64,000 bases of DNA. Origin: Bifidobacterium lemurum (lineage in GTDB: Bacteria > Actinomycetota > Actinomycetes > Actinomycetales > Bifidobacteriaceae). Position numbers and translations under genes: made by a program. Shown piece after piece: positions 1-64,000 of the stretch. The notes under the pieces were generated by a model that saw only the letters and a program-made list of their open reading frames with translations, had not been told where the DNA came from and did no database searches. The DNA lies in assembly GCF_014898175.1 (NCBI RefSeq), contig NZ_CP062948.1:744001-808000 (forward strand), given 5' to 3'. Within the stretch, counting starts at the first letter, position 1. Each line of letters opens with the position of its first letter.

Positions 1-2
1 GC

Positions 3-743
3 CGCACCATGACCATCCCCGTCAGCCGCATCCAGACCATCACCATCAAACAATCGCTGCCGCGCAAGGCGCTGCACCTCTGCTCGGCGGCGGTGGGACT
101 CAGCACCAGCACCGCAGCCTCCGGCGACGCCGAAGCCATGATGGGAACGAACGTGCTGCCCGTCATCAGCGACAAGCGGGTGTGGGACGCGCTGCGGGAC
201 ATGCTGCCCGAATGGGATGTGCGCGAGCCGGAGGTCATCCGCACCGGCCGGGGGCTGGAACGTTACTATCTGATCACGCCTGCCGTTCTCGGCACACTGG
301 TCACGCTGGTCTTCCTCGCCGCCGCGCTGGTCACCTTCCCTGACCTGCCGGCATATGCCAATCCATGGTGGTGGGCCGTGGCGGCCGGGGTGGTGGCGAC
401 CGTCTGGTGGCTCGCCTGCCGTTGGCTCAAGGCCCGCACGGAAGGCTATGAGCTGCGGTCCGACGGCACGGGCGCGTTGGATGGCAAGGTGAGCCATGCA
501 CGCCATACCCCCATGCGCATCGCGGTCACCGGCGCAAGCGCGCTCAGCGAACGCACGATGTTCACCCGACGGTCACGCGTGCAAAGCGTGCGGCGCACCA
601 CCACGCCGTGGCGTATGGCGAACGGCGTCGAACAGGTGTCCATGCCGTTGTTCGTGATGAACGGACAGAGTGAATTGCGCTTCCACGCCATCCGTAGCAA
701 ACACGTCGCCGAACTGGCCGAATGGGCGGCTCCGGAAGTCTGA
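3..743 (+). CDS. PH-domain (YdbT-like) membrane protein, 3' part
   Basis: This is the C-terminal part of a bacterial PH-domain (bPH_2/YdbT-type) membrane protein. The frame is open to the window edge and the first ATG (position 9) lies inside a conserved motif, so the true start is upstream. The visible part begins with PVSRIQTITIKQ, the usual start of a bPH_2 repeat. Two membrane helices follow at about residues 92-112 and 121-137 counted from that ATG, and then a second PH-like repeat beginning SRVQSVRRTTTP. Proteins of this family are poorly understood; some are linked to envelope or bacteriocin stress phenotypes. The family call is secure from the repeat-TM-TM-repeat layout. The cellular role is unknown. 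Confidence 0.75.
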   Translation, partial: RTMTIPVSRIQTITIKQSLPRKALHLCSAAVGLSTSTAASGDAEAMMGTNVLPVISDKRVWDALRDMLPEWDVREPEVIRTGRGLERYYLITPAVLGTLVTLVFLAAALVTFPDLPAYANPWWWAVAAGVVATVWWLACRWLKARTEGYELRSDGTGALDGKVSHARHTPMRIAVTGASALSERTMFTRRSRVQSVRRTTTPWRMANGVEQVSMPLFVMNGQSELRFHAIRSKHVAELAEWAAPEV

Positions 744-826
744 ACGGACGAAGCGCTTCTCGATGGGGCCTTGCCTGTCATCCCGAGCACCCCTTATCCC
801 ACCGTTCCAAGCGAAGCATCTCTCTC

Positions 827-924
827 CGTCATCCTGAGCGAAGCGGAGCGGAGTCGAGGGATCTCTGAACGACTATCGCTACGAGATCCCTCGACTCCGC
901 ACTTCGTGCTCCGCTCAGGATGAC
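827..924. repeat. Dispersed palindromic repeat, copy 1
   Basis: This is an imperfect inverted repeat of about 98 bp. The left arm begins CGTCATCCTGAGCG and continues into GGAGTCGAGGGATCTC. The right arm is its near reverse complement, ending GCTCAGGATGAC. The same arms recur near 6613, 9966, 16138, 17499, 19193 and 59860, always between genes, so this is a dispersed intergenic repeat family and not a gene-specific terminator. No coding capacity is seen in it. Confidence 0.85.
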
Positions 925-1006
925 CAACAAATGAGATGCTCTGGCGCGAGCCGACAACGGACCCGGTCCTGCAATTAGGGACGGCCTGCGGCCGGCTCAA
1001 TACTGG

Positions 1007-1105
1007 CTGGGGGCACCCGTTGTCACGGGTGCCCCCAGCTCAGGTCCTGGTGGACAGCACACTGTGCTGTCCACCAGTCTTCTCGCAACACTAGTTGCAA
1101 GAAGA
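1007..1105. repeat. Three consecutive strong hairpins at the leuD 3' end
   Basis: Three hairpins follow one another. The first has a perfect 14-bp stem (1007-1020 with 1025-1038, loop TGTC). The second has a perfect 14-bp stem (1047-1060 with 1064-1077, loop ACT). The third has a 12-bp stem with one G-U pair (1078-1089 with 1094-1105) and contains the leuD stop codon. None is followed by a T-run on either strand. They lie between convergent genes, so they may be U-tract-independent terminators or 3'-end protectors. The rest of the 744-1090 gap holds only the dispersed repeat at 827-924. Confidence 0.75.
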
Positions 1106-1771
1106 CAACGGACCTGACCATTCATATTCCACGTCCCGGGCGGATTCGATGCGCTGCTCGGGCAGATGCTTGGCGGGCAGCGTCTTGGGCTTGAAGGGGA
1201 ACTTCTCGGCGCGCATCGCCTCGTAGGCGGCGATGTCGTCCTCATGCTGCAGCGTCAGGTCGATGTCGTCGTAGCCGTTCATCAAACGCCAGCGGGTGTA
1301 GTCGTTGACTTCGAAGGGCAGGGTCACGTCGCCGCAGGTCACCGTGCGCTGCTCCAGATCCACGGTCATCTCGCGGCCGGGCTCCTCTTCGAGCAGCTTC
1401 CACAGCAGCTCGACCGACTCCTGCGGCATAAGAGCCGCCAGCACGCCGTTCTTGGCGGTGTTGCCGTAGAAGATGTCGGCGAAGCTCGGCGCGATCACCA
1501 CGCGGAATCCATAGTCGTGCAGCGCCCACACCGCATGCTCGCGGGATGAGCCGATGCCGAATTCCGGTCCGGCCACCAGAATCTGGCCTTTGGCGAACTC
1601 GCTCTGGTTGAGCACGAATTCCGGATCGCGGCGCCAGGCGTAGAACAGGGCGTCGTCGAAGCCCGTCTTAGTGACGCGCTTCAAGAACACGGCGGGGATG
1701 ATCTGGTCGGTATCGACGTTCGAACGGCGCAGCGGCACGCCCACACCCGTCAGCGTAGTCAGTTTTTCCAT
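1091..1771 (-). CDS. leuD: 3-isopropylmalate dehydratase small subunit LeuD
   Basis: LeuD is the swivelling small subunit of isopropylmalate isomerase, which converts 2- to 3-isopropylmalate in leucine synthesis. It works in the cytoplasm as a heterodimer with LeuC. The protein is 226 aa. The N-terminal NVDTDQIIP and the central [17 protein letters not shown] motifs are diagnostic. I chose the ATG at 1771 because AAGGACAAACCC sits just before it; an in-frame ATG nine codons upstream lacks a good ribosome binding site. leuD follows leuC on the same strand after a 181-bp gap, unusually long for this pair, that holds an inverted-repeat element. The C-terminus (ending SGPLSSCN) runs into a hairpin. 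Confidence 0.96.
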
Positions 1772-1812
1772 GGGTTTGTCCTTGCTTTCGGGCCCCACGC
1801 GGGGGCCTTGCT

Positions 1813-1927
1813 GAGTTTGGTGTGCCCGAATCGGAAACCAGACGGAATCCGAACATCAGAAACGGCGGAATTAAGCCATTTCCATTTTCGGTTTTCGCCC
1901 GGTTTTCCAACCGTGCGCACCAAACTC
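1813..1927. repeat. Inverted-repeat element with AGTTTGGTGTG ends, between leuC and leuD
   Basis: The element starts with GAGTTTGGTGTG (1813-1824) and ends with GCACCAAACTC (1917-1927). The arms stay imperfectly complementary for about 40 bp inward. The same terminal motif bounds a second element at 24648-24752. It separates leuC from leuD and could fold in the leuCD transcript, affecting the relative expression of the two subunits. It may instead be a small non-autonomous mobile repeat. Confidence 0.6.
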
Positions 1928-1952
1928 GCATATGCGGGTTTTCGGGTTGGGT

Positions 1953-3356
1953 TTAGAGGTCGGCGGGGCTTGAGATCGTGCCGCGGATGGCGGTCGCGGC
2001 GGCCACCTGCGGCGAGGCGAGGTGCGTGCGAGAGCCCTTGCCCTGACGCCCCTCGAAGTTGCGGTTCGAAGTGGAGATGGAACGCTCCCCCGGCACCATC
2101 TTGTCCGGATTCATGCCCAGGCACATCGAACAGCCGGCGTTGCGCCATTCCGCGCCGAAGTCCTTGAACACCTTGTCGAGTCCCTCTTCCTCCGCCTGCA
2201 GGCGCACGCGGCCGGAGGCGGGCACCACGAGCACGCGGTGGATCGACTCGGCCTTGTGATGGCCCTTCATAATCGCGGCGGCCGCGCGCAGATCCTCGAT
2301 GCGGCCGTTGGTGCAGGAGCCGATGAACACGGTGTCCACGGCGATGTCCTTGATGGCCATGCCGGGCTCCAAACCCATGTAGGCGATGGCGCGTTCGGCG
2401 GCGGCGCGCTTGGTGGCGTCGGCGATCCGCTCGGGCACCGGCACGCTCGCCGTGATCGGCAGGCCCTGGCCGGGGTTGGTGCCCCAGGTCACGTACGGCT
2501 GCAGGTCGGCGGCGTTCAGCGTCACTTCGGCGTCGAAGACGGCGTCGTCGTCGGTGCGCAGCGTCTTCCAGTATTCGACGGCCTTGTCCCACATCTCGCC
2601 TTCGGGCGCGTGCGGGCGGCCTTTCAGGTATTCGAAGGTGGTCTCGTCGGGGGCGATCATGCCGGCGCGCGCGCCCGCCTCGATCGACATGTTGCAGATG
2701 GTCATGCGCGCGTCCATCGACAGCTGGCGAATCGCCTCGCCGCGGTATTCGAGCACGTAGCCCTGGCCGCCGCCGGTGCCGATCTTCGCGATGATCGCCA
2801 GAATGATGTCCTTGGCGGTCACGCCTTCGGGCAGCGCGCCCTCCACGTTGATCGCCATGGTTTTGAACGGCTTCAGGCTCAGCGTCTGGGTGGCCATCAC
2901 ATGCTCCACCTCGGAGGTGCCGATGCCGAAGGCGAGCGCGCCGAACGCGCCATGCGTGGAGGTGTGCGAGTCGCCGCACACGATGGTCATGCCCGGCTGG
3001 GTGAGGCCCAGGATCGGGGCGAAGGCGTGCACGATGCCTTGGTCGGCGTCGCCCAGCGGATGCAGACGCACGCCGAATTCCTTGCAGTTCCTCTCCAGCG
3101 TGGTCAGCTGCAGCGCGCTGGTCTCGTCCGGATTCGGACGGTCGATGTCGACCGTGGGGGTGTTGTGGTCTTCGGTGGCGATGAGCTGGTCCACATGGCG
3201 CGGCGTGCGGCCGGCCAGCCGCAGTCCTTCGAACGCCTGCGGGCTGGTGACCTCATGCATGAGCATCAGGTCGATGTACAGCAGGTCGGGCGCTCCGTCG
3301 CTGCCCTTGCGTACCAGATGATCGGCCCAGACCTTCTCGGCCAGTGTCGTTCCCAT
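1953..3356 (-). CDS. leuC: 3-isopropylmalate dehydratase large subunit LeuC
   Basis: LeuC is the [4Fe-4S] aconitase-type large subunit of isopropylmalate isomerase in leucine biosynthesis. It is 467 aa, the normal length. Cluster-binding cysteines are in GSCTNG and [24 protein letters not shown] and the N-terminal EKVWADH motif are also present. The frame stays open upstream to 3521, but the ATG at 3356 ([10 protein letters not shown]) has GAGGAGGAAC directly before it and matches the family start. It is transcribed towards leuD and is divergent from an IclR-type regulator whose homologues next to leuCD in actinobacteria (LtbR in Corynebacterium, NdgR in Streptomyces) control leucine genes. 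LeuC-LeuD complex function is secure; the regulation is inferred. Confidence 0.97.
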
Positions 3357-3583
3357 ACGGGTTCCTCCTCGATTTCTCGCGCGAGGTCTTGTGCTCACGC
3401 CTTGTTCGTGGTAACCAGCGTATTGGGCCGAACCGGAAACTTCATGCCGGGGCCGGTATATGAGATAGCATTGGCGCGCATCGCGCCGTTTCGTTGAAAT
3501 CTCACCGTTTCGCTCACCCAAGACCGCTATGTGGCCGTCTCAAGCGTTGGATTCTCACCCTGTGGACATCTGCACGATTTGGT

Positions 3584-3600
3584 ATTTCACAATGTGAGAT
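3584..3600. promoter_or_regulatory. Candidate IclR-type operator, iclR-leuC promoter region
   Basis: A 17-bp near-perfect palindrome, ATTTCACAATGTGAGAT, has 7 of 8 base pairs symmetric. It lies 17 bp before the regulator start codon and in the shared divergent region with leuC. A looser relative (ATTCTCACCCTGTGGAC) lies at 3551-3567. The position fits autoregulation and control of leuCD. The assignment to this regulator is inferred from position only. Confidence 0.5.
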
Positions 3601-3616
3601 GGCATAATCGTCGATT

Positions 3617-4441
3617 ATGACTTCTCCCACCGAACTTGAGAATACGGACGATATGCCGCTTGATGACACACTTCCCGCCACCGACGCCCCTACCCCATCG
3701 CCCCCCGAAGATGATGGCGAGATCCATTCCGGCGTCGGCGTGCTTGACAAAACCGTGAAAATCCTCGACGCGCTCGAATCGGGACCGTCCACCCTCGGAC
3801 AGATGGTCGCGGCCACCGGGCTCGCGCGCCCCACAGCGCACCGTCTGGCCATCGCGCTCGAACGCCATCGCTTCGTGCTGCGCGACCAGCACGGACGCTT
3901 CGTGCTTGGCTCGCGCTTCGCCGAACTGGCCGCCGCCGCCGGCGAGGACCGTCTGCTCACCGCGGCCGGCCCGATTCTGCAGACGCTGCTCGACCGCACC
4001 GGTGAATCCGCGCAGATCTATCGCCGTCAGGGCGACCAGCGCGTGTGCATCGCCGCCGTGGAACGCGCCTCGGGTCTGCGCGACTCCATTCCCGTGGGCG
4101 CGATGCTGTCGATGGAGGCCGGCTCCGCCGCCCAAATCCTTCTGGCATGGGAGGATTCCGAACGTCTGCATCAGGGACTGCGCCGCGCGAAGTTCACCGC
4201 CGCGAAACTCACCCAGGTGCGCAAGCGCGGCTGGGCCGAGTCGATCAACGAACGCGAGGAGGGCGTGTGCTCGATCTCCGCGCCGATCCGCAACGCCTCC
4301 GGCCAGGTGATCGCCGCAATCTCCATCTCCGGCCCCACCGGGCGCATGTCCACCTCGCCCGGACGCCGCTACGCGCCGCTGGTGATGGCCGCCGGCAAAT
4401 ACCTGACCGACGCGCTGATCAAGGCCTCATCCGGCCGCTAA
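3617..4441 (+). CDS. IclR-family transcriptional regulator (LtbR/NdgR-like)
   Basis: This is a 274-aa IclR-family DNA-binding regulator. A hydrophilic N-terminal extension of about 40 residues precedes the winged HTH (about 48-105, including LARPTAHRLAIALERHRFVL). The effector-binding domain follows, with the family signatures AGSAAQILLAW and VCSISAPIRNASGQVIAAISISGP. It is divergent from leuCD, the arrangement of LtbR and NdgR, so leucine-biosynthesis control is the best guess. No Shine-Dalgarno sequence is visible before the ATG. A CATAAT -10-like box at 3603-3608 would start transcription at or next to the ATG, so the mRNA may be leaderless. The family call is firm; the target genes are inferred. 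Confidence 0.9.
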   Translation: MTSPTELENTDDMPLDDTLPATDAPTPSPPEDDGEIHSGVGVLDKTVKILDALESGPSTLGQMVAATGLARPTAHRLAIALERHRFVLRDQHGRFVLGSRFAELAAAAGEDRLLTAAGPILQTLLDRTGESAQIYRRQGDQRVCIAAVERASGLRDSIPVGAMLSMEAGSAAQILLAWEDSERLHQGLRRAKFTAAKLTQVRKRGWAESINEREEGVCSISAPIRNASGQVIAAISISGPTGRMSTSPGRRYAPLVMAAGKYLTDALIKASSGR

Positions 4442-4480
4442 TCCTCCTGCCGAAGGCATCCGGACACATCTCATTCAACC

Positions 4481-4598
4481 AGTTGGCACTTGAGGCCTCC
4501 AGTTGGCACCCACTCCTTCATAGCCCGACCGGAAACACTAGGGTTTCCGGTCGCGGCACCGGTAGGGGTGTGCCAACTGGAGGCCTCAAGTGCCAACT
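4481..4598. repeat. Nested inverted repeat, 29-bp perfect arms, copy A
   Basis: The 29-bp arm at 4481-4509 is perfectly repeated in inverse at 4570-4598. Each arm holds two AGTTGGCAC 9-mers exactly 20 bp apart around a GAGGCCTC palindrome. The 60-bp interior has its own 11-bp hairpin (CGACCGGAAAC with GTTTCCGGTCG). It sits between the convergent 3' ends of the IclR gene and the metallophosphoesterase gene and could work as a bidirectional terminator. A diverged copy lies at 55093-55232, also beside a metallophosphoesterase gene. Confidence 0.8.
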
Positions 4599-4604
4599 CG
4601 TTAT

Positions 4605-5930
4605 TCAGCGGCGCGCCAGCCATGCGGTCACACGACGCCACAGGCTGGGTTTGCGCAGCAGATCGTCGCCCTCGCCATCCTGCGGGGCTTTCTGGTTCAA
4701 CGCGTAGGTGTAGGCCTTTTTCGAGCTGGGTTTGCCGACGATCTCACCGAATTCCAACAGCTGTGTGCGCGGCTGGTACGGGTGGCGGATGTCGAATTCG
4801 ATCAGTCGGGTGGCGCGTTTCGCCGGCGCAGGCCCATAGGTGTTGAATCCGCAGGTCGGCGTGGCGATAAGCAACAGCCCATCCAGTTCACCCACGAATC
4901 CGTTGCGGTGGTCATGCGCGGCGGAGACGCCGATGAAACCGCCGTGGTCGCCGCGTAGCATATCGAATTCGCCGCAGTCCTCGTCCGGGCAGCTCACGCC
5001 CTCGCCAAGATAACCGCCGGGCTGCGTCTTCTCGCCGTCCAAGACGAAATACGCGTAATCGTGCGCGCGATACCCCTGCATGGCGAAGGCGGCCGTGGAG
5101 GCGACCGGGGAGAGCACATCATAGTACTGCGGCAACGGCATATGTTGGAACACCAGCGAGGGCGCGCCTATCTTCGCCGGCACTTCGCGCAGGAACGCCA
5201 ACGCCTCGTCCGAGGGGGAGGCGAATCCGCCGCCATGCACATAGTCGCCGGAATCGACCAGCACCACACCGAGCACGTTGCCGGCGCGGTCGGCGGAGGC
5301 CACCGGCAGGGCGAGGGTGCCGGGAGCGCACGTATGCACGGTTTGTTCAGGCATGAGATGGTCAGGTGAGGGCGGCGCGTTCAGACAACCGGGGAATTCG
5401 CGGTAGATGGCGTCGAGTTCGGCGTTGTCGAGACCGCATTGGAAGTCATGATTGCCGTAGGTCACGGCGAAGGGCACGCCACGCGAGACCAGCGGTTCCA
5501 GGAATTGCGCCGCGGCGCGGCGCACCAGATCGCGCGTGCGGTCCAACGTCGCCTCATCCGGACCGTTCCCCCCACCTGAGCCGTTCGATTCGCCCGAGCC
5601 GTCGGCATCGGCACGCGCGCCGCTCCAACGCCGCTTGCGGAAGGTTTCGGCGAAGGCGGGGTCGTATCCGGCGATCTGATTGCCGGTGAAGATCACCAAA
5701 TCGGGCCGCACGGTGTCAAGCGAGGCTTCGATTAGCGCGATGGTGTCTTTGGCGATTTTCGGCCCGTCCTGAATGTCGGAGATCTGCAGAACGCGGAATT
5801 TGCCGGAATTGTGGAATTGCAGCCGACCCAGCCGCGCCGACACCGACACCGGCCGGGTGTCGCCCGCGTCGGCGGGTTTGATGCGGGGCTTGGTCGATAG
5901 GCCTTCGGGCGCGCGCTGTGATTCCGTCAT
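4605..5930 (-). CDS. Calcineurin-like metallophosphoesterase with altered metal-site motifs
   Basis: This is a 441-aa member of the calcineurin-like phosphoesterase superfamily. The family motifs appear in order: SDIQDG (residues 51-56, D52), FTGNQ (81-85), TYGNHDF, FQHMPLPQ and SAAHDHRNGFVG. Three departures from consensus stand out. DxH reads D-I-Q. The metal-bridging Asp of the GD motif is Asn84. GHDH reads AHDH. The paralogue at 53427-55013 keeps GDQ and CGHDH. The start at 5930 (MTESQRAP) has GGTGGAG before it; the frame stays open to 6083 without a better site. No signal peptide is seen. The substrate is unknown, and activity may be reduced or metal preference changed. Confidence 0.85.
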   Translation of the reverse strand: MTESQRAPEGLSTKPRIKPADAGDTRPVSVSARLGRLQFHNSGKFRVLQISDIQDGPKIAKDTIALIEASLDTVRPDLVIFTGNQIAGYDPAFAETFRKRRWSGARADADGSGESNGSGGGNGPDEATLDRTRDLVRRAAAQFLEPLVSRGVPFAVTYGNHDFQCGLDNAELDAIYREFPGCLNAPPSPDHLMPEQTVHTCAPGTLALPVASADRAGNVLGVVLVDSGDYVHGGGFASPSDEALAFLREVPAKIGAPSLVFQHMPLPQYYDVLSPVASTAAFAMQGYRAHDYAYFVLDGEKTQPGGYLGEGVSCPDEDCGEFDMLRGDHGGFIGVSAAHDHRNGFVGELDGLLLIATPTCGFNTYGPAPAKRATRLIEFDIRHPYQPRTQLLEFGEIVGKPSSKKAYTYALNQKAPQDGEGDDLLRKPSLWRRVTAWLARR

Positions 5931-6208
5931 AGGCTCCACCTTAATGCAGAGTGGGCCGACGCGCGATTCCGTCGAGCTGCCGCACATCGTCGGACTCCCG
6001 TAGGCACCGGCATCGACTGGAACGAATTCCACATCCACGTCCCTACCCCGACGCCACCGAATAACAGGAACAGCCGGACACATAATTTGGCCTATAACCC
6101 GAATTGGCCTGTAACCCGAGCCGGAAGGAACCGATATGAGCGACGACTGGAATCGCTGGGTTCGGCGTGTGGATTGTCCGCCGGCGAATCGAGTGAGGCG
6201 GATGATAT

Positions 6209-6240
6209 GAAAAATCCCTGCGGCATCCGCCGTAGGGATT
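6209..6240 (-). terminator. Terminator after tRNA-Gln
   Basis: A 12-bp stem (6213-6224 with 6229-6240, one G-U pair, loop ATCC) is followed on the minus strand by a run of five T. It lies 7 bp beyond the end of tRNA-Gln. Confidence 0.75.
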
Positions 6241-6246
6241 CATTCG

Positions 6247-6318
6247 CTGGGGTGCCTGGACTCGAACCAAGAATGGCTGAACCAGAATCAGCTGTGTTGC
6301 CAATTACACCACACCCCA
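6247..6318 (-). tRNA. tRNA-Gln (CTG)
   Basis: The cloverleaf was read on the minus strand. The acceptor TGGGGTG (6312-6318) pairs with CACCCCA (6248-6254). The anticodon stem GCTGA/TCAGC encloses the loop TTCTGGT, giving anticodon CTG for glutamine. The T-arm with GGTTCGAGTCC is normal. No CCA end is encoded. It is 39 bp downstream of tRNA-Glu on the same strand and just upstream of a terminator, so the pair is probably cotranscribed. Confidence 0.92.
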
Positions 6319-6357
6319 ATTGGCATGGCGAATAACTTCTAAGAAGTCGTTTCGTCG

Positions 6358-6430
6358 TACCCCCAACCGGATTTGAACCGGTGTTGGCGCCGTGAGAGGG
6401 CGTAGTCCTAGGCCGCTAGACGATGGGGGC
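6358..6430 (-). tRNA. tRNA-Glu (CTC)
   Basis: The cloverleaf was read on the minus strand. The acceptor GCCCCCA pairs with TGGGGGT, with a G-U first pair. The anticodon loop CTCTCAC gives anticodon CTC for glutamate. The T-arm contains GGTTCAAATCC. Position 27-43 of the anticodon stem reads A-C, a mismatch. No CCA end is encoded. The gene lies about 400 bp from the 3' end of gltX, the synthetase that charges it. Confidence 0.92.
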
Positions 6431-6519
6431 GTATTCAGTTTTCACTGTGTCGCTTGGCTGTGTGCCGCGCAACGAGTGATTAATATACGCAACTCCAAGC
6501 CCAAGCGCAAGCCCGGCGT

Positions 6520-6561
6520 GTCGCGCGCCGTCTTTCCTTCGGAAAGACATAAGCGCGCGAC
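6520..6561. repeat. Hairpin upstream of the tRNA pair
   Basis: GTCGCGCG (6520-6527) pairs with CGCGCGAC (6554-6561). An inner stem, GTCTTTCC with GGAAAGAC closed by a TTC loop, sits inside it. It lies in the 6431-6612 stretch, where I see no gene. The role is unknown; it could end transcription coming from either side. Confidence 0.5.
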
Positions 6562-6612
6562 GCGAGGAGGAGGAAAGCCCAGTGGGCTGTCACCTGACAA
6601 ACCCATCATCAA

Positions 6613-6747
6613 CGTCATCCTGAGCGGAGGCAGAGCCGGAGTCGAAGGATCTCAGTCTTGTTGGTGGGCGGGCCTGAGATCCTTCGACTCCGCTTCGCTC
6701 CACTCAGGATGACAAAAGAAAGAAGAACACCTCCGCTCAGGATGACG
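6613..6747. repeat. Dispersed palindromic repeat, copy 2, plus a solo half
   Basis: A complete inverted copy (6613-6713) begins CGTCATCCTGAGCGGAG and ends CACTCAGGATGAC. It is followed by an isolated right half, CTCCGCTCAGGATGACG (about 6731-6747). The pattern suggests repeated insertion or partial duplication of the element in the gltX 3' region. Confidence 0.8.
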
Positions 6748-6763
6748 AAGACCTCCGCAAAAC

Positions 6764-6794
6764 AAAAAGGAGGAGACCCGCAAGGGTCTCCTCC
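6764..6794 (-). terminator. gltX terminator
   Basis: A perfect 11-bp stem, GGAGGAGACCC with GGGTCTCCTCC, has a GCAA/TTGC loop. On the minus strand it is followed by five T. It lies 28 bp beyond the gltX stop codon. Confidence 0.85.
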
Positions 6795-6822
6795 GACACA
6801 GCGATTCCACACCGCCCCAGCG

Positions 6823-8343
6823 TCACAGATGCGCCCGCAGCCCCTTCAGACGCGCGATGGTGATCTCCTTGCCGAGAATCTCCATGGATTCGAACAGCGG
6901 CGGGCTCACGCGGCGTCCGGACACGGCCACGCGCACCGGCCCGAAGGCCAGACGCGGCTTGTAGCCGCCTTCGTCGATCAGCGCCACGTTGAGCAGCTCA
7001 TGCAGCGGTTCGGCCTTCCAATTCGCCTCGTCGGCCCCTTCGAGCGCGGCGATGGCCTTGTCGAGCACGTCGGCGGCGGAGTCCTTCAGTGTCTTGCGCG
7101 CGTCGTCCTCCGGCTCGATGTAGCCCTCCTCGCTGAGCAGCGAGCCGACCATGCCGGCCACCTCTCCCAGCAGTCGCACGCGCGGCTGCACGAGTTCGGC
7201 CGAGGCGGTCAGGATCTCGCGTTCACGATCGGTGAGCGCGTCCCACGTTTCCGCGGACACCACGCCGTCGCGATGCAGGTACGGCACCGCGCGGGCCAGG
7301 AAGTCGGCCGGCTCAAGCATGCGGATATGCTCGGCGTTGATCGAAATGGCCTTGTCGATGTCGAAGCGGGCCGGGTTGGCCTTCACGTCGCGCACGTCGA
7401 ATTTCGCGACCATCTCGTCCATGGAGAACACGTCGTTGTCGGGCGCGATCGACCAGCCGAGCAGCGCCAGATAGTTGAGCAGGCCCTCGCGGATGAATCC
7501 GTTGTCGCGGTGGTTGAACAGGTTCGATTCGGGATCGCGCTTGGAAAGCTTCTTGTTGCCCTGGCCCATCACGTACGGCATATGGCCGAACACGGGCATC
7601 TGCTTGGCGATGCCAAGCTCCATGAGGTAGCGGTAGAGCACGATCTGGCGCGGGGTGGAGCTGAGCAGGTCTTCGCCGCGCAGCACGACGTTGATCTCCA
7701 TCAGCGCGTCGTCCACCGGATTGGTGAGCGTGTACAGAGGGTCGCCGTTCGGCCTGACGATCACATAGTCCGGCACGCTTCCGGCCTTGAATTCGATGGT
7801 GCCGCGGATCAGGTCGTCGAAAACCACATCCTCGTCGGGCATCTTGAGGCGCAGCGCGGGCTGGCGGCCTTCGGCGCGGAACGCGGCCTTCTGCTCCTCG
7901 CTCAGATTCCGGTCGTAGCCGTCGTAGCCGAAGGCTTCGGGGCGGCCGGCGGCGAGGTTGCGTTCCTTGATCTCGTCCGGGGTGGAGAAGGATTCGTAGG
8001 CGTAGCCGGCCTCAAGCAGTTTGGCGGCGACGTCCTTGTACAGTTCGGAGCGCTGGGACTGGCGGTAGGGGCCGTGCGGGCCGCCCACGTCGATGCCTTC
8101 GTCCCAGTCGATGCCCAGCCAGCGCAGGGATTCGACGATCTGGTTGTAGCTGTCCTCGCTGTCGCGCTCGGCGTCGGTGTCTTCGATGCGGAAGACCATG
8201 GTGCCGCCGGTGGCGCGCGCCTCGGCCCAGTTGAACAGGGCGGTGCGGATCATGCCGACGTGAGGGGTGCCGGTCGGCGAGGGGCAGAATCGAACGCGGA
8301 CGTTCTCGGGCAGTTCGGGTTTGGTGTTTTCAGCTTCACTCAT
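6823..8343 (-). CDS. gltX: Glutamyl-tRNA synthetase
   Basis: This is a cytoplasmic class I aminoacyl-tRNA synthetase that charges tRNA-Glu (and possibly tRNA-Gln in organisms that use the amidotransferase route). It is 506 aa, the usual length. The HIGH-type motif is [20 protein letters not shown] near residue 17, and the KMSKS-type motif is KLSKRDPES near residue 260. The C-terminal helical anticodon-binding domain is present. The ATG at 8343 is at the expected point ([19 protein letters not shown]). It is followed by an intrinsic terminator, a dispersed repeat, and then tRNA-Glu and tRNA-Gln on the same strand. Confidence 0.97.
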
Positions 8344-8890
8344 AAGGCATATTGTGCCCCGTAGTTCGGACGCGCGCCCGAGGTCGCAATCGCTCGTGGA
8401 GCCGCCGCTTTCGACGGCCCAATCACACCCAACACGCCCGACGCACCCAACACACCCAGCACGGCCAACATGGCCACCCCGGACTCACCTCAAAACACCG
8501 CAAAGGGGTGGCACACCAACACACCTAACACGGCCGCCCCCTACCGGAACCGGGCGTCCGGCCCGGACGCGCGCCGATGGCCACGCCTTCCCTATAATGG
8601 GTTGCGTTCGCGCGGTTGGTGGCAGCAGCCGTGCCACACATCAGTAGATATTCATGTGCGGAACACTCCGTCGCCGCATGGCGACGTTCCGTGGGAATCG
8701 ACCGGCCTCATCGGGCGGGATGACCGCGAACGGCGGTTGGACGCGCAGCGTCCGGCCCGCGTCGGCACGATTCGCCCGCAGAGGGTTCCGCCACACGATG
8801 GTCTGATGCGCGCGCGGGCTCCTCACCTTCCCGTCGCTTCCGCTTCAGGCCTGTTAGCGCGCGGAAACGCGCGGAAAGCAAGGTGAATAG
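8344..8890 (+). other. 547-bp gene-free region with probable structured leader
   Basis: No convincing gene was found. The first half is C-rich low-complexity DNA (CCAACACACC-like steps). A TATAAT box lies at 8592-8597. The DNA after it can form several hairpins: GTGGCA/TGCCAC near 8620-8640, CGTCGCC/GGCGACG with GGAAC/GTTCC flanks near 8660-8692, ACCGC/GCGGT, and GGACGC/GCGTCC near 8738-8753. This would make a leader of nearly 290 nt for the binding-protein gene at 8891. I looked for the conserved TPP riboswitch blocks (CTGAGA, then ACCTGATC) and did not find them. A small RNA or an unrecognised leader structure is possible. Confidence 0.3.
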
Positions 8891-9943
8891 ATGAAGAAGA
8901 TGGAATTGCGCAAGGCCGCGGCCGTGGTTGGAGCCGCCTGCCTGATCGCCTCTCTTGCCGCTTGCGGCGGCGATGACACCGCCGGTTCGTCCGACTCCTC
9001 CACGGCCTCCGTGTCGTTCATGCTGGATTGGACGCCGAACACGAACCATATCGGCCTGTATGTGGCGCAGGAACTGGGCTATTACGACGAGGCCGGCGTG
9101 GATGTGACGATTCTGCCGACCGCCCAGGCCGGCGCCGAGGTCAGCGTGGAGAACGGCGTGGCGAACGTCGGCTTCACCACGTTGAGCAATGTAGCGGCGT
9201 TCAACGCGCAGGGCTCCGATCTGAAGTTCGTGTTCGATCTGACGCAGAAGCAGGTGGCCCGCTGGTGCTCGCTGGCCTCCCGCACCGACATCACCACGCC
9301 GAAGGATTTCGACGGCAAAACCTTCGTGAGCTTCGGCTCGGCCGAGCAGACCGCGGTCGTCCAGCAAATGATCAAGAACGCGGGCGGCACCGGCGAGTTC
9401 GAAACCGCCACGGCCGGCACCAGCACCTTCGAGACGCTCACCTCGGGTCAGGGTGATTTCGGCGGGTTCTACGCCACGTGGGAGAACGTGGAGTCCGAAC
9501 TCAACGGCCCGGCGCTGAACTGCTTCGTGGCCGGCGACTGGGGTGTGCCCGGCAATCCGGACCAGCTTGGTTTCGCGGTGAAATCCTCCTGGCTGGACGA
9601 CGCCGGCAACAAAGAGGCGCTGGGTAAGTTCATCGAGGCGACCAAGCGCGGCTACGACTACGCGCTCGCCCACCCGGACGAGGCCGCTGAGATTCTGGTG
9701 GAGGCCGCCTCCACGGCGCAGCTCGACGAAACGCTCGTCAAGGCTTCGATGCAGGAGATTCTCGACGGCGCCTATTGGACCGACGGCGACGCCACGTCGC
9801 TGCCCGGCACCGTGAACTTCGACGATGCCCAGGCCTATCTCGACTTCCAGTACGAAGCCGGCACCTATACGGACGCCGACGGCGATCCCCTCGCACAGGC
9901 CCCGCAGGCCGAGGACCTCGCCACCAACGAGTTCGCGCAATAG
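8891..9943 (+). CDS. ABC transporter substrate-binding lipoprotein, NMT1/THI5 (ThiY-like) family
   Basis: This 350-aa lipoprotein binds substrate outside the membrane for an ABC importer. It has a lipobox LAAC with Cys25, followed by a short Ser/Asp linker. The mature part begins SVSFMLDWTPNTNHIGLYVA, the signature of the NMT1/THI5-like fold used for thiamine pyrimidine precursors (ThiY), with LGYYDEAGVDVTI next. AAGGTG precedes the ATG. The permease gene follows at 10125 after a dispersed repeat. No ATPase gene is nearby. The family is clear. A hydroxymethylpyrimidine-type ligand is the leading guess, but the absence of a recognisable TPP riboswitch upstream weakens it. Confidence 0.82.
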   Translation: MKKMELRKAAAVVGAACLIASLAACGGDDTAGSSDSSTASVSFMLDWTPNTNHIGLYVAQELGYYDEAGVDVTILPTAQAGAEVSVENGVANVGFTTLSNVAAFNAQGSDLKFVFDLTQKQVARWCSLASRTDITTPKDFDGKTFVSFGSAEQTAVVQQMIKNAGGTGEFETATAGTSTFETLTSGQGDFGGFYATWENVESELNGPALNCFVAGDWGVPGNPDQLGFAVKSSWLDDAGNKEALGKFIEATKRGYDYALAHPDEAAEILVEAASTAQLDETLVKASMQEILDGAYWTDGDATSLPGTVNFDDAQAYLDFQYEAGTYTDADGDPLAQAPQAEDLATNEFAQ

Positions 9944-9965
9944 CCCGCATTCCCGAAAGTCCTTT

Positions 9966-10071
9966 CGTCATCCTGAGCGGAACGTAGCGAGGCGCAAGGA
10001 TCTCACGCCCTACAAATCAAAGCAGATGAGATCCTTCGACTCCGGCCTAACGGCCTCCGCTCAGGATGACG
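9966..10071. repeat. Dispersed palindromic repeat, copy 3
   Basis: The inverted arms CGTCATCCTGAGCGG and CCGCTCAGGATGACG enclose inner arms AAGGATCTC and GAGATCCTT. It sits between the binding-protein and permease genes of one importer. In the transcript it would fold into a stable structure that could lower permease expression relative to the binding protein. Confidence 0.85.
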
Positions 10072-10124
10072 GATGAGGGACGGCTCCGCACAATAGACAA
10101 GAACACACCCGTTAGGAGAGACGT

Positions 10125-10910
10125 ATGACCGCCCGCGCATCGCTTGCCGCCCGTATCGCCCCGCCGACGATCACCGTCGCCGCGCTGCTGGCAGTATGGG
10201 AGGCGGCGGTGCGGCTCGGCCACGTCTCCGAACGGGTGCTCGCGGCTCCCAGCCAGATCGCGGCCTCCATCGCGGACACTTGGCCGGAGCTGATGGAGGC
10301 CTCCGCCATCACCGCCTACGAGGCGCTGACCGGCTTTCTAATCGCCGTGGCGGCCGGTTTGGCGATCGGCATCGGACTGCATCTGTGGCGCACCTTCGAC
10401 CGCGCGTGCACACCGCTGCTGGTGGGCGCGCAGACGATTCCGCTGATCACCATCGCGCCGCTGTTCATGATCTGGTTCGGCTTCGCGACGTTCGGCAAAA
10501 TCGTGATCGTCGCCGTGTTCGGCGTCTTTCCCGTGGCCGTGCAGACCGCACGTGGACTGAACGCGGTGCCGCGATTCTATGAGGATGTGGCGCTCACCTG
10601 CGGCGCGACCCGCGGCTGGACGCTGATCCATGTGAAACTGGTGGTCGCCGCGCGCCAGATCTTCGGCGGCGTGCGCATCACCGCCGCCTACGTGTTCGGC
10701 ACCGCGGTCACCGCGGAATATCTCGGCGCGATGAACGGTCTGGGCATCTGGCTGCAGGCCGCGTTCAACTCCTTCCGCACCCCCTTGATCTTCTCCGCCA
10801 CCGTGGCGGTGGTCGCGATGACGGGCCTGCTGATCGGCGCCATCTCGCTTCTCGAGCGCGTCCTGCTCGGCCCGGACGACACCATCGCCTTCAACGAGTC
10901 CGGCGACTGA
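10125..10910 (+). CDS. ABC transporter permease, ThiX/SsuC-like
   Basis: This is a 261-aa integral membrane permease of the binding-protein-dependent type used for nitrate, sulfonate, taurine and thiamine precursors. About six hydrophobic segments are visible. The cytoplasmic coupling loop is present around residues 150-175 (FYEDVALTCGATRGWTLIHV), which contacts the ATPase. TTAGGAGAG precedes the ATG. It pairs with the lipoprotein gene at 8891. The next gene encodes an unrelated DUF805 protein, so the ATPase must be supplied from elsewhere. The substrate is inferred from the partner only. Confidence 0.85.
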   Translation: MTARASLAARIAPPTITVAALLAVWEAAVRLGHVSERVLAAPSQIAASIADTWPELMEASAITAYEALTGFLIAVAAGLAIGIGLHLWRTFDRACTPLLVGAQTIPLITIAPLFMIWFGFATFGKIVIVAVFGVFPVAVQTARGLNAVPRFYEDVALTCGATRGWTLIHVKLVVAARQIFGGVRITAAYVFGTAVTAEYLGAMNGLGIWLQAAFNSFRTPLIFSATVAVVAMTGLLIGAISLLERVLLGPDDTIAFNESGD

Positions 10911-11007
10911 CGTTCCCGCCACGGGCAATACCCGTGGAAACCCGTGGGTCTCGGGCGGAATATGCGAGAATGGTGGAGACGCCATCCGTCTTGAGAAAGG
11001 GGAGTCA

Positions 11008-12327
11008 ATGACTGATCCCAACCAAAACCCGCAACCGCAGGATCCAGCGCCGGGCACCGGGGCCCAGCCGACGGAAGTCCCGCAGACGCCGCAAATGCCG
11101 CAGGTACCGCAAGTGCCGCCGCTGCCGCAATATGACCAGACCGCACCGCAGACCCCGCAGTACACGCAATCACCCGTCCAGTACGCGGGCCAAGCCGATT
11201 CCACCGCGCAACCGGCCGATTCCACCGCGCAGGTGCCGCAATACCAAGCGGTCGCGCCCCAGTCTGATCCGTACGCCCAGCCCGGTTCGTATGCCCAGCC
11301 TGATCAGTACGCCCAGACCAACCCGTACGACCAGTCCAATCCCTACACGCAACCCAACGCGTACGAGCAGCCCTCGCAACCGTACGGCGGCGACCCGTAC
11401 GGCAATCCAGCCAACGCGTATGCCCCGCCCGCGCAACCGTACGGCGCGCCCTCCGGCGCGTATGCCGGCGCTCCGTACGCGACCGAGGCAGGTGGCGCGC
11501 CGCCGCTGAACAAGCCGTATTACGGTTGTCCCCTTCCCGAGGCGTTCCTGCGCTTTTGGAAGAAATACGCGGTGTTCAAAGGCCGCGCCTCACGCAGCGA
11601 GTTCTGGTGGTGGGTGCTGTGCGCCGCCGCCGTCGACGTCGTGCTGCAGATCATCACCGACGGCGGCGAGAACGGACTGTCGTTCCTGAGCACCCTGTGG
11701 GTGATCGCCACGCTGGTTCCGGGACTGGCGCTGGCCGTGCGCCGTCTGCACGACACGAACAAGCCCGGCTGGTGGCTGGCCGTTCTTTATGGCGTGATGT
11801 GCATCGGCACGATCATCATAGTGGCCGGCGGCGGCGCGTTCTTCTTCGGCGCGGTGGGCAGCTACGGCAGCGCAGACTATGCCGACTTCGCGACCGGTGG
11901 CCTCGGTGTGATGTTCCTCGGCGGACTGATCAGCCTGATCGCATTCGTCGTCTATATCGTGTTCATGGCGTCGGCGACCAAGCCTGAGGGCGCGCGCTTC
12001 GACGACGATTACATGCCGTATCAGCCGATGCCCCAGCAGCCCATGCCGGGGATGCCCGTACAGGGAACGCCCACGCAGCCGATGGGCTACGGCCAGCAGA
12101 ACCCCTATGGCGGATATTCCCAGCCGCCCCAGTCCGCGCCGTACGGTCAAGCCGATCCGTCGGCCCCGTACGGACAGGCCGATCAGTACGGACAGGCCGC
12201 CCCATCGGCCCAGTACGGACAGACCGACCCGTACGGACAGGCCGCCCCGTCGGCCCAGTATGGCCAGCCGCAGGACGACGGCGACAGCGGCCAGTCCCCG
12301 TACGGCCAAAGCCAGTACGGACGGTAG
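11008..12327 (+). CDS. DUF805 membrane protein with long Pro/Gln/Tyr-rich tails
   Basis: This 439-aa protein has three parts. Residues 1 to about 165 are a Pro/Gln/Tyr-rich low-complexity region with repeated PYxQ and YAQP steps. A DUF805 membrane domain follows (about 175-325), with the typical WKKYAVFKGRASRSEFWWW start and RRLHDTNKPGWW motif and about four hydrophobic helices. The last 100 residues are a second low-complexity tail with YGQ repeats (PYGQADPSAPYGQ, AQYGQTDPYGQ). GAAAGGGGAG precedes the ATG. Function is unknown; DUF805 proteins are mostly uncharacterised membrane proteins. The two YGQ/PYxQ tails resemble prion-like or condensate-forming sequence, which is inference. Confidence 0.85.
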   Translation: MTDPNQNPQPQDPAPGTGAQPTEVPQTPQMPQVPQVPPLPQYDQTAPQTPQYTQSPVQYAGQADSTAQPADSTAQVPQYQAVAPQSDPYAQPGSYAQPDQYAQTNPYDQSNPYTQPNAYEQPSQPYGGDPYGNPANAYAPPAQPYGAPSGAYAGAPYATEAGGAPPLNKPYYGCPLPEAFLRFWKKYAVFKGRASRSEFWWWVLCAAAVDVVLQIITDGGENGLSFLSTLWVIATLVPGLALAVRRLHDTNKPGWWLAVLYGVMCIGTIIIVAGGGAFFFGAVGSYGSADYADFATGGLGVMFLGGLISLIAFVVYIVFMASATKPEGARFDDDYMPYQPMPQQPMPGMPVQGTPTQPMGYGQQNPYGGYSQPPQSAPYGQADPSAPYGQADQYGQAAPSAQYGQTDPYGQAAPSAQYGQPQDDGDSGQSPYGQSQYGR

Positions 12328-12341
12328 TCGCCAACATACGT

Positions 12342-12409
12342 AAAGACCCCTGCCGGGGCGTACTTGCGATTCGTCTGACAGTCGCAGGTACGGCCCGGCA
12401 GGGGTCTTT
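12342..12409. terminator. Bidirectional terminator between convergent genes
   Basis: A stem of about 28 bp is formed by 12342-12369 and 12382-12409. The outer part, AAAGACCCCTGCCGGG with CCCGGCAGGGGTCTTT, is perfect, and the inner arm has one G-U pair. T-runs are present on both strands, so it can serve both the DUF805 gene and the convergent gene at 12417. Confidence 0.85.
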
Positions 12410-12416
12410 TCGTTGA

Positions 12417-13490
12417 TCAGAGTTCCACGTGGGGCTTGTTCGGATCGTCCTTGATATGCGCGAACTTGGCGGCGAGCGCCTCCTTGTTGCGCCGTTCGTC
12501 CTCTTCTTTGGCGCGTTTCTTCGCCTCGTCCGGATCCCACAGCACATCCTCGCGATGCTTGGACCATTCCTCACCGGCCAGTGGGGCGACGAATTCCACC
12601 AAGTCATCCAGCGATTCGCGCGTGCCGACCAGCGTGCGGATCTGTTCGGCGGTCAGACAGATGCGCGGAATCCCATACCGCTCCCGCAACTCGTTGACGA
12701 ACAGCAGCACCGGCAGCACGCGCCTGGCGGCGGCACCGCCATCAACGTCAGCGCCCGCACCCGAATTCGCATCCCCATCGTCACACGGCCCCGCAACGGC
12801 GTTCACCAGCCGATGGCACGCGCACAGCGCCACCGCGAAACGTCGGGCCAGCGACGCCGCGCTTCCGGAGGCACCTCCATCAGCCGTATCATCAGCGGCC
12901 TTCCCATCTGCCGAGGCTCCGGAGGCAGTCCCATCGGCCGCATCACCGGCGGCATCGCCATCAACCACGGCAAAAGCCTCCGCCGCGCCGTCAGCCGCCG
13001 CCATATCGTCGGCCGTCTCCCCATCAGCCGGGGCTCCATCATCAGCCTGCGCTTCCCCATCGTCCAACGCCTCCTGCGCATCGGCGATAACGCGGCCCAC
13101 CGCATCGCGCACCGAAGCGTCCCACTCCACGCCCAGCAGACGCGCCGCCTCGTACAGCAGTCCCGCATCCCCGCCATCCGAGAACTCCCCCATCGTGTCG
13201 TAGGCGTCGTTGGCGTCCAGCAGCGCGTCCACGATCTCCTGCGGGCGGCCCGGAATCTCGTCCGCGCCCTCATACACGAATTCCGCATCGGCCATGGTCA
13301 CGTCCAGCCCGGTCATCACCGCGGCGAACGCGCGCGTCACGCGCACCTGCAGCTCCTCCGCGTATTTCGCGTCGTTGTCCAACTGCCTCGCGTCGGTCAG
13401 CGGCCACAGGTCCACCAGCGCGGCGCCCGCCTCGGCGGCCTCACGCACCGCGGGGCACCCCGCCACATGCTCGATGACTGCGGTTTCCAT
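12417..13490 (-). CDS. Hypothetical protein with acidic Ala/Asp/Gly-rich insert
   Basis: I do not recognise the family. The 357-aa protein has an N-terminal mostly helical, acidic region (METAVIEHVAGCPAVREAAE onward). A low-complexity segment of about 75 residues made of Ala, Asp, Gly and Thr steps (about 130-205) follows. The C-terminal part contains FVNELRERYGIPRICLTAEQ and ends in a Lys/Glu-rich stretch. The start at 13490 is supported by AAGGAGCTGAT just before the ATG; the longer open frame to 13646 is not. No signal peptide or membrane helix is seen. The insert is encoded by degenerate GCC/GAT-type repeats and probably varies in length between strains. Confidence 0.7.
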   Translation of the reverse strand: METAVIEHVAGCPAVREAAEAGAALVDLWPLTDARQLDNDAKYAEELQVRVTRAFAAVMTGLDVTMADAEFVYEGADEIPGRPQEIVDALLDANDAYDTMGEFSDGGDAGLLYEAARLLGVEWDASVRDAVGRVIADAQEALDDGEAQADDGAPADGETADDMAAADGAAEAFAVVDGDAAGDAADGTASGASADGKAADDTADGGASGSAASLARRFAVALCACHRLVNAVAGPCDDGDANSGAGADVDGGAAARRVLPVLLFVNELRERYGIPRICLTAEQIRTLVGTRESLDDLVEFVAPLAGEEWSKHREDVLWDPDEAKKRAKEEDERRNKEALAAKFAHIKDDPNKPHVEL

Positions 13491-13693
13491 ATCAGCTCCT
13501 TCGCCGCTCCCCTCACCGGAAGCGTTATGTCGGGTTTCCCGCCTTCGCTCGGCCAAGCCGGCCGTCACGCCGGTCACAACCGTCATGCCGGCTATGCCGG
13601 TCGCATCGGTCACATCGGTCTCGTCGCTCACGACGACGCAGACCACGCCCGCCCGAGCGGACGGCTCAAGTCAGCGTCGTCTCCATTCTCGCG

Positions 13694-14353
13694 CTATTTC
13701 ACGTCGGCCGCAGGGTCGACATAGGTGATTGACATCACACGCCCGGTCTCGTTGTCGTAGGTCACGCTCGTCACGGAGGCGAGGGCCGTGCGCCGCAGGA
13801 ACATCCAATGTTCGGGATGCCCGGTTTCCAGCATGTGTCGGTAGCTCCAGATGGGCGACTCGTGGCTGACGACGACGATCTGCTGGCCCGGGTATTGCGC
13901 CACCTTCTCGCGCGCGAACGCGTCCATGCGCTCGGCGATATGCCGGTACGACTCGCCCCAGCTGGGCTTGTACAGGTTGAGCACGAGCTTCCAGTTGCCG
14001 TTTTTCCACAGCGCGCCCTCGCCATGGCCGATGCGCTTGCCGCGGAATTCGTTCTCCGCCTCGATCACCCGCTCGTCGGTGATGAGCTCGAGTTCGCCCT
14101 CGCCACGTTCGGCGCGCACCCGGTTGAGCGCCTCGAGGATCGCGCCCGCGGTCTCGCGCGTGCGGTCGAGCGGCGAGGAGTAGACCGCCGCCACCGTGTT
14201 CATCTGCGGATTCGCGGCGATGTAGGCGCCGGTGGCCTCGGCCATGCGCCGGCCCCGGTTCGACAGGTGGAAGTCGGGCAGCCGCTCGTACAGCAGATGG
14301 TCGGGATTGAACACCTTGCCGTGACGGACGAAATGTATGGTGGTTGCGCTCAT
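13694..14353 (-). CDS. Histidine phosphatase (phosphoglycerate mutase-like) family protein
   Basis: This is a 219-aa member of the histidine phosphatase superfamily. The catalytic RHG is in FVRHGKVFNPDHLLYERLP near residue 10. SSPLDRTRETA carries the second Arg, and VVVSHESPIWSYRH carries the second catalytic His. The ATG at 14353 is preceded by GAGGAAGG; an upstream start at 14380 is less likely. Such enzymes dephosphorylate small phosphometabolites or act as PGM-like mutases. The substrate cannot be read from sequence. The downstream gene at 12417 lies on the same strand after about 200 bp. Confidence 0.88.
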   Translation of the reverse strand: MSATTIHFVRHGKVFNPDHLLYERLPDFHLSNRGRRMAEATGAYIAANPQMNTVAAVYSSPLDRTRETAGAILEALNRVRAERGEGELELITDERVIEAENEFRGKRIGHGEGALWKNGNWKLVLNLYKPSWGESYRHIAERMDAFAREKVAQYPGQQIVVVSHESPIWSYRHMLETGHPEHWMFLRRTALASVTSVTYDNETGRVMSITYVDPAADVK

Positions 14354-14599
14354 CTGCCGGCCTTCCTCGCATCGCCCCATATGGGGGAAAATCCTTGTAT
14401 CGATATACCAATGTACCGCGTGTCGTGGCCGGCGCTGCGATTAGAGTTGCTTCGACGCAAATATGCGAAGAGGGATCTTCTCATTCACGCAAACTTTGCG
14501 CGACCATGGACACAGCACATCAGTATCGATGAGGGCTCCGGTGCGACGCCAAGCGCCGGGGGACATCCAATCGGGAGCGGAAAGGAGCGTGGTTTTGTC

Positions 14600-16024
14600 A
14601 TGTCACATGGGTCAGTAAACGTCGTCAAGGATCTGGGACGTCGCCTGTTCGGCGGGTACGCGGAGCTGCTGCGTATACCGCATACCGCGCGCTTCTCCAT
14701 CGGCTCCGTGATCGCGTGCATGCCGTTCCCGATGGTCGGTATGACCATCACCATCTCGGTGCAGCATTTCTACGGCAACTATTCGCTGGCCGGCGCGCTG
14801 ACCGCCGTGCAGGCGATCGCTTTGGCCGTGGCCAGCCCGGTGCTGGGCAAACTCGTCGACAAGTTCGGTCAACGCCGCGTTTCCATCCCGACGATCATCG
14901 TATGGATGGTCGCCGCCACCGCGATGATCTCGTGCATCAACGCGCATGTGCCTGAATGGGTGCTGTTTTGCATCGTGCCATTCCTCGCGGCGATTCCGCC
15001 GTGGGGCGCGATGAGCCGCGCCCGTTGGACCCGCCTGCTGAAGGGCGATTCCGAGCGCACGAACCGCGCGTTGAGCCTGTCGGGCGTGTTCGACGAGTGC
15101 ATGTGGGTGATCGGCAATCCGCTCGCCTCCACATTGGCCGTGATCTCCGGCCTGCTCGCGTTCTCGTTCACCGGCATGTGCGTGGTGATCGGCGCGCTGA
15201 TGGTGCTCACCGAATTGAGCACCGAGCCGCCGAGCCAAAGCGATCTGGCGCGCGAGGCCGGAATGACCCGCAAGGAATACCGCGAACATGAGGCCGCCAA
15301 GGCGGCGGCTCTGAAGACGGAGGCCATCGCCGAAACCGTGCGCCGCGAGAAGCGCGCGCAGGGCGCTTCGGAGGATGAGATCCGCGCCGCGATCGAGGTG
15401 GCGCTGGCCGAGCAGGCGACCGCCACCAAGGAGTCCATCTGGGGCCCGGGTCTGATCGCCGTGTGCGTCACCTGGTTCTCGCTGGGCGCGTTCCAGTCGG
15501 CCACCGGCATTTCGATCATCGCCTTCGCCACCGAGCAGGATATGAAGCAGTACACGGGCTTCGTGTTCGCCTGCTTCTCCTTCAGCTCGCTGGTGGGCGC
15601 GCTGCTGTACGGTGCGAAGAACTGGACGATTCCGCTGTGGAAGCGTTTCTACTTCTGCCTGGCCGTGGTGAACATCGGCATCGGCACGTTCATGTTCGCC
15701 CAGCATCTGTGGGTGATCATGCTCATCTATCTGGTGATCGGCGTATGCCAGGCGCCCACGTGGATCAACGGCAACCAGCTGATGCTGCATCTCGTGCCGC
15801 CGACCCGCTTCACCGAAGGCGTGGCGTGGATGGGCGCGATGAATTCCATCGGCTCGTCGGCCGGTTCCGCGATCGCGGGCCAGTTCATCGACCGGTACGG
15901 CTCGCACGGCGGATTCACGGTGGTGACCGTGCTGGCGTTGGCCTCGCTGGTGATCGCGTTCATCGGCTTCAAGCAGATCAAGTCCAGCACCGAACAGCCC
16001 ACCCTCACCGAAGTCGCCGTGTGA
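14600..16024 (+). CDS. Major facilitator superfamily transporter
   Basis: This is a 474-aa MFS carrier with about 12 hydrophobic segments. The loop between helices 2 and 3 has an A-motif-like sequence (GKLVDKFGQRRVSIPT). The central cytoplasmic loop is long, charged and probably helical (about residues 212-270, with TRKEYREHEAAKAAALKTEA). The frame is open far upstream, overlapping the histidine phosphatase on the other strand, but MSHGSVNVVKDLGRR at 14600 with GGAAAGGAG before it is the plausible start. The substrate is unknown. The 14354-14599 stretch upstream holds no visible gene. The dispersed repeat cluster follows the stop. Confidence 0.87.
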   Translation: MSHGSVNVVKDLGRRLFGGYAELLRIPHTARFSIGSVIACMPFPMVGMTITISVQHFYGNYSLAGALTAVQAIALAVASPVLGKLVDKFGQRRVSIPTIIVWMVAATAMISCINAHVPEWVLFCIVPFLAAIPPWGAMSRARWTRLLKGDSERTNRALSLSGVFDECMWVIGNPLASTLAVISGLLAFSFTGMCVVIGALMVLTELSTEPPSQSDLAREAGMTRKEYREHEAAKAAALKTEAIAETVRREKRAQGASEDEIRAAIEVALAEQATATKESIWGPGLIAVCVTWFSLGAFQSATGISIIAFATEQDMKQYTGFVFACFSFSSLVGALLYGAKNWTIPLWKRFYFCLAVVNIGIGTFMFAQHLWVIMLIYLVIGVCQAPTWINGNQLMLHLVPPTRFTEGVAWMGAMNSIGSSAGSAIAGQFIDRYGSHGGFTVVTVLALASLVIAFIGFKQIKSSTEQPTLTEVAV

Positions 16025-16026
16025 AC

Positions 16027-16230
16027 TTCGTCATGCCGAGCGAAGCGCTTTTCCTCGGCATGCCATCCCCTCCTCCTTCGTCATGCCGAGCGAAGACCCC
16101 ACTCTTCTTCGTCATGTCATACGAAGCCCCCACTCTTCTTCGTCATGCCGAGCGAAGGCGAAGCCGGAGTCGAGGCATCTCAGTCCGCCGAGATGTCTCG
16201 ACTCCACTGCGTTCCGCTCGACATGACGAA
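16027..16230. repeat. Dispersed palindromic repeat, copy 4, with tandem partial copies
   Basis: The 20-mer CTTCGTCATGCCGAGCGAAG occurs at about 16027 and 16077, with a degenerate copy near 16117 and another near 16138. The last one opens a complete inverted element (to about 16230) in which TCGAGGCATCTC pairs with GAGATGTCTCGA. This copy has CATGCCGAGCG where other copies read CATCCTGAGCG. Partial units in tandem suggest stepwise duplication of one arm. Confidence 0.8.
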
Positions 16231-16260
16231 TAAAGAAAAGCCCGTTGGAGAGACGAATAC

Positions 16261-16318
16261 ACGAAAAGCCCGTTGGAATCTGAACTGTACCCAGTTCAGA
16301 TTCCAACGGGCTTTTCGT
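16261..16318. terminator. Terminator with a perfect 26-bp stem
   Basis: The arm 16261-16286 is perfectly complementary to 16293-16318, with a 6-nt loop GTACCC. Runs of A and T at the stem base (ACGAAAAGCCC and GGGCTTTTCGT) allow termination in both directions. It lies 12 bp past the stop of the GtrA gene. A partial duplicate of its left arm (GAAAAGCCCGTTGGA) lies just before it. Confidence 0.85.
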
Positions 16319-16330
16319 ATGTGCCGCCGT

Positions 16331-16888
16331 CTACTTCGGCCAGCCTTGGGGCGTGTGCTCCAGCGACCACATGCCGAGCCGATGCGAGAAGCTGTTCTCC
16401 CATTTGGCTTCGAGCTGTTCGGGGGTCAATCGGTTGTCGGCGCGCTTGAGACGGTTCATCGCATTGGTGTGGGTGTCGTCGAGCAGCCACTTGCGAATCA
16501 GGAAGTTCCACACCATCACCACCGCGGTGGCGACGAGCTTGCCGATGTTGGTGCGGATCATATATTCGGCGTGCTGCGTGACCATGGCGTCATGGTTCAT
16601 GCCGAATGTGGAGATGTAGATGATGAGCTCGTTGATGAACAGGCCGACCACCGACGCCGAGACGAAGATGAGGATCTCCATCCAACGGGCCATATCGGGG
16701 CGGTGCTTGAACACGAACTTCATGCTCGCCAGATAGTTGAACACCAACGACACCAGGAACGAGATGGTGCTGGCGAGGATGTTGTGCATATGAAGCGCCA
16801 ACAGCAGGTTCATCAGACCATAGTCGATGACGAATGCGATGACGCCCACGATGCCGAACTTCATAAGCTGTGCGATCAGTTTTTTCAC
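16331..16888 (-). CDS. GtrA-family membrane protein
   Basis: This is a 185-aa GtrA-like protein with four predicted membrane helices. The N-terminus MKKLIAQLMKFGIVGVIAF and the central FNYLASMKFVFKHR motif are typical. GtrA proteins are thought to help flip or present lipid-linked sugars for cell-surface polysaccharides. The start codon is GTG at 16888; no in-frame ATG lies nearby and the ribosome binding site is weak. A C-terminal extension of about 50 hydrophilic residues follows the last helix. No glycosyltransferase gene is adjacent, so the pathway cannot be named. Confidence 0.87.
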   Translation of the reverse strand: MKKLIAQLMKFGIVGVIAFVIDYGLMNLLLALHMHNILASTISFLVSLVFNYLASMKFVFKHRPDMARWMEILIFVSASVVGLFINELIIYISTFGMNHDAMVTQHAEYMIRTNIGKLVATAVVMVWNFLIRKWLLDDTHTNAMNRLKRADNRLTPEQLEAKWENSFSHRLGMWSLEHTPQGWPK

Positions 16889-17070
16889 AATCGTCCATTA
16901 AACACGTCTCTTACGACGCAGCAGGCCGATTCTCCCCCATTCACACAGAGAATCCTTCATTCCCATATCTTCGCTTCCTCCGAGCCGCCCGCCGTCGCCG
17001 GACACGGCCGAGGCATCCCGACGCGACCTATGATGGGTACGGAACATCGTCCGCAATCCAAGGAGGCATC

Positions 17071-17421
17071 ATGCCCGTCATCCACACCCATGTGTCCGTC
17101 AGCACCACGCCCGAGCAGCGCGAGGCGCTCAAATCCGCCTATGGCAAGGCGATCACCGCCGTGCCGGGCAAGTCCGAGGGCTGGCTGATGTGCCCGTTCG
17201 AGGACGATATGCCGATTTATTTCGGCGGCGACGACAGCGCTCCGGCCGCCTATGTGGAAGTCAATCTGCTCGGCCGATCCGCCGTGCCGGGTTCCGTATG
17301 GGAGGAGCTCACCCGCCAGATCATGGCCGCGCTCGAATCCACGCTCGGCATTCCGCAGGACCGCACCTACATCCGCTATACCGCCACCTCCGACTGGGGT
17401 TGGAACGGCGGCAATTTCTAA
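17071..17421 (+). CDS. MIF/phenylpyruvate tautomerase-like protein
   Basis: This is a 116-aa member of the tautomerase/MIF superfamily. Met is followed by Pro2, which would become the catalytic N-terminal proline (Pro1) after Met removal. PVIHTHVSVSTTPEQREALK and the C-terminal RTYIRYTATSDWGWNGGNF match MIF-type rather than short 4-oxalocrotonate tautomerase-type members. AAGGAGG stands seven bases before the ATG. It would act in the cytoplasm as a trimer on an enol/keto substrate; the physiological substrate is unknown. It stands alone between a divergent GtrA gene and a terminator. Confidence 0.87.
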   Translation: MPVIHTHVSVSTTPEQREALKSAYGKAITAVPGKSEGWLMCPFEDDMPIYFGGDDSAPAAYVEVNLLGRSAVPGSVWEELTRQIMAALESTLGIPQDRTYIRYTATSDWGWNGGNF

Positions 17422-17439
17422 GACTCCGCACCCACGCAA

Positions 17440-17475
17440 GAGGGGGCGTTGCGCCACTCGACGCAACGCCCCCTC
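17440..17475 (+). terminator. Hairpin after the tautomerase gene
   Basis: A perfect 14-bp stem, GAGGGGGCGTTGCG with CGCAACGCCCCCTC, has an 8-nt loop. It lies 18 bp past the tautomerase stop. There is no long T-run, so this is a GC-rich terminator of the kind common in actinobacteria. Confidence 0.65.
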
Positions 17476-17498
17476 GTCATTCCAAACGGCCTGTCCCT

Positions 17499-17590
17499 TG
17501 TCATCCTGAGCGGAGCGCAGCGGAGTCGAAGGATCTCCACCGTTACGAGATCCTTCGACTCCGGCCTAACGGCCTGCGCTCAGGATGACG
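17499..17590. repeat. Dispersed palindromic repeat, copy 5
   Basis: TGTCATCCTGAGCGGAGCG opens the left arm and TGCGCTCAGGATGACG closes the right arm. The inner arms are AAGGATCTC and GAGATCCTT. A degenerate right half, CTAAGCTCAGGCTGAC, follows at about 17611. It lies between the convergent tautomerase and fhs genes. Confidence 0.85.
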
Positions 17591-17638
17591 AAAGTAATGA
17601 GCCAAACGACCTAAGCTCAGGCTGACAAAAGGAACACG

Positions 17639-19156
17639 TCAGACGATCTTCGGCATGGGGGTGGTCAGGCTGGTGGTGAGGTTCACATGCACCAGGCCCG
17701 CGCCCGCATGCACTTCGACCTTCTTCAGCGTCACCGTACGCTCGTCCTCGCCGGCCCTGTCGTTGTCGGTCATCGTCGCGGGCGATTTGACCGCGACCAC
17801 CGCCATGTCGTCCAACGACACTCCGGCGCTCATGCACAGCTCGTTCGCCTCGGTCAGGGAGGAGGCGAAACCGTCCTTGAGCACCACACGCTCGGCCGGC
17901 ACGCCATAGGCCTGTTCGGCGATCCACCTGACGTTCTCCACCAACGGCATGCCCTTGTGGCTATGCGGCGCGGCCGGCATCGAGCCACCGACCAGCGCGT
18001 CCACGAACTGGTCGAGCTGCGGGGCCAGAGCCTCGCCGCCGTCGCGGTACAGGTTGCCGATGATCGGATCGCGGAATTCCAGCTCCTTGGCGGTGTCCCG
18101 CAGCGCCGGAATCTGATCGTCCTCGCCATCCCACAGATTGACCAGCGGGAAGGTGGGGATATCCAGCTTCTCCAGACGATCCACATGGAAGGGGTAGCGC
18201 CAGGCCAACTCGGGATCGTCGCGCCACGTGGATGCGCGGGTCACGACGATCGCGGCGGACGGCCATTGCGCGCCGTACTCGCGGCAGGCGATGTCCAGCC
18301 ACTTCTGCGCGCCCGCGTCGGCGCCGTAGCCGGCCTCGACGATCACCACATCATGCAGCGAGCAGGCCATCTGCACCGAAGCGAGCGTCGGAATGCCGAT
18401 GGACACGTTGGCGAAAGGACCGCCATGCACGTAGACGGGCGAGCCGTTGACGGTCTCCGTCTTGGCCGGCATCACGGCGCCGGCGAGCATGTCGGTGATA
18501 CGCCACAGGTCGATGAATTCGCCGAAGGTCACGGCCTTGCCGTCCTTGGTGCCGGCGATCATCGCGGCCACACGGCGGCCGATCTCGTCCATCGAGCGCG
18601 ACAGGCACACGATCTGCATAAGCTCGCAGGTCGGCGTGAGCACGACCTTCTCGGCCACGTTGTTCTTGCCCGCATCCACGGTGATCGCGCGCAGGGAGCG
18701 GCTCGGCACTTCGGAGACGCGCGGCACGAGGATGTCGTCGAGACGTCCCTCGTCGATGGCCTTCTCCGCGAAGGAGACGAGCAGGTTCTGCGCGGCGGCG
18801 ATGGCGGCCATCTCGCCGGTCAGGCCCCAGTCGATGAGTTCGGGATGGGTCAGGGAGGCCTTGCCGCCGCCCGACGCGCCGCCCTTGGAACCGGCGGCGG
18901 TGATGCCCATGCTCGGCTGGCGCAGCACGGCGGCCGCGTCTATCCCACGCTTGTTGAGCGCGTCGATCAGGGCGATGGTGGTGGTGGTCTTGCCTTCGCC
19001 GCGGGAGGCCATCAGCGGGGTGTCGGCCGTGACCAGCACGATTTTGCCGTGCTTGCGCGGGGCGTCCGGATTGGCTTTCAACGCGTCGAGATAGCCGAAA
19101 GCGTCGATTTTCTCAACCAGTCCGTACTGGCTGGTGAAGTCCTTGATATCGGTCAT
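17639..19156 (-). CDS. fhs: Formate-tetrahydrofolate ligase
   Basis: Fhs makes 10-formyl-tetrahydrofolate from formate, THF and ATP in the cytoplasm. In organisms with pyruvate formate-lyase it recovers formate into one-carbon metabolism. The protein is 505 aa, slightly shorter than the usual 555 or so. The P-loop is in SRGEGKTTTTIALIDAL near residue 55. QPSMGITAAGSKGGASGGGK and GPFANVSIG match the family. The ATG at 19156 is preceded by AGAAAGGACC; the frame stays open to 19231. It stands between two repeat clusters as a monocistronic gene. Confidence 0.95.
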   Translation of the reverse strand: MTDIKDFTSQYGLVEKIDAFGYLDALKANPDAPRKHGKIVLVTADTPLMASRGEGKTTTTIALIDALNKRGIDAAAVLRQPSMGITAAGSKGGASGGGKASLTHPELIDWGLTGEMAAIAAAQNLLVSFAEKAIDEGRLDDILVPRVSEVPSRSLRAITVDAGKNNVAEKVVLTPTCELMQIVCLSRSMDEIGRRVAAMIAGTKDGKAVTFGEFIDLWRITDMLAGAVMPAKTETVNGSPVYVHGGPFANVSIGIPTLASVQMACSLHDVVIVEAGYGADAGAQKWLDIACREYGAQWPSAAIVVTRASTWRDDPELAWRYPFHVDRLEKLDIPTFPLVNLWDGEDDQIPALRDTAKELEFRDPIIGNLYRDGGEALAPQLDQFVDALVGGSMPAAPHSHKGMPLVENVRWIAEQAYGVPAERVVLKDGFASSLTEANELCMSAGVSLDDMAVVAVKSPATMTDNDRAGEDERTVTLKKVEVHAGAGLVHVNLTTSLTTPMPKIV

Positions 19157-19192
19157 ATCTGGTCCTTTCTGGTGTGGTTTGACGGTCTGAGT

Positions 19193-19315
19193 GAGATCCC
19201 TCGACTCCGCTCGGGATGACGACCCATCCACTCAGGATGACGACCCATCCGTTCGGGATGACGAGGCATTCTTTCCGCCATCCCGAACGGAGCGCAGCGA
19301 GGCGCGGGGATTCTA
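19193..19315. repeat. Dispersed palindromic repeat, copy 6, degenerate with tandem halves
   Basis: Three tandem right-half units of about 21 bp (TCGGGATGACGACCCATCC and close variants) lie at about 19212-19275. A left half (CATCCCGAACGGAGCGCAG) runs to about 19315. It fills the gap between the fhs start and the dipeptidase stop. Confidence 0.7.
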
Positions 19316-20893
19316 GAAATCGGAAAGGTGGAAGCCGTTGTTCATGGCCATGCTGCGGGTGAACAGCACGGAGTCGAGCAGCTTGTCGGTGTCGGCTTTG
19401 AGCTTGTCGGCCAGCTCCTGGTTGGCGGCGGCGAGGATGCCGCGCGCGTCCGCGCCGGACCGGATAGCCTCGATGATCTCCTCCGGCTCCATCGGCTGCA
19501 CGTCGCCGTCCGTCTCGTCGGCGTCGAATTCGGCGTCCAGCGCGATGCCGGTGAGGTCGGCGATCTTCGCGTCCGTGGCGGCGAGCATCGCATGCCCGTA
19601 CGCGCCGGTCTTCTCCTGGTAACGCGCCACCGCGTTGGAGGTGTCGGCGAACGCGCCGTCGCACAGGGCCGCGATCACACGGTTGGCCCAGTAGAAGTTC
19701 TCGGTGGTCACACGCGTGGTGGTGTCCGCCAGATACTCCGGAGTCACCTCCACATTCGCATAGAACGGCACCAGTGTGTTGAACGGATTGGAGCCGTACG
19801 CCATCCACTGGATCGCGCGTGAGACCTGCGGGCGGTACGGGCGGATCTGCAGCACGGCGAGCTGGCTCTGGCGGTTGATGCCGATCGGACGGTACATGTG
19901 GCGGGTGTGCTCGTCGCCGAGCTTGCCGTACGGATCATACGGCGTGCCCTGATAGTGGCCGGAGAGCACGTATTTGATGTCTTCGATCGTCACCTTGCGT
20001 TCGGGCTGGCGGGCCCACGGAATGTCGTTGCTTTCCGGATTGTGTTCCGCGTCGGGGCCGTCCCACACCTCGTCGTAGGGGTTGAGGAAGCGCTGCATCC
20101 ACCACGCGCGGGGCGTGTTGTACACATGGTCGGCGTCGGAGTGCGAGCCGAAGGCGTCACGCGGATTGAACGGCGAGGAGGGTTCGACCGACAGATCCAG
20201 ATGGTTGCGTTCGATCCATTCGCCCAGGTCCGCGGAGCACATATGCTCCTCCTGCTCGCCCAGCGCGTCGTCCAGATCGAATTCGTCGATGCCCAGCTGG
20301 TTGGGCATGGTCACATACGCCTCGTCGGGCACGCGCTTGGCGATCCAATGGTGGCCGCCCACGGTTTCCATCCACCAGATCTCGTCCACATCGGAAAAAG
20401 CGACGCCGTTCATCTCATAGGTGCCGTATTCCTCGAGCAGCGCGCCAAGACGCTCCACGCCCTCGCGGGCGGTGGTCACATACGGCAGCACGAGGGTGAG
20501 GAAATCCTCCTCGCCGATGCCGCCGGGAATCTCCGGATTCCCGCCCTCGGCGGGCACGAGCTCCACGAACGGATCCGCGCCGAGCACGCGCTCGTTGGTG
20601 GTGAGGGTTTCGGTGGCGCTCATCGCCACATTCGCCTCGTTCACGCCGGCCTCGCCCCAGATGCCCTCCTTGAGATCGGCGTTCGGCACGGCGGTGTACC
20701 GCATGGGATCGTCCGGCAGGTCGATCTCCACGTGGGAGATCACCGCGCGGTAGTGCCGAGGCTGCTCCTCGGGCGTGACGACGACGAAACGCTTGGGGCA
20801 GAACTCGCCGTTCGCGGAATCCTCGTTGCGGGCGATGATGGTGGAGCCGTCATAGCTCGCGTCCTTGCCGACCAGAATCGTGGTGCAGGCCAT
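19313..20893 (-). CDS. pepD: C69-family dipeptidase (PepD)
   Basis: This is a 526-aa N-terminal-nucleophile dipeptidase of peptidase family C69, which cuts a broad range of dipeptides in the cytoplasm. [20 protein letters not shown] at the N-terminus carries Cys3, the expected nucleophile, with ARNEDS next. I chose the ATG at 20893, with AGAAAGGACG about 9 bases before it. A GTG three codons upstream would be too close to that site. The length is a little above the roughly 470-500 aa usual for the family. It follows the PEBP gene on the same strand, separated by a hairpin. Confidence 0.92.
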
Positions 20894-20979
20894 GAAATGC
20901 ACGTCCTTTCTGACGAAAACAAACCTCTACGAGTGTATCGTGGCGGCGGGAACATAAGGCGCGTGCCAGTATGCATAAT

Positions 20980-21017
20980 GGGCGGGAGTCCGGATTCGCA
21001 TCCGGGTCTCTCCGCCC
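20980..21017 (-). terminator. Hairpin between PEBP and pepD genes
   Basis: GGGCGGGAG pairs with CTCTCCGCCC, around a core CCGGAT-TCGC-ATCCGG. It lies about 28 bp past the stop of the PEBP gene and before the pepD start. No T-run is present, so termination is likely but unproven. Confidence 0.5.
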
Positions 21018-21044
21018 ATCATTCGTTGGCGCGACGCGGCCGTC

Positions 21045-21599
21045 TCACACCTTGCCGGTCAGGAAGATGCCGGTCTGGTCGGGGATCTCGTCAAGACCGC
21101 GCAGGGCGTGGTGCATCTCGTTGAGCCAGAAGCCCTGGTTGAGCCCGGGCAGCGGCTTCTTGGTGGCCCACACATGCAGGTAGTATGCGTGGTCCTGGTC
21201 AGGCGGCTGCGGCCCGTTGTAGCGCATGATCACAGCCGGGTCGTTCTCGCGCCCTACGAATTTCGAGGCGGAGGAGTTGCGTCCCTGCACGGTTTCGGGG
21301 ATCATCGCCGGCATCTGGCGGGAGAAGTCGGGCGGGATGGCGAGCGCGTGCGAATCGTTGAAGTCGAACATCAGCGCTTCGATCGGCAGGTTCGCCACGG
21401 ACCAGTGGATCCATTCGAACCCGCAGACGGGAATCGAGTCGGGGTCGGTGAATTCCCAATGCAGATAGCGAGCCTCGGGCGACACATCGTCGATGTAGAA
21501 CGGGAAGGAGATGACGGGCACGCCGCCCGTACGGTATTCCGGTGCCGCCGCCTTGGCGAAATCGTCCGGGATCACGGTGAAATCGGCTGAGATCTTCAT
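21045..21599 (-). CDS. YbhB/YbcL-like PEBP-family protein
   Basis: This is a 184-aa member of the phosphatidylethanolamine-binding-protein family (bacterial YbhB/YbcL, "Raf kinase inhibitor-like"). The ligand-pocket motifs are visible: FTDPDS, FEWIHWSVANLP and MRYNGPQPPDQDHAYYLHVWA. Bacterial homologues bind small anions or phospholipid head groups; the function here is unknown. AAGGCC precedes the ATG. No signal peptide is present, so it is cytoplasmic. The divergent toxin-antitoxin genes start 133 bp away. Confidence 0.9.
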   Translation of the reverse strand: MKISADFTVIPDDFAKAAAPEYRTGGVPVISFPFYIDDVSPEARYLHWEFTDPDSIPVCGFEWIHWSVANLPIEALMFDFNDSHALAIPPDFSRQMPAMIPETVQGRNSSASKFVGRENDPAVIMRYNGPQPPDQDHAYYLHVWATKKPLPGLNQGFWLNEMHHALRGLDEIPDQTGIFLTGKV

Positions 21600-21649
21600 T
21601 GCTGGCCTTCTTTCCTTTGCCTGTCGCCCATCCGCAGGTCCTGTTCCAT

Positions 21650-21694
21650 CATACGTCGCGTATGTGACAGCATTATGCTAGCATTGTTGGCATA
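21650..21694 (+). promoter_or_regulatory. Palindromes in the antitoxin promoter (candidate FitA operator)
   Basis: Two inverted repeats lie before the toxin-antitoxin operon: CATACG-TCG-CGTATG (21650-21664) and TATGC-N11-GCATA (21674-21694). The second also contains the perfect palindrome ATGCTAGCAT. Ribbon-helix-helix antitoxins repress their own operons through such sites, so these are the best operator candidates. The stretch is clearly richer in A and T than its surroundings. Confidence 0.5.
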
Positions 21695-21731
21695 CGGTTC
21701 AGCGAAAGCACTCGGCACACAAGGAGGCACC

Positions 21732-22043
21732 ATGGCGACATTCACGCTGCGTAAATTGGATGATGAGGTGGCCGAGCAGTTCAAGCAGATGGCCAGGGAC
21801 CACGGCCGGTCCGCCGAGGCCGAACTGCGTTCCGTGGTCGAGGAGGTCACGCGCAAGTACATCGAGGAGAAAGACCGGACCGCCCCCACCGGCGCGGATT
21901 GGCTGGCCGATATCCGTCGCATCATGAGCGACAACGGCATCACCGAAGACGACGAGCCGCTCCCTCTGCCGGATCGGGATTTCAGCCAGCCCCACCCTCC
22001 GTTCGCGGATTCGGCCGCATCAAGCGGAGGTGAGGAATCATGA
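21732..22043 (+). CDS. FitA-like ribbon-helix-helix antitoxin
   Basis: This is a 103-aa antitoxin. Residues 1-45 (MATFTLRKLDDEVAEQFKQM, then DHGRSAEAELRSVVEE) form a ribbon-helix-helix DNA-binding domain of the FitA/VapB type. The C-terminal half is acidic, proline-rich and probably disordered until it binds the toxin. AAGGAGG stands just before the ATG at 21732; the frame is open to 21675 but has no site there. It overlaps the toxin gene by 4 bp (ATGA), typical of translational coupling. Palindromes upstream suggest autoregulation. Confidence 0.88.
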   Translation: MATFTLRKLDDEVAEQFKQMARDHGRSAEAELRSVVEEVTRKYIEEKDRTAPTGADWLADIRRIMSDNGITEDDEPLPLPDRDFSQPHPPFADSAASSGGEES

Positions 22044-22519
22044 GACGGCCCGTCATTCTCGACACCAACGTAGTTTCCGAGGCCATGAGCCCGAGTCCGA
22101 ACCCCAATGTGGTGGATTGGCTGATCTCGACCCCGGTCGACCGGCTGCATCTGACCACGATCACCGTGGGAGAGCTGCTATTCGGCGTCGCGCTGCTGCC
22201 GGAGGGGCAGCGCAAGCGGACGTACTGCGAAACCATCGCGCGCACGATGGAGTACTACCAGAACCGCACCTTCGCCTTCGACGCCGCGGCGGTCATAGCC
22301 TACGCCGACATCAGGGCGAAACGACAACGTATGGGCCGGCCCGTCAGCACACAGGATGCGCAGATCGCCGCCATCGCGCGCGCCAACGGATGCGCGGTGG
22401 CCACACGCAACATCAAGGATTTCGAAGACGCGGACGTACCCCTGATCAACCCATGGGATCCGCCCGCGTCATCTCGAACGACATCACCTACTGGGCGGGC
22501 TGGTAGCAGTCGCCGTTGA
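22040..22519 (+). CDS. FitB/VapC-like PIN-domain toxin
   Basis: This is a 159-aa PIN-domain ribonuclease toxin. The acidic metal-binding residues are in VILDTNVVSEAMSP (Asp8), TVGELLFGVALL, VSTQDAQIAAIA and VATRNIKDFE. The overall order matches FitB. The PIN domain ends near INPW (about residue 141). The last 18 or so residues are a Ser/Arg/Pro-rich tail whose final 10 codons are antisense to the ptsI 3' end, a 32-bp convergent overlap. The tail is therefore probably non-homologous sequence gained at the junction. It would cleave RNA when not held by the antitoxin at 21732; the target is unknown. Confidence 0.9.
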   Translation: MRRPVILDTNVVSEAMSPSPNPNVVDWLISTPVDRLHLTTITVGELLFGVALLPEGQRKRTYCETIARTMEYYQNRTFAFDAAAVIAYADIRAKRQRMGRPVSTQDAQIAAIARANGCAVATRNIKDFEDADVPLINPWDPPASSRTTSPTGRAGSSRR

Positions 22520-24137
22520 GCGCGGCGGCGGCCTTGGCGCGGGCTTCGTCGATGGTCACGTCGGCGAGCGCGGCGCGCACGTCGTCCAGCGCCACCGGGG
22601 TCATCGACAGCGAGTTGACGCCCAGTCCGGCCAGCACGACGGCCAGATCGGGGTCGGCCGCGGCCTCGCCGCACACGCCCACCGGCATGCCGTGCGCGTT
22701 GCCCGCGTCGCAGATCAGCTTGATCGCGCGCAGCACCGCCGGATGCCAGGCGGTCTGATATCCGGCGACCGAGCCGAGCGTGCGGTCGGCGGCCATCGTG
22801 TATTGGGTCAGATCGTTGGTGCCGATGGAGACGAAGTCCGCCACTTCGGCGACTTTGTCGGCCATCAGCGCGATCGACGGCACCTCGGCCATCGCGCCGA
22901 CCTTCTTGAGTCCGAAGCTTTTGCCCAACTTCACGAAGTAGTCGGATTCCCACTGGTCGGCGACCATCGGGGCCATCACCCACAGGTCGGCGTCGGTTTG
23001 CGCGTCGGCCGCGGCCAGGGCGCGCAGCTGCCCTTCGAGCACGTCCTTATGCGCGCGCAGGGTGCGCAGACCACGCAGACCAAGCGCGGGATTCGGCTCG
23101 TCCTCGGGGGTCAGGAACGGCAGCGGCTTGTCGGCGCCGGCGTCGAGCAGACGGATGACCACCTTCTTGCCGGGGAATTGCGAAAGCAGTTCGATATAGG
23201 CCTTGGTCTGCTCCTCCACGCTCGGCGGCTCGCTGTTGCCGATGAACAGGAACTCCGTGCGGAACAGGCCCACGCCTTCGGCGCCGTATTCCAAAGCGGA
23301 GGCGGCGTCGGCGGGCTTGCCCACATTGGCGAGCAGCGGAATACGCGTGCCGTCCTTGGTGCCGCCCGGCTGACCGCGCAGCTCCCTGGCCTTGGCGGCC
23401 TGCGCCTTGGCGGCTTCGGCGGCGGCGATCTGCTCGCCGCTGGGATCGACGGTGATCTCGCCGTGCGCGGCGTCCACAATCACGGTGACGCCGTCGGTCA
23501 GATCGGCGGCTTCGGCGGCGGAGACGACGGAGACGATGCCGAGGGCGCGGGCGAGGATCGCGGTATGCGAGGTGGGGCCACCTTGCGAGGTGACGATGGC
23601 GAGCGTTTTATCCATATCGAGTCCGGCGGTGTCGGCGGGCGAGAGATCCTCAGCCACAAGCACGAACGGCGTGTCGCTCACCGGCACGCCCGGCGCGGCG
23701 ACGCCCATCAGGTCGGCGATCACACGCTGGCCGACGTCGTGAAGGTCCGCGGCGCGTTCGGCCTGGTATCCGCCGATCATGCGGAACATCTCCTCGATCT
23801 GGCCGAAGCCTTCAAGTACCGCGCGTTCTGCGGTTTTGCCGTCTGAGATCAACCCCTCGATGGAGGTGGCCAGCGCGGGGTCGGAGGCGAACATGGCGAT
23901 CGCCTCGAGAATCGGGGCCGCCTGCTTGGCGCCTTCGTCGCCCTGCGCCGCCTCGGCCGCCCTACGGTTCAGGTCGGCGTTCACACGCCCCAGCGATTCG
24001 CGCGCACGCGCGATCTCGCTCTCGGCAGTGACACCCTCCGCACGCGGCGCATCCGCCGGTTCCGCCAGCGGCGGCGCCATACGAATCACCGGTCCAACCG
24101 CGACGCCACGTCCAATACCAACACCCTTGATTTTCAT
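22488..24137 (-). CDS. ptsI: PTS enzyme I (phosphoenolpyruvate-protein phosphotransferase)
   Basis: Enzyme I takes phosphate from PEP and passes it to HPr, starting the sugar phosphotransferase chain in the cytoplasm. It is 549 aa, slightly short for the family. The phospho-accepting His is in GGPTSHTAILARAL near residue 190. The PEP-binding domain motifs FRTEFLFIG, GLRGLRTLRAHKDVLEGQL and VGVCGEAAADPDLA are intact. The N-terminus MKIKGVGIGRGVAVGPV is typical. ptsI is divergent from ptsH instead of cotranscribed with it, with a 209-bp region between them. Its 3' end overlaps the convergent toxin gene by 32 bp. Confidence 0.96.
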   Translation of the reverse strand: MKIKGVGIGRGVAVGPVIRMAPPLAEPADAPRAEGVTAESEIARARESLGRVNADLNRRAAEAAQGDEGAKQAAPILEAIAMFASDPALATSIEGLISDGKTAERAVLEGFGQIEEMFRMIGGYQAERAADLHDVGQRVIADLMGVAAPGVPVSDTPFVLVAEDLSPADTAGLDMDKTLAIVTSQGGPTSHTAILARALGIVSVVSAAEAADLTDGVTVIVDAAHGEITVDPSGEQIAAAEAAKAQAAKARELRGQPGGTKDGTRIPLLANVGKPADAASALEYGAEGVGLFRTEFLFIGNSEPPSVEEQTKAYIELLSQFPGKKVVIRLLDAGADKPLPFLTPEDEPNPALGLRGLRTLRAHKDVLEGQLRALAAADAQTDADLWVMAPMVADQWESDYFVKLGKSFGLKKVGAMAEVPSIALMADKVAEVADFVSIGTNDLTQYTMAADRTLGSVAGYQTAWHPAVLRAIKLICDAGNAHGMPVGVCGEAAADPDLAVVLAGLGVNSLSMTPVALDDVRAALADVTIDEARAKAAAALNGDCYQPAQ

Positions 24138-24346
24138 AAGAGGGCTCCTTTTTTATCACGGTCGGTGCAATCCGGCCAATTTCAACGGGTATCCACTCCC
24201 TTGCCGATACCGCGTCATGCGCGCACGCGCAATTTGTTAATAGTATATACTTAAAAACGTTGAACGTCAGCCAACGCGATCGTCGCGTTGCTCAATCGCG
24301 GCAGCGCCAATGCCGGCCGCCGCATTCAGACCCAAGGAGGTCACCC
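24138..24346. promoter_or_regulatory. Divergent ptsI-ptsH promoter region
   Basis: This region serves both PTS genes. It holds an A/T-rich patch with the palindrome AGTATATACT (24242-24251), including TATACT as a possible -10 box for ptsH (24246-24251). A ribosome binding site, AAGGAGG, lies at 24334-24340. I cannot place confident -35 boxes for either gene. Confidence 0.45.
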
Positions 24347-24613
24347 ATGGCAACAGCAACCCGTACCACCACCATCAGCGATCCCGTGGGCATCCATGCC
24401 CGTCCGGCCGCGGAATTCTCACGCGCCGCCACGGCCTCCGGCTGCACGGTCACCATCGCCAAGCAAGGCGGAGCCCCGGTTCCCGCAGGTTCGATCCTGT
24501 CGGTGATGGGTCTGGGCATCAAGCAGGGCGACGACGTCGAACTGACCGTCGAAGGCGACAACGCCGAATCCGTGGCCGACGAGCTCATCGCCACGCTCAC
24601 CAAAGCCGAGTAG
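24347..24613 (+). CDS. ptsH: PTS phosphocarrier protein HPr
   Basis: HPr carries phosphate from enzyme I to the sugar-specific EIIA domains. It is 88 aa, the normal length. The active His17 is in VGIHARPAAEFSRAAT. A serine in the PAGSILSVMGLGI segment (Ser49) aligns with the regulatory Ser46 of Gram-positive HPr. AAGGAGG precedes the ATG at 24347. It is transcribed away from ptsI. No sugar-specific EII gene lies in the window. Confidence 0.96.
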   Translation: MATATRTTTISDPVGIHARPAAEFSRAATASGCTVTIAKQGGAPVPAGSILSVMGLGIKQGDDVELTVEGDNAESVADELIATLTKAE

Positions 24614-24647
24614 CACCACCGCCCGGCACTGTTTTCAGACCAATTTC

Positions 24648-24752
24648 GAGTTTGGTGTGCCGGGCCATCCGGTCCCACTCAAGTAAAACGATTGATTGAG
24701 AAGTTTGGTGTGAAAAATCGGCCTCGCTAAGCGAATCCGACACACCAAACTC
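24648..24752. repeat. Inverted-repeat element with AGTTTGGTGTG ends, copy 2
   Basis: The element is bounded by GAGTTTGGTGTG (24648-24659) and CACACCAAACTC (24741-24752), a perfect 12-bp terminal inverted repeat. It has a third, internal direct copy of AGTTTGGTGTG at 24702-24712. The same ends bound the leuC-leuD element at 1813-1927; the interiors are not obviously alike. It lies between the convergent ptsH and holB genes, the only content of that gap. Confidence 0.6.
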
Positions 24753-24810
24753 AACTTCCATCCTTTGCGAAGATGCGCACGTGCGGGAAATCCAATGAGA
24801 TTCGCCACAA

Positions 24811-25965
24811 TCACGGCATCAGCGCGCAAAAAAGGGCTTCGAACACCAGCGTGGGATTGCCGTTGCCGGCGAGACGCCTGCGCGCTGTGGACACCTCATC
24901 AAGACGCGACACCACCGCGGAACGGCTTAGCCGCGCCGACAATTCGGTGACCGCCGTGCGGTTCTCCAGATTCACCAACCCGACGGAATCCTCGGCGTTG
25001 TTCTGTAACACGGCCACATCGCGATACACCGAGGCGATGGAGTTGAGCGCCCGGTCGAGCACGTCGCGCGTGCGCCGCGTGACGAACCGTTTCGCATCGT
25101 CCTTCTTGCCGACGGCGTCATTGTAGGCACCGCGCAGCTTCGGCGGAATGCGGTCCTTTTCCCCCAAACCGTTCACGCGGCGGAACTCCGCCTCCGCCCG
25201 TTCAGCCCGCCGTTCGGCGTCCGCCTCGGCCTGCGCCTTGGCGTTGTCGATAAGGTCGCCGGCCAACAATACGGCATCCGAGGCGCGCGACAACCGCAGC
25301 ACGCCCGAAACCAATTCGTCGCGGTCCGACATGGCCCGCTCGTCGGTGGCGTACATGCGCGCGATGCCGATATGCCCTTCGGCCAGCCTCGCGGCGCGGC
25401 GTGCGATATGCGCGTCCACGCCGGCGTCCGCCTCCAGGAATTCCGCGACGGCCTGTGTGCCGGGCACCGCAAGATTCACGATGCGCGTGCGCGAGCGGAT
25501 CGTGGGCAGCACATCCTGCGCGCTGGGAGCGCACAGAAGCCAGATGCAATGCTCGGCCGGCTCCTCGATCTCCTTGAGCAGCACGTTGGTGGTGCGCTCG
25601 AGCATACGGTCGACGTCTTCGATGATGATGATGCGCCACGGCGCGGTGCTGGGCATCTGCTCGGAAATCGTGATCAGGTCGCGCACCTCGTCGATACCGA
25701 TGGTCACTTTGTCGGTGGCGAGCACGGTCACGTCAGGATGGGTGCCGGCCAGCACCTGGCTGGACACGCGCGTCATCTCTCCGCCCAAGCCGTGGTCCGG
25801 GCTTTCCAACGCGGCCGCGAACGCGCGCGCCATATTGGATCGTCCCGACCCGGGAGGACCGCAGATCAGCCAGGATTGGGTGATCTGTTTGGGATCGCCG
25901 GACGCGACGTGGCTGAGCATATCGACCACCGGCTGTTGCCCGATAATGGAATCCCATACGCTCAT
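24811..25965 (-). CDS. holB: DNA polymerase III clamp-loader delta' subunit
   Basis: This is a 384-aa clamp-loader subunit that works with DnaX and delta to load the beta clamp at replication forks. [20 protein letters not shown] begins the AAA+ fold. The P-loop reads [11 protein letters not shown], with Arg where ATPases have Lys, which fits delta' being a non-hydrolysing subunit. The sensor region [14 protein letters not shown] sequence ([20 protein letters not shown]) is present. Its start overlaps the tmk stop by 4 bp, so the two are translationally coupled in the order topA-tmk-holB. DnaX, its partner, is encoded at 60647-63499. Confidence 0.93.
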
Positions 25966-26639
25966 CGCACGCCGCCGTTCTCTTTCCGGTCCGACCGATC
26001 ATAGTCCGACGGTCCCTGATTCAACAGATCCGCGCAATCCGTGCGGATTGCCTCCCACACCTCGTCGATGGTCCGGCTCGCGTCCACCACGCGGAAGCGG
26101 TTCGGTTCGGCGGCGGCCAAATCGAGAAACGCCTGCCGCGTACGCGCTTGGAAGCCATCGCCGGCGGATTCCATACGATCCTCGTCATGACGCAGTCTGG
26201 CATGCGACGCTGCCGGATCCATATCCAGCAGGTAGGTGCGCGCGGGAAGCAGTTCGCGCGTGGCCCACATGCTGAGCCCGCGGATCTCCTCAGCCGTCAG
26301 TTCGCGGCCGCCCGCCTGATAGGCCAGTGATGAGTCGAGATACCGGTCGGTGATCACCACCGCGCCGCGATCCAAGGCCGGGCGGACCACCTCGGCGACG
26401 TGCTGCGCGCGATCGGCGGCGAACAGCAGGGCCTCCGCACGCGGGGAGATATCCGCGGCCGCGCCGTCGACGCCGTGCAGCAGCATACGGCGGATGGCCG
26501 CGCCAAGCGCGGTTCCGCCAGGCTCGCGCGTCACCACGACCTCACGACCCAGGGACTCGGCGAAGGCGCGCAGACGCTCGACTTGGGTGGATTTGCCTAC
26601 GCCGTCGATGCCTTCGAAGGAGATGAACAGTCCGCACAT
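25962..26639 (-). CDS. tmk: Thymidylate kinase
   Basis: Tmk phosphorylates dTMP to dTDP in the cytoplasm for DNA synthesis. It is 225 aa. The P-loop [16 protein letters not shown] is near residue 8, the DR(Y/H) motif is [12 protein letters not shown], and REPGGTALG is the substrate-binding loop. The start at 26639 ([13 protein letters not shown]) has GAGGTAAAA before it; the frame is open nine codons further upstream. It is tightly coupled to holB by a 4-bp overlap, an arrangement seen in many actinobacteria. Confidence 0.95.
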
Positions 26640-26711
26640 TTTTACCTCATTGCTGCCAACGATCAACGGTTGGCGATCTACGCTCGTTTACGCTATCGCT
26701 ACTCGCGTTCA

Positions 26712-26785
26712 CGAACAGTCCACTGGACTGTTCGTCTGTTCGCTGTCACGAACAGCCCACTGGGCTGTTCGTCCGGGCTGTTCGT
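26712..26785. repeat. Tandem CGAACAG hairpins between topA and tmk
   Basis: Two perfect hairpins share the same plan. CGAACAGTCC-ACT-GGACTGTTCG covers 26712-26734 and CGAACAGCCC-ACT-GGGCTGTTCG covers 26749-26771. A lone half (GGGCTGTTCG) follows at 26776-26785. The two stems differ at one compensated base pair. No T-run follows on the minus strand, so they may attenuate or protect the topA-tmk transcript and not terminate it fully. Confidence 0.65.
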
Positions 26786-26793
26786 CATTTTTA

Positions 26794-29700
26794 TTACTTC
26801 TTTTTGGCCGGGGTTTTGGCGACCACGGCGGGGCGCGTGTACCCTTCGTTGGCGGTCAGCCAGTCGATGTCGCCCTTCACGGTAGCCGCGGTGGAGCCGA
26901 TCTTCTCGGCGATGCGCGTATTGGCCCATCCCTTGTCGGCGAGCTTCCTCACCTCGGCGCGACGCTCGGCGCGCTTCGCCTCGGCGGCGTTCACCTTCGG
27001 TGCGGCTTTCGCGCCCTTCGCTCCCTTCGCCGAAGCGGCGCGGCCGCCACGTCCGCGCCCGCGGGTCGAAGGGCCCGCCGCGCGCTTCTCCGCCAGCAGA
27101 CGGAACGCGTCGGCCGGCTCGATCGTCTCGGGAGCATACTGGCGCGGCAGCGTGCGGTTCGTCTCACCGTCGGTGATGTACGCGCCGAACCGCCCGTCCT
27201 TGATGGTCACGGGCTTGCCGGTCTCCGGATCCGCACCCAACTCGCGCAGCGGCGGCTTGGCCGCCCCGCGCCCGCGTCCACGCCCGTACTTCGGCTGGGA
27301 GAACAGCTCCTTGGCCTTATCGACGTCCACGGTGAAGATCTCGTCCTCCGAGCCCAGCGAACGCGTCTCGGACTTGCCGTCGGGCGTGGTTTTCGTCAGA
27401 TACGGGCCGTAGCGGCCGTTGTTGGCGGCGACGGTCACCTGGCTCACCTCGCCGGTTTCGGCGTTGGCCTCCTCATACGTGCCGACTTCGCGCGGCAGGC
27501 TGAGCAGACGCAGCGCATCCTCCAAAGTCAGCGATTCTGGGCTCATCGTCTTGAACAGGCTCGCCATCTTCGGACGCGGCGCGGCATCGGCCTTCTTCGA
27601 GCCTTTCTTCGCGCCCGCAGAGCCAGCGGCACCGGCCGCGGCGGTCTCGCCCTCGCCGGCGGGCATCACCAGCGCCACATATGGACCGAACCGCCCGTTG
27701 CGCACCTCGACCGTGCCACCGGTCGCCGGATCCACACCCAGTTCGCGCGGACCGCCGGAATGGTTCTCGATCAGATCATGCCCCACTTCGACGGTGAGTT
27801 CGTCGGGCGCGAGCGTATCGGGCAGGGAGGCGCGCTTGGGATTGCCCTCGGCGTCCGTATGCTCCATATCCTCCAGATACGGCCCATACCGGCCCACGCG
27901 CACGTGCAGGCCGTCGCCGATATCGATGGTGTTGATGGCGCGGGCGTCGATTTCGCCCAGCTGCGCGACCTGCTGCTGCAGGCCTTCATGCGCCTCGTCG
28001 GCGTTTGCGGCCGCGCCTTCGCCGGTGCCGAAGTAGAAGCGGGTGAGCCATTCGCGGCCGGTCTCCTTGCCGTGCGCGATCTGGTCGAGCCCGTTCTCCA
28101 TATCGGCGGTGAACTGGTAGTCCACCAGTTTGGGGAAGTTGGTCTCCAAAAGCTTGGTCACGGAGAACGCGAGCCAGCTGGGGATCAACGCCCTTCCGCG
28201 CTCGTATACGTATCCGCGGTCCATAATCGTCGAGATGATGCTCGCGTAGGTGGAGGGGCGGCCGATCTCCTTGGCTTCCAGCGTTTTGACCAGCGAGGCT
28301 TCGGTGTAGCGCGCGGGCGGCTGGGTCTCATGACCGTCGGCCACGACTTCGGAGGCGGCCAACCGCTGCCCGGTGGTCATCGGCGGCAGCGAGGCGTTGT
28401 CGTCGGCGCTTTTGCCGACCGACTTGCTTTTCGCGGCCGAATCCGACCCGTCGGCGGAGGCGGCGTCGGCACCGGCCGCAGCGGATTTCGCCGCGCCGGA
28501 CGCGCCCGCGCCACCGGTGGCCTTCATGAATCCGGGGAATTCGATCACGGTGCCGGAAGCCTGGAACACCGCCTCGCCGGTCTCGCCTGTGGGCGCGGAC
28601 AGCTTCACGGTGGCGGTCGATCCGGTGGCGTCGGCCATCTGCGAGGCGAGTGTGCGCTGCCAGATCAGCGTGTACAGGCGCAGCTGGTCGACCGGCAGTT
28701 TCGAGGCGAGTTCGGCCGGATCATGGAAGCGCGATCCCGCGGGGCGGATGCATTCGTGGGCTTCCTGCGCGCCGGCGGTTTTGGTCGCGTACTGCTTGGG
28801 CGCGTCGGATAGGAAGGCCTTGCCGTAGTGGTATTCCACGCTGGCGCGGGCGGCGGCGATGGCCTCTTGGCTCAGCGTCACCGAATCGGTACGCATATAG
28901 GTGATGTAGCCGTTCTCGTACAGGCCCTGCGCGGCGCGCATGGTGGCACGCGAGCTCATGCCGAGACGGTTGCCCGCGGTCTGCTGCAGCGTGGAGGTGG
29001 TGAACGGCGGCTGCGGACGGCGGCGGTACGGCTTGGTCTCCATCGACATCACCGTGAACGCGGCCGACTTGAGCGCGGCAGCCGCGGCGGTGGCGCCGGC
29101 CTCGTCAAGCTGCAGCACATTGTCGGAGAAGCCCGCGGGCGTCAGCTGCCCGTCGGGGCCGAAATCCTTGGAGACGGCGAGACGCTTGCCGCCCAGCGAG
29201 ACCATACGCGCGTTGAATTCGGTATGCTCCCCCAACGCGTCGGGCGCGCCGAGCGTGGCGACCACATCCCAGTAGGGCGCGCGGCGGAAGGCCATGCGCT
29301 CACGCTCACGCTCCACGATCAGACGCGTGGCCACCGACTGCACACGTCCCGCGGACAGGCCCGGCCCAACCTTGCGCCACAGCACCGGCGACAGCTCGTA
29401 TCCATACAGACGGTCGAGCACACGCCGGGTCTCCTGCGCGTCGACCATATGGCCGTCCACGTCGCGGGTCTGGCTCAACGACGCGTTGATCGCGTCCTTG
29501 GTGATCTCGTGGAACACCATGCGCTTGACGGGAACCTTGGGCTTGAGCGTCTGCACCAGATGCCATGCGATGGCCTCGCCCTCGCGGTCCTCATCAGTGG
29601 CGAGGTACAGCTCGTCGGCGTCCTTCAACGCGGCCTTCAATTCGGAGACCGTGCGCTTCTTGTCGGCGCCCACCATGTAATACGGGCGGAACCCGTCGTT

Positions 29701-29880
29701 GACGTCCACACCGAACTTGCCGAACTTCGCCTTCTCCTCGGCGGGGACCTGGCTGGGCTGCGCGAGATCGCGGATATGGCCCACCGACGCCATGACGGTG
29801 TATCCCTCGCCCAAGTAGCCGCCGATCTTGCGGGCCTTGGTCGGGGACTCCACTATAACGAGCTTGGTGCCGGTTGCCAT
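26794..29880 (-). CDS. topA: DNA topoisomerase I
   Basis: TopA relaxes negatively supercoiled DNA. It is a 1028-aa type IA enzyme. The Toprim domain is at the N-terminus (KLVIVESPTKARKIGGYLG, and ATDEDREGEAIAWHL). The catalytic tyrosine is in NGYITYMRTDSVTLS near residue 320. The C-terminal part carries several TopA repeats with a GRFGPYV-type core, as in actinobacteria. The end is a Lys/Ala/Arg-rich region with an HTH-like segment and a PAKKK tail. GAAGGAGC precedes the ATG. It heads the topA-tmk-holB group. Confidence 0.97.
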   Translation of the reverse strand: MATGTKLVIVESPTKARKIGGYLGEGYTVMASVGHIRDLAQPSQVPAEEKAKFGKFGVDVNDGFRPYYMVGADKKRTVSELKAALKDADELYLATDEDREGEAIAWHLVQTLKPKVPVKRMVFHEITKDAINASLSQTRDVDGHMVDAQETRRVLDRLYGYELSPVLWRKVGPGLSAGRVQSVATRLIVERERERMAFRRAPYWDVVATLGAPDALGEHTEFNARMVSLGGKRLAVSKDFGPDGQLTPAGFSDNVLQLDEAGATAAAAALKSAAFTVMSMETKPYRRRPQPPFTTSTLQQTAGNRLGMSSRATMRAAQGLYENGYITYMRTDSVTLSQEAIAAARASVEYHYGKAFLSDAPKQYATKTAGAQEAHECIRPAGSRFHDPAELASKLPVDQLRLYTLIWQRTLASQMADATGSTATVKLSAPTGETGEAVFQASGTVIEFPGFMKATGGAGASGAAKSAAAGADAASADGSDSAAKSKSVGKSADDNASLPPMTTGQRLAASEVVADGHETQPPARYTEASLVKTLEAKEIGRPSTYASIISTIMDRGYVYERGRALIPSWLAFSVTKLLETNFPKLVDYQFTADMENGLDQIAHGKETGREWLTRFYFGTGEGAAANADEAHEGLQQQVAQLGEIDARAINTIDIGDGLHVRVGRYGPYLEDMEHTDAEGNPKRASLPDTLAPDELTVEVGHDLIENHSGGPRELGVDPATGGTVEVRNGRFGPYVALVMPAGEGETAAAGAAGSAGAKKGSKKADAAPRPKMASLFKTMSPESLTLEDALRLLSLPREVGTYEEANAETGEVSQVTVAANNGRYGPYLTKTTPDGKSETRSLGSEDEIFTVDVDKAKELFSQPKYGRGRGRGAAKPPLRELGADPETGKPVTIKDGRFGAYITDGETNRTLPRQYAPETIEPADAFRLLAEKRAAGPSTRGRGRGGRAASAKGAKGAKAAPKVNAAEAKRAERRAEVRKLADKGWANTRIAEKIGSTAATVKGDIDWLTANEGYTRPAVVAKTPAKKK

Positions 29881-30043
29881 GCTTGCTCCTTCATCCTCCC
29901 CACGATCGCGGGGTTCTTGGCGTCATCTTACTCATGCGATACGGCCAAGCGCCAAATTGGGTGCGCCTGTTGCGCCCGGCCGCTTCGGTGCGACCATCCG
30001 CTTCAGTGCGATCGTATCATCCGCACGCCGCACGCCGGCCATC

Positions 30044-31009
30044 TCAACGCGAAGCCGGATCGGGCGGCGCGGGAGGCGCTCCGATTAGACCGATACGGGT
30101 CAGCGGCGAGGCCGTGATCTGACGCATCGCCAACGCGGAGGCGAACACCACGGCCGCGCAGGCCGCGATCAGCACCATCGAGGAGACCACCGCGCCGGAC
30201 AGCGACCATGACGCGCTCACCGACAGGCCCGGCAGCACCTGCCACACGATATACGCGGCATACGCCACGGCCAGCAGGCCCGCGGTGAGCAGCACGCTGC
30301 CCACGATCTGCGATCCGGTCGACGAGGCGCGGGACCCCACCGCGTCCATACCGGAACGCCGGGTGAACGCCATCACCACCATGGCGATGCCGCCCACCAG
30401 CAGCAGCGCCATCACCACATCGCAAGGGCGATGCCACTGGGCCACGACCACGGACACTCCCACCAGCGCCGACCAGACGGCGGCGAGAACGGCGGCGAGC
30501 GCCCGGCAGACGCGAGGGACCGCCAACACCAGCAGCATGCCGGCCGCGGCGGCCAGAATGGTGTGTCCCGAAGGCGCGGAGTTCAGCGCGCGCGATTCGG
30601 TGTTGATCAGGAACGGCCGGGGCAGCGCGCCTTTGAGCAGTTCGGCCGCGGCGCACAGCGCGCCGAAGACGACCATCTGCCCCAACAGCCACCAGCGGCG
30701 GCGCACGGCGGCGCATATCACTCCCAGCACGCCCAGCACGCAACTGACGGCGATCACCACCCAGGACCGCCCCACCACGGTCAGCAGGCCGCCGAGCAGA
30801 CCGGGCACGGGCTCATCGAAGAACGTCCAGATCATATCCTCATAGGACTGGCCTTCCGCCGTGCACACGCCCAGCCACCACGCGCCGAACGCCGCGGCCA
30901 GGAACACCGCCGCCAACACGAGGCAGATGACGCGGCTGGAGAGGCGCGGCCGTATGGCGAGCGGATCAAGACGGGCGAGTCCGCGGTCGAGTTCTTGTTC
31001 GTCGTTCAT
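30044..31009 (-). CDS. PAP2-family membrane phosphatase
   Basis: This is a 321-aa integral membrane phosphatase of the PAP2 superfamily. The three catalytic motifs are KGALPRPF, PSGHT and VVVAQWHRPCDV, in that order with the right spacing. About eight hydrophobic segments are visible. Such enzymes dephosphorylate phosphatidic acid, undecaprenyl pyrophosphate or similar lipids at the outer face of the membrane; the substrate is not known here. I chose the ATG at 31009 (MNDEQELDRG), because the longer open frame to 31189 runs through the iteron region. The ribosome binding site is weak. Confidence 0.85.
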   Translation of the reverse strand: MNDEQELDRGLARLDPLAIRPRLSSRVICLVLAAVFLAAAFGAWWLGVCTAEGQSYEDMIWTFFDEPVPGLLGGLLTVVGRSWVVIAVSCVLGVLGVICAAVRRRWWLLGQMVVFGALCAAAELLKGALPRPFLINTESRALNSAPSGHTILAAAAGMLLVLAVPRVCRALAAVLAAVWSALVGVSVVVAQWHRPCDVVMALLLVGGIAMVVMAFTRRSGMDAVGSRASSTGSQIVGSVLLTAGLLAVAYAAYIVWQVLPGLSVSASWSLSGAVVSSMVLIAACAAVVFASALAMRQITASPLTRIGLIGAPPAPPDPASR

Positions 31010-31130
31010 ACCCACGACTCTACGGCCGCACCCCAGACAGCCGCCATGGGCACGCCCGCTCACGGCAAAATCCGCACAACCCACATGGTCTCCAAGTCGT
31101 GGAACTCCACTCGCCAAGTCACCTGAATGT

Positions 31131-31196
31131 ATTTTTTGTACATTCGATGCACTATTTTTTGTACATCCGATGTCGAAATTTTTGTACATCCAATGT
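31131..31196 (+). promoter_or_regulatory. Three iterons with exact 23-bp spacing before the AAA/DUF4143 gene
   Basis: The 19-bp unit ATTTTTTGTACATTCGATG recurs as ATTTTTTGTACATCCGATG and as a third copy, AATTTTTGTACATCCAATG. The GTACAT cores are at 31138, 31161 and 31184, an exact 23-bp period. A possible -10 box TATACT (31196-31201) abuts the third copy, and the start codon follows at 31209. The array is A/T-rich in a GC-rich genome. It looks like a repressor or activator array covering the promoter; the binding protein is unknown. The rest of the 31010-31208 gap shows nothing. Confidence 0.6.
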
Positions 31197-31208
31197 ATAC
31201 TTTAGATT

Positions 31209-32471
31209 ATGAGCGAGTATATTCCCAGGCCATTGGCAGACGCCCTGCTGCAGGCGAAACGCAAAATCGTCGTTCTCGAAGGCGCGCGGGCGGTGGGCAA
31301 AACCATGATGATGCGGCAACAGCTCGCCGCGTCCGGCTTCGCCTACGAAACGCTTGCGGACCAGAACACCTACGAACTGGCGCGGGAGGATCTGCACGGC
31401 TGGCTTGGAGGACTCACACTGCCGGTCATCATCGACGAAGCCCAACGCATCGCCGAACTGCCGCTGGAAATCAAGGAAATCGCTGATGCGCTCCCCTCCG
31501 GGCAAACCCAGTTCCTGCTCACCGGCAGCGCGATCATCAACCGCGGAGGACTCGACGGACAAGACCCCCTCGCCCGACGCTCGCAGCATTTCATCATGAG
31601 CCCGCTGACCCAACGCGAGCTGCGCGGAATTCCGACCAGTCTCGTCGACGACCTGTGGGAGGGCGAGCCGAACACCGACTATGAGGAAAGCATCTCCCGC
31701 GCCGATCTGTACGATCTCATGGCGGCGGGCGGCTTCCCCGAATACTGCGCCGAATACGCGCAATACAGCGAGTGGGAACGTGAGAAACTCGTCTCCGACG
31801 ACATCCGGGCCGTGCTGGGAGACACGATTCTCCCCGACGAAAAACTCGACGTGGTCATCGCGCAGAGCATTCTCGAGAAGCTCCTCTGCACGCCGGGCGG
31901 GATTCTCAACGCCAGCGCGCTCGGCAACGAGTTGGCGCTGGACCGCCGCACCATAGACCGTTACATCGGCATTTTCATGCGCCGGTTCCTGATTCACGCG
32001 TTGCCCAATATCCGCACCACCCCCAATCGGCAGACCTTCACCCGAGCCAAAATCCACCCCGTGGACACCTCGCTCAGCATCCAGACCATGCTTTCCAAAG
32101 GGCGGGATCCACAGTCCAATCCGGTCGATTACGGCAATCTGCTGGAATCGTTCGTCGTCAATCAGATCGTCCCCTCCGTGCAATGGTCGAACGCGCATCC
32201 CGATTGCTTCTACTGGCGCGAATCCGGCAGCCATCCCAAAGAGGTGGATCTCGTCATGAGCCGGCGCAACCGACTCGTCGGAGTCGAGGTCAAATCCTCA
32301 TCCAAGGTCGCCAGGGAGGATTTCAAGGGTCTTGCCGATCTCGCCAAGGACGAACGTTTCCACCGTGGATACCTTATCTACACCGGATCGCGCATCATGA
32401 AATGGCCCGGCAACCTCTGGGCCGTCCCCATCAGCGCGCTGTGGAGCTCCGACGCCTTCGTCGGCGCATAG
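31209..32471 (+). CDS. AAA ATPase with DUF4143 domain
   Basis: This is a 420-aa protein of the AAA_14-DUF4143 family. Walker A is GARAVGKTMMM near residue 25, Walker B is LPVIIDEAQRIAEL near residue 75, and the sensor segment is FLLTGSAII. The C-terminal DUF4143 half contains a restriction-endonuclease-like core (YWRESGSHPKEVDLVMSR and GVEVKSSSKV). Members are common, often strain-variable, and of uncertain role; a defence, toxin or mobile-element link has been proposed only loosely. No Shine-Dalgarno sequence is evident; a -10 box lies about 8 bp before the ATG, so the mRNA may be leaderless. The stop abuts the SRP RNA terminator on the other strand. Confidence 0.85.
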   Translation: MSEYIPRPLADALLQAKRKIVVLEGARAVGKTMMMRQQLAASGFAYETLADQNTYELAREDLHGWLGGLTLPVIIDEAQRIAELPLEIKEIADALPSGQTQFLLTGSAIINRGGLDGQDPLARRSQHFIMSPLTQRELRGIPTSLVDDLWEGEPNTDYEESISRADLYDLMAAGGFPEYCAEYAQYSEWEREKLVSDDIRAVLGDTILPDEKLDVVIAQSILEKLLCTPGGILNASALGNELALDRRTIDRYIGIFMRRFLIHALPNIRTTPNRQTFTRAKIHPVDTSLSIQTMLSKGRDPQSNPVDYGNLLESFVVNQIVPSVQWSNAHPDCFYWRESGSHPKEVDLVMSRRNRLVGVEVKSSSKVAREDFKGLADLAKDERFHRGYLIYTGSRIMKWPGNLWAVPISALWSSDAFVGA

Positions 32472-32562
32472 AAAAACCTCCACGCACCCGTCAGAGGCCA
32501 CTTACCCTTGCTGCATTCCTGCCCTGGGGGAGTTGGGTGACATAGCGCCGCGTGGAGGCTCT
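32472..32562 (-). ncRNA. ffs: Signal recognition particle RNA, small bacterial type (4.5S)
   Basis: On the minus strand the RNA starts with GCCTCCACGC, which pairs with GCGTGGAGGT at the other end. The apical hairpin contains the conserved GGCAGGAATGCAGCAAGGG segment that binds Ffh. The closing stem is followed by TTTTT, so it doubles as the terminator. A TACACT -10 box lies about 7 bp before the start. With Ffh it delivers signal-bearing ribosomes to the membrane. Its 3' end is directly convergent with the AAA/DUF4143 gene stop. The ends are approximate by a few bases. Confidence 0.9.
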
Positions 32563-32566
32563 CACT

Positions 32567-32572
32567 AGTGTA
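32567..32572 (-). promoter_or_regulatory. -10 box of the SRP RNA gene
   Basis: TACACT on the minus strand stands 6-7 bp upstream of the inferred RNA 5' end. No clear -35 box could be set in the GC-rich repeats further upstream. Confidence 0.4.
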
Positions 32573-32620
32573 CAGCACCCCTGGTCATCGCCGTGTCGCG
32601 CGGCGTCCCTCCGCATGTTC

Positions 32621-32800
32621 CGCCGCGTCAAGCGGGGCTTCCGACGGCGACGCCGGCGCTGCGTCCCGGCACGACGGCCCGCACGTTCCGCCACCGCGTC
32701 CCGCACACGCCCCGACACGACGGCCCGCACGCTCCACCGCGACGGCTCGCACGCTCCACCACCACGACCCGCACGCTCCGCCGCGTCAAGCCACGCTTCG
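32621..32800. repeat. Imperfect GC-rich repeat tract between ffs and glf
   Basis: A C/G-rich tract contains CGACGGCCCGCACGCTCC-like units at irregular 20-45 bp steps (about 32674, 32726 and 32747, with looser ones between). It is flanked on both sides by a direct repeat, CCGCCGCGTCAAGC (about 32622 and 32777). The same frame as glf stays open through it, which can mislead start-site calls. I see no gene or RNA in it. Together with ffs it fills the 32472-32869 gap. Confidence 0.5.
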
Positions 32801-32869
32801 GGCGGGTCCGGACCACGTGCGGGTACTATGAGGAGCGAAACGAACATCGGTGATGAAAGGTTGCGTTCC

Positions 32870-34042
32870 ATGGCTGTGGATTATCCGGATTTGGTTGTTG
32901 TCGGTGCTGGCTTGTTCGGTCTGACGGTGGCGCAGCAGGCGGCGGAGCTGGCCGGGGCGCGCGTCGAGGTGATCGACGTGCGTGACCATATCGGGGGCAA
33001 CGCGTACTCGTATGTGGACGAGGAGACGGGCGCGGAGATCCACAAGTACGGGGCGCATCTGTTCCACACGTCGAGCCCGCGCGTGTGGGAGTACGTGAAC
33101 AGGTTCACCGGGTTCACGGACTACGTGCACCGCGTGTGGGCCACGCACGACGGCGAGGTGTATCCCCTGCCGACGAACCTGGGCACGATCAACCAGTTCT
33201 TCCGCGCGCACATGACGCCGGCCGAGGCGAGGGCCCTGATCGCGGAGCAGGCGGGCGAGCTGGCGGGCCAGGATCCGAAGAACCTGAACGACAAGGGAAT
33301 TTCCCTGATCGGCCGTCCCCTGTACGAGGCGTTCATCAAGGAGTACACGGCCAAGCAGTGGCAGACGGACCCGGCCGAGCTGCCGGCGTCGATCATCAAC
33401 CGCCTGCCGGTGCGGTTCAACTACGACAACCGGTATTTCCAGGACACGTGGGAGGGCCTGCCCGTCGACGGGTACACGGCGTGGATGGAGCGCATGGTCG
33501 CGGACGAGCGGATCCACGTGAGCCTGGGCGTGGACTTCTTCGACGCCTCGCAGCCGTACAACAAGGACGCGCTCAGGGCGGCGGGCGTGCCGGTGGTGTA
33601 CACGGGCCCGGTGGACCGCTACTTCGACTACGCGCTGGGCGACCTGAAATGGCGCACGGTGGACTTCAGGGAGGTGCGCTACGACGAGGGCGACCATTTC
33701 GGCTGTCCGGTGATGAACTTCTCGGACGCGGACGTGCCGTACACCAGGGCGATCGAGTTCAAGAACTTCAATCCCGAACGCCGCGAGAGCCAGAACCCGG
33801 ACAGGACGGTGGTGTGGGAGGAGTACAGCCGGTTCGCCGAGCGTGGCGACGAGCCGTACTATCCGGTGAACACCGACGCGGACAAGGAGCTGTACGCGAA
33901 ATACGAGGAGCTCGCCGCCAAGGAGCCGCTCACGGTGTTCGGGGGCCGGCTGGGCACGTACAAGTACTACGACATGCACCAGGTCATCGCCACCGCATTG
34001 GACGCGTACGAAAAGAAAATCGCCCCCATGCTCACCAAGTAA
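32870..34042 (+). CDS. glf: UDP-galactopyranose mutase
   Basis: Glf is an FAD enzyme that interconverts UDP-galactopyranose and UDP-galactofuranose, the donor for galactofuranose in cell-surface glycans. The protein is 390 aa. The dinucleotide-binding motif is VVGAGLFGLTVAQQA near residue 8. Family signatures EIHKYGAHLFHTSS, GYTAWMERM and GGRLGTYKYYDMHQV follow. The ATG at 32870 has GAAAGG before it; the open frame continues 106 codons upstream through GC-rich repeats but encodes nothing conserved. Codon usage is strikingly biased to GC-ending codons. A terminator follows at 34125. No Galf transferase is adjacent. Confidence 0.96.
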   Translation: MAVDYPDLVVVGAGLFGLTVAQQAAELAGARVEVIDVRDHIGGNAYSYVDEETGAEIHKYGAHLFHTSSPRVWEYVNRFTGFTDYVHRVWATHDGEVYPLPTNLGTINQFFRAHMTPAEARALIAEQAGELAGQDPKNLNDKGISLIGRPLYEAFIKEYTAKQWQTDPAELPASIINRLPVRFNYDNRYFQDTWEGLPVDGYTAWMERMVADERIHVSLGVDFFDASQPYNKDALRAAGVPVVYTGPVDRYFDYALGDLKWRTVDFREVRYDEGDHFGCPVMNFSDADVPYTRAIEFKNFNPERRESQNPDRTVVWEEYSRFAERGDEPYYPVNTDADKELYAKYEELAAKEPLTVFGGRLGTYKYYDMHQVIATALDAYEKKIAPMLTK

Positions 34043-34124
34043 GGGCGGCCGCCGTCGGACTTCCGGAATGAAGCGGACGTTCAGACGGTTTCCAGACAAG
34101 GACGGGAAAGCCGTCTAATTGTGA

Positions 34125-34163
34125 GGGTTCGGGGAAAATCAACGCCCCGAACCCTTGTTTTTC
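34125..34163 (+). terminator. glf terminator
   Basis: A perfect 11-bp stem, AGGGTTCGGGG with CCCCGAACCCT, has a 10-nt loop and is followed by TGTTTTT on the plus strand. Confidence 0.88.
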
Positions 34164-34201
34164 GCTCTTATCGACCGCCTTGTTCAGGGGGAACGGTTAC
34201 G

Positions 34202-36589
34202 GTGGAACGCATGGCTTCATATACACGTCGCGCCCGCAACACCGCCGGCGCCGCCGAGTCGAGCGCCGCCTCGACCCGCGGACCCCGCCGCAGCACACGC
34301 ACCGCCACGTCCCACCGACGGAACAACGGCAGCGTGAAGAAGACGGGCGCATCCGGATCGCATAAGTCGAAGAAGAAGAACGGCAAGAACGGCAAACCCG
34401 TCAAGCATCGCGTGCTCAAATGGACGCTGGGCATCATCGGCGGCCTGATCGGCGCCGCGCTGCTCGCCGGCATCGGCCTGTTCGTCTACCTGTACGCCAC
34501 CACGGAAATCCCCCAGCCCGAGAAATTCGCGCTGGCGGAGAAAACCACCGTCTACTACGCCGACGGCACCACGGAGATCGGCTCCTACGCCGAGCAGAAC
34601 CGCGATATCATCAGCTGCGAATCGTTGCCCGACTACGTGGGCCAGGCCATCGTCGCCTCGGAGGACCGCACCTTCTACAGCAACTCCGGCATCGACCTGA
34701 AGGGCATCGCCCGCGCCTTCATCACCAACGTGACCACCGGCACGCGCCAAGGCGGCTCCACCATCACCCAGCAGTACGCGGAACGCTACTACATGGGCGA
34801 AACCACCTCGTATATCGGCAAGGCGCGCGAGGCGGTCCTCGCCATCAAAATCGCGCAGACCGAAAGCAAGGACGAGGTGCTGTGCAACTACATGAACACC
34901 ATCTACCTGGGCCGCAACTCGTACGGCATCCAGGCGGCGGCGCAGGCGTATTTCGATAAGGACGCCAACGACCTGACCCTGTCGGAGGCCGCGATGCTGG
35001 CGGGCATCATCCCCGCGCCCTCGACCTGGGACCCCGCGGTGAACGAGGAGATGGCCCAGCAGCGCTTCGAGCGCGTGCTCAGCATCATGCAGGAGGACGG
35101 ATACATCACCTCCACCGAGGCGAGCGAGGCATCCACCTTCCCCACCGTCGTCGACAACACGCAGCAGAACATCTACCAGGGGTCGAACGGCTACCTGCTC
35201 ACCATGGTGCAACGCGAGCTCATCAACGCCGAGGCCTTCACCCAGGAGGATCTCGACACCGGCGGCTACAAGATCGTCACCACCATCGACAAAACCAAGC
35301 AGGACATCATGCAGACCGTGGGCGACACCCGCCCCGAAGACATGCCCGAATCCATCCAGGTGGGCGGCATCGCGGTCGATCCCGACACGGGAGCGGTGGT
35401 CTCCGTCTACGCGGGATCGGATTATCTGACGCAACAGCTCAACAACTGCGATCAGGCGGTGTTCGAACCCGGCTCGACCATGAAACCCTTCGCCCTGCTG
35501 GGAGCGGCGCAGGAGGGCGTGAACTTCAGCACGCTGTTCAACGGCAACTCCCACCAGCACTTCTCCGGCATCACCGACGAGGTGAACAACGCGTTGGAGA
35601 ACGACTGGGGCAACATCGACCTGTACCAGGCCACCGCCAACTCGGTGAACACGGTGTTCATGGCCATCAACGAGAAGCTCACCCCGCAGCGCACCGCCGA
35701 AATCGCGCATGAGGCGGGCATCACCGGCGAGATCGACGAGGATTCCCCCTACAACGTGTTGGGCATCAACGCGATCACCGTGTGGGATCTGGCGCAGGGC
35801 CACACCACCATCGCCAACGACGGCGTGAAGAACACACTGCATATGGTCGCCTCCGTGCAGGATTCCGACGGCAACGACCTGTACAACGCGCCCGCCGAGA
35901 ACGAGCAGGTGTTCGACTCCAACGATTGCGCGCTGGTGCAGAAGGCCATGCAGGGCACCACCTCGTATGGCACGGCCGCCGGCGTCTCCACGCTGCTGGG
36001 CCGCCCGGTGGCGGGCAAGTCCGGCACCGCGAACGACGAGAACGCCGCCTCCTTCGTGGGATACACGCCGAACCTGCTCAACGTGTGGGCCATCTGGAAT
36101 CCGGATGAGAACGGCAACCCGCAGGTGGTGCCGGAATTCGCCGGCTACGGCGTCTCCTCCACCGGCTACCCCTCGCATCTGTTCAGCGAGTACATGAGCC
36201 AGGCCTTGGAAGGCATGGAGGTCGAGCAGTTCACCACGGCCACGGACGACGGCAAGATCGGCGGATCCGACGGCACGTGGGGCCTGGGCACCTCCGTCGC
36301 GCAGCAACAGCAGCAGGCCCAGGAGCAGCAGGAGGCCCAGGAGGAAGCCCAGAGGCAGGCCGAGGAGGAAGCCCAGCGCCAGGCCGAGGAGGAGGCGCAG
36401 AGGCAAGCCGCTGAGCTCGCCGCGCAGTGCGCCGCCAACCCTAGCTATTCCACCGAATGTCCGAACTATCCCACCTCAGGCGACGGCGGTGACGGCGGAG
36501 ACGGCGAGGATTCCAACACCACGCCCGGAGAGAACAACGGGGGAAGCAGCTCCGGCACCGGCGGCTCATCCTCCAGCGGCGGCAATTAG
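34202..36589 (+). CDS. Class A penicillin-binding protein
   Basis: This 795-aa bifunctional peptidoglycan synthase has a basic cytoplasmic N-tail (about 75 residues) and a membrane anchor (about 78-100). The GT51 glycosyltransferase follows, with VASEDRTFYSNSGIDLKGIA and QGGSTITQQYAERYYMGE. The transpeptidase has GSTMKPF (Ser nucleophile), ANSVNTVF and KSGTAND. The C-terminus is a Gln/Glu/Ala repeat stretch (QRQAEEEAQRQAEEE), likely helical, then a Gly/Ser-rich tail. A GTG at 34202 has AGGGGGAA at proper distance; the ATG at 34211 is the alternative start. It builds the cell wall outside the membrane. Confidence 0.93.
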   Translation: MERMASYTRRARNTAGAAESSAASTRGPRRSTRTATSHRRNNGSVKKTGASGSHKSKKKNGKNGKPVKHRVLKWTLGIIGGLIGAALLAGIGLFVYLYATTEIPQPEKFALAEKTTVYYADGTTEIGSYAEQNRDIISCESLPDYVGQAIVASEDRTFYSNSGIDLKGIARAFITNVTTGTRQGGSTITQQYAERYYMGETTSYIGKAREAVLAIKIAQTESKDEVLCNYMNTIYLGRNSYGIQAAAQAYFDKDANDLTLSEAAMLAGIIPAPSTWDPAVNEEMAQQRFERVLSIMQEDGYITSTEASEASTFPTVVDNTQQNIYQGSNGYLLTMVQRELINAEAFTQEDLDTGGYKIVTTIDKTKQDIMQTVGDTRPEDMPESIQVGGIAVDPDTGAVVSVYAGSDYLTQQLNNCDQAVFEPGSTMKPFALLGAAQEGVNFSTLFNGNSHQHFSGITDEVNNALENDWGNIDLYQATANSVNTVFMAINEKLTPQRTAEIAHEAGITGEIDEDSPYNVLGINAITVWDLAQGHTTIANDGVKNTLHMVASVQDSDGNDLYNAPAENEQVFDSNDCALVQKAMQGTTSYGTAAGVSTLLGRPVAGKSGTANDENAASFVGYTPNLLNVWAIWNPDENGNPQVVPEFAGYGVSSTGYPSHLFSEYMSQALEGMEVEQFTTATDDGKIGGSDGTWGLGTSVAQQQQQAQEQQEAQEEAQRQAEEEAQRQAEEEAQRQAAELAAQCAANPSYSTECPNYPTSGDGGDGGDGEDSNTTPGENNGGSSSGTGGSSSSGGN

Positions 36590-36620
36590 CGTCGCAATCC
36601 GGTGATCCGGCGCATATGGC

Positions 36621-36654
36621 ACGAGAGGCCTCGAATCCAATCGAGGCCTCTCGT
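36621..36654. terminator. Bidirectional terminator between the PBP and GH43 genes
   Basis: A perfect 14-bp stem, ACGAGAGGCCTCGA with TCGAGGCCTCTCGT, has a 6-nt loop. It lies 32 bp past the PBP stop and about 110 bp past the convergent GH43 stop. There is no long T-run. Confidence 0.6.
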
Positions 36655-36762
36655 GTCATTGATGATGCGTTCAGGCCGTTCGGCCCATCCGGAGGCTTCC
36701 GCCATCCGCGCCGATTCGGTCCATCCTTGGGCGCACCCTTGGGTTGGCGCGGACGCGGCCCG

Positions 36763-37839
36763 CTACCGCGCCAACCGGTCGTATTCGGCGCGGGTGAGCG
36801 AGACGACGCCGCCGTGTTTGGTGTGCTCGGCGAGAGCGAAGTCGGGATCGTCCAGCAAACGCCAGCCCGCGTCCAGATCATTGGTGACCATCGGACGGTA
36901 GCCGATCGAGGGGATCACATCCACCAGCAGATACCATTCGTCGCCCGCTCCCCCATCGTTGTGATGGTTGGCGAACACGGCCGGCCCCTCCACGCCGCCC
37001 GGCTCGCCGCCGGCGTATTCCGCGCCGATGCGCGTCTGGACCGTGGTCCATTCCGCGCCCCGCTCCCACCAGCGTTTCGCGTCGGTGCGGTCCATCCAGA
37101 TGCCGTTGCCGTGGCTGTTGTCCTTGGTGATGCGGTAGGTGCGCGTGCCGCCGTCCGGCAGCGGCCGTTGAATCATGGTGGTGTCGATGGAGTTGCCGCC
37201 GGTGTCGATGAACACGCCGCCGTATTCGTACGTTTCGTTGGTGAAGTCGCGTGTCGCGCCCCACAGCACGGTGTCGTGCGAGTCCGGATCGGTGTGTCCG
37301 GGGTCGTCGTCGGCGAACGGGCGGGACGACCAGTACATCACGAACGCGCCGCGCCCGCCGTCATGGCCGGCCGCGCGATCCTCGTCGTAGTAGTCCGGCA
37401 CCCACAGGCATTCGCAGGCCCAGGCCATGCCGAGTTCCATGCGCGAGCCGTCGGCCCTGCGCGACACGTCGAGTGTGCGGGGACCGCGCCAATGCAGCAG
37501 ATCGTCGGATTCCCAGATGATGAGGTCGGTGCTGCCGTGGTGGCTCCAGTAGCCCCAGTTGTCGTTGCCCTCCTCGGCGTCGAGTCCGCCGAACACACGC
37601 AGGTCCGTGGCGATGATGTACCACACGCCGGTTTCCGGGTTGCGGATGATATGCGGGTCGCGCACGCCGGTGGTGCCGATGTCCGAGGTGAGCACCGGCT
37701 CGCCGCCGTTGAGCGGAATCCAACGGCGCGGGTCGTCGCCGTCGGAGCGGTCCAGATAGATGCGCTCGGCATAGCCGTGCGGGTCCTCGCGGAAGTGGAC
37801 CATCAGGTAGCCGTACTTCTCGTCGTTCCGTGTATTCAC
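36763..37839 (-). CDS. GH43-family glycoside hydrolase
   Basis: This is a 358-aa enzyme of the GH43 five-bladed propeller family, active on arabinofuranosyl or related linkages. The catalytic base is in TTGVRDPHIIRNPETG and the general acid probably in GVEGPAVFANHH. The start is GTG at 37839 (followed by NTRNDEKYGYL), with AGAAAGGAAC before it. There is no signal peptide, so it acts on imported oligosaccharides in the cytoplasm. It is the last gene of the importer operon (lipoprotein, two permeases, DUF624 protein, this enzyme). The subfamily is not assigned. Confidence 0.85.
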   Translation of the reverse strand: MNTRNDEKYGYLMVHFREDPHGYAERIYLDRSDGDDPRRWIPLNGGEPVLTSDIGTTGVRDPHIIRNPETGVWYIIATDLRVFGGLDAEEGNDNWGYWSHHGSTDLIIWESDDLLHWRGPRTLDVSRRADGSRMELGMAWACECLWVPDYYDEDRAAGHDGGRGAFVMYWSSRPFADDDPGHTDPDSHDTVLWGATRDFTNETYEYGGVFIDTGGNSIDTTMIQRPLPDGGTRTYRITKDNSHGNGIWMDRTDAKRWWERGAEWTTVQTRIGAEYAGGEPGGVEGPAVFANHHNDGGAGDEWYLLVDVIPSIGYRPMVTNDLDAGWRLLDDPDFALAEHTKHGGVVSLTRAEYDRLAR

Positions 37840-37892
37840 AATCGTTCCTTTCTGTTTCGAAGCGCCATGCGCTCCAGCGGACCGAACCGATG

Positions 37893-38540
37893 TCAGCGCG
37901 GTTCCAAAACGTGCACGTCCATGCCCGGCAGTCTGCCGAAGGAGTAGATCGCGCCCATCGCGGCGAACGCCGGCGCCGCGACGCCGAAGGCCACCATCAG
38001 CCCCGGCCATGTGTAGTACGCCCATACCACCAGCAGCAACAGCAGGGCCAGCATCAGAGAACACAGCGGGCGGGCCACCACCATCTGGAACGAGGTGCGC
38101 ACCTGCCACCAGAGCCGCTCGTCGAAGTTCACATGGACGGCCCACGACATCATCACGAACAGGCCGTAGACGACGTTGAGCACCAGCAAGGCTCCGGAGA
38201 CCCCATAGCCGACCGGGCCGAGGTCGTTCCAATTCATCAGCCAGTATTCCCAGATCAGCACCAGCCAGACAACGAACTGCGGGTAGCCCAACGCGTTGGC
38301 GGGCTTCAGCTCCGCCTTCCATGCCTGGTGGAACACAGACCATGTCTGTTTCATCGTCCACGAACGGTCGTCGACATCCAACAGCCATGTGCGATAGGTG
38401 GCGTACGCGGCGGCGATCGAGGGGAAGAAACCCGCCACGACCAACCCCATCAGCATATGCGCGATGAAGGCGATGTGAACGACCACAACCATCATGATCA
38501 TACGGCAGATGAATTCATAACCGACGGCGAATCGCTTCAT
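37893..38540 (-). CDS. DUF624 (YesL-like) membrane protein
   Basis: This 215-aa protein has five or six hydrophobic segments and belongs to the DUF624/YesL family, typical starts being YEFICRM with a following FFPSIAAAYATYR. Members are regularly found beside oligosaccharide ABC importers (for example yesLOPQ in Bacillus), but their function is unknown. AAAGGGGACC precedes the ATG. It lies 53 bp before the GH43 gene and about 150 bp after the second permease, so it is in the same unit. Confidence 0.87.
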   Translation of the reverse strand: MKRFAVGYEFICRMIMMVVVVHIAFIAHMLMGLVVAGFFPSIAAAYATYRTWLLDVDDRSWTMKQTWSVFHQAWKAELKPANALGYPQFVVWLVLIWEYWLMNWNDLGPVGYGVSGALLVLNVVYGLFVMMSWAVHVNFDERLWWQVRTSFQMVVARPLCSLMLALLLLLVVWAYYTWPGLMVAFGVAAPAFAAMGAIYSFGRLPGMDVHVLEPR

Positions 38541-38689
38541 CGCGGTCCCCTTTCAGTGGAGCGGCATACCTTATGCAAACCTTTATAGGCGATGTCGTGG
38601 AGATGGTCCGGATATGAACCGGCGCTGCCGCCGTACGGGGTACGGTCACCAGCGCCGGGGTCGGAGTTCCGCAGGACGGTATCCGTCGA

Positions 38690-39649
38690 TCAGCCCTTCA
38701 CGGCGCCGATCATGACGCCCTTGGTGAAGTACTTCTGGATGAAGGGGTAGATGACCAGAAGCGGCAGGGTGGAGACGATGATGATGCCGTACTTGATCGA
38801 ATCGGCCAGCTGCTGGCGTTCGATCATCGACTGGCCGTTGCTGCTGCCGCCACCGGACGTGGTGACCTGGTTGGCGAGCAGGATGTTCTGCAGGATCACC
38901 TGCAACGGCTGCTTGTTCTGGTTCCTGATGTAGATCAGGCCTGTGAAGTAGTCGTTCCAGTGGCCCACGAAGTAGTACAGCGCGATCACGCCGATGATGG
39001 CGCTGGACAGCGGCAGCACGATCTTGATGAAGTATCCGAAATACCCCAGGCCATCGATCTGCGCGGCGTCATGCAGCTCCTCGGGGATCGAGGATTCGAA
39101 GAAGGAGCGTACGATGATCACGTTGAACACGGACACGGCGCCCGGCAGGATGAACACCCACATGGTGTCGAGGATGTTCAGATCCTTCATCAGCAGGTAG
39201 CCCGGGATCAGGCCGCCGGAGAAGAACATGGTGAAGGTGAACAGGAACAGGATGACGCGGCGGGGCTTGAACTCCGCGCGGGACAGCGCGAAGCCCACCG
39301 GCAGCGTGACCAGCATGTTGACCAGCGTGCCGACCACGGAGTACAGGATGGTGTTGCGGTAGCCGATCCAGATGCGCGGCTCCTGCAGCACCTTGACGTA
39401 GCCGTTGAAATTGATGCCCTTCGGGAAGAGCACCACCTCGCCTTGGGAGACGAGTCCGGCGTTCGAGAAGCTGGCGATCACCACGAACCACAGCGGGTAG
39501 ATGGTCACGAACACCACGGCCACGATGATGGCCGCGATGATGATGTCGACGATCCAGTCGCCAAGCGTCTTGTGCTGACGGACCTTGGGGTTCCACGGGA
39601 TATCTGCGCTGGAGGCCTTGGCGGCGAGCGTGGGGGCGGATGCGCTCAT
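38690..39649 (-). CDS. Carbohydrate ABC transporter permease (MalG/LplC type)
   Basis: This is a 319-aa permease with six membrane helices, similar to LplC/YtcP. The cytoplasmic coupling loop EELHDAAQIDGLGYFGYFIKI is near residue 205. The C-terminal PFIQKYFTKGVMIGAVKG is the hallmark of this family. The ATG at 39649 is preceded by AGAAAGGATC. It is 35 bp downstream of the partner permease and forms the heterodimeric channel with it. The ATPase is not encoded here; bifidobacterial importers of this class generally share an MsmK-type ATPase encoded elsewhere. Confidence 0.93.
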   Translation of the reverse strand: MSASAPTLAAKASSADIPWNPKVRQHKTLGDWIVDIIIAAIIVAVVFVTIYPLWFVVIASFSNAGLVSQGEVVLFPKGINFNGYVKVLQEPRIWIGYRNTILYSVVGTLVNMLVTLPVGFALSRAEFKPRRVILFLFTFTMFFSGGLIPGYLLMKDLNILDTMWVFILPGAVSVFNVIIVRSFFESSIPEELHDAAQIDGLGYFGYFIKIVLPLSSAIIGVIALYYFVGHWNDYFTGLIYIRNQNKQPLQVILQNILLANQVTTSGGGSSNGQSMIERQQLADSIKYGIIIVSTLPLLVIYPFIQKYFTKGVMIGAVKG

Positions 39650-39684
39650 GGCTGATGATCCTTTCTTGACGTTTCGTTTCCGCA

Positions 39685-40668
39685 TCAGAAGATGCTGGTG
39701 TTGGACGCCCGCTTGGCGACTTGGTTCGCGATGATCAGGAACAGGAAGTTGATGACCGTGTTGAAGAGGTTGATGGCCGTCGAATAACTGTATTGGTTGG
39801 ACACCAGACCCATCTTGTAGACGAAGGTCGAAAGCACCTCGGAGCCGGACAGGTTCAGCGAGTTCTGCATCAGGTAGACCTTTTCGAATCCGACGCCGAG
39901 CACGGAGCCCATGTTCAGGATCAGCAGGATGCCGCAGGTGGGCAGGATCGTGGGGATGTCCACGTAGCGGATCAGCTGGAGGCGGCCCGCGCCGTCCATC
40001 TTGGCGGCCTCGTACAGCGAGGTGTCCACGCCGGCGAGGGCGGCCAGATAGATGATGGAGTTCCAGCCGCAGTGCTGCCAGACTTCGGTGATCCAGTAGA
40101 TCGGGGCGAAGGCGTCCGGGTTGCCCAGAATGTTCGTCTCCCCCAGGAAACGGCCGATCATGCCGGAGTTCGGCGCCAGGAAGATGTTGATCATCGAGAC
40201 GATGACCACGGTGGAGATGAAGTGCGGCATGTAGGTGATGGTCTGCACGAAGGATTTGGTGCGCTTGCCGGCGATCTGGTTGATGAGCAGGGCCAGGATG
40301 ATCGGCGCGATGAAGCCCAGCACCAGCGTTCCCAGGGAGACGCGGATCGTGTTGATGATCAGGTCGTCGAACTGCGGGGAGTTGAAGAACTGGATGAAGT
40401 ATTTGAATCCGACGAACTTGCCGCCCGAAAGGCCCGCGCCGGGCACGAACTCGCGGAATGCGAGCTGGATGCCGTACATGGGCACGTAGGCGAACAGGCC
40501 GACGAAGATCATCGCGGGCAGGGACATCAGCCACAGCTGCCAGTAGCGCGACATGTGGTTGCCGATGCGGGCCATCAGAGACGGCCGCTGTGCTGTGCTG
40601 TCGCCCGCCTGCCGCGATGCGGAGGACAGATCTTTGGCGCCGTGCGCGCCTCGTGTTGCGGAAGCCAT
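39685..40668 (-). CDS. Carbohydrate ABC transporter permease (MalF/LplB type)
   Basis: This is a 327-aa permease with a hydrophilic N-tail (about 45 residues) and six helices. The coupling loop DTSLYEAAKMDGAGRLQLIR is near residue 225 and the start of the core is MSLPAMIFVGLFAYVPMYGI. It matches the LplB type, partner of the LplC-like permease next to it. GAGGGAAGG precedes the ATG at 40668. It lies about 200 bp after the binding-protein gene; that gap contains a hairpin-prone stretch that may lower permease levels relative to the lipoprotein. Confidence 0.93.
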   Translation of the reverse strand: MASATRGAHGAKDLSSASRQAGDSTAQRPSLMARIGNHMSRYWQLWLMSLPAMIFVGLFAYVPMYGIQLAFREFVPGAGLSGGKFVGFKYFIQFFNSPQFDDLIINTIRVSLGTLVLGFIAPIILALLINQIAGKRTKSFVQTITYMPHFISTVVIVSMINIFLAPNSGMIGRFLGETNILGNPDAFAPIYWITEVWQHCGWNSIIYLAALAGVDTSLYEAAKMDGAGRLQLIRYVDIPTILPTCGILLILNMGSVLGVGFEKVYLMQNSLNLSGSEVLSTFVYKMGLVSNQYSYSTAINLFNTVINFLFLIIANQVAKRASNTSIF

Positions 40669-40874
40669 GGATATCCTTCCCTCAATGAAATGCGATCTTT
40701 GGATTGCGACAAGTGCGTCGCGCGATGCCGCGCGATGCGACGGCGTCGATTGCCCGGGCCGGGTGGCACAGGGCCCGATTGCCGTTCGCACGTCTGTGTT
40801 GGCGAGGGAATCGGGCCCTGTTATGTTGTTTTCGGTTATGCGCGGGATGGGGTCATCGCGCGCTCATGCTCGGC

Positions 40875-42461
40875 TCAGGAGGCGGCGATGGTGTCGTCGT
40901 AGGCCTTCTGCCACAGCTCGATGTTCTGGTCGAGACCGCTGCTCTTGAGCGTTTCGATGTACTCGTTCCAGGTCTCGTCGGTCAGGCCGCCGTCCTGGAT
41001 CCAGGTGGAGATGAGCGGCAGGGCGTAGTTCCAGATGGTCGAGTTGTTGTTGGAGACGGTGGTGTTGTCCTCGGCGCTCAGACGGGTGTACATCGGGATC
41101 AGGTCGTTCTCGCCGATGTGGGACTGCTGGGTGGCGTACACGCTGCCATCCTCCTCGGCCAGCACCTTGTCCTGGTCGCCGGTGACGGACATGTCCTCGC
41201 GCACCCAGGTCAGGCCGCGGTCGGCCAGGCCGAAGGTGGACAGGTCGTCCTGGAACTGGATCACGTTGTAGACGCCGTCGCCGGTGTTCTCGATGTAGGT
41301 GTCGAGATCGCCGTAGTAGGACTCCATGGAGATGTCCGGATCGAGGAAGGTGTCGATGATCTTGAGCGCGGCGGCCTTGTGGGCCTCGTCCAGGCCGGCC
41401 GCGACCGCGGCGCCGTTGTAGATGTCCTGGAACTGCGGCTCCCAGGTGGTCTCCTCATAGGAGACGCCCGGGGCGGCGGGGACCTCGATGGAGACGTACT
41501 GGTCGGAGAGGTCGCCGAAGTTGCCGGTGTTCCAGCCGAAGATCATGCCGACCTTGGCGGTCACGCCGTCGGAGGAGATGTCGGCGGTGTTCAGCGAGGA
41601 GTCGCGGGTGAGCACGTCGGCGGGCATCAGGCCGGCCTCGATCAGGGAATGGTAGTACTCGATGACGGAGCGGAAGTTGTCGGTGAGCATCCAGTTGTTC
41701 ACCACGCCGTCCTTGACGTACATGCCCTGGGAGCCGGCGGAGGTGATCACCTGGGTGTTGATGCCGGTGCCGTTGAGCAGCAGGAACGGGCTCCACCAGC
41801 CGAATCCGGCGGTGCCGAGCTGGTTGATCAGCATCGGAACCTCGTCGGCCTCGCCGTTGCCGTTCGGATCCTGCTCCTTGAAGGCGGTGAGCACTTCGGT
41901 CAGCTCGTCCCAGGTGGTCGGCACCTCAAGGCCGAGCTTGTCGAGCCAGGACTTGTTGATCATGAGGTTCTGGCCGGAGGACCACTTGGCGCCGGAGGCG
42001 TTGCCGTAGTCGGAGGGCACCTGCCAGACGTGGCCGTCGAGGTCGGAGCCGAACATCTTGGCTTCCGGCACGGCTTCGAAGTATTCCTGCACGTTCGGCA
42101 TGGAGTCGAGGTCGTCGGAGAGATCCTCCCAGTAGTTGTACTGGGCGAAGTTGTCGGCGTTGTAGCCCCAGATGGTGATGTCGGCGACGTCGCCGCTGGC
42201 CAGCACGGTGGAGGCCTGCTGCGCCCACTGGGTGTCGAGGATCTCCTCCCATTCGATCTCGCAGTCGCAGGCGGCTTCCAGATCCTGGGTGAGCTTCATG
42301 TCCGCGGCTTCGATCTGGGTGCTGCGCTTGATCAGGCTGATCTTGATGATCGGCTTGCCATCGGCGTTCGTGGCGTTGCCGTCGCTGCCGCAGGCCGACA
42401 GGCTGACGGTGCCCATCATGGCCAGTGCGATGGCGGCCGCAAGGCTCTTCTTGATCTTCAT
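40875..42461 (-). CDS. Sugar ABC transporter substrate-binding lipoprotein
   Basis: This 528-aa extracellular solute-binding protein of family 1 (LplA type) is anchored as a lipoprotein (lipobox LSAC, Cys24). It would capture oligosaccharides for the two permeases downstream. The length and lack of similarity to maltose-type binding proteins suggest a larger oligosaccharide. Two LacI-type operator sites lie 105-150 bp before the start, and GAG-rich GGAGAAACC precedes the ATG. The surrounding GH43 genes point to arabino-oligosaccharides as ligand. The transporter class is firm; the ligand is inferred. Confidence 0.92.
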   Translation of the reverse strand: MKIKKSLAAAIALAMMGTVSLSACGSDGNATNADGKPIIKISLIKRSTQIEAADMKLTQDLEAACDCEIEWEEILDTQWAQQASTVLASGDVADITIWGYNADNFAQYNYWEDLSDDLDSMPNVQEYFEAVPEAKMFGSDLDGHVWQVPSDYGNASGAKWSSGQNLMINKSWLDKLGLEVPTTWDELTEVLTAFKEQDPNGNGEADEVPMLINQLGTAGFGWWSPFLLLNGTGINTQVITSAGSQGMYVKDGVVNNWMLTDNFRSVIEYYHSLIEAGLMPADVLTRDSSLNTADISSDGVTAKVGMIFGWNTGNFGDLSDQYVSIEVPAAPGVSYEETTWEPQFQDIYNGAAVAAGLDEAHKAAALKIIDTFLDPDISMESYYGDLDTYIENTGDGVYNVIQFQDDLSTFGLADRGLTWVREDMSVTGDQDKVLAEEDGSVYATQQSHIGENDLIPMYTRLSAEDNTTVSNNNSTIWNYALPLISTWIQDGGLTDETWNEYIETLKSSGLDQNIELWQKAYDDTIAAS

Positions 42462-42564
42462 GGTTTCTCCTTACTTGCTTTGGCGGTAAAACCAAAATCC
42501 TTCGTCGAACCACCGGCCCTGTCCAAGGACTTCCTTGTCGGCGATCATATCGCCACAGCTCCGA

Positions 42565-42612
42565 TTTCTAACGTTGTAATTTTGATTATACAACTATTTT
42601 CATCGTTGTACA
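42565..42612 (-). promoter_or_regulatory. Paired LacI-type operators, importer operon
   Basis: Two matches to a TTACAAC/GTTGTAA palindrome occur. TTCTAACGTTGTAA is centred at 42572/42573 and TTTCATCGTTGTACA at 42604/42605, 32 bp apart. They are the A/T-rich core of the 42462-42763 gap, upstream of the binding-protein gene. They share the motif seen at 43810, 45073 and 47246 and are best assigned to the LacI protein encoded at 43952. Confidence 0.65.
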
Positions 42613-42675
42613 AATCAGCGGGACACGCTGTGTTGCTCTTCGGTTTTCGCGTGTTCCGCCCGGACGGAAGGCCCG

Positions 42676-42740
42676 GGCGGAATCACTGTATCGGGGCGGA
42701 ATCATTGCGTTCCGGACGGAATCATTGCGTTCCGGCCGAA
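42676..42740. repeat. Short tandem repeats after the GH43_26 gene
   Basis: Three steps of about 19-20 bp (CGGAATCACTGTATCGGGG, then GCGGAATCATTGCGTTCCG twice with small changes) follow a hairpin of TTCCGCCCGG with CCGGGCGGAA at 42655-42682. They lie just beyond the stop of the GH43 gene at 42764. Role unknown; perhaps part of a terminator region. Confidence 0.5.
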
Positions 42741-42763
42741 ACGAATCCTCCGGCAGCGCCGCC

Positions 42764-43780
42764 TCAGGCGGCCAGCATCGCGCCGGCGCGCGGGCCTCCG
42801 TCCGCGGGCAGCACGTCGGTGGTGGCGGGGGTCCACACCACATCCGGCTCGGGAACGCCGAAGTCGGGGCCGGATTCGGTCCAGCCCACCACGCCGACGC
42901 GGGCATGGCGGTTCGGATCGAACAGCGGATCGCCTTTGATGTCGGTGTAGTTGCGGCAGTGGTAGATCATCAGATCGGTCTCGCCGTCCTCCGCCTTGAC
43001 GAAGGAGTTGTGGCCAGGGCCGTACTGGCCGTTCTCGGCGCAGGTCTTGAACACCGGCACCGGGCTCTTCGTCCAGCTGGCCGGGTCGAGCAGATCGGCG
43101 TCGCGATCGGCGGTGAGCAGGCCCACGGCGTACGGCACGCCGGTGCCGGAGGCCGAGTAGGTGATGTAGATCTTATCGCCGTGGAAGAGGAAGGCGGGCC
43201 CCTCGTTGACGAGGAAGTCGATGCATTCCCAGTCGTATTCGGGCTTGGTGAGCATCACCGGCTCGCTGTCCAGCGTCCACGGATTGGCCATTTTGGCGAT
43301 GTAGAGGTTGGAGTTGCCGGGGATGTCGTAGTCCTTCTGCGCCCAGACGAGGTACTGCACGCCGTCGATCACCTCGGTGGTGGCGTCCAGCGAGAACGAA
43401 TCCATCGGCGTGACGATCCGCCCCTTCTCCACCCAGTTGTCGGTGGTGGGGTCGTCGTCGGTGTTCTCCAGCACGAACATGCGGTGCGTGGGCATGCCGT
43501 TGGGCTCGAACTCGCGCTCGGCCGCGGCGAAGTAGATGTACCACGCGCCGTTCACGCGGTGCAGCTCGGGCGCCCAGATGTATTTGCTCATCGGGCCGGA
43601 CTCATGCTTGCGCCACACCACGGTTTCGGGCGCGGACTGCAATCCGTTGATCGTCGACGCGTGACGAATCGCGATGCAGTTGTATTCGGGGTCGGAACCG
43701 GTGAAGTAGTACTCGCCGTCCACTTTGACCACCCAAGGATCGGCTCGTTGTAGCACTACCGGATTGTTGTAAACAGCCAT
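42764..43780 (-). CDS. GH43 (subfamily 26-like) exo-alpha-1,5-L-arabinofuranosidase
   Basis: This 338-aa enzyme matches the GH43_26 pattern. The N-terminal VVLQRADPWVV gives the catalytic base Asp14. IWAPELHRVNGAWYIYFAA, FSLDATTEV (the pKa-modulating Asp), and FLVNEGPAFL (the general acid Glu) follow, then YGPGHNSFV and DPNRHARVG. Characterised members release arabinose from the ends of alpha-1,5-arabinan oligosaccharides. No signal peptide is present, so it is cytoplasmic. GGGAG precedes the ATG at 43780. Two LacI-type operators lie 30-70 bp upstream. It is its own transcription unit between the LacI terminator and the importer operators. Confidence 0.88.
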   Translation of the reverse strand: MAVYNNPVVLQRADPWVVKVDGEYYFTGSDPEYNCIAIRHASTINGLQSAPETVVWRKHESGPMSKYIWAPELHRVNGAWYIYFAAAEREFEPNGMPTHRMFVLENTDDDPTTDNWVEKGRIVTPMDSFSLDATTEVIDGVQYLVWAQKDYDIPGNSNLYIAKMANPWTLDSEPVMLTKPEYDWECIDFLVNEGPAFLFHGDKIYITYSASGTGVPYAVGLLTADRDADLLDPASWTKSPVPVFKTCAENGQYGPGHNSFVKAEDGETDLMIYHCRNYTDIKGDPLFDPNRHARVGVVGWTESGPDFGVPEPDVVWTPATTDVLPADGGPRAGAMLAA

Positions 43781-43809
43781 GTTCTCCCTCAATCCTTTGC
43801 GTTTCAGAG

Positions 43810-43848
43810 TTTACAACGTTGAATATAACAGATTTACAACGTTGAAAC
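43810..43848 (-). promoter_or_regulatory. Paired LacI-type operators before the GH43_26 gene
   Basis: TTTACAACGTTGAA occurs twice, centred at 43817/43818 and 43840/43841, exactly 23 bp apart. Both sit 30-70 bp before the GH43_26 start codon, in a position to block its promoter. Confidence 0.7.
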
Positions 43849-43867
43849 AAGTCGGCGCGTTAACGCG

Positions 43868-43908
43868 TAAAAAAGAGAGGCCGATGCGTCGCCACGCATC
43901 GGCCTCTC
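43868..43908 (-). terminator. lacI-type regulator terminator
   Basis: A perfect 15-bp stem, GAGAGGCCGATGCGT with ACGCATCGGCCTCTC, has a 4-nt loop. On the minus strand it is followed by TTTTTT. It ends the transcription unit of the regulator gene 44 bp past its stop. Confidence 0.88.
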
Positions 43909-43951
43909 CACACAAAACGCCGCCGGCCCATTCCGACCGGCGTAAGCATCG

Positions 43952-45031
43952 TCAGTACTGCACCATCCTGTCCGGCAGCGGTCGGGTCGACTGACGCACC
44001 ACCAAACTCGACGTGACCTTGCGGAACACCGGGGCGTCTCCGGGCGTCCCACCGAACGGCGCGACGCCGTCGATGCGGTCCTTGAGCACCTTCACCGACA
44101 GTCTCGCCACCGCCTCCAGGCCGGGGGAGATCGAGGTCAGCGCGGGCGTGAGGTACTGCGAATCGTCGGAATTGTCGAAGCCGATCACCGAGATGTCGTC
44201 GGGAATCCTCAGATCGTGCATCTGGATCGACTGCATCATGCCGGAAGCGAGCATGTCGTTCAACGCCACCACGCCATCGGGACGGACGCCGCTGTCCAGC
44301 AACTCGTTCATCGCACGCACGCCATTGGCGCGATGCCACATGCCGGCGGGGACCACCAGACTCTCGTCGAAGGGAACGCCGGCCTCATCCAAGGCCTCCT
44401 TGTATCCCTGGAAACGCAGCGCCGCGGAACCGACCCGCTCCCCGGGATGCACGCCCACCACGGCGATGCGCCGGCATCCGGTCTGCAGCAGGTACGCCGT
44501 GGCGCGTTTCGCGCCCTCGGTGTTCTCGGTGGCGATATGGTCCACCTTGTCGGTGAAGATGCGCTCCCCGAGCAGCACCAGCGGATAATCCACATCGAGC
44601 TGATCGATGTCGTCCGGCCCCAGCTCCAACGGACTGAAGATCAAACCGTCCATCATGGCCTGCTGCGAACCGTGCAGCGCGTCGATCTCGCCTTCGCGCG
44701 AATACAACGTCGGCTCCACGATCACGCGCATGCCAAGTTTTTTGGCCTCATCGATCACCAACGAACTGAGCTGCGCGAAATACGGCATGGCCAAATCGGG
44801 AATCGCGAGCGCGATGATGCCGGTCTGTCCCGTGCGCAGGTTGCGCGCGGAAACGTTCACGGTATAGCCGAGATCGGCGATGGCCTTATTGACCTTGTCA
44901 CGAGTGGCGTCGGAGACGAACTCGTAGTCGTTGACCACATTGGACACGGTTTTGATCGACACTCCGGCCGCCTTGGCGACCTCCCGCATCGTCACCACGT
45001 GCTGTTCGCCGGAATTGGATCTTCTCGGCAT
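43952..45031 (-). CDS. LacI-family transcriptional regulator of the arabinan locus
   Basis: This is a 359-aa LacI-family repressor. The HTH is at residues 14-36 (TMREVAKAAGVSIKTVSNVV), followed by the hinge helix region (NVSARNLRTGQTGIIALAI). The sugar-binding core ends SDDSQYLTPALTSI and the C-terminus carries VTSSLVVRQSTR. It lies 27 bp downstream of the large GH43 gene on the same strand. An operator-like site overlaps the end of that gene, which would let the protein control itself. The matching palindromes before three other units make it the likely local regulator, released by an arabino-sugar. The effector is inferred. Confidence 0.93.
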   Translation of the reverse strand: MPRRSNSGEQHVVTMREVAKAAGVSIKTVSNVVNDYEFVSDATRDKVNKAIADLGYTVNVSARNLRTGQTGIIALAIPDLAMPYFAQLSSLVIDEAKKLGMRVIVEPTLYSREGEIDALHGSQQAMMDGLIFSPLELGPDDIDQLDVDYPLVLLGERIFTDKVDHIATENTEGAKRATAYLLQTGCRRIAVVGVHPGERVGSAALRFQGYKEALDEAGVPFDESLVVPAGMWHRANGVRAMNELLDSGVRPDGVVALNDMLASGMMQSIQMHDLRIPDDISVIGFDNSDDSQYLTPALTSISPGLEAVARLSVKVLKDRIDGVAPFGGTPGDAPVFRKVTSSLVVRQSTRPLPDRMVQY

Positions 45032-45058
45032 CTCTCGTCTCCTTCAGAGTCTCTTCAC

Positions 45059-47215
45059 TTATGACAAGGTGATGTTCATCGTTATACAAGCATAGTCCGG
45101 ATGCAGCTCCTCGGTGGACTGCAGGTCGAGGACGGGCATGCCCTCCGCGGACCAATGCACGCGGCGCACCTGGGCGTCGCGGCCGCCGTAGCGCCCGCCC
45201 TCGTATTCGGCGTTGTGGAACACGTAGATGAGGTTGCCGTCCTCGTCGTGAGACCACATGCCGTGTCCGGTGCCGAGCTGCCATTCGCCGTTGTACATGC
45301 CGGACTTCTGCAGCGGGTAGGCGAGTTTGGTCCACGTGGCGGGGTCGAGCAGGTCGGTGTTCTCGCCGGCCGGGGCGGTCACCAGACCGGTGGTGTAGTC
45401 GATGCCGACCAGCGAACCCGAGTAGATCAGGAAGATGCGTCCGTCGTGCACCACCGCGTTCGGCCCCTCGGCGATCGCGTTGTCCCACGCGTATTCCGGC
45501 ACGATGATCTGACGCGGCTTGGAGGTCAGGCGGTTCGGCCGCTTGGGGTCGAAACCCGCGATCCATACGCTGCCCACCTGCTGCCAGGCGTAGTACCAAC
45601 GGCCGGAATCGACGATCACCGTCATGTCGAGCGATATGCGCTGCACGGGGTTGAGCGCCTCGCCATCGGGGCCGAGAATCGGTTCGGGAACCGTCCAATT
45701 GCCTGGCTCGCGCGGGTCGAGGTCGCGTCCGTCGGCATCCTGCCTGAGCTGCATGATATGGCAGCTTCCCGTCCACATATCCGGTTTGCCGGCGCGGTCG
45801 TTGGGCGAGCCGTCGGGGTTGGCGCTCGGCCCGTCGAAGCAGGGCATGAACAGTATGGACAGACGTCCGTCGATCACGTGCAGCTCCGGCGCCCAGAAGC
45901 AGCCGGTCATCGCGCGGCCTTCGGAGTTGAGGTCGCCGCGCACCAGCAGGTCGACCTCACGCTCGCGGCCGCCTGCCGCATCGGAGAGCTGGGCGATGGA
46001 CGAGGCGACGCGCAACGGCATATGGGTGCGCCCGCCGCGCGGGTCGATGCAGTTGCCGTCCTCGTCCTCGGTGGCGATGAACAGGAACAGCGGCTCTCCG
46101 TTCCATTTCCAGGCGAACACCGACGGATCGGCGCGTTCCACCGCGAACGGCACGGGGTAGACGGTCTGACGGATGCGGCCGTGGATGGCGCGGCGATCCC
46201 CCGCGACCAGACGTCCGGCGGCGAGGTCGTCGTTCAGACGGCCGATCTCGTCGGCGTCCCAATCCACCGCGCGCATGGCCGACGAACCGTCGGAGTACTT
46301 GAGTTCGGCGCACACGTTGCGCAACGTCCATACGGCGGCGCGGGCCTCCTCGCCGCGCAGCGAGGCCGGTATCGAGTACGGGCGCACGGACGCGCCGGTG
46401 TTGTAGATACGGCCGAAGCGCGCGATCAGCGTGCGCGCCTCCTTTTCGGTGATGGCGATGCTGTTGCCGGGCACCACGTCGGCGATGCCGTAGACGTCGG
46501 CGGCGTCCGCGCACGCACCGGCCGGATCGCGGCCGGCCGCCGCGGCATCCAACGCCTCCGTATCATCGGCCACGGCAAGCGTGCGTCCGACGGCCTCGGC
46601 GATGTCGCGCACAACCGCGATGCGCGCGACGCCGTCGTCGGAACGCCAACGGATACGGTATTCGCCGGCGTTCTGGTCGAATTCCACGCTCGGCTTGTTC
46701 ACGCCGGCGTCGGTGTCGAGCACCACCTGGCCGAGCTGTTCGAAATCGGTCAGATCGCGGCTGACGGCCAGCAGGAACGACGAACGCTCCGACCCGTCGG
46801 GATCGCCGCCGCGCGCGGTGCGCGTCGCCGCGATGCCGAAACCGCCGTCGGCCAGACGGAACAGGTAGGGGTCGCGCAGGCTTTTGAGCACGATGTCGAC
46901 TTCCGGCATCACCGCGCCGTAGGCGACCGCCGGGCTTGCCTCACGGCCGTCGTCGTAGGGGTCCACGCCGAATCGGGCGGCCGCCACGCAGGCGGCGCGC
47001 GCGTCTCCCGCAGGATTCCCGTCGGCGCGCGAGCAGGCGGCGCTCGGCACTCCGGCGGCGAAGAAGATGCCGTAGTTCTCGTTCAACGGCATCCAGTCGC
47101 CACAGGCGCGCGAGCGCAGCGCGAGGTGCATGCTCAGGGCGATATCGGCGTTGTTCGCCTCTTCGCGCTTGGTGGGCTTGCAGGTATAGCACAGCAGGGA
47201 GGTGGTGCCCAACAT
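45059..47215 (-). CDS. Large GH43-family arabinan-active hydrolase
   Basis: This is a 718-aa GH43 protein, about twice the size of a single-domain member. The N-terminal block LGTTSLLCYTCKPTKREEAN starts a propeller blade with RDPYLFRLADGGFGI. A domain of about 150 residues (about 215-370) interrupts it, and the propeller resumes with WAPELHVIDGRLSILFMP, ISLDMTVI and IAEGPNAVV (probable general acid). There is no signal peptide. GGAAGGATATC precedes the ATG. It is divergent from the lipoprotein arabinanase and shares its operators. The role is probably cytoplasmic arabinofuranosidase; the linkage is unknown. Confidence 0.85.
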   Translation of the reverse strand: MLGTTSLLCYTCKPTKREEANNADIALSMHLALRSRACGDWMPLNENYGIFFAAGVPSAACSRADGNPAGDARAACVAAARFGVDPYDDGREASPAVAYGAVMPEVDIVLKSLRDPYLFRLADGGFGIAATRTARGGDPDGSERSSFLLAVSRDLTDFEQLGQVVLDTDAGVNKPSVEFDQNAGEYRIRWRSDDGVARIAVVRDIAEAVGRTLAVADDTEALDAAAAGRDPAGACADAADVYGIADVVPGNSIAITEKEARTLIARFGRIYNTGASVRPYSIPASLRGEEARAAVWTLRNVCAELKYSDGSSAMRAVDWDADEIGRLNDDLAAGRLVAGDRRAIHGRIRQTVYPVPFAVERADPSVFAWKWNGEPLFLFIATEDEDGNCIDPRGGRTHMPLRVASSIAQLSDAAGGREREVDLLVRGDLNSEGRAMTGCFWAPELHVIDGRLSILFMPCFDGPSANPDGSPNDRAGKPDMWTGSCHIMQLRQDADGRDLDPREPGNWTVPEPILGPDGEALNPVQRISLDMTVIVDSGRWYYAWQQVGSVWIAGFDPKRPNRLTSKPRQIIVPEYAWDNAIAEGPNAVVHDGRIFLIYSGSLVGIDYTTGLVTAPAGENTDLLDPATWTKLAYPLQKSGMYNGEWQLGTGHGMWSHDEDGNLIYVFHNAEYEGGRYGGRDAQVRRVHWSAEGMPVLDLQSTEELHPDYACITMNITLS
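45073..45088 (-). promoter_or_regulatory. LacI-type operator overlapping the large GH43 gene end
   Basis: TGTTCATCGTTATACA, centred at 45080/45081, resembles the site at 42604. It lies about 50 bp before the regulator's start codon, inside the last codons of the upstream GH43 gene. It may allow an internal promoter for the regulator. Confidence 0.45.
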
Positions 47216-47245
47216 CGTGATATCCTTCCGGATTGACCTTTTCCT

Positions 47246-47288
47246 TTACAACGTTGTACACTATAGCGCGAGTTACATCGTTGTACAA
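47246..47288. promoter_or_regulatory. Paired LacI-type operators in the divergent GH43 promoter
   Basis: TTTACAACGTTGTACA (centre 47253/47254) contains the perfect palindrome TACAACGTTGTA. TTACATCGTTGTACAA (centre 47280/47281) follows, 27 bp away. They sit between the large GH43 gene and the lipoprotein GH43 gene, so one protein bound here could control both directions. This is the best-conserved site of the set. Confidence 0.75.
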
Positions 47289-47337
47289 ATTTGACAACAC
47301 GCAGAACAACTCACATCAACGAAGGGGAGAAGAGCAT

Positions 47338-48948
47338 ATGGCACCCATCACGGCACTCCGCCACGCCGCCACCACCGTCCTCGCAGCCGGCATGCTGGTC
47401 GGCGCGCTCGCCGGATGCACACAAGGCATCGGCGGATCCGCAGCGGACGGCATCGGAGAGGCGGCCAATCAGGCCAACACGGCGACCAGCCGCGACACCG
47501 TCACCGAACAATCCGGCATCGCCCGCGTTTCCGTCCACGACCCATCGGTCGTCAAAGCCAACGGCACCTACTATGTGTTCGGATCCCACCGCGCATGGGC
47601 CAAAAGTGACGATCTGGTCAACTGGACCACTTTCGAAAACAACCTGAGCACCGATTACGACGACATCCTCGGCGGAATCTGGGACGAATGGTCCAAGCAG
47701 ACCGCCAATCCCGAACTCACCGGCAACATGTGGGCCCCGGACGTGGTGTGGAACGACACCATGAAGAAATGGTGCATGTACATGTCGGTCAACGGCATCA
47801 ACTACCGCTCCACCATCGTGCTGCTCACCGCCGACGACATCGAAGGCGACTGGACCTATGTGGGGCCCGTCGTCTATTCGGGGTTCAACAACAACACCGT
47901 CGAGCGCACCGACGTGGGCGAAGTGCTCGGCGACGGCGCGGACATCACCCGATACCTCAGCCCGACCGACACGGAGATCAACGCCATCGACCCGTGTGTG
48001 AAAACCGACGAGAACGGCGATATGTGGATGACCTTCGGATCGTGGTTCGGCGGCATGTGGATGCTCAAACTCGATCCCGCCACCGGCCTGCGCGACTACG
48101 GAACCACCTACGAGACCGTCGCCGACCGGTCCGACGCCTACTACGGCATCAAATTGGGCGGAGGCTACGGCAATTCCGGCGAGGGCTCCTATCTGCTGCA
48201 TACCAACGGCTATTGGTATCTTTTCGCCTCCTACGGCGCGTTGCAGCAGGAGGGCGGATACCAGGTGCGCATGTTCCGTTCCGAAGACATCACCGGCCCC
48301 TACGTCGACGAGCATGGCAACGCCGCGGTCTCCACCGAAGAGGTCAACGGCAATTGGACCGGCGACACCGGCATCCGCCTGATGAGTTCGATCCAATGGA
48401 GCGGCAACGACAACGCCGACATCGAAGTCGCCCAAGGGCACAACTCCGCCATGGTCGACGATGACGGCAACGCCTACATCGTCTACCACACCCGATTCTC
48501 CGGACGCGGCGAGGAGCACGAGGTGCGCGTGCGCCAACTGCTGCCGACCTCCGACGGATGGCTGGTGGCCGCGCCCTATGAGTTCGTCGGCGCCGTCGCC
48601 GACACATCCGGCTACGCGCGGGAGAATATCGTCGGCGACTATGAGCTGGCCACATTGTCCAAACACACGTATTTCAAAGGACAAACGAATCCGGCCGACA
48701 AGGACGGCACCGAATACATCGGCGTGGACCGGCCCGTAAACATCACACTGAACGCCGACGGCACCGTCTCGGGCGACCAGACCGGCACATGGGAGGCCGC
48801 GGACGGATCGAACCAGGTGACCCTCACCCTCGGCGACGTGGTCTACACCGGCGACTTCGCCAAGCTGCCGCGCGACGTGGACGGCAAGGAGGTCATGACC
48901 TTCACCGCCCTCGGCGACAACGTCACCATCTGGGCGTCCCAGCTCTGA
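47338..48948 (+). CDS. Surface lipoprotein endo-alpha-1,5-L-arabinanase, GH43 (Abn2-like)
   Basis: This 536-aa GH43 enzyme has a lipobox LAGC (Cys27), so it is attached to the outer face of the membrane. The propeller shows VSVHDPSVVKANGTYYVFGS (base), INAIDPCV and GEGSYLL (acid). The C-terminal segment SGRGEEHEVRVRQLLPT and a beta-barrel domain (about 445-536) match Bacillus subtilis Abn2-type endo-arabinanases. It should cut the alpha-1,5-arabinan backbone outside the cell, feeding the importer at 38690-42461. GAAGGGGAGA precedes the ATG at 47338. A pair of LacI-type operators lies directly upstream and a terminator hairpin follows at 49107. Confidence 0.9.
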   Translation: MAPITALRHAATTVLAAGMLVGALAGCTQGIGGSAADGIGEAANQANTATSRDTVTEQSGIARVSVHDPSVVKANGTYYVFGSHRAWAKSDDLVNWTTFENNLSTDYDDILGGIWDEWSKQTANPELTGNMWAPDVVWNDTMKKWCMYMSVNGINYRSTIVLLTADDIEGDWTYVGPVVYSGFNNNTVERTDVGEVLGDGADITRYLSPTDTEINAIDPCVKTDENGDMWMTFGSWFGGMWMLKLDPATGLRDYGTTYETVADRSDAYYGIKLGGGYGNSGEGSYLLHTNGYWYLFASYGALQQEGGYQVRMFRSEDITGPYVDEHGNAAVSTEEVNGNWTGDTGIRLMSSIQWSGNDNADIEVAQGHNSAMVDDDGNAYIVYHTRFSGRGEEHEVRVRQLLPTSDGWLVAAPYEFVGAVADTSGYARENIVGDYELATLSKHTYFKGQTNPADKDGTEYIGVDRPVNITLNADGTVSGDQTGTWEAADGSNQVTLTLGDVVYTGDFAKLPRDVDGKEVMTFTALGDNVTIWASQL

Positions 48949-49074
48949 CCGACCACAGCCGGGCGTGACGCGGAACACGTTTCGTCCATTCCGGTCAATC
49001 CCGCCCCAGCCGGCCGCGTGCTGACGGCTCAATCCGCCAGGTGTCCCGCCCCGGCCACGACACACGCCCGCCTA

Positions 49075-49110
49075 CGGGACTTTCCGACATCAGAAGTCGG
49101 AAAGTCCCGT
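49075..49110. repeat. Strong hairpin before the second arabinanase gene
   Basis: A perfect 14-bp stem, CGGGACTTTCCGAC with GTCGGAAAGTCCCG, has a 7-nt loop. It lies 127 bp past the lipoprotein gene stop and overlaps the next hairpin by three bases, so the two are alternative folds at the junction. Confidence 0.6.
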
Positions 49111-49148
49111 GAAACACGCCATACGAACATGTTTCACGGTCCTTTTTG
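49107..49148 (+). terminator. CCGTGAAACA hairpin with T-run, copy outside the array
   Basis: CCGTGAAACA (49107-49116) and TGTTTCACGG (49130-49139) form a 10-bp stem with a 13-nt loop, followed by TCCTTTTTG. It fits an intrinsic terminator of the lipoprotein arabinanase unit. The same stem with the same 13-nt loop length occurs three times in the array at 53188-53346, without the T-run. Confidence 0.7.
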
Positions 49149-49206
49149 ACGACCCACCGTCGGAGGGGACCGTGAACCGGTCCACCCGCATCCAAGGAAA
49201 CATCCC

Positions 49207-50973
49207 ATGTCAGAACACACCAGCGAAACCGTCGGAGAAACAGTCAGCGAGACAGTCAGCGACAACGTCGGAACCGCCGAACGCCCAGCCGAATATCCGC
49301 TGGCCGATGGCCGCGTCGCCATCCACGACCCCGCCATCGTCGAAGAGAACGGCGTCTACTACATCTTCGGCACGCACCGCCGCTTCGCGAAAAGCCGCGA
49401 CCTCGTGCGCTGGGAACGGTTCGACAACAATCTGAGCCGCGACCCGCACGCCCTGCTCGACGAGATCTGGAGCGACTGGCCCAGCCAGCCCGAAAACCGC
49501 GAACTCGAAGGCAACACGTGGGCGCCGGACGTGATCTGGAACGAGACCATGCGCCGATGGTGCATGTATATGTCGGTGAACGGCGCGAATTTCCGCTCCG
49601 TCATCGTGCTGCTCACCGCCGAGCATCTGAACGGCGACTGGACCTACGCGGGACCGGTCGTCTACTCCGGCTTCACACCCGACAACGTGCGACTCACCGA
49701 CGTGCCACGCGTGCTGGGAGACGAGGCCAGCGGCGATCTGGCGCGTTATCAGTCGCTCAAGGACACGCGCATCAACGCGATCGACGCGACGCCGATCCTG
49801 TGCGAGCACGGCGAGATGTGGATGAGCGTCGGCTCGTGGTTCGGCGGCGTCTGGATGTTCAGACTCGACCCCGCCACCGGCCTGCGCGACTACACGACGC
49901 GCTATCCGCTCGTCAAGGACGCCGCCGACCCGTACTACGGCGTGAAGGTGGCCGGCGGCTACTGGAATTCCGGCGAAGGCTCGTATTTCGTGCGCGAGAA
50001 CGGGTGGTGGTATCTGTTCATGGCATACGGCTGGCTCGGCCGCGAGGGCGGCTATCAGATCCGCCTGTTCCGTTCGAAGAACCTTGTCGGGCCGTATTTC
50101 GACCAGAACGGCAATCCCGCGATTTCCGCAGGCGAGATTCCCAACAACCACACCAGAGGAACCGGCATCCGTCTCACCTCGTCGGTCAAATGGAGAGGCG
50201 GACCCGCGTGCGACGAGACGGTCGAAGTCGCGCAGGGGCACAATTCCGTGTTGCGGCGCGGTTCGGACGGGCGGCTCTTCCTCGTCTACCACACGCGGTT
50301 CATCGCCCGCGCCGAAGAGGATTACGAGACGCATATCCGCGAGCTGCTGCCTACGCCCGATGGATGGCTGGCCGCCGCCCCCTACGAATACCAAGGCGCT
50401 CCGGCAATGGCACCGACAGCCCGGGATCAACTGGCCGGCGAGTATGAGATCGTGCTGCATGATCCGCATACGTATTTCAACGGCAAGCGGCGCGGGGACG
50501 GCTCTTGGGAGGGCGTCAACCTGCCGCGCGCCGTCACCTTGCAGGAGGACGGCCGCGTGACCGAAGGCGGCGTGGTGTCGTTCCACGACACGTCCGACGC
50601 GAACCTGCCGCGCGAGACGGACGGACCGGTCACCTGCGGATCATGGCGTCCGCTCGGCGCATCCGGCACGGTCGCAGGCCCCACTCCCAGCGAGACCGCA
50701 GGCTCCACTCCCAGCGAGACCGCCCATCCCGACGCCTGCAATCCGCAGAGCAATACCGTCGCGAACATCGCATCCGCCGCATCCGCCGCATCCCGACCGT
50801 TGCGCGAATCCATGTGGAGACCGTCCTGCTGTCGCGCGGAAATGGCAATCACCGTGGACGACGTGACCTACACGGGCGTGTTCGCCGTGCTCCCCCGCGA
50901 AACCGACGGCCGCCCCACGCTCACCTTCACCGCCATCGGCGGCAACCAGGCGATCTGGGGCGCGAAGATCTAA
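49207..50973 (+). CDS. Cytoplasmic Abn2-like GH43 arabinanase
   Basis: This is a 588-aa paralogue of the lipoprotein arabinanase at 47338. It has the same propeller motifs (VAIHDPAIVEENGVYYIFGT, INAIDATP, GEGSYFV) and ends ARAEEDYETHIRELLPTPDG plus a C-terminal beta-barrel. It lacks any signal sequence; the N-terminus is a Ser/Thr/Glu-rich stretch (MSEHTSETVGETVSETV). The barrel domain holds an insert of about 60 residues (from TPSETAGSTPSETAHP), absent from the paralogue. AAGGAAAC precedes the ATG. It would shorten imported arabino-oligosaccharides. No LacI-type operator is visible upstream, so its control may differ. Confidence 0.87.
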   Translation: MSEHTSETVGETVSETVSDNVGTAERPAEYPLADGRVAIHDPAIVEENGVYYIFGTHRRFAKSRDLVRWERFDNNLSRDPHALLDEIWSDWPSQPENRELEGNTWAPDVIWNETMRRWCMYMSVNGANFRSVIVLLTAEHLNGDWTYAGPVVYSGFTPDNVRLTDVPRVLGDEASGDLARYQSLKDTRINAIDATPILCEHGEMWMSVGSWFGGVWMFRLDPATGLRDYTTRYPLVKDAADPYYGVKVAGGYWNSGEGSYFVRENGWWYLFMAYGWLGREGGYQIRLFRSKNLVGPYFDQNGNPAISAGEIPNNHTRGTGIRLTSSVKWRGGPACDETVEVAQGHNSVLRRGSDGRLFLVYHTRFIARAEEDYETHIRELLPTPDGWLAAAPYEYQGAPAMAPTARDQLAGEYEIVLHDPHTYFNGKRRGDGSWEGVNLPRAVTLQEDGRVTEGGVVSFHDTSDANLPRETDGPVTCGSWRPLGASGTVAGPTPSETAGSTPSETAHPDACNPQSNTVANIASAASAASRPLRESMWRPSCCRAEMAITVDDVTYTGVFAVLPRETDGRPTLTFTAIGGNQAIWGAKI

Positions 50974-50984
50974 GATCCCGCGGT

Positions 50985-51027
50985 ATATGGTGAAGCCCCG
51001 AGCACAAGGTTCGGGGCTTCACCATAT
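50985..51027. terminator. Bidirectional terminator between GH43 and leuA
   Basis: A perfect 17-bp stem, ATATGGTGAAGCCCCGA with TCGGGGCTTCACCATAT, has a 9-nt loop. It lies between the convergent GH43 and leuA stop codons. There is no long T-run. Confidence 0.75.
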
Positions 51028-51050
51028 GCGTGCGGAACGTTCTACGCGAA

Positions 51051-52964
51051 TCAGCGTTCGGAACGGTTGATCGCGGAGATGATCGCCTTCAGCGAGCTGG
51101 TGATGATCGAGGAATCGATGCCGACGCCCCAGATGATCTCGCTCTCCGGCTCCTCGCCGATCTGGCATTCCACGTAGGAGGCGGCCATGGCGTCGGTGCT
51201 CGCGGTCATCGTGTGCTCCACGTAGTCCATCACGGACACGTTGATGCCCAAGCTGCTCACCGCGTTGATGAACGCGGCGATCGGGCCGTTGCCGATGCCG
51301 GACAGCTCACGCACGACGTCATCCGAGTCGTCGCCCATATTCACACCGCGGTCAAGCAGCGTCACCTTGAGCACGGTGTCGGAACCGTCCTCGCCGGACG
51401 AGACGGACACCTTGAGCAGCTTGAGGCGGCCCCACTGTTCCAGCGTCTCGTCGGCCGCGTCGCCCACCACGGCGCCGGCGGCCGTCTTGCCGCCCTCCTC
51501 GACCGGAAGGTACTCGTCCTTGAAGAGGCGCCAGATGTCCTCGTCCTTGACTTCCCTCTTGGTCTCGTCGGCGTACTTCTGCACGATGCGGTCGAATTCG
51601 ATCTGCAGGCGCTTCGGCAGGTCCAGGTTGTGGTTGGTTTTGAGCAGGTAGGCCATGCCGCCCTTGCCGGACTGCGAGTTGACGCGGATGATCGCCTCAT
51701 AGGTGCGGCCGATGTCCTTCGGGTCGATCGGCAGGTAGGGCACGAGCCACACGAAGCTGTCCAAATCGGCGCCGGCGCGCTCGGCGGCCATCTGACGGGC
51801 TTCGAGACCCTTCTTGATGGCGTCCTGATGCGAGCCGGAGAACGCGGTGAACACGAAGTTGCCCGCATAGGGGTGGCGCTCGGAGATCTTGATCTGGTTG
51901 CAGTATTCCACCGTCTTGCGGATCTCCGGCACATTCGACAGGTCGATCTGCGGATCGATGCCCTGCGTGAACATGTTCAGGCCCAGCGTCACCAGATCCA
52001 CATTACCGGTGCGCTCGCCGTTGCCCAGCAGGCAGCCCTCGACGCGGTCCGCGCCGGCGAGCAGCGCCAGCTCGGTGGCGGCCACGCCCATGCCCTCGTC
52101 GTTGTGCGGGTGGAGCGACAGCACCACGGAGTCGCGGTCGACGAGATTGTTCGACACGTATTCCACTTGGTCGGCGAACACATTCGGCGTGGTCATCTCC
52201 ACGGTGGCCGGCAGGTTGATGATCATCGGATGCTCGGGCGTCGGCTTGATCACGCCGATCACCGCGTTGCACACCTCGACCGCGTATTCCGGCTCGGTGC
52301 CGGTGAAGGATTCCGGCGAATACTCGTAGTACAGGTCGATGCCCTCGGCGTCGCCTTCCAGCTCCTTGCACAGCATGGCCGCGTCGGTGGCCAGCTTCTT
52401 GATGCCGGCCTTGTCGAGACGGAACACCACTTCGCGCTGCAGCACGGAGACGGAGTTGTAGAAGTGCACCACGGCGCGCTTGGCGCCCTTGAGGCATTCG
52501 TAGGTTTTGCGGATCAGATGCTCGCGCGCCTGGGTGAGCACCACGATCGTTACGTCGTCGGGGATGAGCTCGCGCTCGATCAGCATGCGGATGAAGTCGT
52601 AGTCCGTTTCGGAGGCGGAGGGGAAGCCGACCTCGATCTCCTTGTATCCCATGGAGACGAGCAGGTTCCAGAAGCGCAGCTTGCGCTCGGAATCCATCGG
52701 ATTGACCAGCGCCTGGTTGCCGTCGCGCAGGTCGACGGAGCACCAGCGCGGCGCGCGTTCCAGCCTTTTGCCCGGCCAGGTGCGTTCGGGATAGTCGAAC
52801 GGAATCTGCTGGCTGTAGGACGCGTACTTGTTGTACGGCATCCTGCTGGGCTTCTGCGGCTCACCGATGAATCGCGCCGGAGGCAGCAGCGGGTCGTTGT
52901 TCCCTCCGTTGGACATCGCGGCGACCGCCGCGAGATCAAAAACCGACGATTGATCCTGACCCAT
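51051..52964 (-). CDS. leuA: 2-isopropylmalate synthase
   Basis: LeuA condenses 2-ketoisovalerate with acetyl-CoA in the first step of leucine synthesis. The protein is 637 aa, the long actinobacterial type (LeuA type 2). The catalytic domain has RWCSVDLRDGNQALVNPMD and GFPSASETDYDFIRM; SLHPHNDEGMGVAATELAL binds metal; NGERTGNVDLVTLGLN follows. The C-terminal LeuA-dimer domain (from about residue 500) carries leucine feedback control. AAAGGAGG precedes the ATG. It stands alone, 48 kb from leuCD. A GCCGGCC hairpin lies in its leader (52992-53011); no leader peptide is seen. Confidence 0.96.
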   Translation of the reverse strand: MGQDQSSVFDLAAVAAMSNGGNNDPLLPPARFIGEPQKPSRMPYNKYASYSQQIPFDYPERTWPGKRLERAPRWCSVDLRDGNQALVNPMDSERKLRFWNLLVSMGYKEIEVGFPSASETDYDFIRMLIERELIPDDVTIVVLTQAREHLIRKTYECLKGAKRAVVHFYNSVSVLQREVVFRLDKAGIKKLATDAAMLCKELEGDAEGIDLYYEYSPESFTGTEPEYAVEVCNAVIGVIKPTPEHPMIINLPATVEMTTPNVFADQVEYVSNNLVDRDSVVLSLHPHNDEGMGVAATELALLAGADRVEGCLLGNGERTGNVDLVTLGLNMFTQGIDPQIDLSNVPEIRKTVEYCNQIKISERHPYAGNFVFTAFSGSHQDAIKKGLEARQMAAERAGADLDSFVWLVPYLPIDPKDIGRTYEAIIRVNSQSGKGGMAYLLKTNHNLDLPKRLQIEFDRIVQKYADETKREVKDEDIWRLFKDEYLPVEEGGKTAAGAVVGDAADETLEQWGRLKLLKVSVSSGEDGSDTVLKVTLLDRGVNMGDDSDDVVRELSGIGNGPIAAFINAVSSLGINVSVMDYVEHTMTASTDAMAASYVECQIGEEPESEIIWGVGIDSSIITSSLKAIISAINRSER

Positions 52965-53153
52965 CGTTCCTCCTTTGCTTGAGCGTCACGCCGGCCTTCC
53001 CGGGCCGGCTCATAGTCGTTTACACGCACGAAACATGCGTAACTCCCCATCGTACAGCTCATCGGCCCCAAACAACGCCGACCGTCTCATCACGCCCATC
53101 GCCCGGGCACGGTCTCCCGCCCATCCCACGGCGCGGACTTTCCGCCCATCCCC

Positions 53154-53370
53154 ACGGCACAATCCAGCACACCCCCGTCGGAAGATCCCGTGAAACATCG
53201 CATCCCGACCTGTTTCACGGCACAATCCGGTATACCCCCGTCAGAAGATCCCGTGAAACATCGCTTCCCGACCTGTTTCACGGCACAATCCGGTATACCC
53301 CCGTCAGAAAATCCCGTGAAACATGCCATATCTCGATGTTTCACGGCGCAATCCGACGGGGGTATCACAG
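53154..53370. repeat. 63-bp-period array of three CCGTGAAACA hairpins
   Basis: Three direct repeats have an exact 63-bp period. In each, CCGTGAAACA pairs with TGTTTCACGG across a 13-nt loop (stems start at 53188, 53251 and 53314). The spacer reads CACAATCCGGTATACCCCCG with small changes. A fourth, inverted spacer (GACGGGGGTATCAC) closes the array. Period 63 is 21 codons, which keeps a false open frame running, and is close to six helical turns. It fills the 52965-53426 gap between leuA and a metallophosphoesterase gene. The arms resemble separated halves of the ParB site TGTTTCACGTGAAACA. No CRISPR character. Confidence 0.85.
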
Positions 53371-53426
53371 GAGGTCCCGGCAACATATGCCGCAAAGCAC
53401 CTCCGGACGGCACGCATCCGAGCGCG

Positions 53427-55013
53427 TCAACGGCGGGTACGGCGGGCGCGACGGATGCGACGGGCGCGACGGATACGGAGTATGGCGCGCACCACGGCGG
53501 CGAAGCCCACGGAAAGCACGCCGGCCACGGCGGCGAAGACCTGCGGGCGGCGAAGCTCGTTGCGCAATCCGATTGCGTCGGTGACGCAATGGTCTTCGAA
53601 CCACACGCGCACCTCATCGCTCGAATAGCGTCCGACCAGCTCGCCCCATGTGAGCATCCGCGTCTCATAGGCGGCCGGATCGCTTTCATGGAACTCAAAC
53701 AGGCGCACGCCTCGGTGGCGCGACTTCGGACCGTAGCATTCGAATCCGCAGGTGGGCGCATACCCCAAATCCAGACCGCGCACGCGGCCGACGAACGAAT
53801 TCTTGTGATCATGCCCGCAGAACAGCGCGAAATAGCCGCCCGCCTCGCGCAGCGCATCGACCTCGCCCACATTCTCGTCCGCGCAGCCGATGGCCTCGCC
53901 CAATCGCGAGCCGGGACGGCACACATCGTGGTTGAGCACATAGCAGCGTCCGGCGAATGCGCGCGCGCCCTCCACGGCGTTTGGCGTCCATGCGGGCACC
54001 TGGGTCAGACAGTCGTAGAACTCCTGCGGCGGGATATGCTGGAATGCGATGGCGGGCACCGGCAATCCGTCGCCGTTGCGCTCCCCCAGCGCGCGTTGCA
54101 CGTCGCCGAGCCAGGCGATCGCCTCCGGAGAGGGCGTGCCGTAGCCGTCGGAATCAGCCAGGTCGAACCCGCGCGAATTGACCACATAGGCAGGGTATTG
54201 CGCGTCGTTCTCGTCCGGAGCGCCCGCGTAGTCGCCGGAGTTGACCATCATCACGCTCATGGCCACGCGCCCCGACCCATCGGAGGCTTCGATGGGCAAT
54301 GCGAAGGTGCCGGGTTCCAACGCCAACGGCGATTCGGCATTCTCGACGCCGAGTCCCGTGCCGCCCGAGTCTGGGGACGTGCCCGCGGCGGCCGTTGCCT
54401 CCTCGTCGTCCCTCACCGCCGATCGCTTGTCCGGACGACCGTCCGATTGGCGAGGAACAGGATTGAGGCAGCCGGGGAATTCACGGTAGATGTCGTCCTG
54501 CTCGGCAGGCAAGATGCCGCATTGGAAGTCGTGGTTGCCATAGGTGGCGGCGAACGGCACGCCCGCCTCGACCACAGGGCCGAGGAATCCGGCGAAGGTG
54601 CGGCGCACCTTGTCGCGCGTCTCGTCCATCAGCGCGTCGAGCGCGGCGGTGCTGTGCGCGGGAGCGGCGACCGGAATCGTCTCGTACGCGTCCGCAGGCA
54701 GTGGCTCTCCCGCGGCTTCGAGGTTCGCGTTCAACGCGTTGCGTTGACGGATGCCGCGCAGTTTCGCCTCGACCAAGGTGACCGCGCGCACGCGGGCGCC
54801 GGGCGTCTCGCCGCGCCTGCGCAGAAAGGTGTCGATGTAAGCGGGATCATATCCGCGGATCTGATCTCCGGTGAACACCACCAAATCGGGGTCGGCGGCG
54901 CGGATGGCCTCGCGGATCATGCGAATCGTGTCGGGCAGCACGTCGGGACCGTCCTGCACGTCGGCCATTTGCAGCACGCGGAACACGCCATTGTCTCGGA
55001 ATCGCAAAGTCAT
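53427..55013 (-). CDS. Calcineurin-like metallophosphoesterase with C-terminal membrane anchor
   Basis: This 528-aa metallophosphoesterase is a paralogue of the one at 4605-5930. The metal-site motifs are MADVQDG (Asp18; DxQ in place of DxH), FTGDQ (Asp50), TYGNHDF, FQHIPPQEF and FCGHDHKNSF, nearly canonical. The C-terminus has one hydrophobic helix (VFAAVAGVLSVGFAAVVRAI), then RIRRARRIRRARRTRR encoded by tandem 15-bp repeats. The catalytic domain is probably held at the inner face of the membrane. The start MTLRFRDNGVFRVLQ at 55013 fits the fold beginning. The substrate is unknown. A copy of the nested inverted repeat lies about 80 bp upstream. Confidence 0.87.
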   Translation of the reverse strand: MTLRFRDNGVFRVLQMADVQDGPDVLPDTIRMIREAIRAADPDLVVFTGDQIRGYDPAYIDTFLRRRGETPGARVRAVTLVEAKLRGIRQRNALNANLEAAGEPLPADAYETIPVAAPAHSTAALDALMDETRDKVRRTFAGFLGPVVEAGVPFAATYGNHDFQCGILPAEQDDIYREFPGCLNPVPRQSDGRPDKRSAVRDDEEATAAAGTSPDSGGTGLGVENAESPLALEPGTFALPIEASDGSGRVAMSVMMVNSGDYAGAPDENDAQYPAYVVNSRGFDLADSDGYGTPSPEAIAWLGDVQRALGERNGDGLPVPAIAFQHIPPQEFYDCLTQVPAWTPNAVEGARAFAGRCYVLNHDVCRPGSRLGEAIGCADENVGEVDALREAGGYFALFCGHDHKNSFVGRVRGLDLGYAPTCGFECYGPKSRHRGVRLFEFHESDPAAYETRMLTWGELVGRYSSDEVRVWFEDHCVTDAIGLRNELRRPQVFAAVAGVLSVGFAAVVRAILRIRRARRIRRARRTRR

Positions 55014-55092
55014 AGTCCCACTCTAGACATTGGCGACGCGTTTCCGGAACGCCACAGGCGAACACCACCCAGAAAACACATTTACGACATCC

Positions 55093-55232
55093 AGTTGGCA
55101 CTTGACGCCTCCAGTTGGCACCGCCTTCGCGCGCCCTCCAGCATAGGGGCATCCAAAAACGGCGGAATTCCAATAGCTGCCTATTGTTCATCAACACAAG
55201 CATGTGCCAATTCGAGCCTTCAAGTGCCAACT
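55093..55232. repeat. Nested inverted repeat, diverged copy B
   Basis: The left arm has AGTTGGCAC at 55093 and 55113. The right arm (55204-55232) has its complements GTGCCAATT and GTGCCAACT, also 20 bp apart. The arms match the 4481-4598 element with a few mismatches; the interior is different and unpaired. It lies in the 55014-55398 gap. The remainder of that gap is A/C-rich with several CGATCGGTC-like repeats and no visible gene. Confidence 0.7.
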
Positions 55233-55398
55233 GGATGATACGCACTTGGGAATCACCGTCCCACAACCAGCCAAGGCCGTCGACCGGTCAAGACATCGCC
55301 CATCTTAGGGCACCGATCAGCCAAAGCGTCGATCGATCGGTCAGGCCTCCGACCGTCAAGAACACCAATCGGCTAAGAACAAGAACCGACAAAAAGCG

Positions 55399-56019
55399 TT
55401 AACCGAAAAGACTTACGCCGCGGCGGGCCACGCAGAAGGCGTTGCCCAGCCACGTGTGGCGAGAATTAGGCCACACGGCACCAAGACGAGGCGCGTTCTG
55501 GCTCATCCAAATGCTCGGCACGCGACCGTCCGCCGAGCGCGATCCGAGCAGATTGAATCCGTTTTTGACCTCCAGCCAGTCAGGATGTTGGGTGGCGATG
55601 GCCAGCCCCTCCTCCAACGTGAGCGGCAGCCGTTCGTCGGAATCGATGAGTTTGCGCGCCACATCCGGCTCGCGGTTCACATAGCAGGTGCCCGTATGGG
55701 GCTCGACCACCAGATAGAACGGCCCCTCCGGCGGCTCGAAACCGTCCTGAGGCAGGAAACTGGCGATGTCGCGCGGCGGCATGGTGGTGAAACCGGCCAT
55801 GCGGTTGATGGAGGTTCTGGCGATCAGCGATTCGGGAGAGACCAGCTCGCGCGTGGGCACCAACAGGATGTTCGATCCCAGATCGGTGTGTTCCAGCGCG
55901 TTGATCAGAGGCATGGCGAGCGCCCGGAAGGCGGCGTCGCTCATATCCGCCACGTCCGGGTAGCCCAACGCCACGATACGGTCCAACTGCTTGCGCGCTT
56001 CTGCTGATGCCTTTGACAT
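55399..56019 (-). CDS. DUF5701-family protein
   Basis: This is a 206-aa cytoplasmic protein of the actinobacterial DUF5701 family. The end of the protein carries the recognisable LTLEEGLAIATQHPDWLEV, GSRSADGRVPSIWMSQNAP and SRHTWLGNAFCVARRGV segments. The family has no known function. It has no signal peptide or membrane helix. It is monocistronic, divergent from the FadR-like regulator with 336 bp between. The family assignment is from memory of these C-terminal motifs. Confidence 0.75.
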   Translation of the reverse strand: MSKASAEARKQLDRIVALGYPDVADMSDAAFRALAMPLINALEHTDLGSNILLVPTRELVSPESLIARTSINRMAGFTTMPPRDIASFLPQDGFEPPEGPFYLVVEPHTGTCYVNREPDVARKLIDSDERLPLTLEEGLAIATQHPDWLEVKNGFNLLGSRSADGRVPSIWMSQNAPRLGAVWPNSRHTWLGNAFCVARRGVSLFG

Positions 56020-56355
56020 GCCTCCAGCTTAACCGCATATCGCCGTCCCCGCAGGCGGACATGGCCAAAGCGGCGCGGAAAACGGATCCGCGACCGCCGT
56101 CGAAGGCGGATACGGAAACAGCCAAACTCATCCCACACGCATTCCAGCGGCAATAAGGTGGACCACACGGCCATCGCTTATGACGCGCACAGGAGCATTA
56201 CGCGCAATATGCACCTTATTCTGCGACACACCCGTATCAAGAGACTATTGTGGGTAAAAGAGTTAACAACGGTTACATTATCCGAGTCATCGACCGGCGC
56301 ATAGCCTGATATCTCTGTGACGGCGTTGTGCAGCTCATCGGAAAGGAACATAACG
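56020..56355. other. 336-bp divergent intergenic region
   Basis: No gene is convincing here. The half nearest the FadR-like gene is relatively A/T-rich (56190-56290) and includes the palindrome GTTAAC in AAGAGTTAACAACGG and possible promoter boxes. GGAAAGGAAC at 56339-56348 is the ribosome binding site of the regulator. No clear operator could be assigned. Confidence 0.3.
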
Positions 56356-57168
56356 ATGGAAGCCAACCCCACCACAGCGCCGGCGTCGAGCCATGAAACC
56401 CCTCCCCAAACGGAGCTGGCCTTGATGTCGCGGCTGGCGACGCTCACGCAACAGCGGCCGCCGATGCCAGCCAACCAACGCAGCCGCTGCGACGAGACGA
56501 TGGACGCCATCCGCGCCTTCATCCTGCAGGAGCATCTTCAGCCGGGCGCCCTCCTGCCCACCGAAACGATGCTGTGCGAGAAAATCGGGGCGTCCCGATC
56601 TTCGGTGCGCGAGGCCGTCCGCAAACTCGAGGCGTTGAACATCGTCAGGGTGGAGCACGGCAAAGGCACGTTCGTCGGTTCGCTTTCGCTTGATCCGATG
56701 ATGGAGACGCTCACGTTCCGCTCGCTGGTGTCGGTGGGCAGGAACTTCTCCGATCTCAACGATGTGGTGCAGATGCGCCGCTTTCTCGACATGGGTTGCG
56801 CCGACGAGGTGGTGGCCAGTCTCAAAGGCACCGAGCAGCCGAAGCTGGAGCGACTGGCGTGTGAGATGTCACGCATGGCGGCCCAGGGCGAAACCTTCCG
56901 ACACCACGACATCGACTTCCACATGGGCATTCTGGACGCATTGGACAATTCCATCGCCAAACAGCTCGTGCAAGGCCTGTGGGTGGTGCATATGGCCGTG
57001 CTGCCCCAGCTCGGATTGCCGGTGAGCCAGGAGCTCGACAAAACCGCGGACGCGCACATTCGAATGCTCCACACCGCCATCGACGGCGATGTGGAGGGCT
57101 ACCGGCAGGCCGTGATCGACCATTACGAGCCCATCGAGTCGATTCTGAAAACCGAACTGCGGAAATAA
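56356..57168 (+). CDS. FadR-subfamily GntR transcriptional regulator
   Basis: This is a 270-aa GntR-family regulator. A 45-residue N-tail leads to the winged HTH (about 52-118: TMDAIRAFILQEHLQPGALL, RSSVREAVRKLEALNIVRVE, HGKGTFVG). The C-terminal FCD-type helical ligand domain has metal-binding-like His residues (FRHHDIDFHMGILDAL, and DAHIRMLHTAI). FCD regulators usually answer to carboxylic acids and sugar acids. GGAAAGGAAC precedes the ATG at 56356. Its neighbours (DUF5701 gene, asd) give no hint of the target, and no operator was found. Confidence 0.9.
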   Translation: MEANPTTAPASSHETPPQTELALMSRLATLTQQRPPMPANQRSRCDETMDAIRAFILQEHLQPGALLPTETMLCEKIGASRSSVREAVRKLEALNIVRVEHGKGTFVGSLSLDPMMETLTFRSLVSVGRNFSDLNDVVQMRRFLDMGCADEVVASLKGTEQPKLERLACEMSRMAAQGETFRHHDIDFHMGILDALDNSIAKQLVQGLWVVHMAVLPQLGLPVSQELDKTADAHIRMLHTAIDGDVEGYRQAVIDHYEPIESILKTELRK

Positions 57169-57213
57169 TCACGCATCAAACGAGCTAGTCCGCGCTGCGC
57201 CGTCCGTCGGCAA

Positions 57214-58287
57214 TCAGGCAAGCTGATCTGCGAAGTGCTTCTTGGCGACGAGTTCGGCGAGCTCCACGGCGTTGAGGGCGGCGCCCTTGCGCAGGTTGTC
57301 GTTGGTCACGAAGAACGCGAGCCCCTTCTTGCCATCCACGGCCTGATCCTGGCGGATGCGGCCCACAAAGCTCGGGGTCTTGCCGGCGGCCAGCTGGGCG
57401 GTGGGAATATCCACCAATTCCACGGCCGGGGCGTCGGCGAGCACCGCGCGCGCCTGATCGGGGGTCACATCCTGTTCGAACTCGGCGTTCACGCTCATGC
57501 CGTGCGAGGTGAACACGCCCACACGCACGCAGGTGCAGGAGGCCTTGAGCTCCGGCAGATGCAGGATCTTGCGGCTTTCGTTGCGCAGCTTCTGCTCCTC
57601 GTCGGTTTCCTCGCTGCCGTCGTCCACGATGTCGCCGATCATCGGCACCTCGTTGAAGGCGATGGTGCGCACGATTTTGGAGGGTGCCGGGAATTCGACG
57701 GCGTCGCCGCCGAACACAAGCTTGTCCGCGCCCTGCTCGATGGCGGCCTTCGCCTCGTTCATCAGCTGTTCGACGCCGGCCCGGCCCGCGCCCGACACGG
57801 CCTGATAGGAGCTGACGATGAGACGCTTGAGTCCGAACGCGTCGGCAAGCGGCTTCATCACCGGCATGATGGCCATGGTGGTGCAGTTCGGGTTGGCGAT
57901 GATGCGGTCCGGCACATCGTCCAGATCGTCCGGGTTCACTTCGGCGACCACCAGCGGCACGTTGTCGTGCATGCGCCACTGCGAGGAATTGTCGATCACA
58001 TACGCGCCGGCTTCGGCGAATTTCGGCGCCCACTGCTTGGAAGTGCCGCCGCCCGCGGAGAAGATGGCGATGTCGATGCCGCTCAGATCGGCGGTCGCCA
58101 CATCCTCGACGACCACATCGTGGCCACGCCAGGAGATCGTCTGTCCGGCGGAACGCGCGGAGGCGAGGAAACGCAGATCCTTGACGGGGAAGTCGCGCTC
58201 GTCGAGCACACGGCGCATCACCATGCCCACCTGTCCGGTGGCGCCCAGAACGGCGACGTTCACGCCCTTATCGTTGATCCGTACCAT
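57214..58287 (-). CDS. asd: Aspartate-semialdehyde dehydrogenase
   Basis: Asd reduces aspartyl phosphate to aspartate semialdehyde with NADPH, on the way to lysine/diaminopimelate, threonine and methionine. It is 357 aa. The Rossmann motif is VAVLGATGQVGMVMRRVLDE near residue 10. The catalytic Cys is in IIANPNCTTMAIMPVM near residue 133. The NADP phosphate-binding and C-terminal VGVFTSHGMSVN motifs are present. It lies 15 bp downstream of the ACT-domain gene and ends an ask-ACT-asd operon, so the first two steps of the aspartate pathway are expressed together. Confidence 0.96.
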   Translation of the reverse strand: MVRINDKGVNVAVLGATGQVGMVMRRVLDERDFPVKDLRFLASARSAGQTISWRGHDVVVEDVATADLSGIDIAIFSAGGGTSKQWAPKFAEAGAYVIDNSSQWRMHDNVPLVVAEVNPDDLDDVPDRIIANPNCTTMAIMPVMKPLADAFGLKRLIVSSYQAVSGAGRAGVEQLMNEAKAAIEQGADKLVFGGDAVEFPAPSKIVRTIAFNEVPMIGDIVDDGSEETDEEQKLRNESRKILHLPELKASCTCVRVGVFTSHGMSVNAEFEQDVTPDQARAVLADAPAVELVDIPTAQLAAGKTPSFVGRIRQDQAVDGKKGLAFFVTNDNLRKGAALNAVELAELVAKKHFADQLA

Positions 58288-58302
58288 AATTCAAGTCCTT
58301 TC

Positions 58303-58866
58303 TCAGCGGCCGGTGCCGCCGTAAACCACGGCCTCCACCTGTGCGGCGTCCAAACCGTACGCGGTGTGCAGAGCCTTGACGGCGTCGTCCAGCTCCTCGA
58401 GAGGAACCAGCGCGGCGATGCGGATCTCCGAAGTGGAGATCATCAGCACGTTGATGCCGCGTTCGCTGAGCGCCGTGAAGAACTTCGCGGCCAGACCGGA
58501 ATGCGTTTTCATGCCGACGCCCACCACGGCGACCTTGCCCACGTTGGTGTCCACGTCGAATTCCTTGTATCCCAGCTCCTCGTGCTTCTCCAGCAACGCG
58601 TCCTGCACCTGACGCACATAGGATTCGGGCACGGTGAACGAGATGTCCGCGGTGCCGGCGGCGGAGCCCGCCTGCACGATCATGTCCACGTTGATGCCGG
58701 CCACGGCCAGTTCGGTGAACACCTTCGCCGCCATGCCGGGCTCGTTCGGCACGCCGCGCACGGTGGCCAGCGCCTCGCTGCTGTCGTGCGCCACACCGGA
58801 GATGACCGGCGCTTCGGGGCCCAGATCGGGGAACAGATCGCCCATGGATTCTTGTGTTTCGCTCAT
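58303..58866 (-). CDS. ACT-domain regulatory subunit of a split aspartokinase
   Basis: This 187-aa protein corresponds to the C-terminal half of standard aspartokinase. It has two ACT domains, the first with VRGVPNEPGMAAKVFTELA and NVDMIVQAG, the second with VGVGMKTHSGLAAKFFTALS, NVLMISTSEIRIAAL and the final GLDAAQVEAVVYGGTGR. In Corynebacterium both parts are one 421-aa protein with an internal beta start. Here the catalytic part stops at 58914 and this gene begins at 58866 (MSETQESMG) after 47 bp. It should bind lysine or threonine and inhibit the catalytic subunit. Its frame stays open well back into the catalytic gene. Confidence 0.88.
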   Translation of the reverse strand: MSETQESMGDLFPDLGPEAPVISGVAHDSSEALATVRGVPNEPGMAAKVFTELAVAGINVDMIVQAGSAAGTADISFTVPESYVRQVQDALLEKHEELGYKEFDVDTNVGKVAVVGVGMKTHSGLAAKFFTALSERGINVLMISTSEIRIAALVPLEELDDAVKALHTAYGLDAAQVEAVVYGGTGR

Positions 58867-58913
58867 GATGCTGCTTTCGGTCGGAATTGGCGGGTTGTCA
58901 GTGGTTATAGGTC

Positions 58914-59678
58914 TCAGTCGAGATTCGGCAGGGTGCGCGGGTCGACGTCGTCGGGAACGACCAGCGTGCCGGGGCGGTGCGAGAAGGAGGAGCGCACATG
59001 CAGCGGCATGTTGAAACGCTGCGCGTATTCGACGCATCGCAGGGCCAGCACCTTGGATCCGCAGGACGCCATCTCGAGGATCGCGTCGTAGCCGATGGAG
59101 GGGATGCGGCGGGCGGTGGGCACGATGCGCGGGTCGGCGGTGAACACGCCGTCCACGTCGGTGTAGATCTCGCACACGTCCGCGCCCAGCGCGACGGCGA
59201 GCGCGACGGCGGAGGTGTCGGAGCCGCCGCGGCCGAGCGTGGTGGCGTCGCCCTTCGCGTTGATGCCCTGGAATCCGGCCACGATGGCCACCGCGCCGCT
59301 GTCGAGCGCGTTCTTGACCCGGTCGGGTTTGACGGCTTTGATGTGGGCCGCGCCATAGCGCGCGTCGGTGAAGAATCCGGCCTGCTGTCCGGTGAAGGAG
59401 TGCGCGCGCTCGCCTTCGGCGTGGATGGCCATGGCGAGCAGGCTCATGGAGATGCGTTCGCCGGCGGTCATCAGCATGTCCATCTCACGCTCGGGCGGAT
59501 TGGAGTCGATGCTGAGCGCCTGGTCGATGAGGTCGTCGGTGGTGTCGCCCATGGCGGAGACCACCACGGCCACGGAGTTGCCCTTCTTTTTGGTCTCGAC
59601 CACACGGCGCGCCACACGCTTGATGGATTCCGCGTCAGCCACGGATGAGCCGCCGTACTTCTGTACGATGAGAGCCAC
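58914..59678 (-). CDS. Aspartokinase catalytic subunit (split form)
   Basis: This 254-aa protein is the amino-acid-kinase domain of aspartokinase, which phosphorylates aspartate as the committed step to lysine, DAP, threonine and methionine. [53 protein letters not shown] and [18 protein letters not shown] are all intact. It ends at [20 protein letters not shown], just where the ACT domains begin in one-piece enzymes. The ACT domains are encoded by the next gene. Expression with the ACT protein and asd as one operon is expected. Whether it needs the ACT subunit for activity is not known from sequence. Confidence 0.93.
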
Positions 59679-59859
59679 TGGAGGTCCTATCTTCTCGAAG
59701 GTTTTCGCCTGCCGACAATTCTACGCAAGCGGCACGATTATAGGGATCCAAGCCATTGACTGGGCGAATGCTGCCCACAATCCGAAACACTCCCGCGCCA
59801 ACGGCGCACTGAGCGGGGCGTCGTAAAGTCAATCGCCGGCTTCAAGGAACTCGAATCGC

Positions 59860-59943
59860 GCGTCATACCGAGCGGAGCATCGCGGAGTCGAGGTATCTTG
59901 CGTAACGCAACGCACCGAGTTCCTTCCATTCCGCTCAGGATCG
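59860..59943. repeat. Dispersed palindromic repeat, degenerate copy 7
   Basis: CGCGTCATACCGAGCGGAGC (left) and CCGCTCAGGATCGCAC (right) are diverged arms of the family seen at 827, 6613, 9966, 16138, 17499 and 19193. It lies between the aspartokinase and recR genes. Confidence 0.6.
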
Positions 59944-59963
59944 CACCGGACAGGGCACGAGGG

Positions 59964-60566
59964 TTACGCGTCGCGGCGGCCGGTGAGGGCGCGGCCGAGC
60001 GTGATCTCGTCGGCGTATTCGAGGTCGCTGCCCATGGGCAGACCGCTGGCCAGGCGCGTGACCTTCAGTCCGAGGGGGCCGAGCAGACGGCTCAGATACG
60101 TGGTGGTGGCCTCGCCTTCGATGTTCGGGTCGAGCGCGAGGATCACCTCCCGCACGTCGTCGCCGTTCAATCGGCCGAGCAGCTGGGGGATGTTCAGATC
60201 GTTCGGTCCGACGTTCGCCATCGGGTTGATCGCGCCGCCAAGCACGTGGTAGAGGCCGCGGTATTCGCGGGTGCGTTCGATGCTCATCACGTCCTTGGGT
60301 TCCTCGACCACGCAGATCATCGTGTGGTCGCGGCGGGGGTCGGCGCAGATCGAGCATGGGCTGGCCTCGCACACGTTGCCGCAGACATCGCAGAAACGCA
60401 CCTTCGCTTTGACTTCGACGATGGCGTCGGCCAAGTCGGCGGCCTCCTGTTCGTCGGCCGACAGCAGGTGGAAGGCGATGCGCTGCGCGCCTTTCGGGCC
60501 GATGCCGGGCAGGCGTCCGAACGCGTCGATCAGACGCTGAATCGCGCCGTCATATGCCAGTGCCAT
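59964..60566 (-). CDS. recR: Recombination protein RecR
   Basis: RecR works with RecF and RecO to load RecA at single-strand gaps. It is 200 aa, the usual size. A helix-hairpin-helix ([20 protein letters not shown]), the four-Cys zinc motif ([18 protein letters not shown]) and the Toprim domain ([20 protein letters not shown]) appear in order. It is 80 bp downstream of dnaX on the same strand, the common dnaX-recR arrangement. Confidence 0.96.
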
Positions 60567-60646
60567 GCCATATCCTTCCTGGAGCTTCCGCGGATCCGCT
60601 CCGCCTTATGAGATTATCCGACCGCAGCCGCCGGCCATCGGGCCTC

Positions 60647-63499
60647 TCAGTTGCCGGACTGTTTTTTGTTGTGCTTGACGTTGCGGGGGTTGGACGGATC
60701 GTCGGCGGCGAATTCCTCGACCTTTTTGACCTCGAACAGTTTGCGCAGATCGTCCAGGCTCATCGCCGTGGCCTCGCCCAACGATTCGTCGCTCATCGAA
60801 TACTCGTCGTCCTCGGCCGCGACCTGCGGTTGGGGACGTTCGTCCGATTGCGCGAACGCCATGGACTGTGGATTGTTCCACGGGTCGTTGGATTGCGGGG
60901 CGGCGGCTCGCGGATCGGCGTTCCGAGGCCGCTGGTGTTGCGCGAATCCTTGACGCTGCGCGGCCGGCTGCCCGTATGCCGGACCGCCCGACGGCTCGCC
61001 GTCCATATCCGAGGCGGGCGGCTCGCTGGGCGGGGGCACGGCCTTCCATGGATCATCGTCATCACTGAGGTCGGGAACCGCCGCGGTTTTGCGATGGGGC
61101 GACGCCGACGGCATGGATTGTTCCACGGGTTGTTTCACACTTTGGGGAACGCCCCATCCGTCAGGCTCGGCATCATCCTGTGAAACATCTCGTGAAACAT
61201 TGCTTGCCGTGGCGGCCGATCGCACGGGCTGCGCCCACGGATCATCGTTTGGATTGGATGGCGTTGCTCGCGTTGCGATTGGCGCAGGTTGTGCCCATGG
61301 ATCATCGTCCACGGAAGCGTTCCGTGTGGCCCGCGCAGTCTGACCATCGGCGTGGTTCCGTGCGACCGGTGCGGCGGACGCGCCCGACGGGATCACGGGC
61401 GCGGGTTGCGCCCACGGGTCGTCATCCGCCGACGGGGCTCGATGAACTTCGTCGTCGTCGGTGGCCGTCTCGCCGGCGGATTTCTCCGCGCCGGCGGCCG
61501 GAGCGTCGGAACCAGACGTTTTGCCCGCCACGTCACCGGACTGCTGCGCCAGCGAGGAGGCCGCGCCCAGATTCGCCTGCAGCAGCCGTGCCTTGATCTT
61601 CTGCTGCTCCTCGGGCGGCAGTTTGCTCAGCGGAGGCGCGATCTCGTCGTTCGCCATCTTCTTGGTGGGGGCGAGCGCCACATCGGGGCCGAACATCTTG
61701 CGCACTTCCGCGCGAAGAATATCCTGGACTTTGGCGGATCCCTCCACCGGTTCGGAGGCCACGCCCATCGCGAACGCGTATTTGCTCAGCGGCACATCGA
61801 ATTTGATCCACAACTGCATACGGCCATTGGCGGGATTCGGCGCAAGCCGCACGCGCGGCACCTTAGTGCGGTCCACATAGGCGCGCACATCCTCGGGCAA
61901 TCCCGCCACCAGCGCGTCCCATTTCTCGTCCGGAGTGCGCGAATCCGTCGTTTGGGCGTCTTGCGCAACGCCGTCGTTCGGATGCGATGCGCTCGAATCG
62001 GGAGATCCAGCCTGTTCCGCCGCGCCCGGTTCAGCGGCGAAACCGTTATTGTCGCTGGAATTCTGCGCTTTGGACGCTTGGGTGGATTGAGCGAAACCGT
62101 CGGTGTGTTCAGACCGATCGTTCCGCGCTTCGCCACCGCTTTGCGAAGGGGTTGTTACGGCGGAGGGCGTGGAAGCGCCCGCACCACGGCCGGCGAACCC
62201 ACCGCCGTTACCGGCAAGGCCCGCACGCTCGACGGGTTGGGCCTGCTGCGCGGCACCGGCGAAACGGGCGCCGGAAGCCGCAGACGCCCCGTTGCCCGCC
62301 GCGCCTCCGCCGGCATTGGCCGCGTTGCCGCCGACGCCGACCGGCGTGCCGGACGCCATGGATTGCGGCATCAGCGCGCCTTCGCGTGTGGCGAGCAGAC
62401 GCGCCGCGAGCAGTTCGAGACGCATGCGCGGTGAGATCGCACCGGTCATCGAACCAAGAGTGGCGTTGATGGTGTCCGCCATCACGGTGAGCGAGCCCAA
62501 TCCCAAGGCCTTGGCCTGGCGGTGCAGGTCGTCCATATTCTCGCCTTCGGCGGAGTCGGACAACACGGATTCGGCCCGGTCTCCGGCCAGGGTGAGCACC
62601 AGCAGGTCGCGCACGCGCGCGAGCAGGTCCTCCACGAAACGACGCGGATCGAAACCGCCTACCACGACGCGTTGGATCACGCCGTACAACGCCTCGCCGT
62701 CGCGGTCGATCACCGCGTCCACGGCCTCGCCGATCAGAGCCTCCGGCGTGAACCCCAGCAATGCCACGGAGGCGTCATGCGTGATCACGCCGTCGACCGC
62801 GCCGACCATCAGCTGGTCGAGCACGCTGAGCGTGTCGCGCATGGAGCCGCCGCCGGCGCGCATGGCGAGCTTGAGCACACCCGGCTCGGCCGCGATGCCT
62901 TCCTTTTCGCAGATCTGCTCGAGGTACGGCCCCATCACTTCGGTGGGCACCAGACGGAACGGATAATGGTGGGTGCGCGAGCGGATGGTGCCGATCACCT
63001 TGTCGGGTTCCGTGGTGGCGAAGATGAACATCACATGCTCGGGCGGCTCCTCGACGATTTTCAGCAGCGCGTTGAAGCCCTGCTGCGTGACCATATGGGC
63101 CTCGTCGAGGATGAAGATCTTGTAGCGGTCGCGGGCAGGGGCGAATCCGGCGCGTTCGCGCAGTTCGCGGGCGTCATCCACGCCGTTGTGGCTGGCCGCG
63201 TCGATCTCCACCACGTCGATGGAGCCGGGACCGCCGGTGGCGAGGTCCTTGCAGCTTTCGCATTCGCCGCATGGATGCGAGGTGGGGCCTTGCGCGCAAT
63301 TGACGCAGCGGGCGAGGATGCGCGCGGAACTGGTTTTGCCGCAGCCGCGCGGACCGGAGAAGAGATAGGCATGGGTGAGCTTGCCCTCGTCGAGGGCGCG
63401 CATCAGAGGAACGGTGACCTGGTCCTGCCCGATCACCCCCTCGAACGCGTCGGGACGATACCGCCGATACAACGCCAATGCCATCTGGACCACACTCAT
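60647..63499 (-). CDS. dnaX: DNA polymerase III clamp-loader tau/gamma subunit
   Basis: DnaX is the ATPase of the clamp loader and organises the replisome. The 950-aa protein is long. The AAA+ core (about 1-370) has GPRGCGKTSSARILARC, zinc cysteines in CVNCAQGPTSHPCGECESC, and IFILDEAH. After it comes a long low-complexity linker rich in Gly, Ala, Ser, Gln and Asn, and then repeated DDPWAQP or DDPWK modules (at least four) near residues 680-830. The C-terminus is acidic and helical. The start is either the ATG at 63499 (MSVVQ) or 63484 (MALAL); neither has a strong ribosome binding site. No obvious slippery frameshift site was found. Confidence 0.94.
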   Translation of the reverse strand: MSVVQMALALYRRYRPDAFEGVIGQDQVTVPLMRALDEGKLTHAYLFSGPRGCGKTSSARILARCVNCAQGPTSHPCGECESCKDLATGGPGSIDVVEIDAASHNGVDDARELRERAGFAPARDRYKIFILDEAHMVTQQGFNALLKIVEEPPEHVMFIFATTEPDKVIGTIRSRTHHYPFRLVPTEVMGPYLEQICEKEGIAAEPGVLKLAMRAGGGSMRDTLSVLDQLMVGAVDGVITHDASVALLGFTPEALIGEAVDAVIDRDGEALYGVIQRVVVGGFDPRRFVEDLLARVRDLLVLTLAGDRAESVLSDSAEGENMDDLHRQAKALGLGSLTVMADTINATLGSMTGAISPRMRLELLAARLLATREGALMPQSMASGTPVGVGGNAANAGGGAAGNGASAASGARFAGAAQQAQPVERAGLAGNGGGFAGRGAGASTPSAVTTPSQSGGEARNDRSEHTDGFAQSTQASKAQNSSDNNGFAAEPGAAEQAGSPDSSASHPNDGVAQDAQTTDSRTPDEKWDALVAGLPEDVRAYVDRTKVPRVRLAPNPANGRMQLWIKFDVPLSKYAFAMGVASEPVEGSAKVQDILRAEVRKMFGPDVALAPTKKMANDEIAPPLSKLPPEEQQKIKARLLQANLGAASSLAQQSGDVAGKTSGSDAPAAGAEKSAGETATDDDEVHRAPSADDDPWAQPAPVIPSGASAAPVARNHADGQTARATRNASVDDDPWAQPAPIATRATPSNPNDDPWAQPVRSAATASNVSRDVSQDDAEPDGWGVPQSVKQPVEQSMPSASPHRKTAAVPDLSDDDDPWKAVPPPSEPPASDMDGEPSGGPAYGQPAAQRQGFAQHQRPRNADPRAAAPQSNDPWNNPQSMAFAQSDERPQPQVAAEDDEYSMSDESLGEATAMSLDDLRKLFEVKKVEEFAADDPSNPRNVKHNKKQSGN

Positions 63500-63616
63500 T
63501 TCGTTCGCCGTTGCGGCCGATACGGCCGCGAGCTTGCTCCGCCCACCTTATCGTGCCGCCACTACCGTACGCCATCAAACCTTGTGCAACATGCCGACTT
63601 CAGACATGTCACATGA

Positions 63617-63691
63617 TTGACATAACGTCAACATACGTATGGATTTGACGTAACGCCACCATGTTGGCGACACCGGCTAACATAATGTCAA
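63617..63691 (+). promoter_or_regulatory. Candidate TetR operators before the truncated regulator gene
   Basis: TTGAC-ATAAC-GTCAA (63617-63631) is a perfect inverted repeat. TTGACGTAACG follows at 63645, and CATAATGTCAA (the reverse form, TTGACATTATG) ends at 63691. The three related sites lie 35-110 bp before the start of the TetR gene, a typical autoregulation layout. The first site also supplies a TTGACA-type -35 box. The remaining 63500-63616 shows no gene. Confidence 0.55.
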
Positions 63692-63725
63692 CCCACATCG
63701 GAGACGACCAACGCAAGGAGACGCC

Positions 63726-64000
63726 ATGGCAGCGAACACCGGGGAACGTCGCTCCCCACGCGGCGACAACAAACGGCAGGCGATCGTCAGCGCCGCGCGC
63801 AGCATCTGCCTGGAGAAGGGATTCTCCAAAGTCACCGTCTCCGACATCGCCGGCCGCGTGGGAATGACCCGTTCGCTCTTCTACCATTACTTCGAGGACA
63901 AGGACGCCGTGGCCGACGCGGTGCTCGACGATGTGATCGACGAGATCCTGGAGCGCCTCGACCAGTGGAACCACGACCGCGAGCCCGGCAATGTGGGCAA
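63726..64000 (+). CDS. TetR-family regulator, 5' part
   Basis: Only the first 91 residues are in the window. The N-terminal domain KRQAIVSAARSICLEKGFSK leads to the HTH VTVSDIAGRVGMTRSLFYHY and FEDKDAVADAV, typical of TetR repressors. CAAGGAGACGCC precedes the ATG. The ligand domain and neighbouring target genes are beyond the edge. Inverted repeats upstream suggest it controls its own promoter. Confidence 0.88.
   Translation, partial: MAANTGERRSPRGDNKRQAIVSAARSICLEKGFSKVTVSDIAGRVGMTRSLFYHYFEDKDAVADAVLDDVIDEILERLDQWNHDREPGNVG

Follow-up and report, generated by a model that had tools for sequence, protein, structure and literature searches.

Which regulator controls the arabinan locus of Bifidobacterium lemurum, and are the palindromes in front of its genes the sites at which this regulator would act? 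A 64 kb stretch of contig NZ_CP062948.1 (64,000 nucleotides, in the following called the window) had been described, in a reading of the sequence alone, as carrying five GH43 enzymes, an ABC importer and one central LacI protein, tied together by seven operator-like palindromes.

Gene content of the locus

The importer unit lies on the minus strand and comprises a solute-binding lipoprotein resembling AauA (40875..42461; PF01547 and PF13416; LSAC lipobox recognised by eye), two ABC sugar permeases resembling AauB (39685..40668; PF00528, scanned as the longer frame 39685-40791) and AauC (38690..39649; PF00528), and a DUF624 membrane protein (37893..38540; PF04854, E 4e-14). Its last gene (36763..37839), whose open frame runs to 38388 and which probably starts at 37839, encodes a candidate for a divergent GH43_22-like alpha-L-arabinofuranosidase without a signal peptide discernible by eye. 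It is this protein for which the count of five GH43 enzymes is not fully borne out: the other four pass the Pfam Glyco_hydro_43 cut-off, whereas the 36763 protein gave no Pfam match at 0.001 and, at E values up to 10, only one GH32 match, which was sub-threshold. Its nearest named family is NF052546 of NCBIfam, the type of the GH43_22 alpha-L-arabinofuranosidase BAD_1527 (PMC11264647), and as it reached 108 bits (E 5.6e-31) against a cut-off of 500 the protein is not counted to the BAD_1527 enzyme group. The AlphaFold model (mean pLDDT 76.6) consists mostly of strands, and its best Foldseek matches were sialidases and GH43 propellers, about equally, with TM values of about 0.5.

Two of the four remaining enzymes are encoded on the minus strand, both without a signal peptide discernible by eye. 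The first is predicted to be a GH43_26-type exo-alpha-1,5-L-arabinofuranosidase of the AbfII_2 / ABF43B type (42764..43780; PF04616 E 3e-69, scanned as 42764-43792), with a match of E 1e-107 to PDB 3akf, which is titled exo-1,5-alpha-L-arabinofuranosidase. The second is a putative debranching GH43 arabinofuranosidase of 718 aa and of the ABF43A type (45059..47215; PF04616 at residues 428-694; AlphaFold mean pLDDT 77.2). On the plus strand follow a predicted surface endo-alpha-1,5-L-arabinanase of the AbnA1 / ABN43A type with a lipoprotein signal (LAGC, by eye; 47338..48948; PF04616 and PF16369, scanned as 47233-48948; PDB 4kca, E 1e-105) and a second predicted endo-arabinanase of the AbnA2 / ABN43B type without a signal peptide by eye (49207..50973; PF04616 and PF16369), which shares 46% identity with the first. 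Between these two arabinanase genes, the stretch 48949..49206 (plus strand) contains two stable hairpins of 16 and 19 pairs (RNA fold z -4.94) and no operator.

The LacI-family protein is encoded at 43952..45031 on the minus strand (PF00356 and PF13377). In a LacI tree it falls into one clade with the proteins of 16 named loci (support 96/93), the only clade used from this tree, which warns of long branches among paralogues. A plasmid search with the protein yielded matches all below 60% identity, the best at 48.9%. The lacI gene is followed by a terminator-like hairpin with 16 pairs and a T run (43874..43909, minus strand), which has the longest stem among the terminator-like sites found in the region, the number of such sites (9) being close to the 8.0 expected.

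Operator-like palindromes in the window

All seven palindromes that had been claimed are present at their centres, and their pair spacings of 32, 23 and 27 bp are exact. In a scan of the 64 kb window with a weight matrix derived from other genomes they occupy exactly ranks 1-7 with scores of 19.2 to 27.8, followed by a next position at 8.0, in a test that was not blind because the training sites had been hand-picked by their fit to the consensus of the sequence-only reading. These were 60 sites from 11 other loci, chosen as positions before orthologous genes with at most three mismatches to that consensus; L053-L055, L057 and L058 were not used because they nearly duplicate L052. The importer promoter carries a downstream site at 42566..42579 (22.7) and an upstream site overlapping the -35 element at 42598..42611 (27.8), the GH43_26 promoter a downstream site overlapping the end of the -10 element at 43811..43824 (26.5) and an upstream site at 43834..43847 (26.2), and the divergent pair of GH43 genes has two sites in common at 47246..47259 (24.5) and 47273..47286 (25.4). 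A single weaker site (45074..45087; 19.2) precedes lacI.

With a score of at least 10 the window contains seven positions, compared with a mean of 0.23 and a maximum of 2 in 200 Markov sequences. Six sites fit TTACAACGTTGTAA with at most three mismatches, where 0.33 were expected and none of 100 shuffles reached six; the seventh, at 45074-45087, deviates at five positions by our own count, yet ranks seventh by the matrix. The same core (CAACGATGTA / TACATCGTTG) also led the k-mer counts in 61 upstream regions taken from relatives, regions that overlap and had themselves been found using the window proteins. The seven sites are thus confirmed as a real feature of the sequence and are predicted operators. 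As had been proposed, the second arabinanase gene lacks a site, with none before 49207 among the top 30 matrix positions of the window.

Probable assignment to the AauR regulon

By gene content and order, the locus very probably represents the AauR regulon for alpha-arabino-oligosaccharides, the presence of which in 21 Bifidobacterium species was predicted in 2018 (PMC5928203). Like the BL0185 group described there, it combines a local LacI-family regulator having HTH and sugar-binding domains with GH43 arabinofuranosidases (AbfII), an AauABC importer and the arabinanases AbnA1 (secreted) and AbnA2 (intracellular). The regulator gene adjoins the genes for the ABC importer, AbfII (GH43_26), GH43 and arabinanase, and common palindromes precede the importer, abfII, abnA and aauR, that is, the genes aauR, abfII, abnA and aauABC counted as members of the regulon (PMC5928203). 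araA is found elsewhere in the same genome. In contrast to the published regulon, the importer unit of B. lemurum also holds the GH43_22-like enzyme and the DUF624 protein, and abn2 is without a site. Control by a LacI repressor at this locus would hence be of the already predicted AauR type and is not new (PMC5928203). AouR (PMC4746261) probably belongs to the same group as AauR/BL0185. Control by AraQ was also considered and rejected, as the window contains three AraQ-like sites TGTGAGCGCTCACA (form taken from PMC4746261), where 3.83 would be expected by chance.

According to PMC10970622, the arabinan cluster of B. longum subsp. suis ATCC 27533 likewise contains lacI and ABC genes, endo-arabinanases of 531 and 581 aa (536 and 588 aa in B. 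lemurum), of which only the first carries a signal, and GH43 arabinofuranosidases of 710 (BflsABF43A) and 344 aa (718 and 338 aa here). In family, size and predicted location, four of the five enzymes correspond to enzymes of B. longum subsp. suis that have been assayed, whereas the fifth is a GH51 enzyme (823 aa) there and GH43_22-like here. The aau cluster of B. longum NCIMB 8809 (PMC6237967) shows the same order of ABC, AbfII_2, LacI and GH43 genes, but has two more ABC genes and, between AbfII_2 and LacI, an esterase gene that is absent from the window. The substrate range may be wider than arabinan, since in the latter strain aau locus genes are upregulated on rye arabinoxylan (PMC11318964).

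Promoter layout and the site in front of lacI

Two features go beyond the sequence-only reading, namely an upstream site that appears locked to the promoter and a putative lacI operator that is embedded in the end of the upstream GH43 coding sequence. The importer has a promoter-like sequence TGTACA-16-TATAAT on the minus strand. In a set of 28 upstream sites from nine relatives and the window, the -10 hexamer begins 20 or 21 bases after the start of the site in 25 of the 28 promoters, compared with 0 to 3 promoters at other offsets from 14 to 32. This set excluded L052-L055, L057, L058 and L061, which are without pairs, as well as sites that lacked their expected partner or lay in an unexpected place (e.g., L048 13377 and L047 12492). 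The second site slides, which results in the spacings of 23, 27 and 32 bp. In the named relatives the sites, mostly paired, precede the same genes.

The site claimed before lacI is present, but it falls within the final codons of the 718-aa GH43 gene, whose stop lies at 45059. A possible lacI promoter in the window, recognised by eye, is TTGTAT-17-TGTCAT. An unlikely alternative is that this site reflects conserved protein sequence only (I/V-T-M near the GH43 C-terminus), with lacI being read through from the GH43 gene. It would account for the fixed protein position of the site within coding sequence while between about 42 and 150 bases separate it from lacI, for the low scores (7 to 10) of certain relatives, and for L022 and L052, where an A-ending codon is present yet no site scores above 0. 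For the main reading it is a weakness that nothing scoring above 0 precedes lacI in 8 of the 16 named relatives (L052-L055, L057, L058, L060 and L061). Codon use argues against mere protein conservation, as 21 of 27 genes have an A-ending codon (for I, V, T or A) at the site, whereas such codons make up 6.7% of the codons for I, V, T, P, A, G, S, L and R overall, and the column at the lacI site is the highest of 277 (the next being 33%). This comparison started from 46 loci, of which three (L026, L039 and L040) had no GH43 gene end; the remaining 43 genes were reduced to 27 sharing less than 93% identity. In L023 and L027, two of the six exceptions, the intergenic gap holds a similar but weak site (scores 8.3 and 7.6); the other four exceptions have none. 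The listing of aauR itself as a regulon member in 17 genomes (PMC5928203) also speaks against read-through only.

We lean slightly towards an arrangement in which the first operator includes the -35 element, the position of the second operator, which slides along the start region, sets the strength, and the repressor level is set via a coding-embedded operator under synonymous selection across much of the genus.

Distribution of the motif in the genome and the genus

A pattern search of the 2.97 Mb genome of B. lemurum found TWYAACGWTGNAA at the arabinan locus only (six matches at five places; 0 and 2 for the reversed control). With at most two mismatches 14 places were found, five at the locus and nine in a dispersed repeat. 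With at most three, the consensus gave 54 matches per strand compared with 36 for the reversed control, so that weak sites are not special genome-wide, and these counts leave room for weak distant sites. When seven stretches around other matches and seven loci among the mismatch places listed were scored, the highest value was 20.7 at position 910777, followed by 17.1 (in the repeat) and 15.0.

Among 112 genomes of the genus the lacI gene is present in 33, including that of B. lemurum, the other 32 carrying relatives of 73-90% identity. Exact GTACAACGATGDAA occurs in 23 genomes, all of them among these 33 and none among the 79 without the gene, while it is absent from 10 of the 33; the Fisher value for this co-occurrence, 2e-16, overstates independence because the genomes are related. 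This co-occurrence, together with the sites before the same genes in relatives, supports the claimed local regulon under the central LacI protein. It also weighs heavily against the palindromes being operators of another LacI-family protein of the same genome, with the local one a bystander. Such proteins do exist, two of them sharing 40-41% identity with it at E values below 1e-60, and one of them adjoins palindromes of a similar type (910631-910790) next to a GH36/ABC/GH31 operon; however, these lie beside that protein's own operon, while GTACAACGATGDAA follows the local lacI gene and clusters within 6 kb of it (34 of 36 matches), which makes the bystander explanation very improbable. A further reading, in which the sites arise by chance or as structural repeats similar to the dispersed TTACAACGCTTTAACC element, can practically be discarded. 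This element has the half TTACAACG in common with them, supplies the nine repeat places and, with the copy scoring 17.1, comes near the weakest of the seven sites. However, all TTACAACGCTTTAACC copies lie outside the window, and the corresponding promoters of other species carry the seven sites as well, a cross-species check that went against chance.

Proposed mechanism and biological meaning

Taken as the regulator of these sites, the local LacI-type protein (43952-45031) would recognise palindromes of the type TTACAWCGWTGTAA, binding them as a dimer. At the main promoters one dimer would cover the -35 element and the spacer and a second would sit at or just after the -10 element, so that the paired dimers would shut out RNA polymerase. 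The lone, weaker operator within the 3′ end of the upstream GH43 gene would tune lacI itself. In the literature searched, no binding test of AauR was found. The surface lipoprotein arabinanase is predicted to cut arabinan, the ABC importer would bring in arabino-oligosaccharides, and three arabinofuranosidases and one arabinanase, all putatively cytoplasmic, would trim these to arabinose. The repressor may be released when it binds an arabino-oligosaccharide that has been imported or a sugar derived from it.

The raw sequence confirms a computationally predicted sugar regulon and adds a concrete promoter layout as well as a putative coding-embedded operator, which is testable by recoding. Knowing the switch for arabinan use helps to predict which bifidobacteria respond to plant-fibre prebiotics.

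Results

The window that contains the locus spans positions 744001-808000 of a 2,965,103-base genome. The importer genes form a run on the minus strand, in which a gene for a solute-binding lipoprotein (40875-42461) is followed by two permease genes, a gene for a DUF624 protein and, at the end of the same run, a gene for a GH43_22-like enzyme (36763-37839). Also on the minus strand are the genes for a GH43_26-type enzyme (42764-43780) and a 718-aa GH43 (45059-47215), the latter with lacI next downstream (43952-45031). The plus strand carries the genes for a lipoprotein endo-arabinanase (47338-48948) and a second endo-arabinanase without a visible signal (49207-50973). araA is found in the same genome at 565554-566051. 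The importer genes (38690-42461) share 91-93% DNA identity with the corresponding locus of B. oedipodis (L059), compared with 84% for the GH43_26 gene and 73-76% for lacI, the 718-aa GH43, the first arabinanase and the 36763 gene, which suggests that the importer genes have been exchanged.

Seven operator-like palindromes had been proposed here from sequence alone, and all seven stood up. With up to three mismatches the original consensus matches six of the seven (0.33 expected). A weight matrix built from 60 sites of 11 loci in other species, none of them from the window, ranked exactly these seven first, with scores of 27.8, 26.5, 26.2, 25.4, 24.5, 22.7 and 19.2, the eighth position reaching 8.0. 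At a threshold of 10, seven sites were found, compared with a mean of 0.23 and a maximum of 2 in 200 Markov sequences. This test was not blind, as the training sites were picked using the original consensus; the seventh site, with five mismatches to it, is the cleanest test of the matrix. Counts of 10-mers in upstream regions of relatives, which overlap one another, placed the same core first.

Across the genome, TWYAACGWTGNAA is confined to this locus (six matches at five places; reversed control 0 and 2). The 14-base consensus with up to two mismatches occurs at 14 places, five at the locus and nine in a dispersed repeat; with three mismatches it gives 54 matches per strand compared with 36 in the control, so that weak sites elsewhere in the genome cannot be judged. 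The dispersed inverted-repeat element (about 90 bases, ends TTACAACGCTTTAACC / GGTTAAAGCGTTGTAA) occurs outside the window at several own-genome loci (L003, L005, L010, L011, L013), its ends giving 21 genome matches with up to two mismatches and two in the reversed control. At 910631-910790 of the genome (L063, 15632-15791), three palindromes like GTACAACSTTGTAC (matrix scores 12.5, 15.0 and 20.7) precede a GH36/ABC/GH31 operon accompanied by a different LacI; in L047 and L059, close relatives of that protein adjoin the aau locus. Within the window, an operator-like 23-bp unit, TTTTTGTACATCCGATGTACAAA, stands in 2.8 tandem copies at 31133-31197, immediately before an AAA_14/DUF4143 gene at 31209.

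Among 112 genomes of the genus searched, close relatives of the lacI gene (73-90% identity) occur in 32 besides its own, the next best dropping to 52%. The named loci at which a close relative of this LacI occurs number 16, 15 from Bifidobacterium and one from Bombiscardovia. GTACAACGATGDAA was found in 23 of the 112 genomes, all among the 33 carrying the gene; the 79 without it have no match, and ten of the 33 also lack this exact form. Nearly all matches (34/36) lie less than 6 kb from the gene, the other two at 15.5 and 86 kb. Fisher's test for this co-occurrence (2e-16) is a guide only, as related genomes are not independent. In seven of the 33 genomes (G056, G063, G064, G017, G066, G046, G075), and also at loci L048 and L050, there is a second LacI (46-52% identity), oppositely oriented and less than about 10 kb from aauR.

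The upstream member of each pair overlaps the -35, in the window as well as in relatives. In 25 of 28 promoters, the first base of this site is followed 20 or 21 bases later by the start of a -10 hexamer (four or more of six positions matching, A2 and T6 among them), compared with 0 to 3 of 28 at other offsets from 14 to 32 and 0.7% at random positions. The second site begins inside the -10 at the GH43_26 promoter (spacing 23-25) and, in the window, five bases after it at the importer promoter (30-32); sites of the divergent pair are spaced 25-29 bases. This varying start accounts for the spacings of 23, 27 and 32 noted originally. The arabinanase promoter is less clear (TTGACC-18-TACACT in the window), and a consensus promoter scan of the region performed no better than chance (4 found, 3.1 expected). 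According to a rule that PMC5928203 applies to AraQ, sites on or after the -10/-35 repress; by analogy, the predicted operators would repress their promoters.

The site before lacI lies within the final codons of the 718-aa GH43 gene (TGT ATA ACG ATG AAC). Among 27 such genes of less than 93% identity, 21 have an A-ending codon at this place (the residue being I, V, T or A), compared with 6.7% of codons for I, V, T, P, A, G, S, L or R as a whole; this share is the highest of 277 columns, the next being 33%. In two of the six genes without the A-ending codon (L023, L027), a weak site of similar form stands in the gap between the gene and lacI; the remaining four have none. L022 and L052 possess the codon and no scoring site. 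In much of the genus, this bias points to a constraint on the DNA besides that on the protein, and the simplest reading is a putative operator within coding sequence.

No operator was found in the window before the second arabinanase gene at 49207, just as the sequence-only reading had stated. The 258-base gap preceding it contains hairpins of 16 and 19 pairs (fold z -4.94). In two relatives (L056, L061) the two arabinanase genes nearly abut; B. ramosum (L048) has a site scoring 15.9 ahead of the second. The gap also shares CCCGTGAAACA (at 49106) with a 63-bp tandem array at 53153-53355; it has four matches (0.03 expected).

Discussion

The gene content of the locus agrees with that of the predicted AauR regulon (PMC5928203), and its gene order with that of a B. 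longum NCIMB 8809 cluster (PMC6237967). The original proposal of a local regulon appears right in outline. Four of the enzymes at the locus have counterparts of matching family, size and predicted location in PMC10970622, where a secreted and an intracellular endo-arabinanase, a debranching 710-aa GH43 and an exo-1,5 GH43 were expressed and assayed. No binding study of AauR was found in the literature searched. As PMC11318964 reports that two GH43 genes and the ABC genes of the B. longum aau locus rise in expression on rye arabinoxylan, the trigger may be wider than arabinan alone. Judged from its sequence, the system adds one more case to a regulon already known from computational prediction; it is of modest interest, owing to the lock between sites and promoters and to the putative operator embedded in coding sequence.
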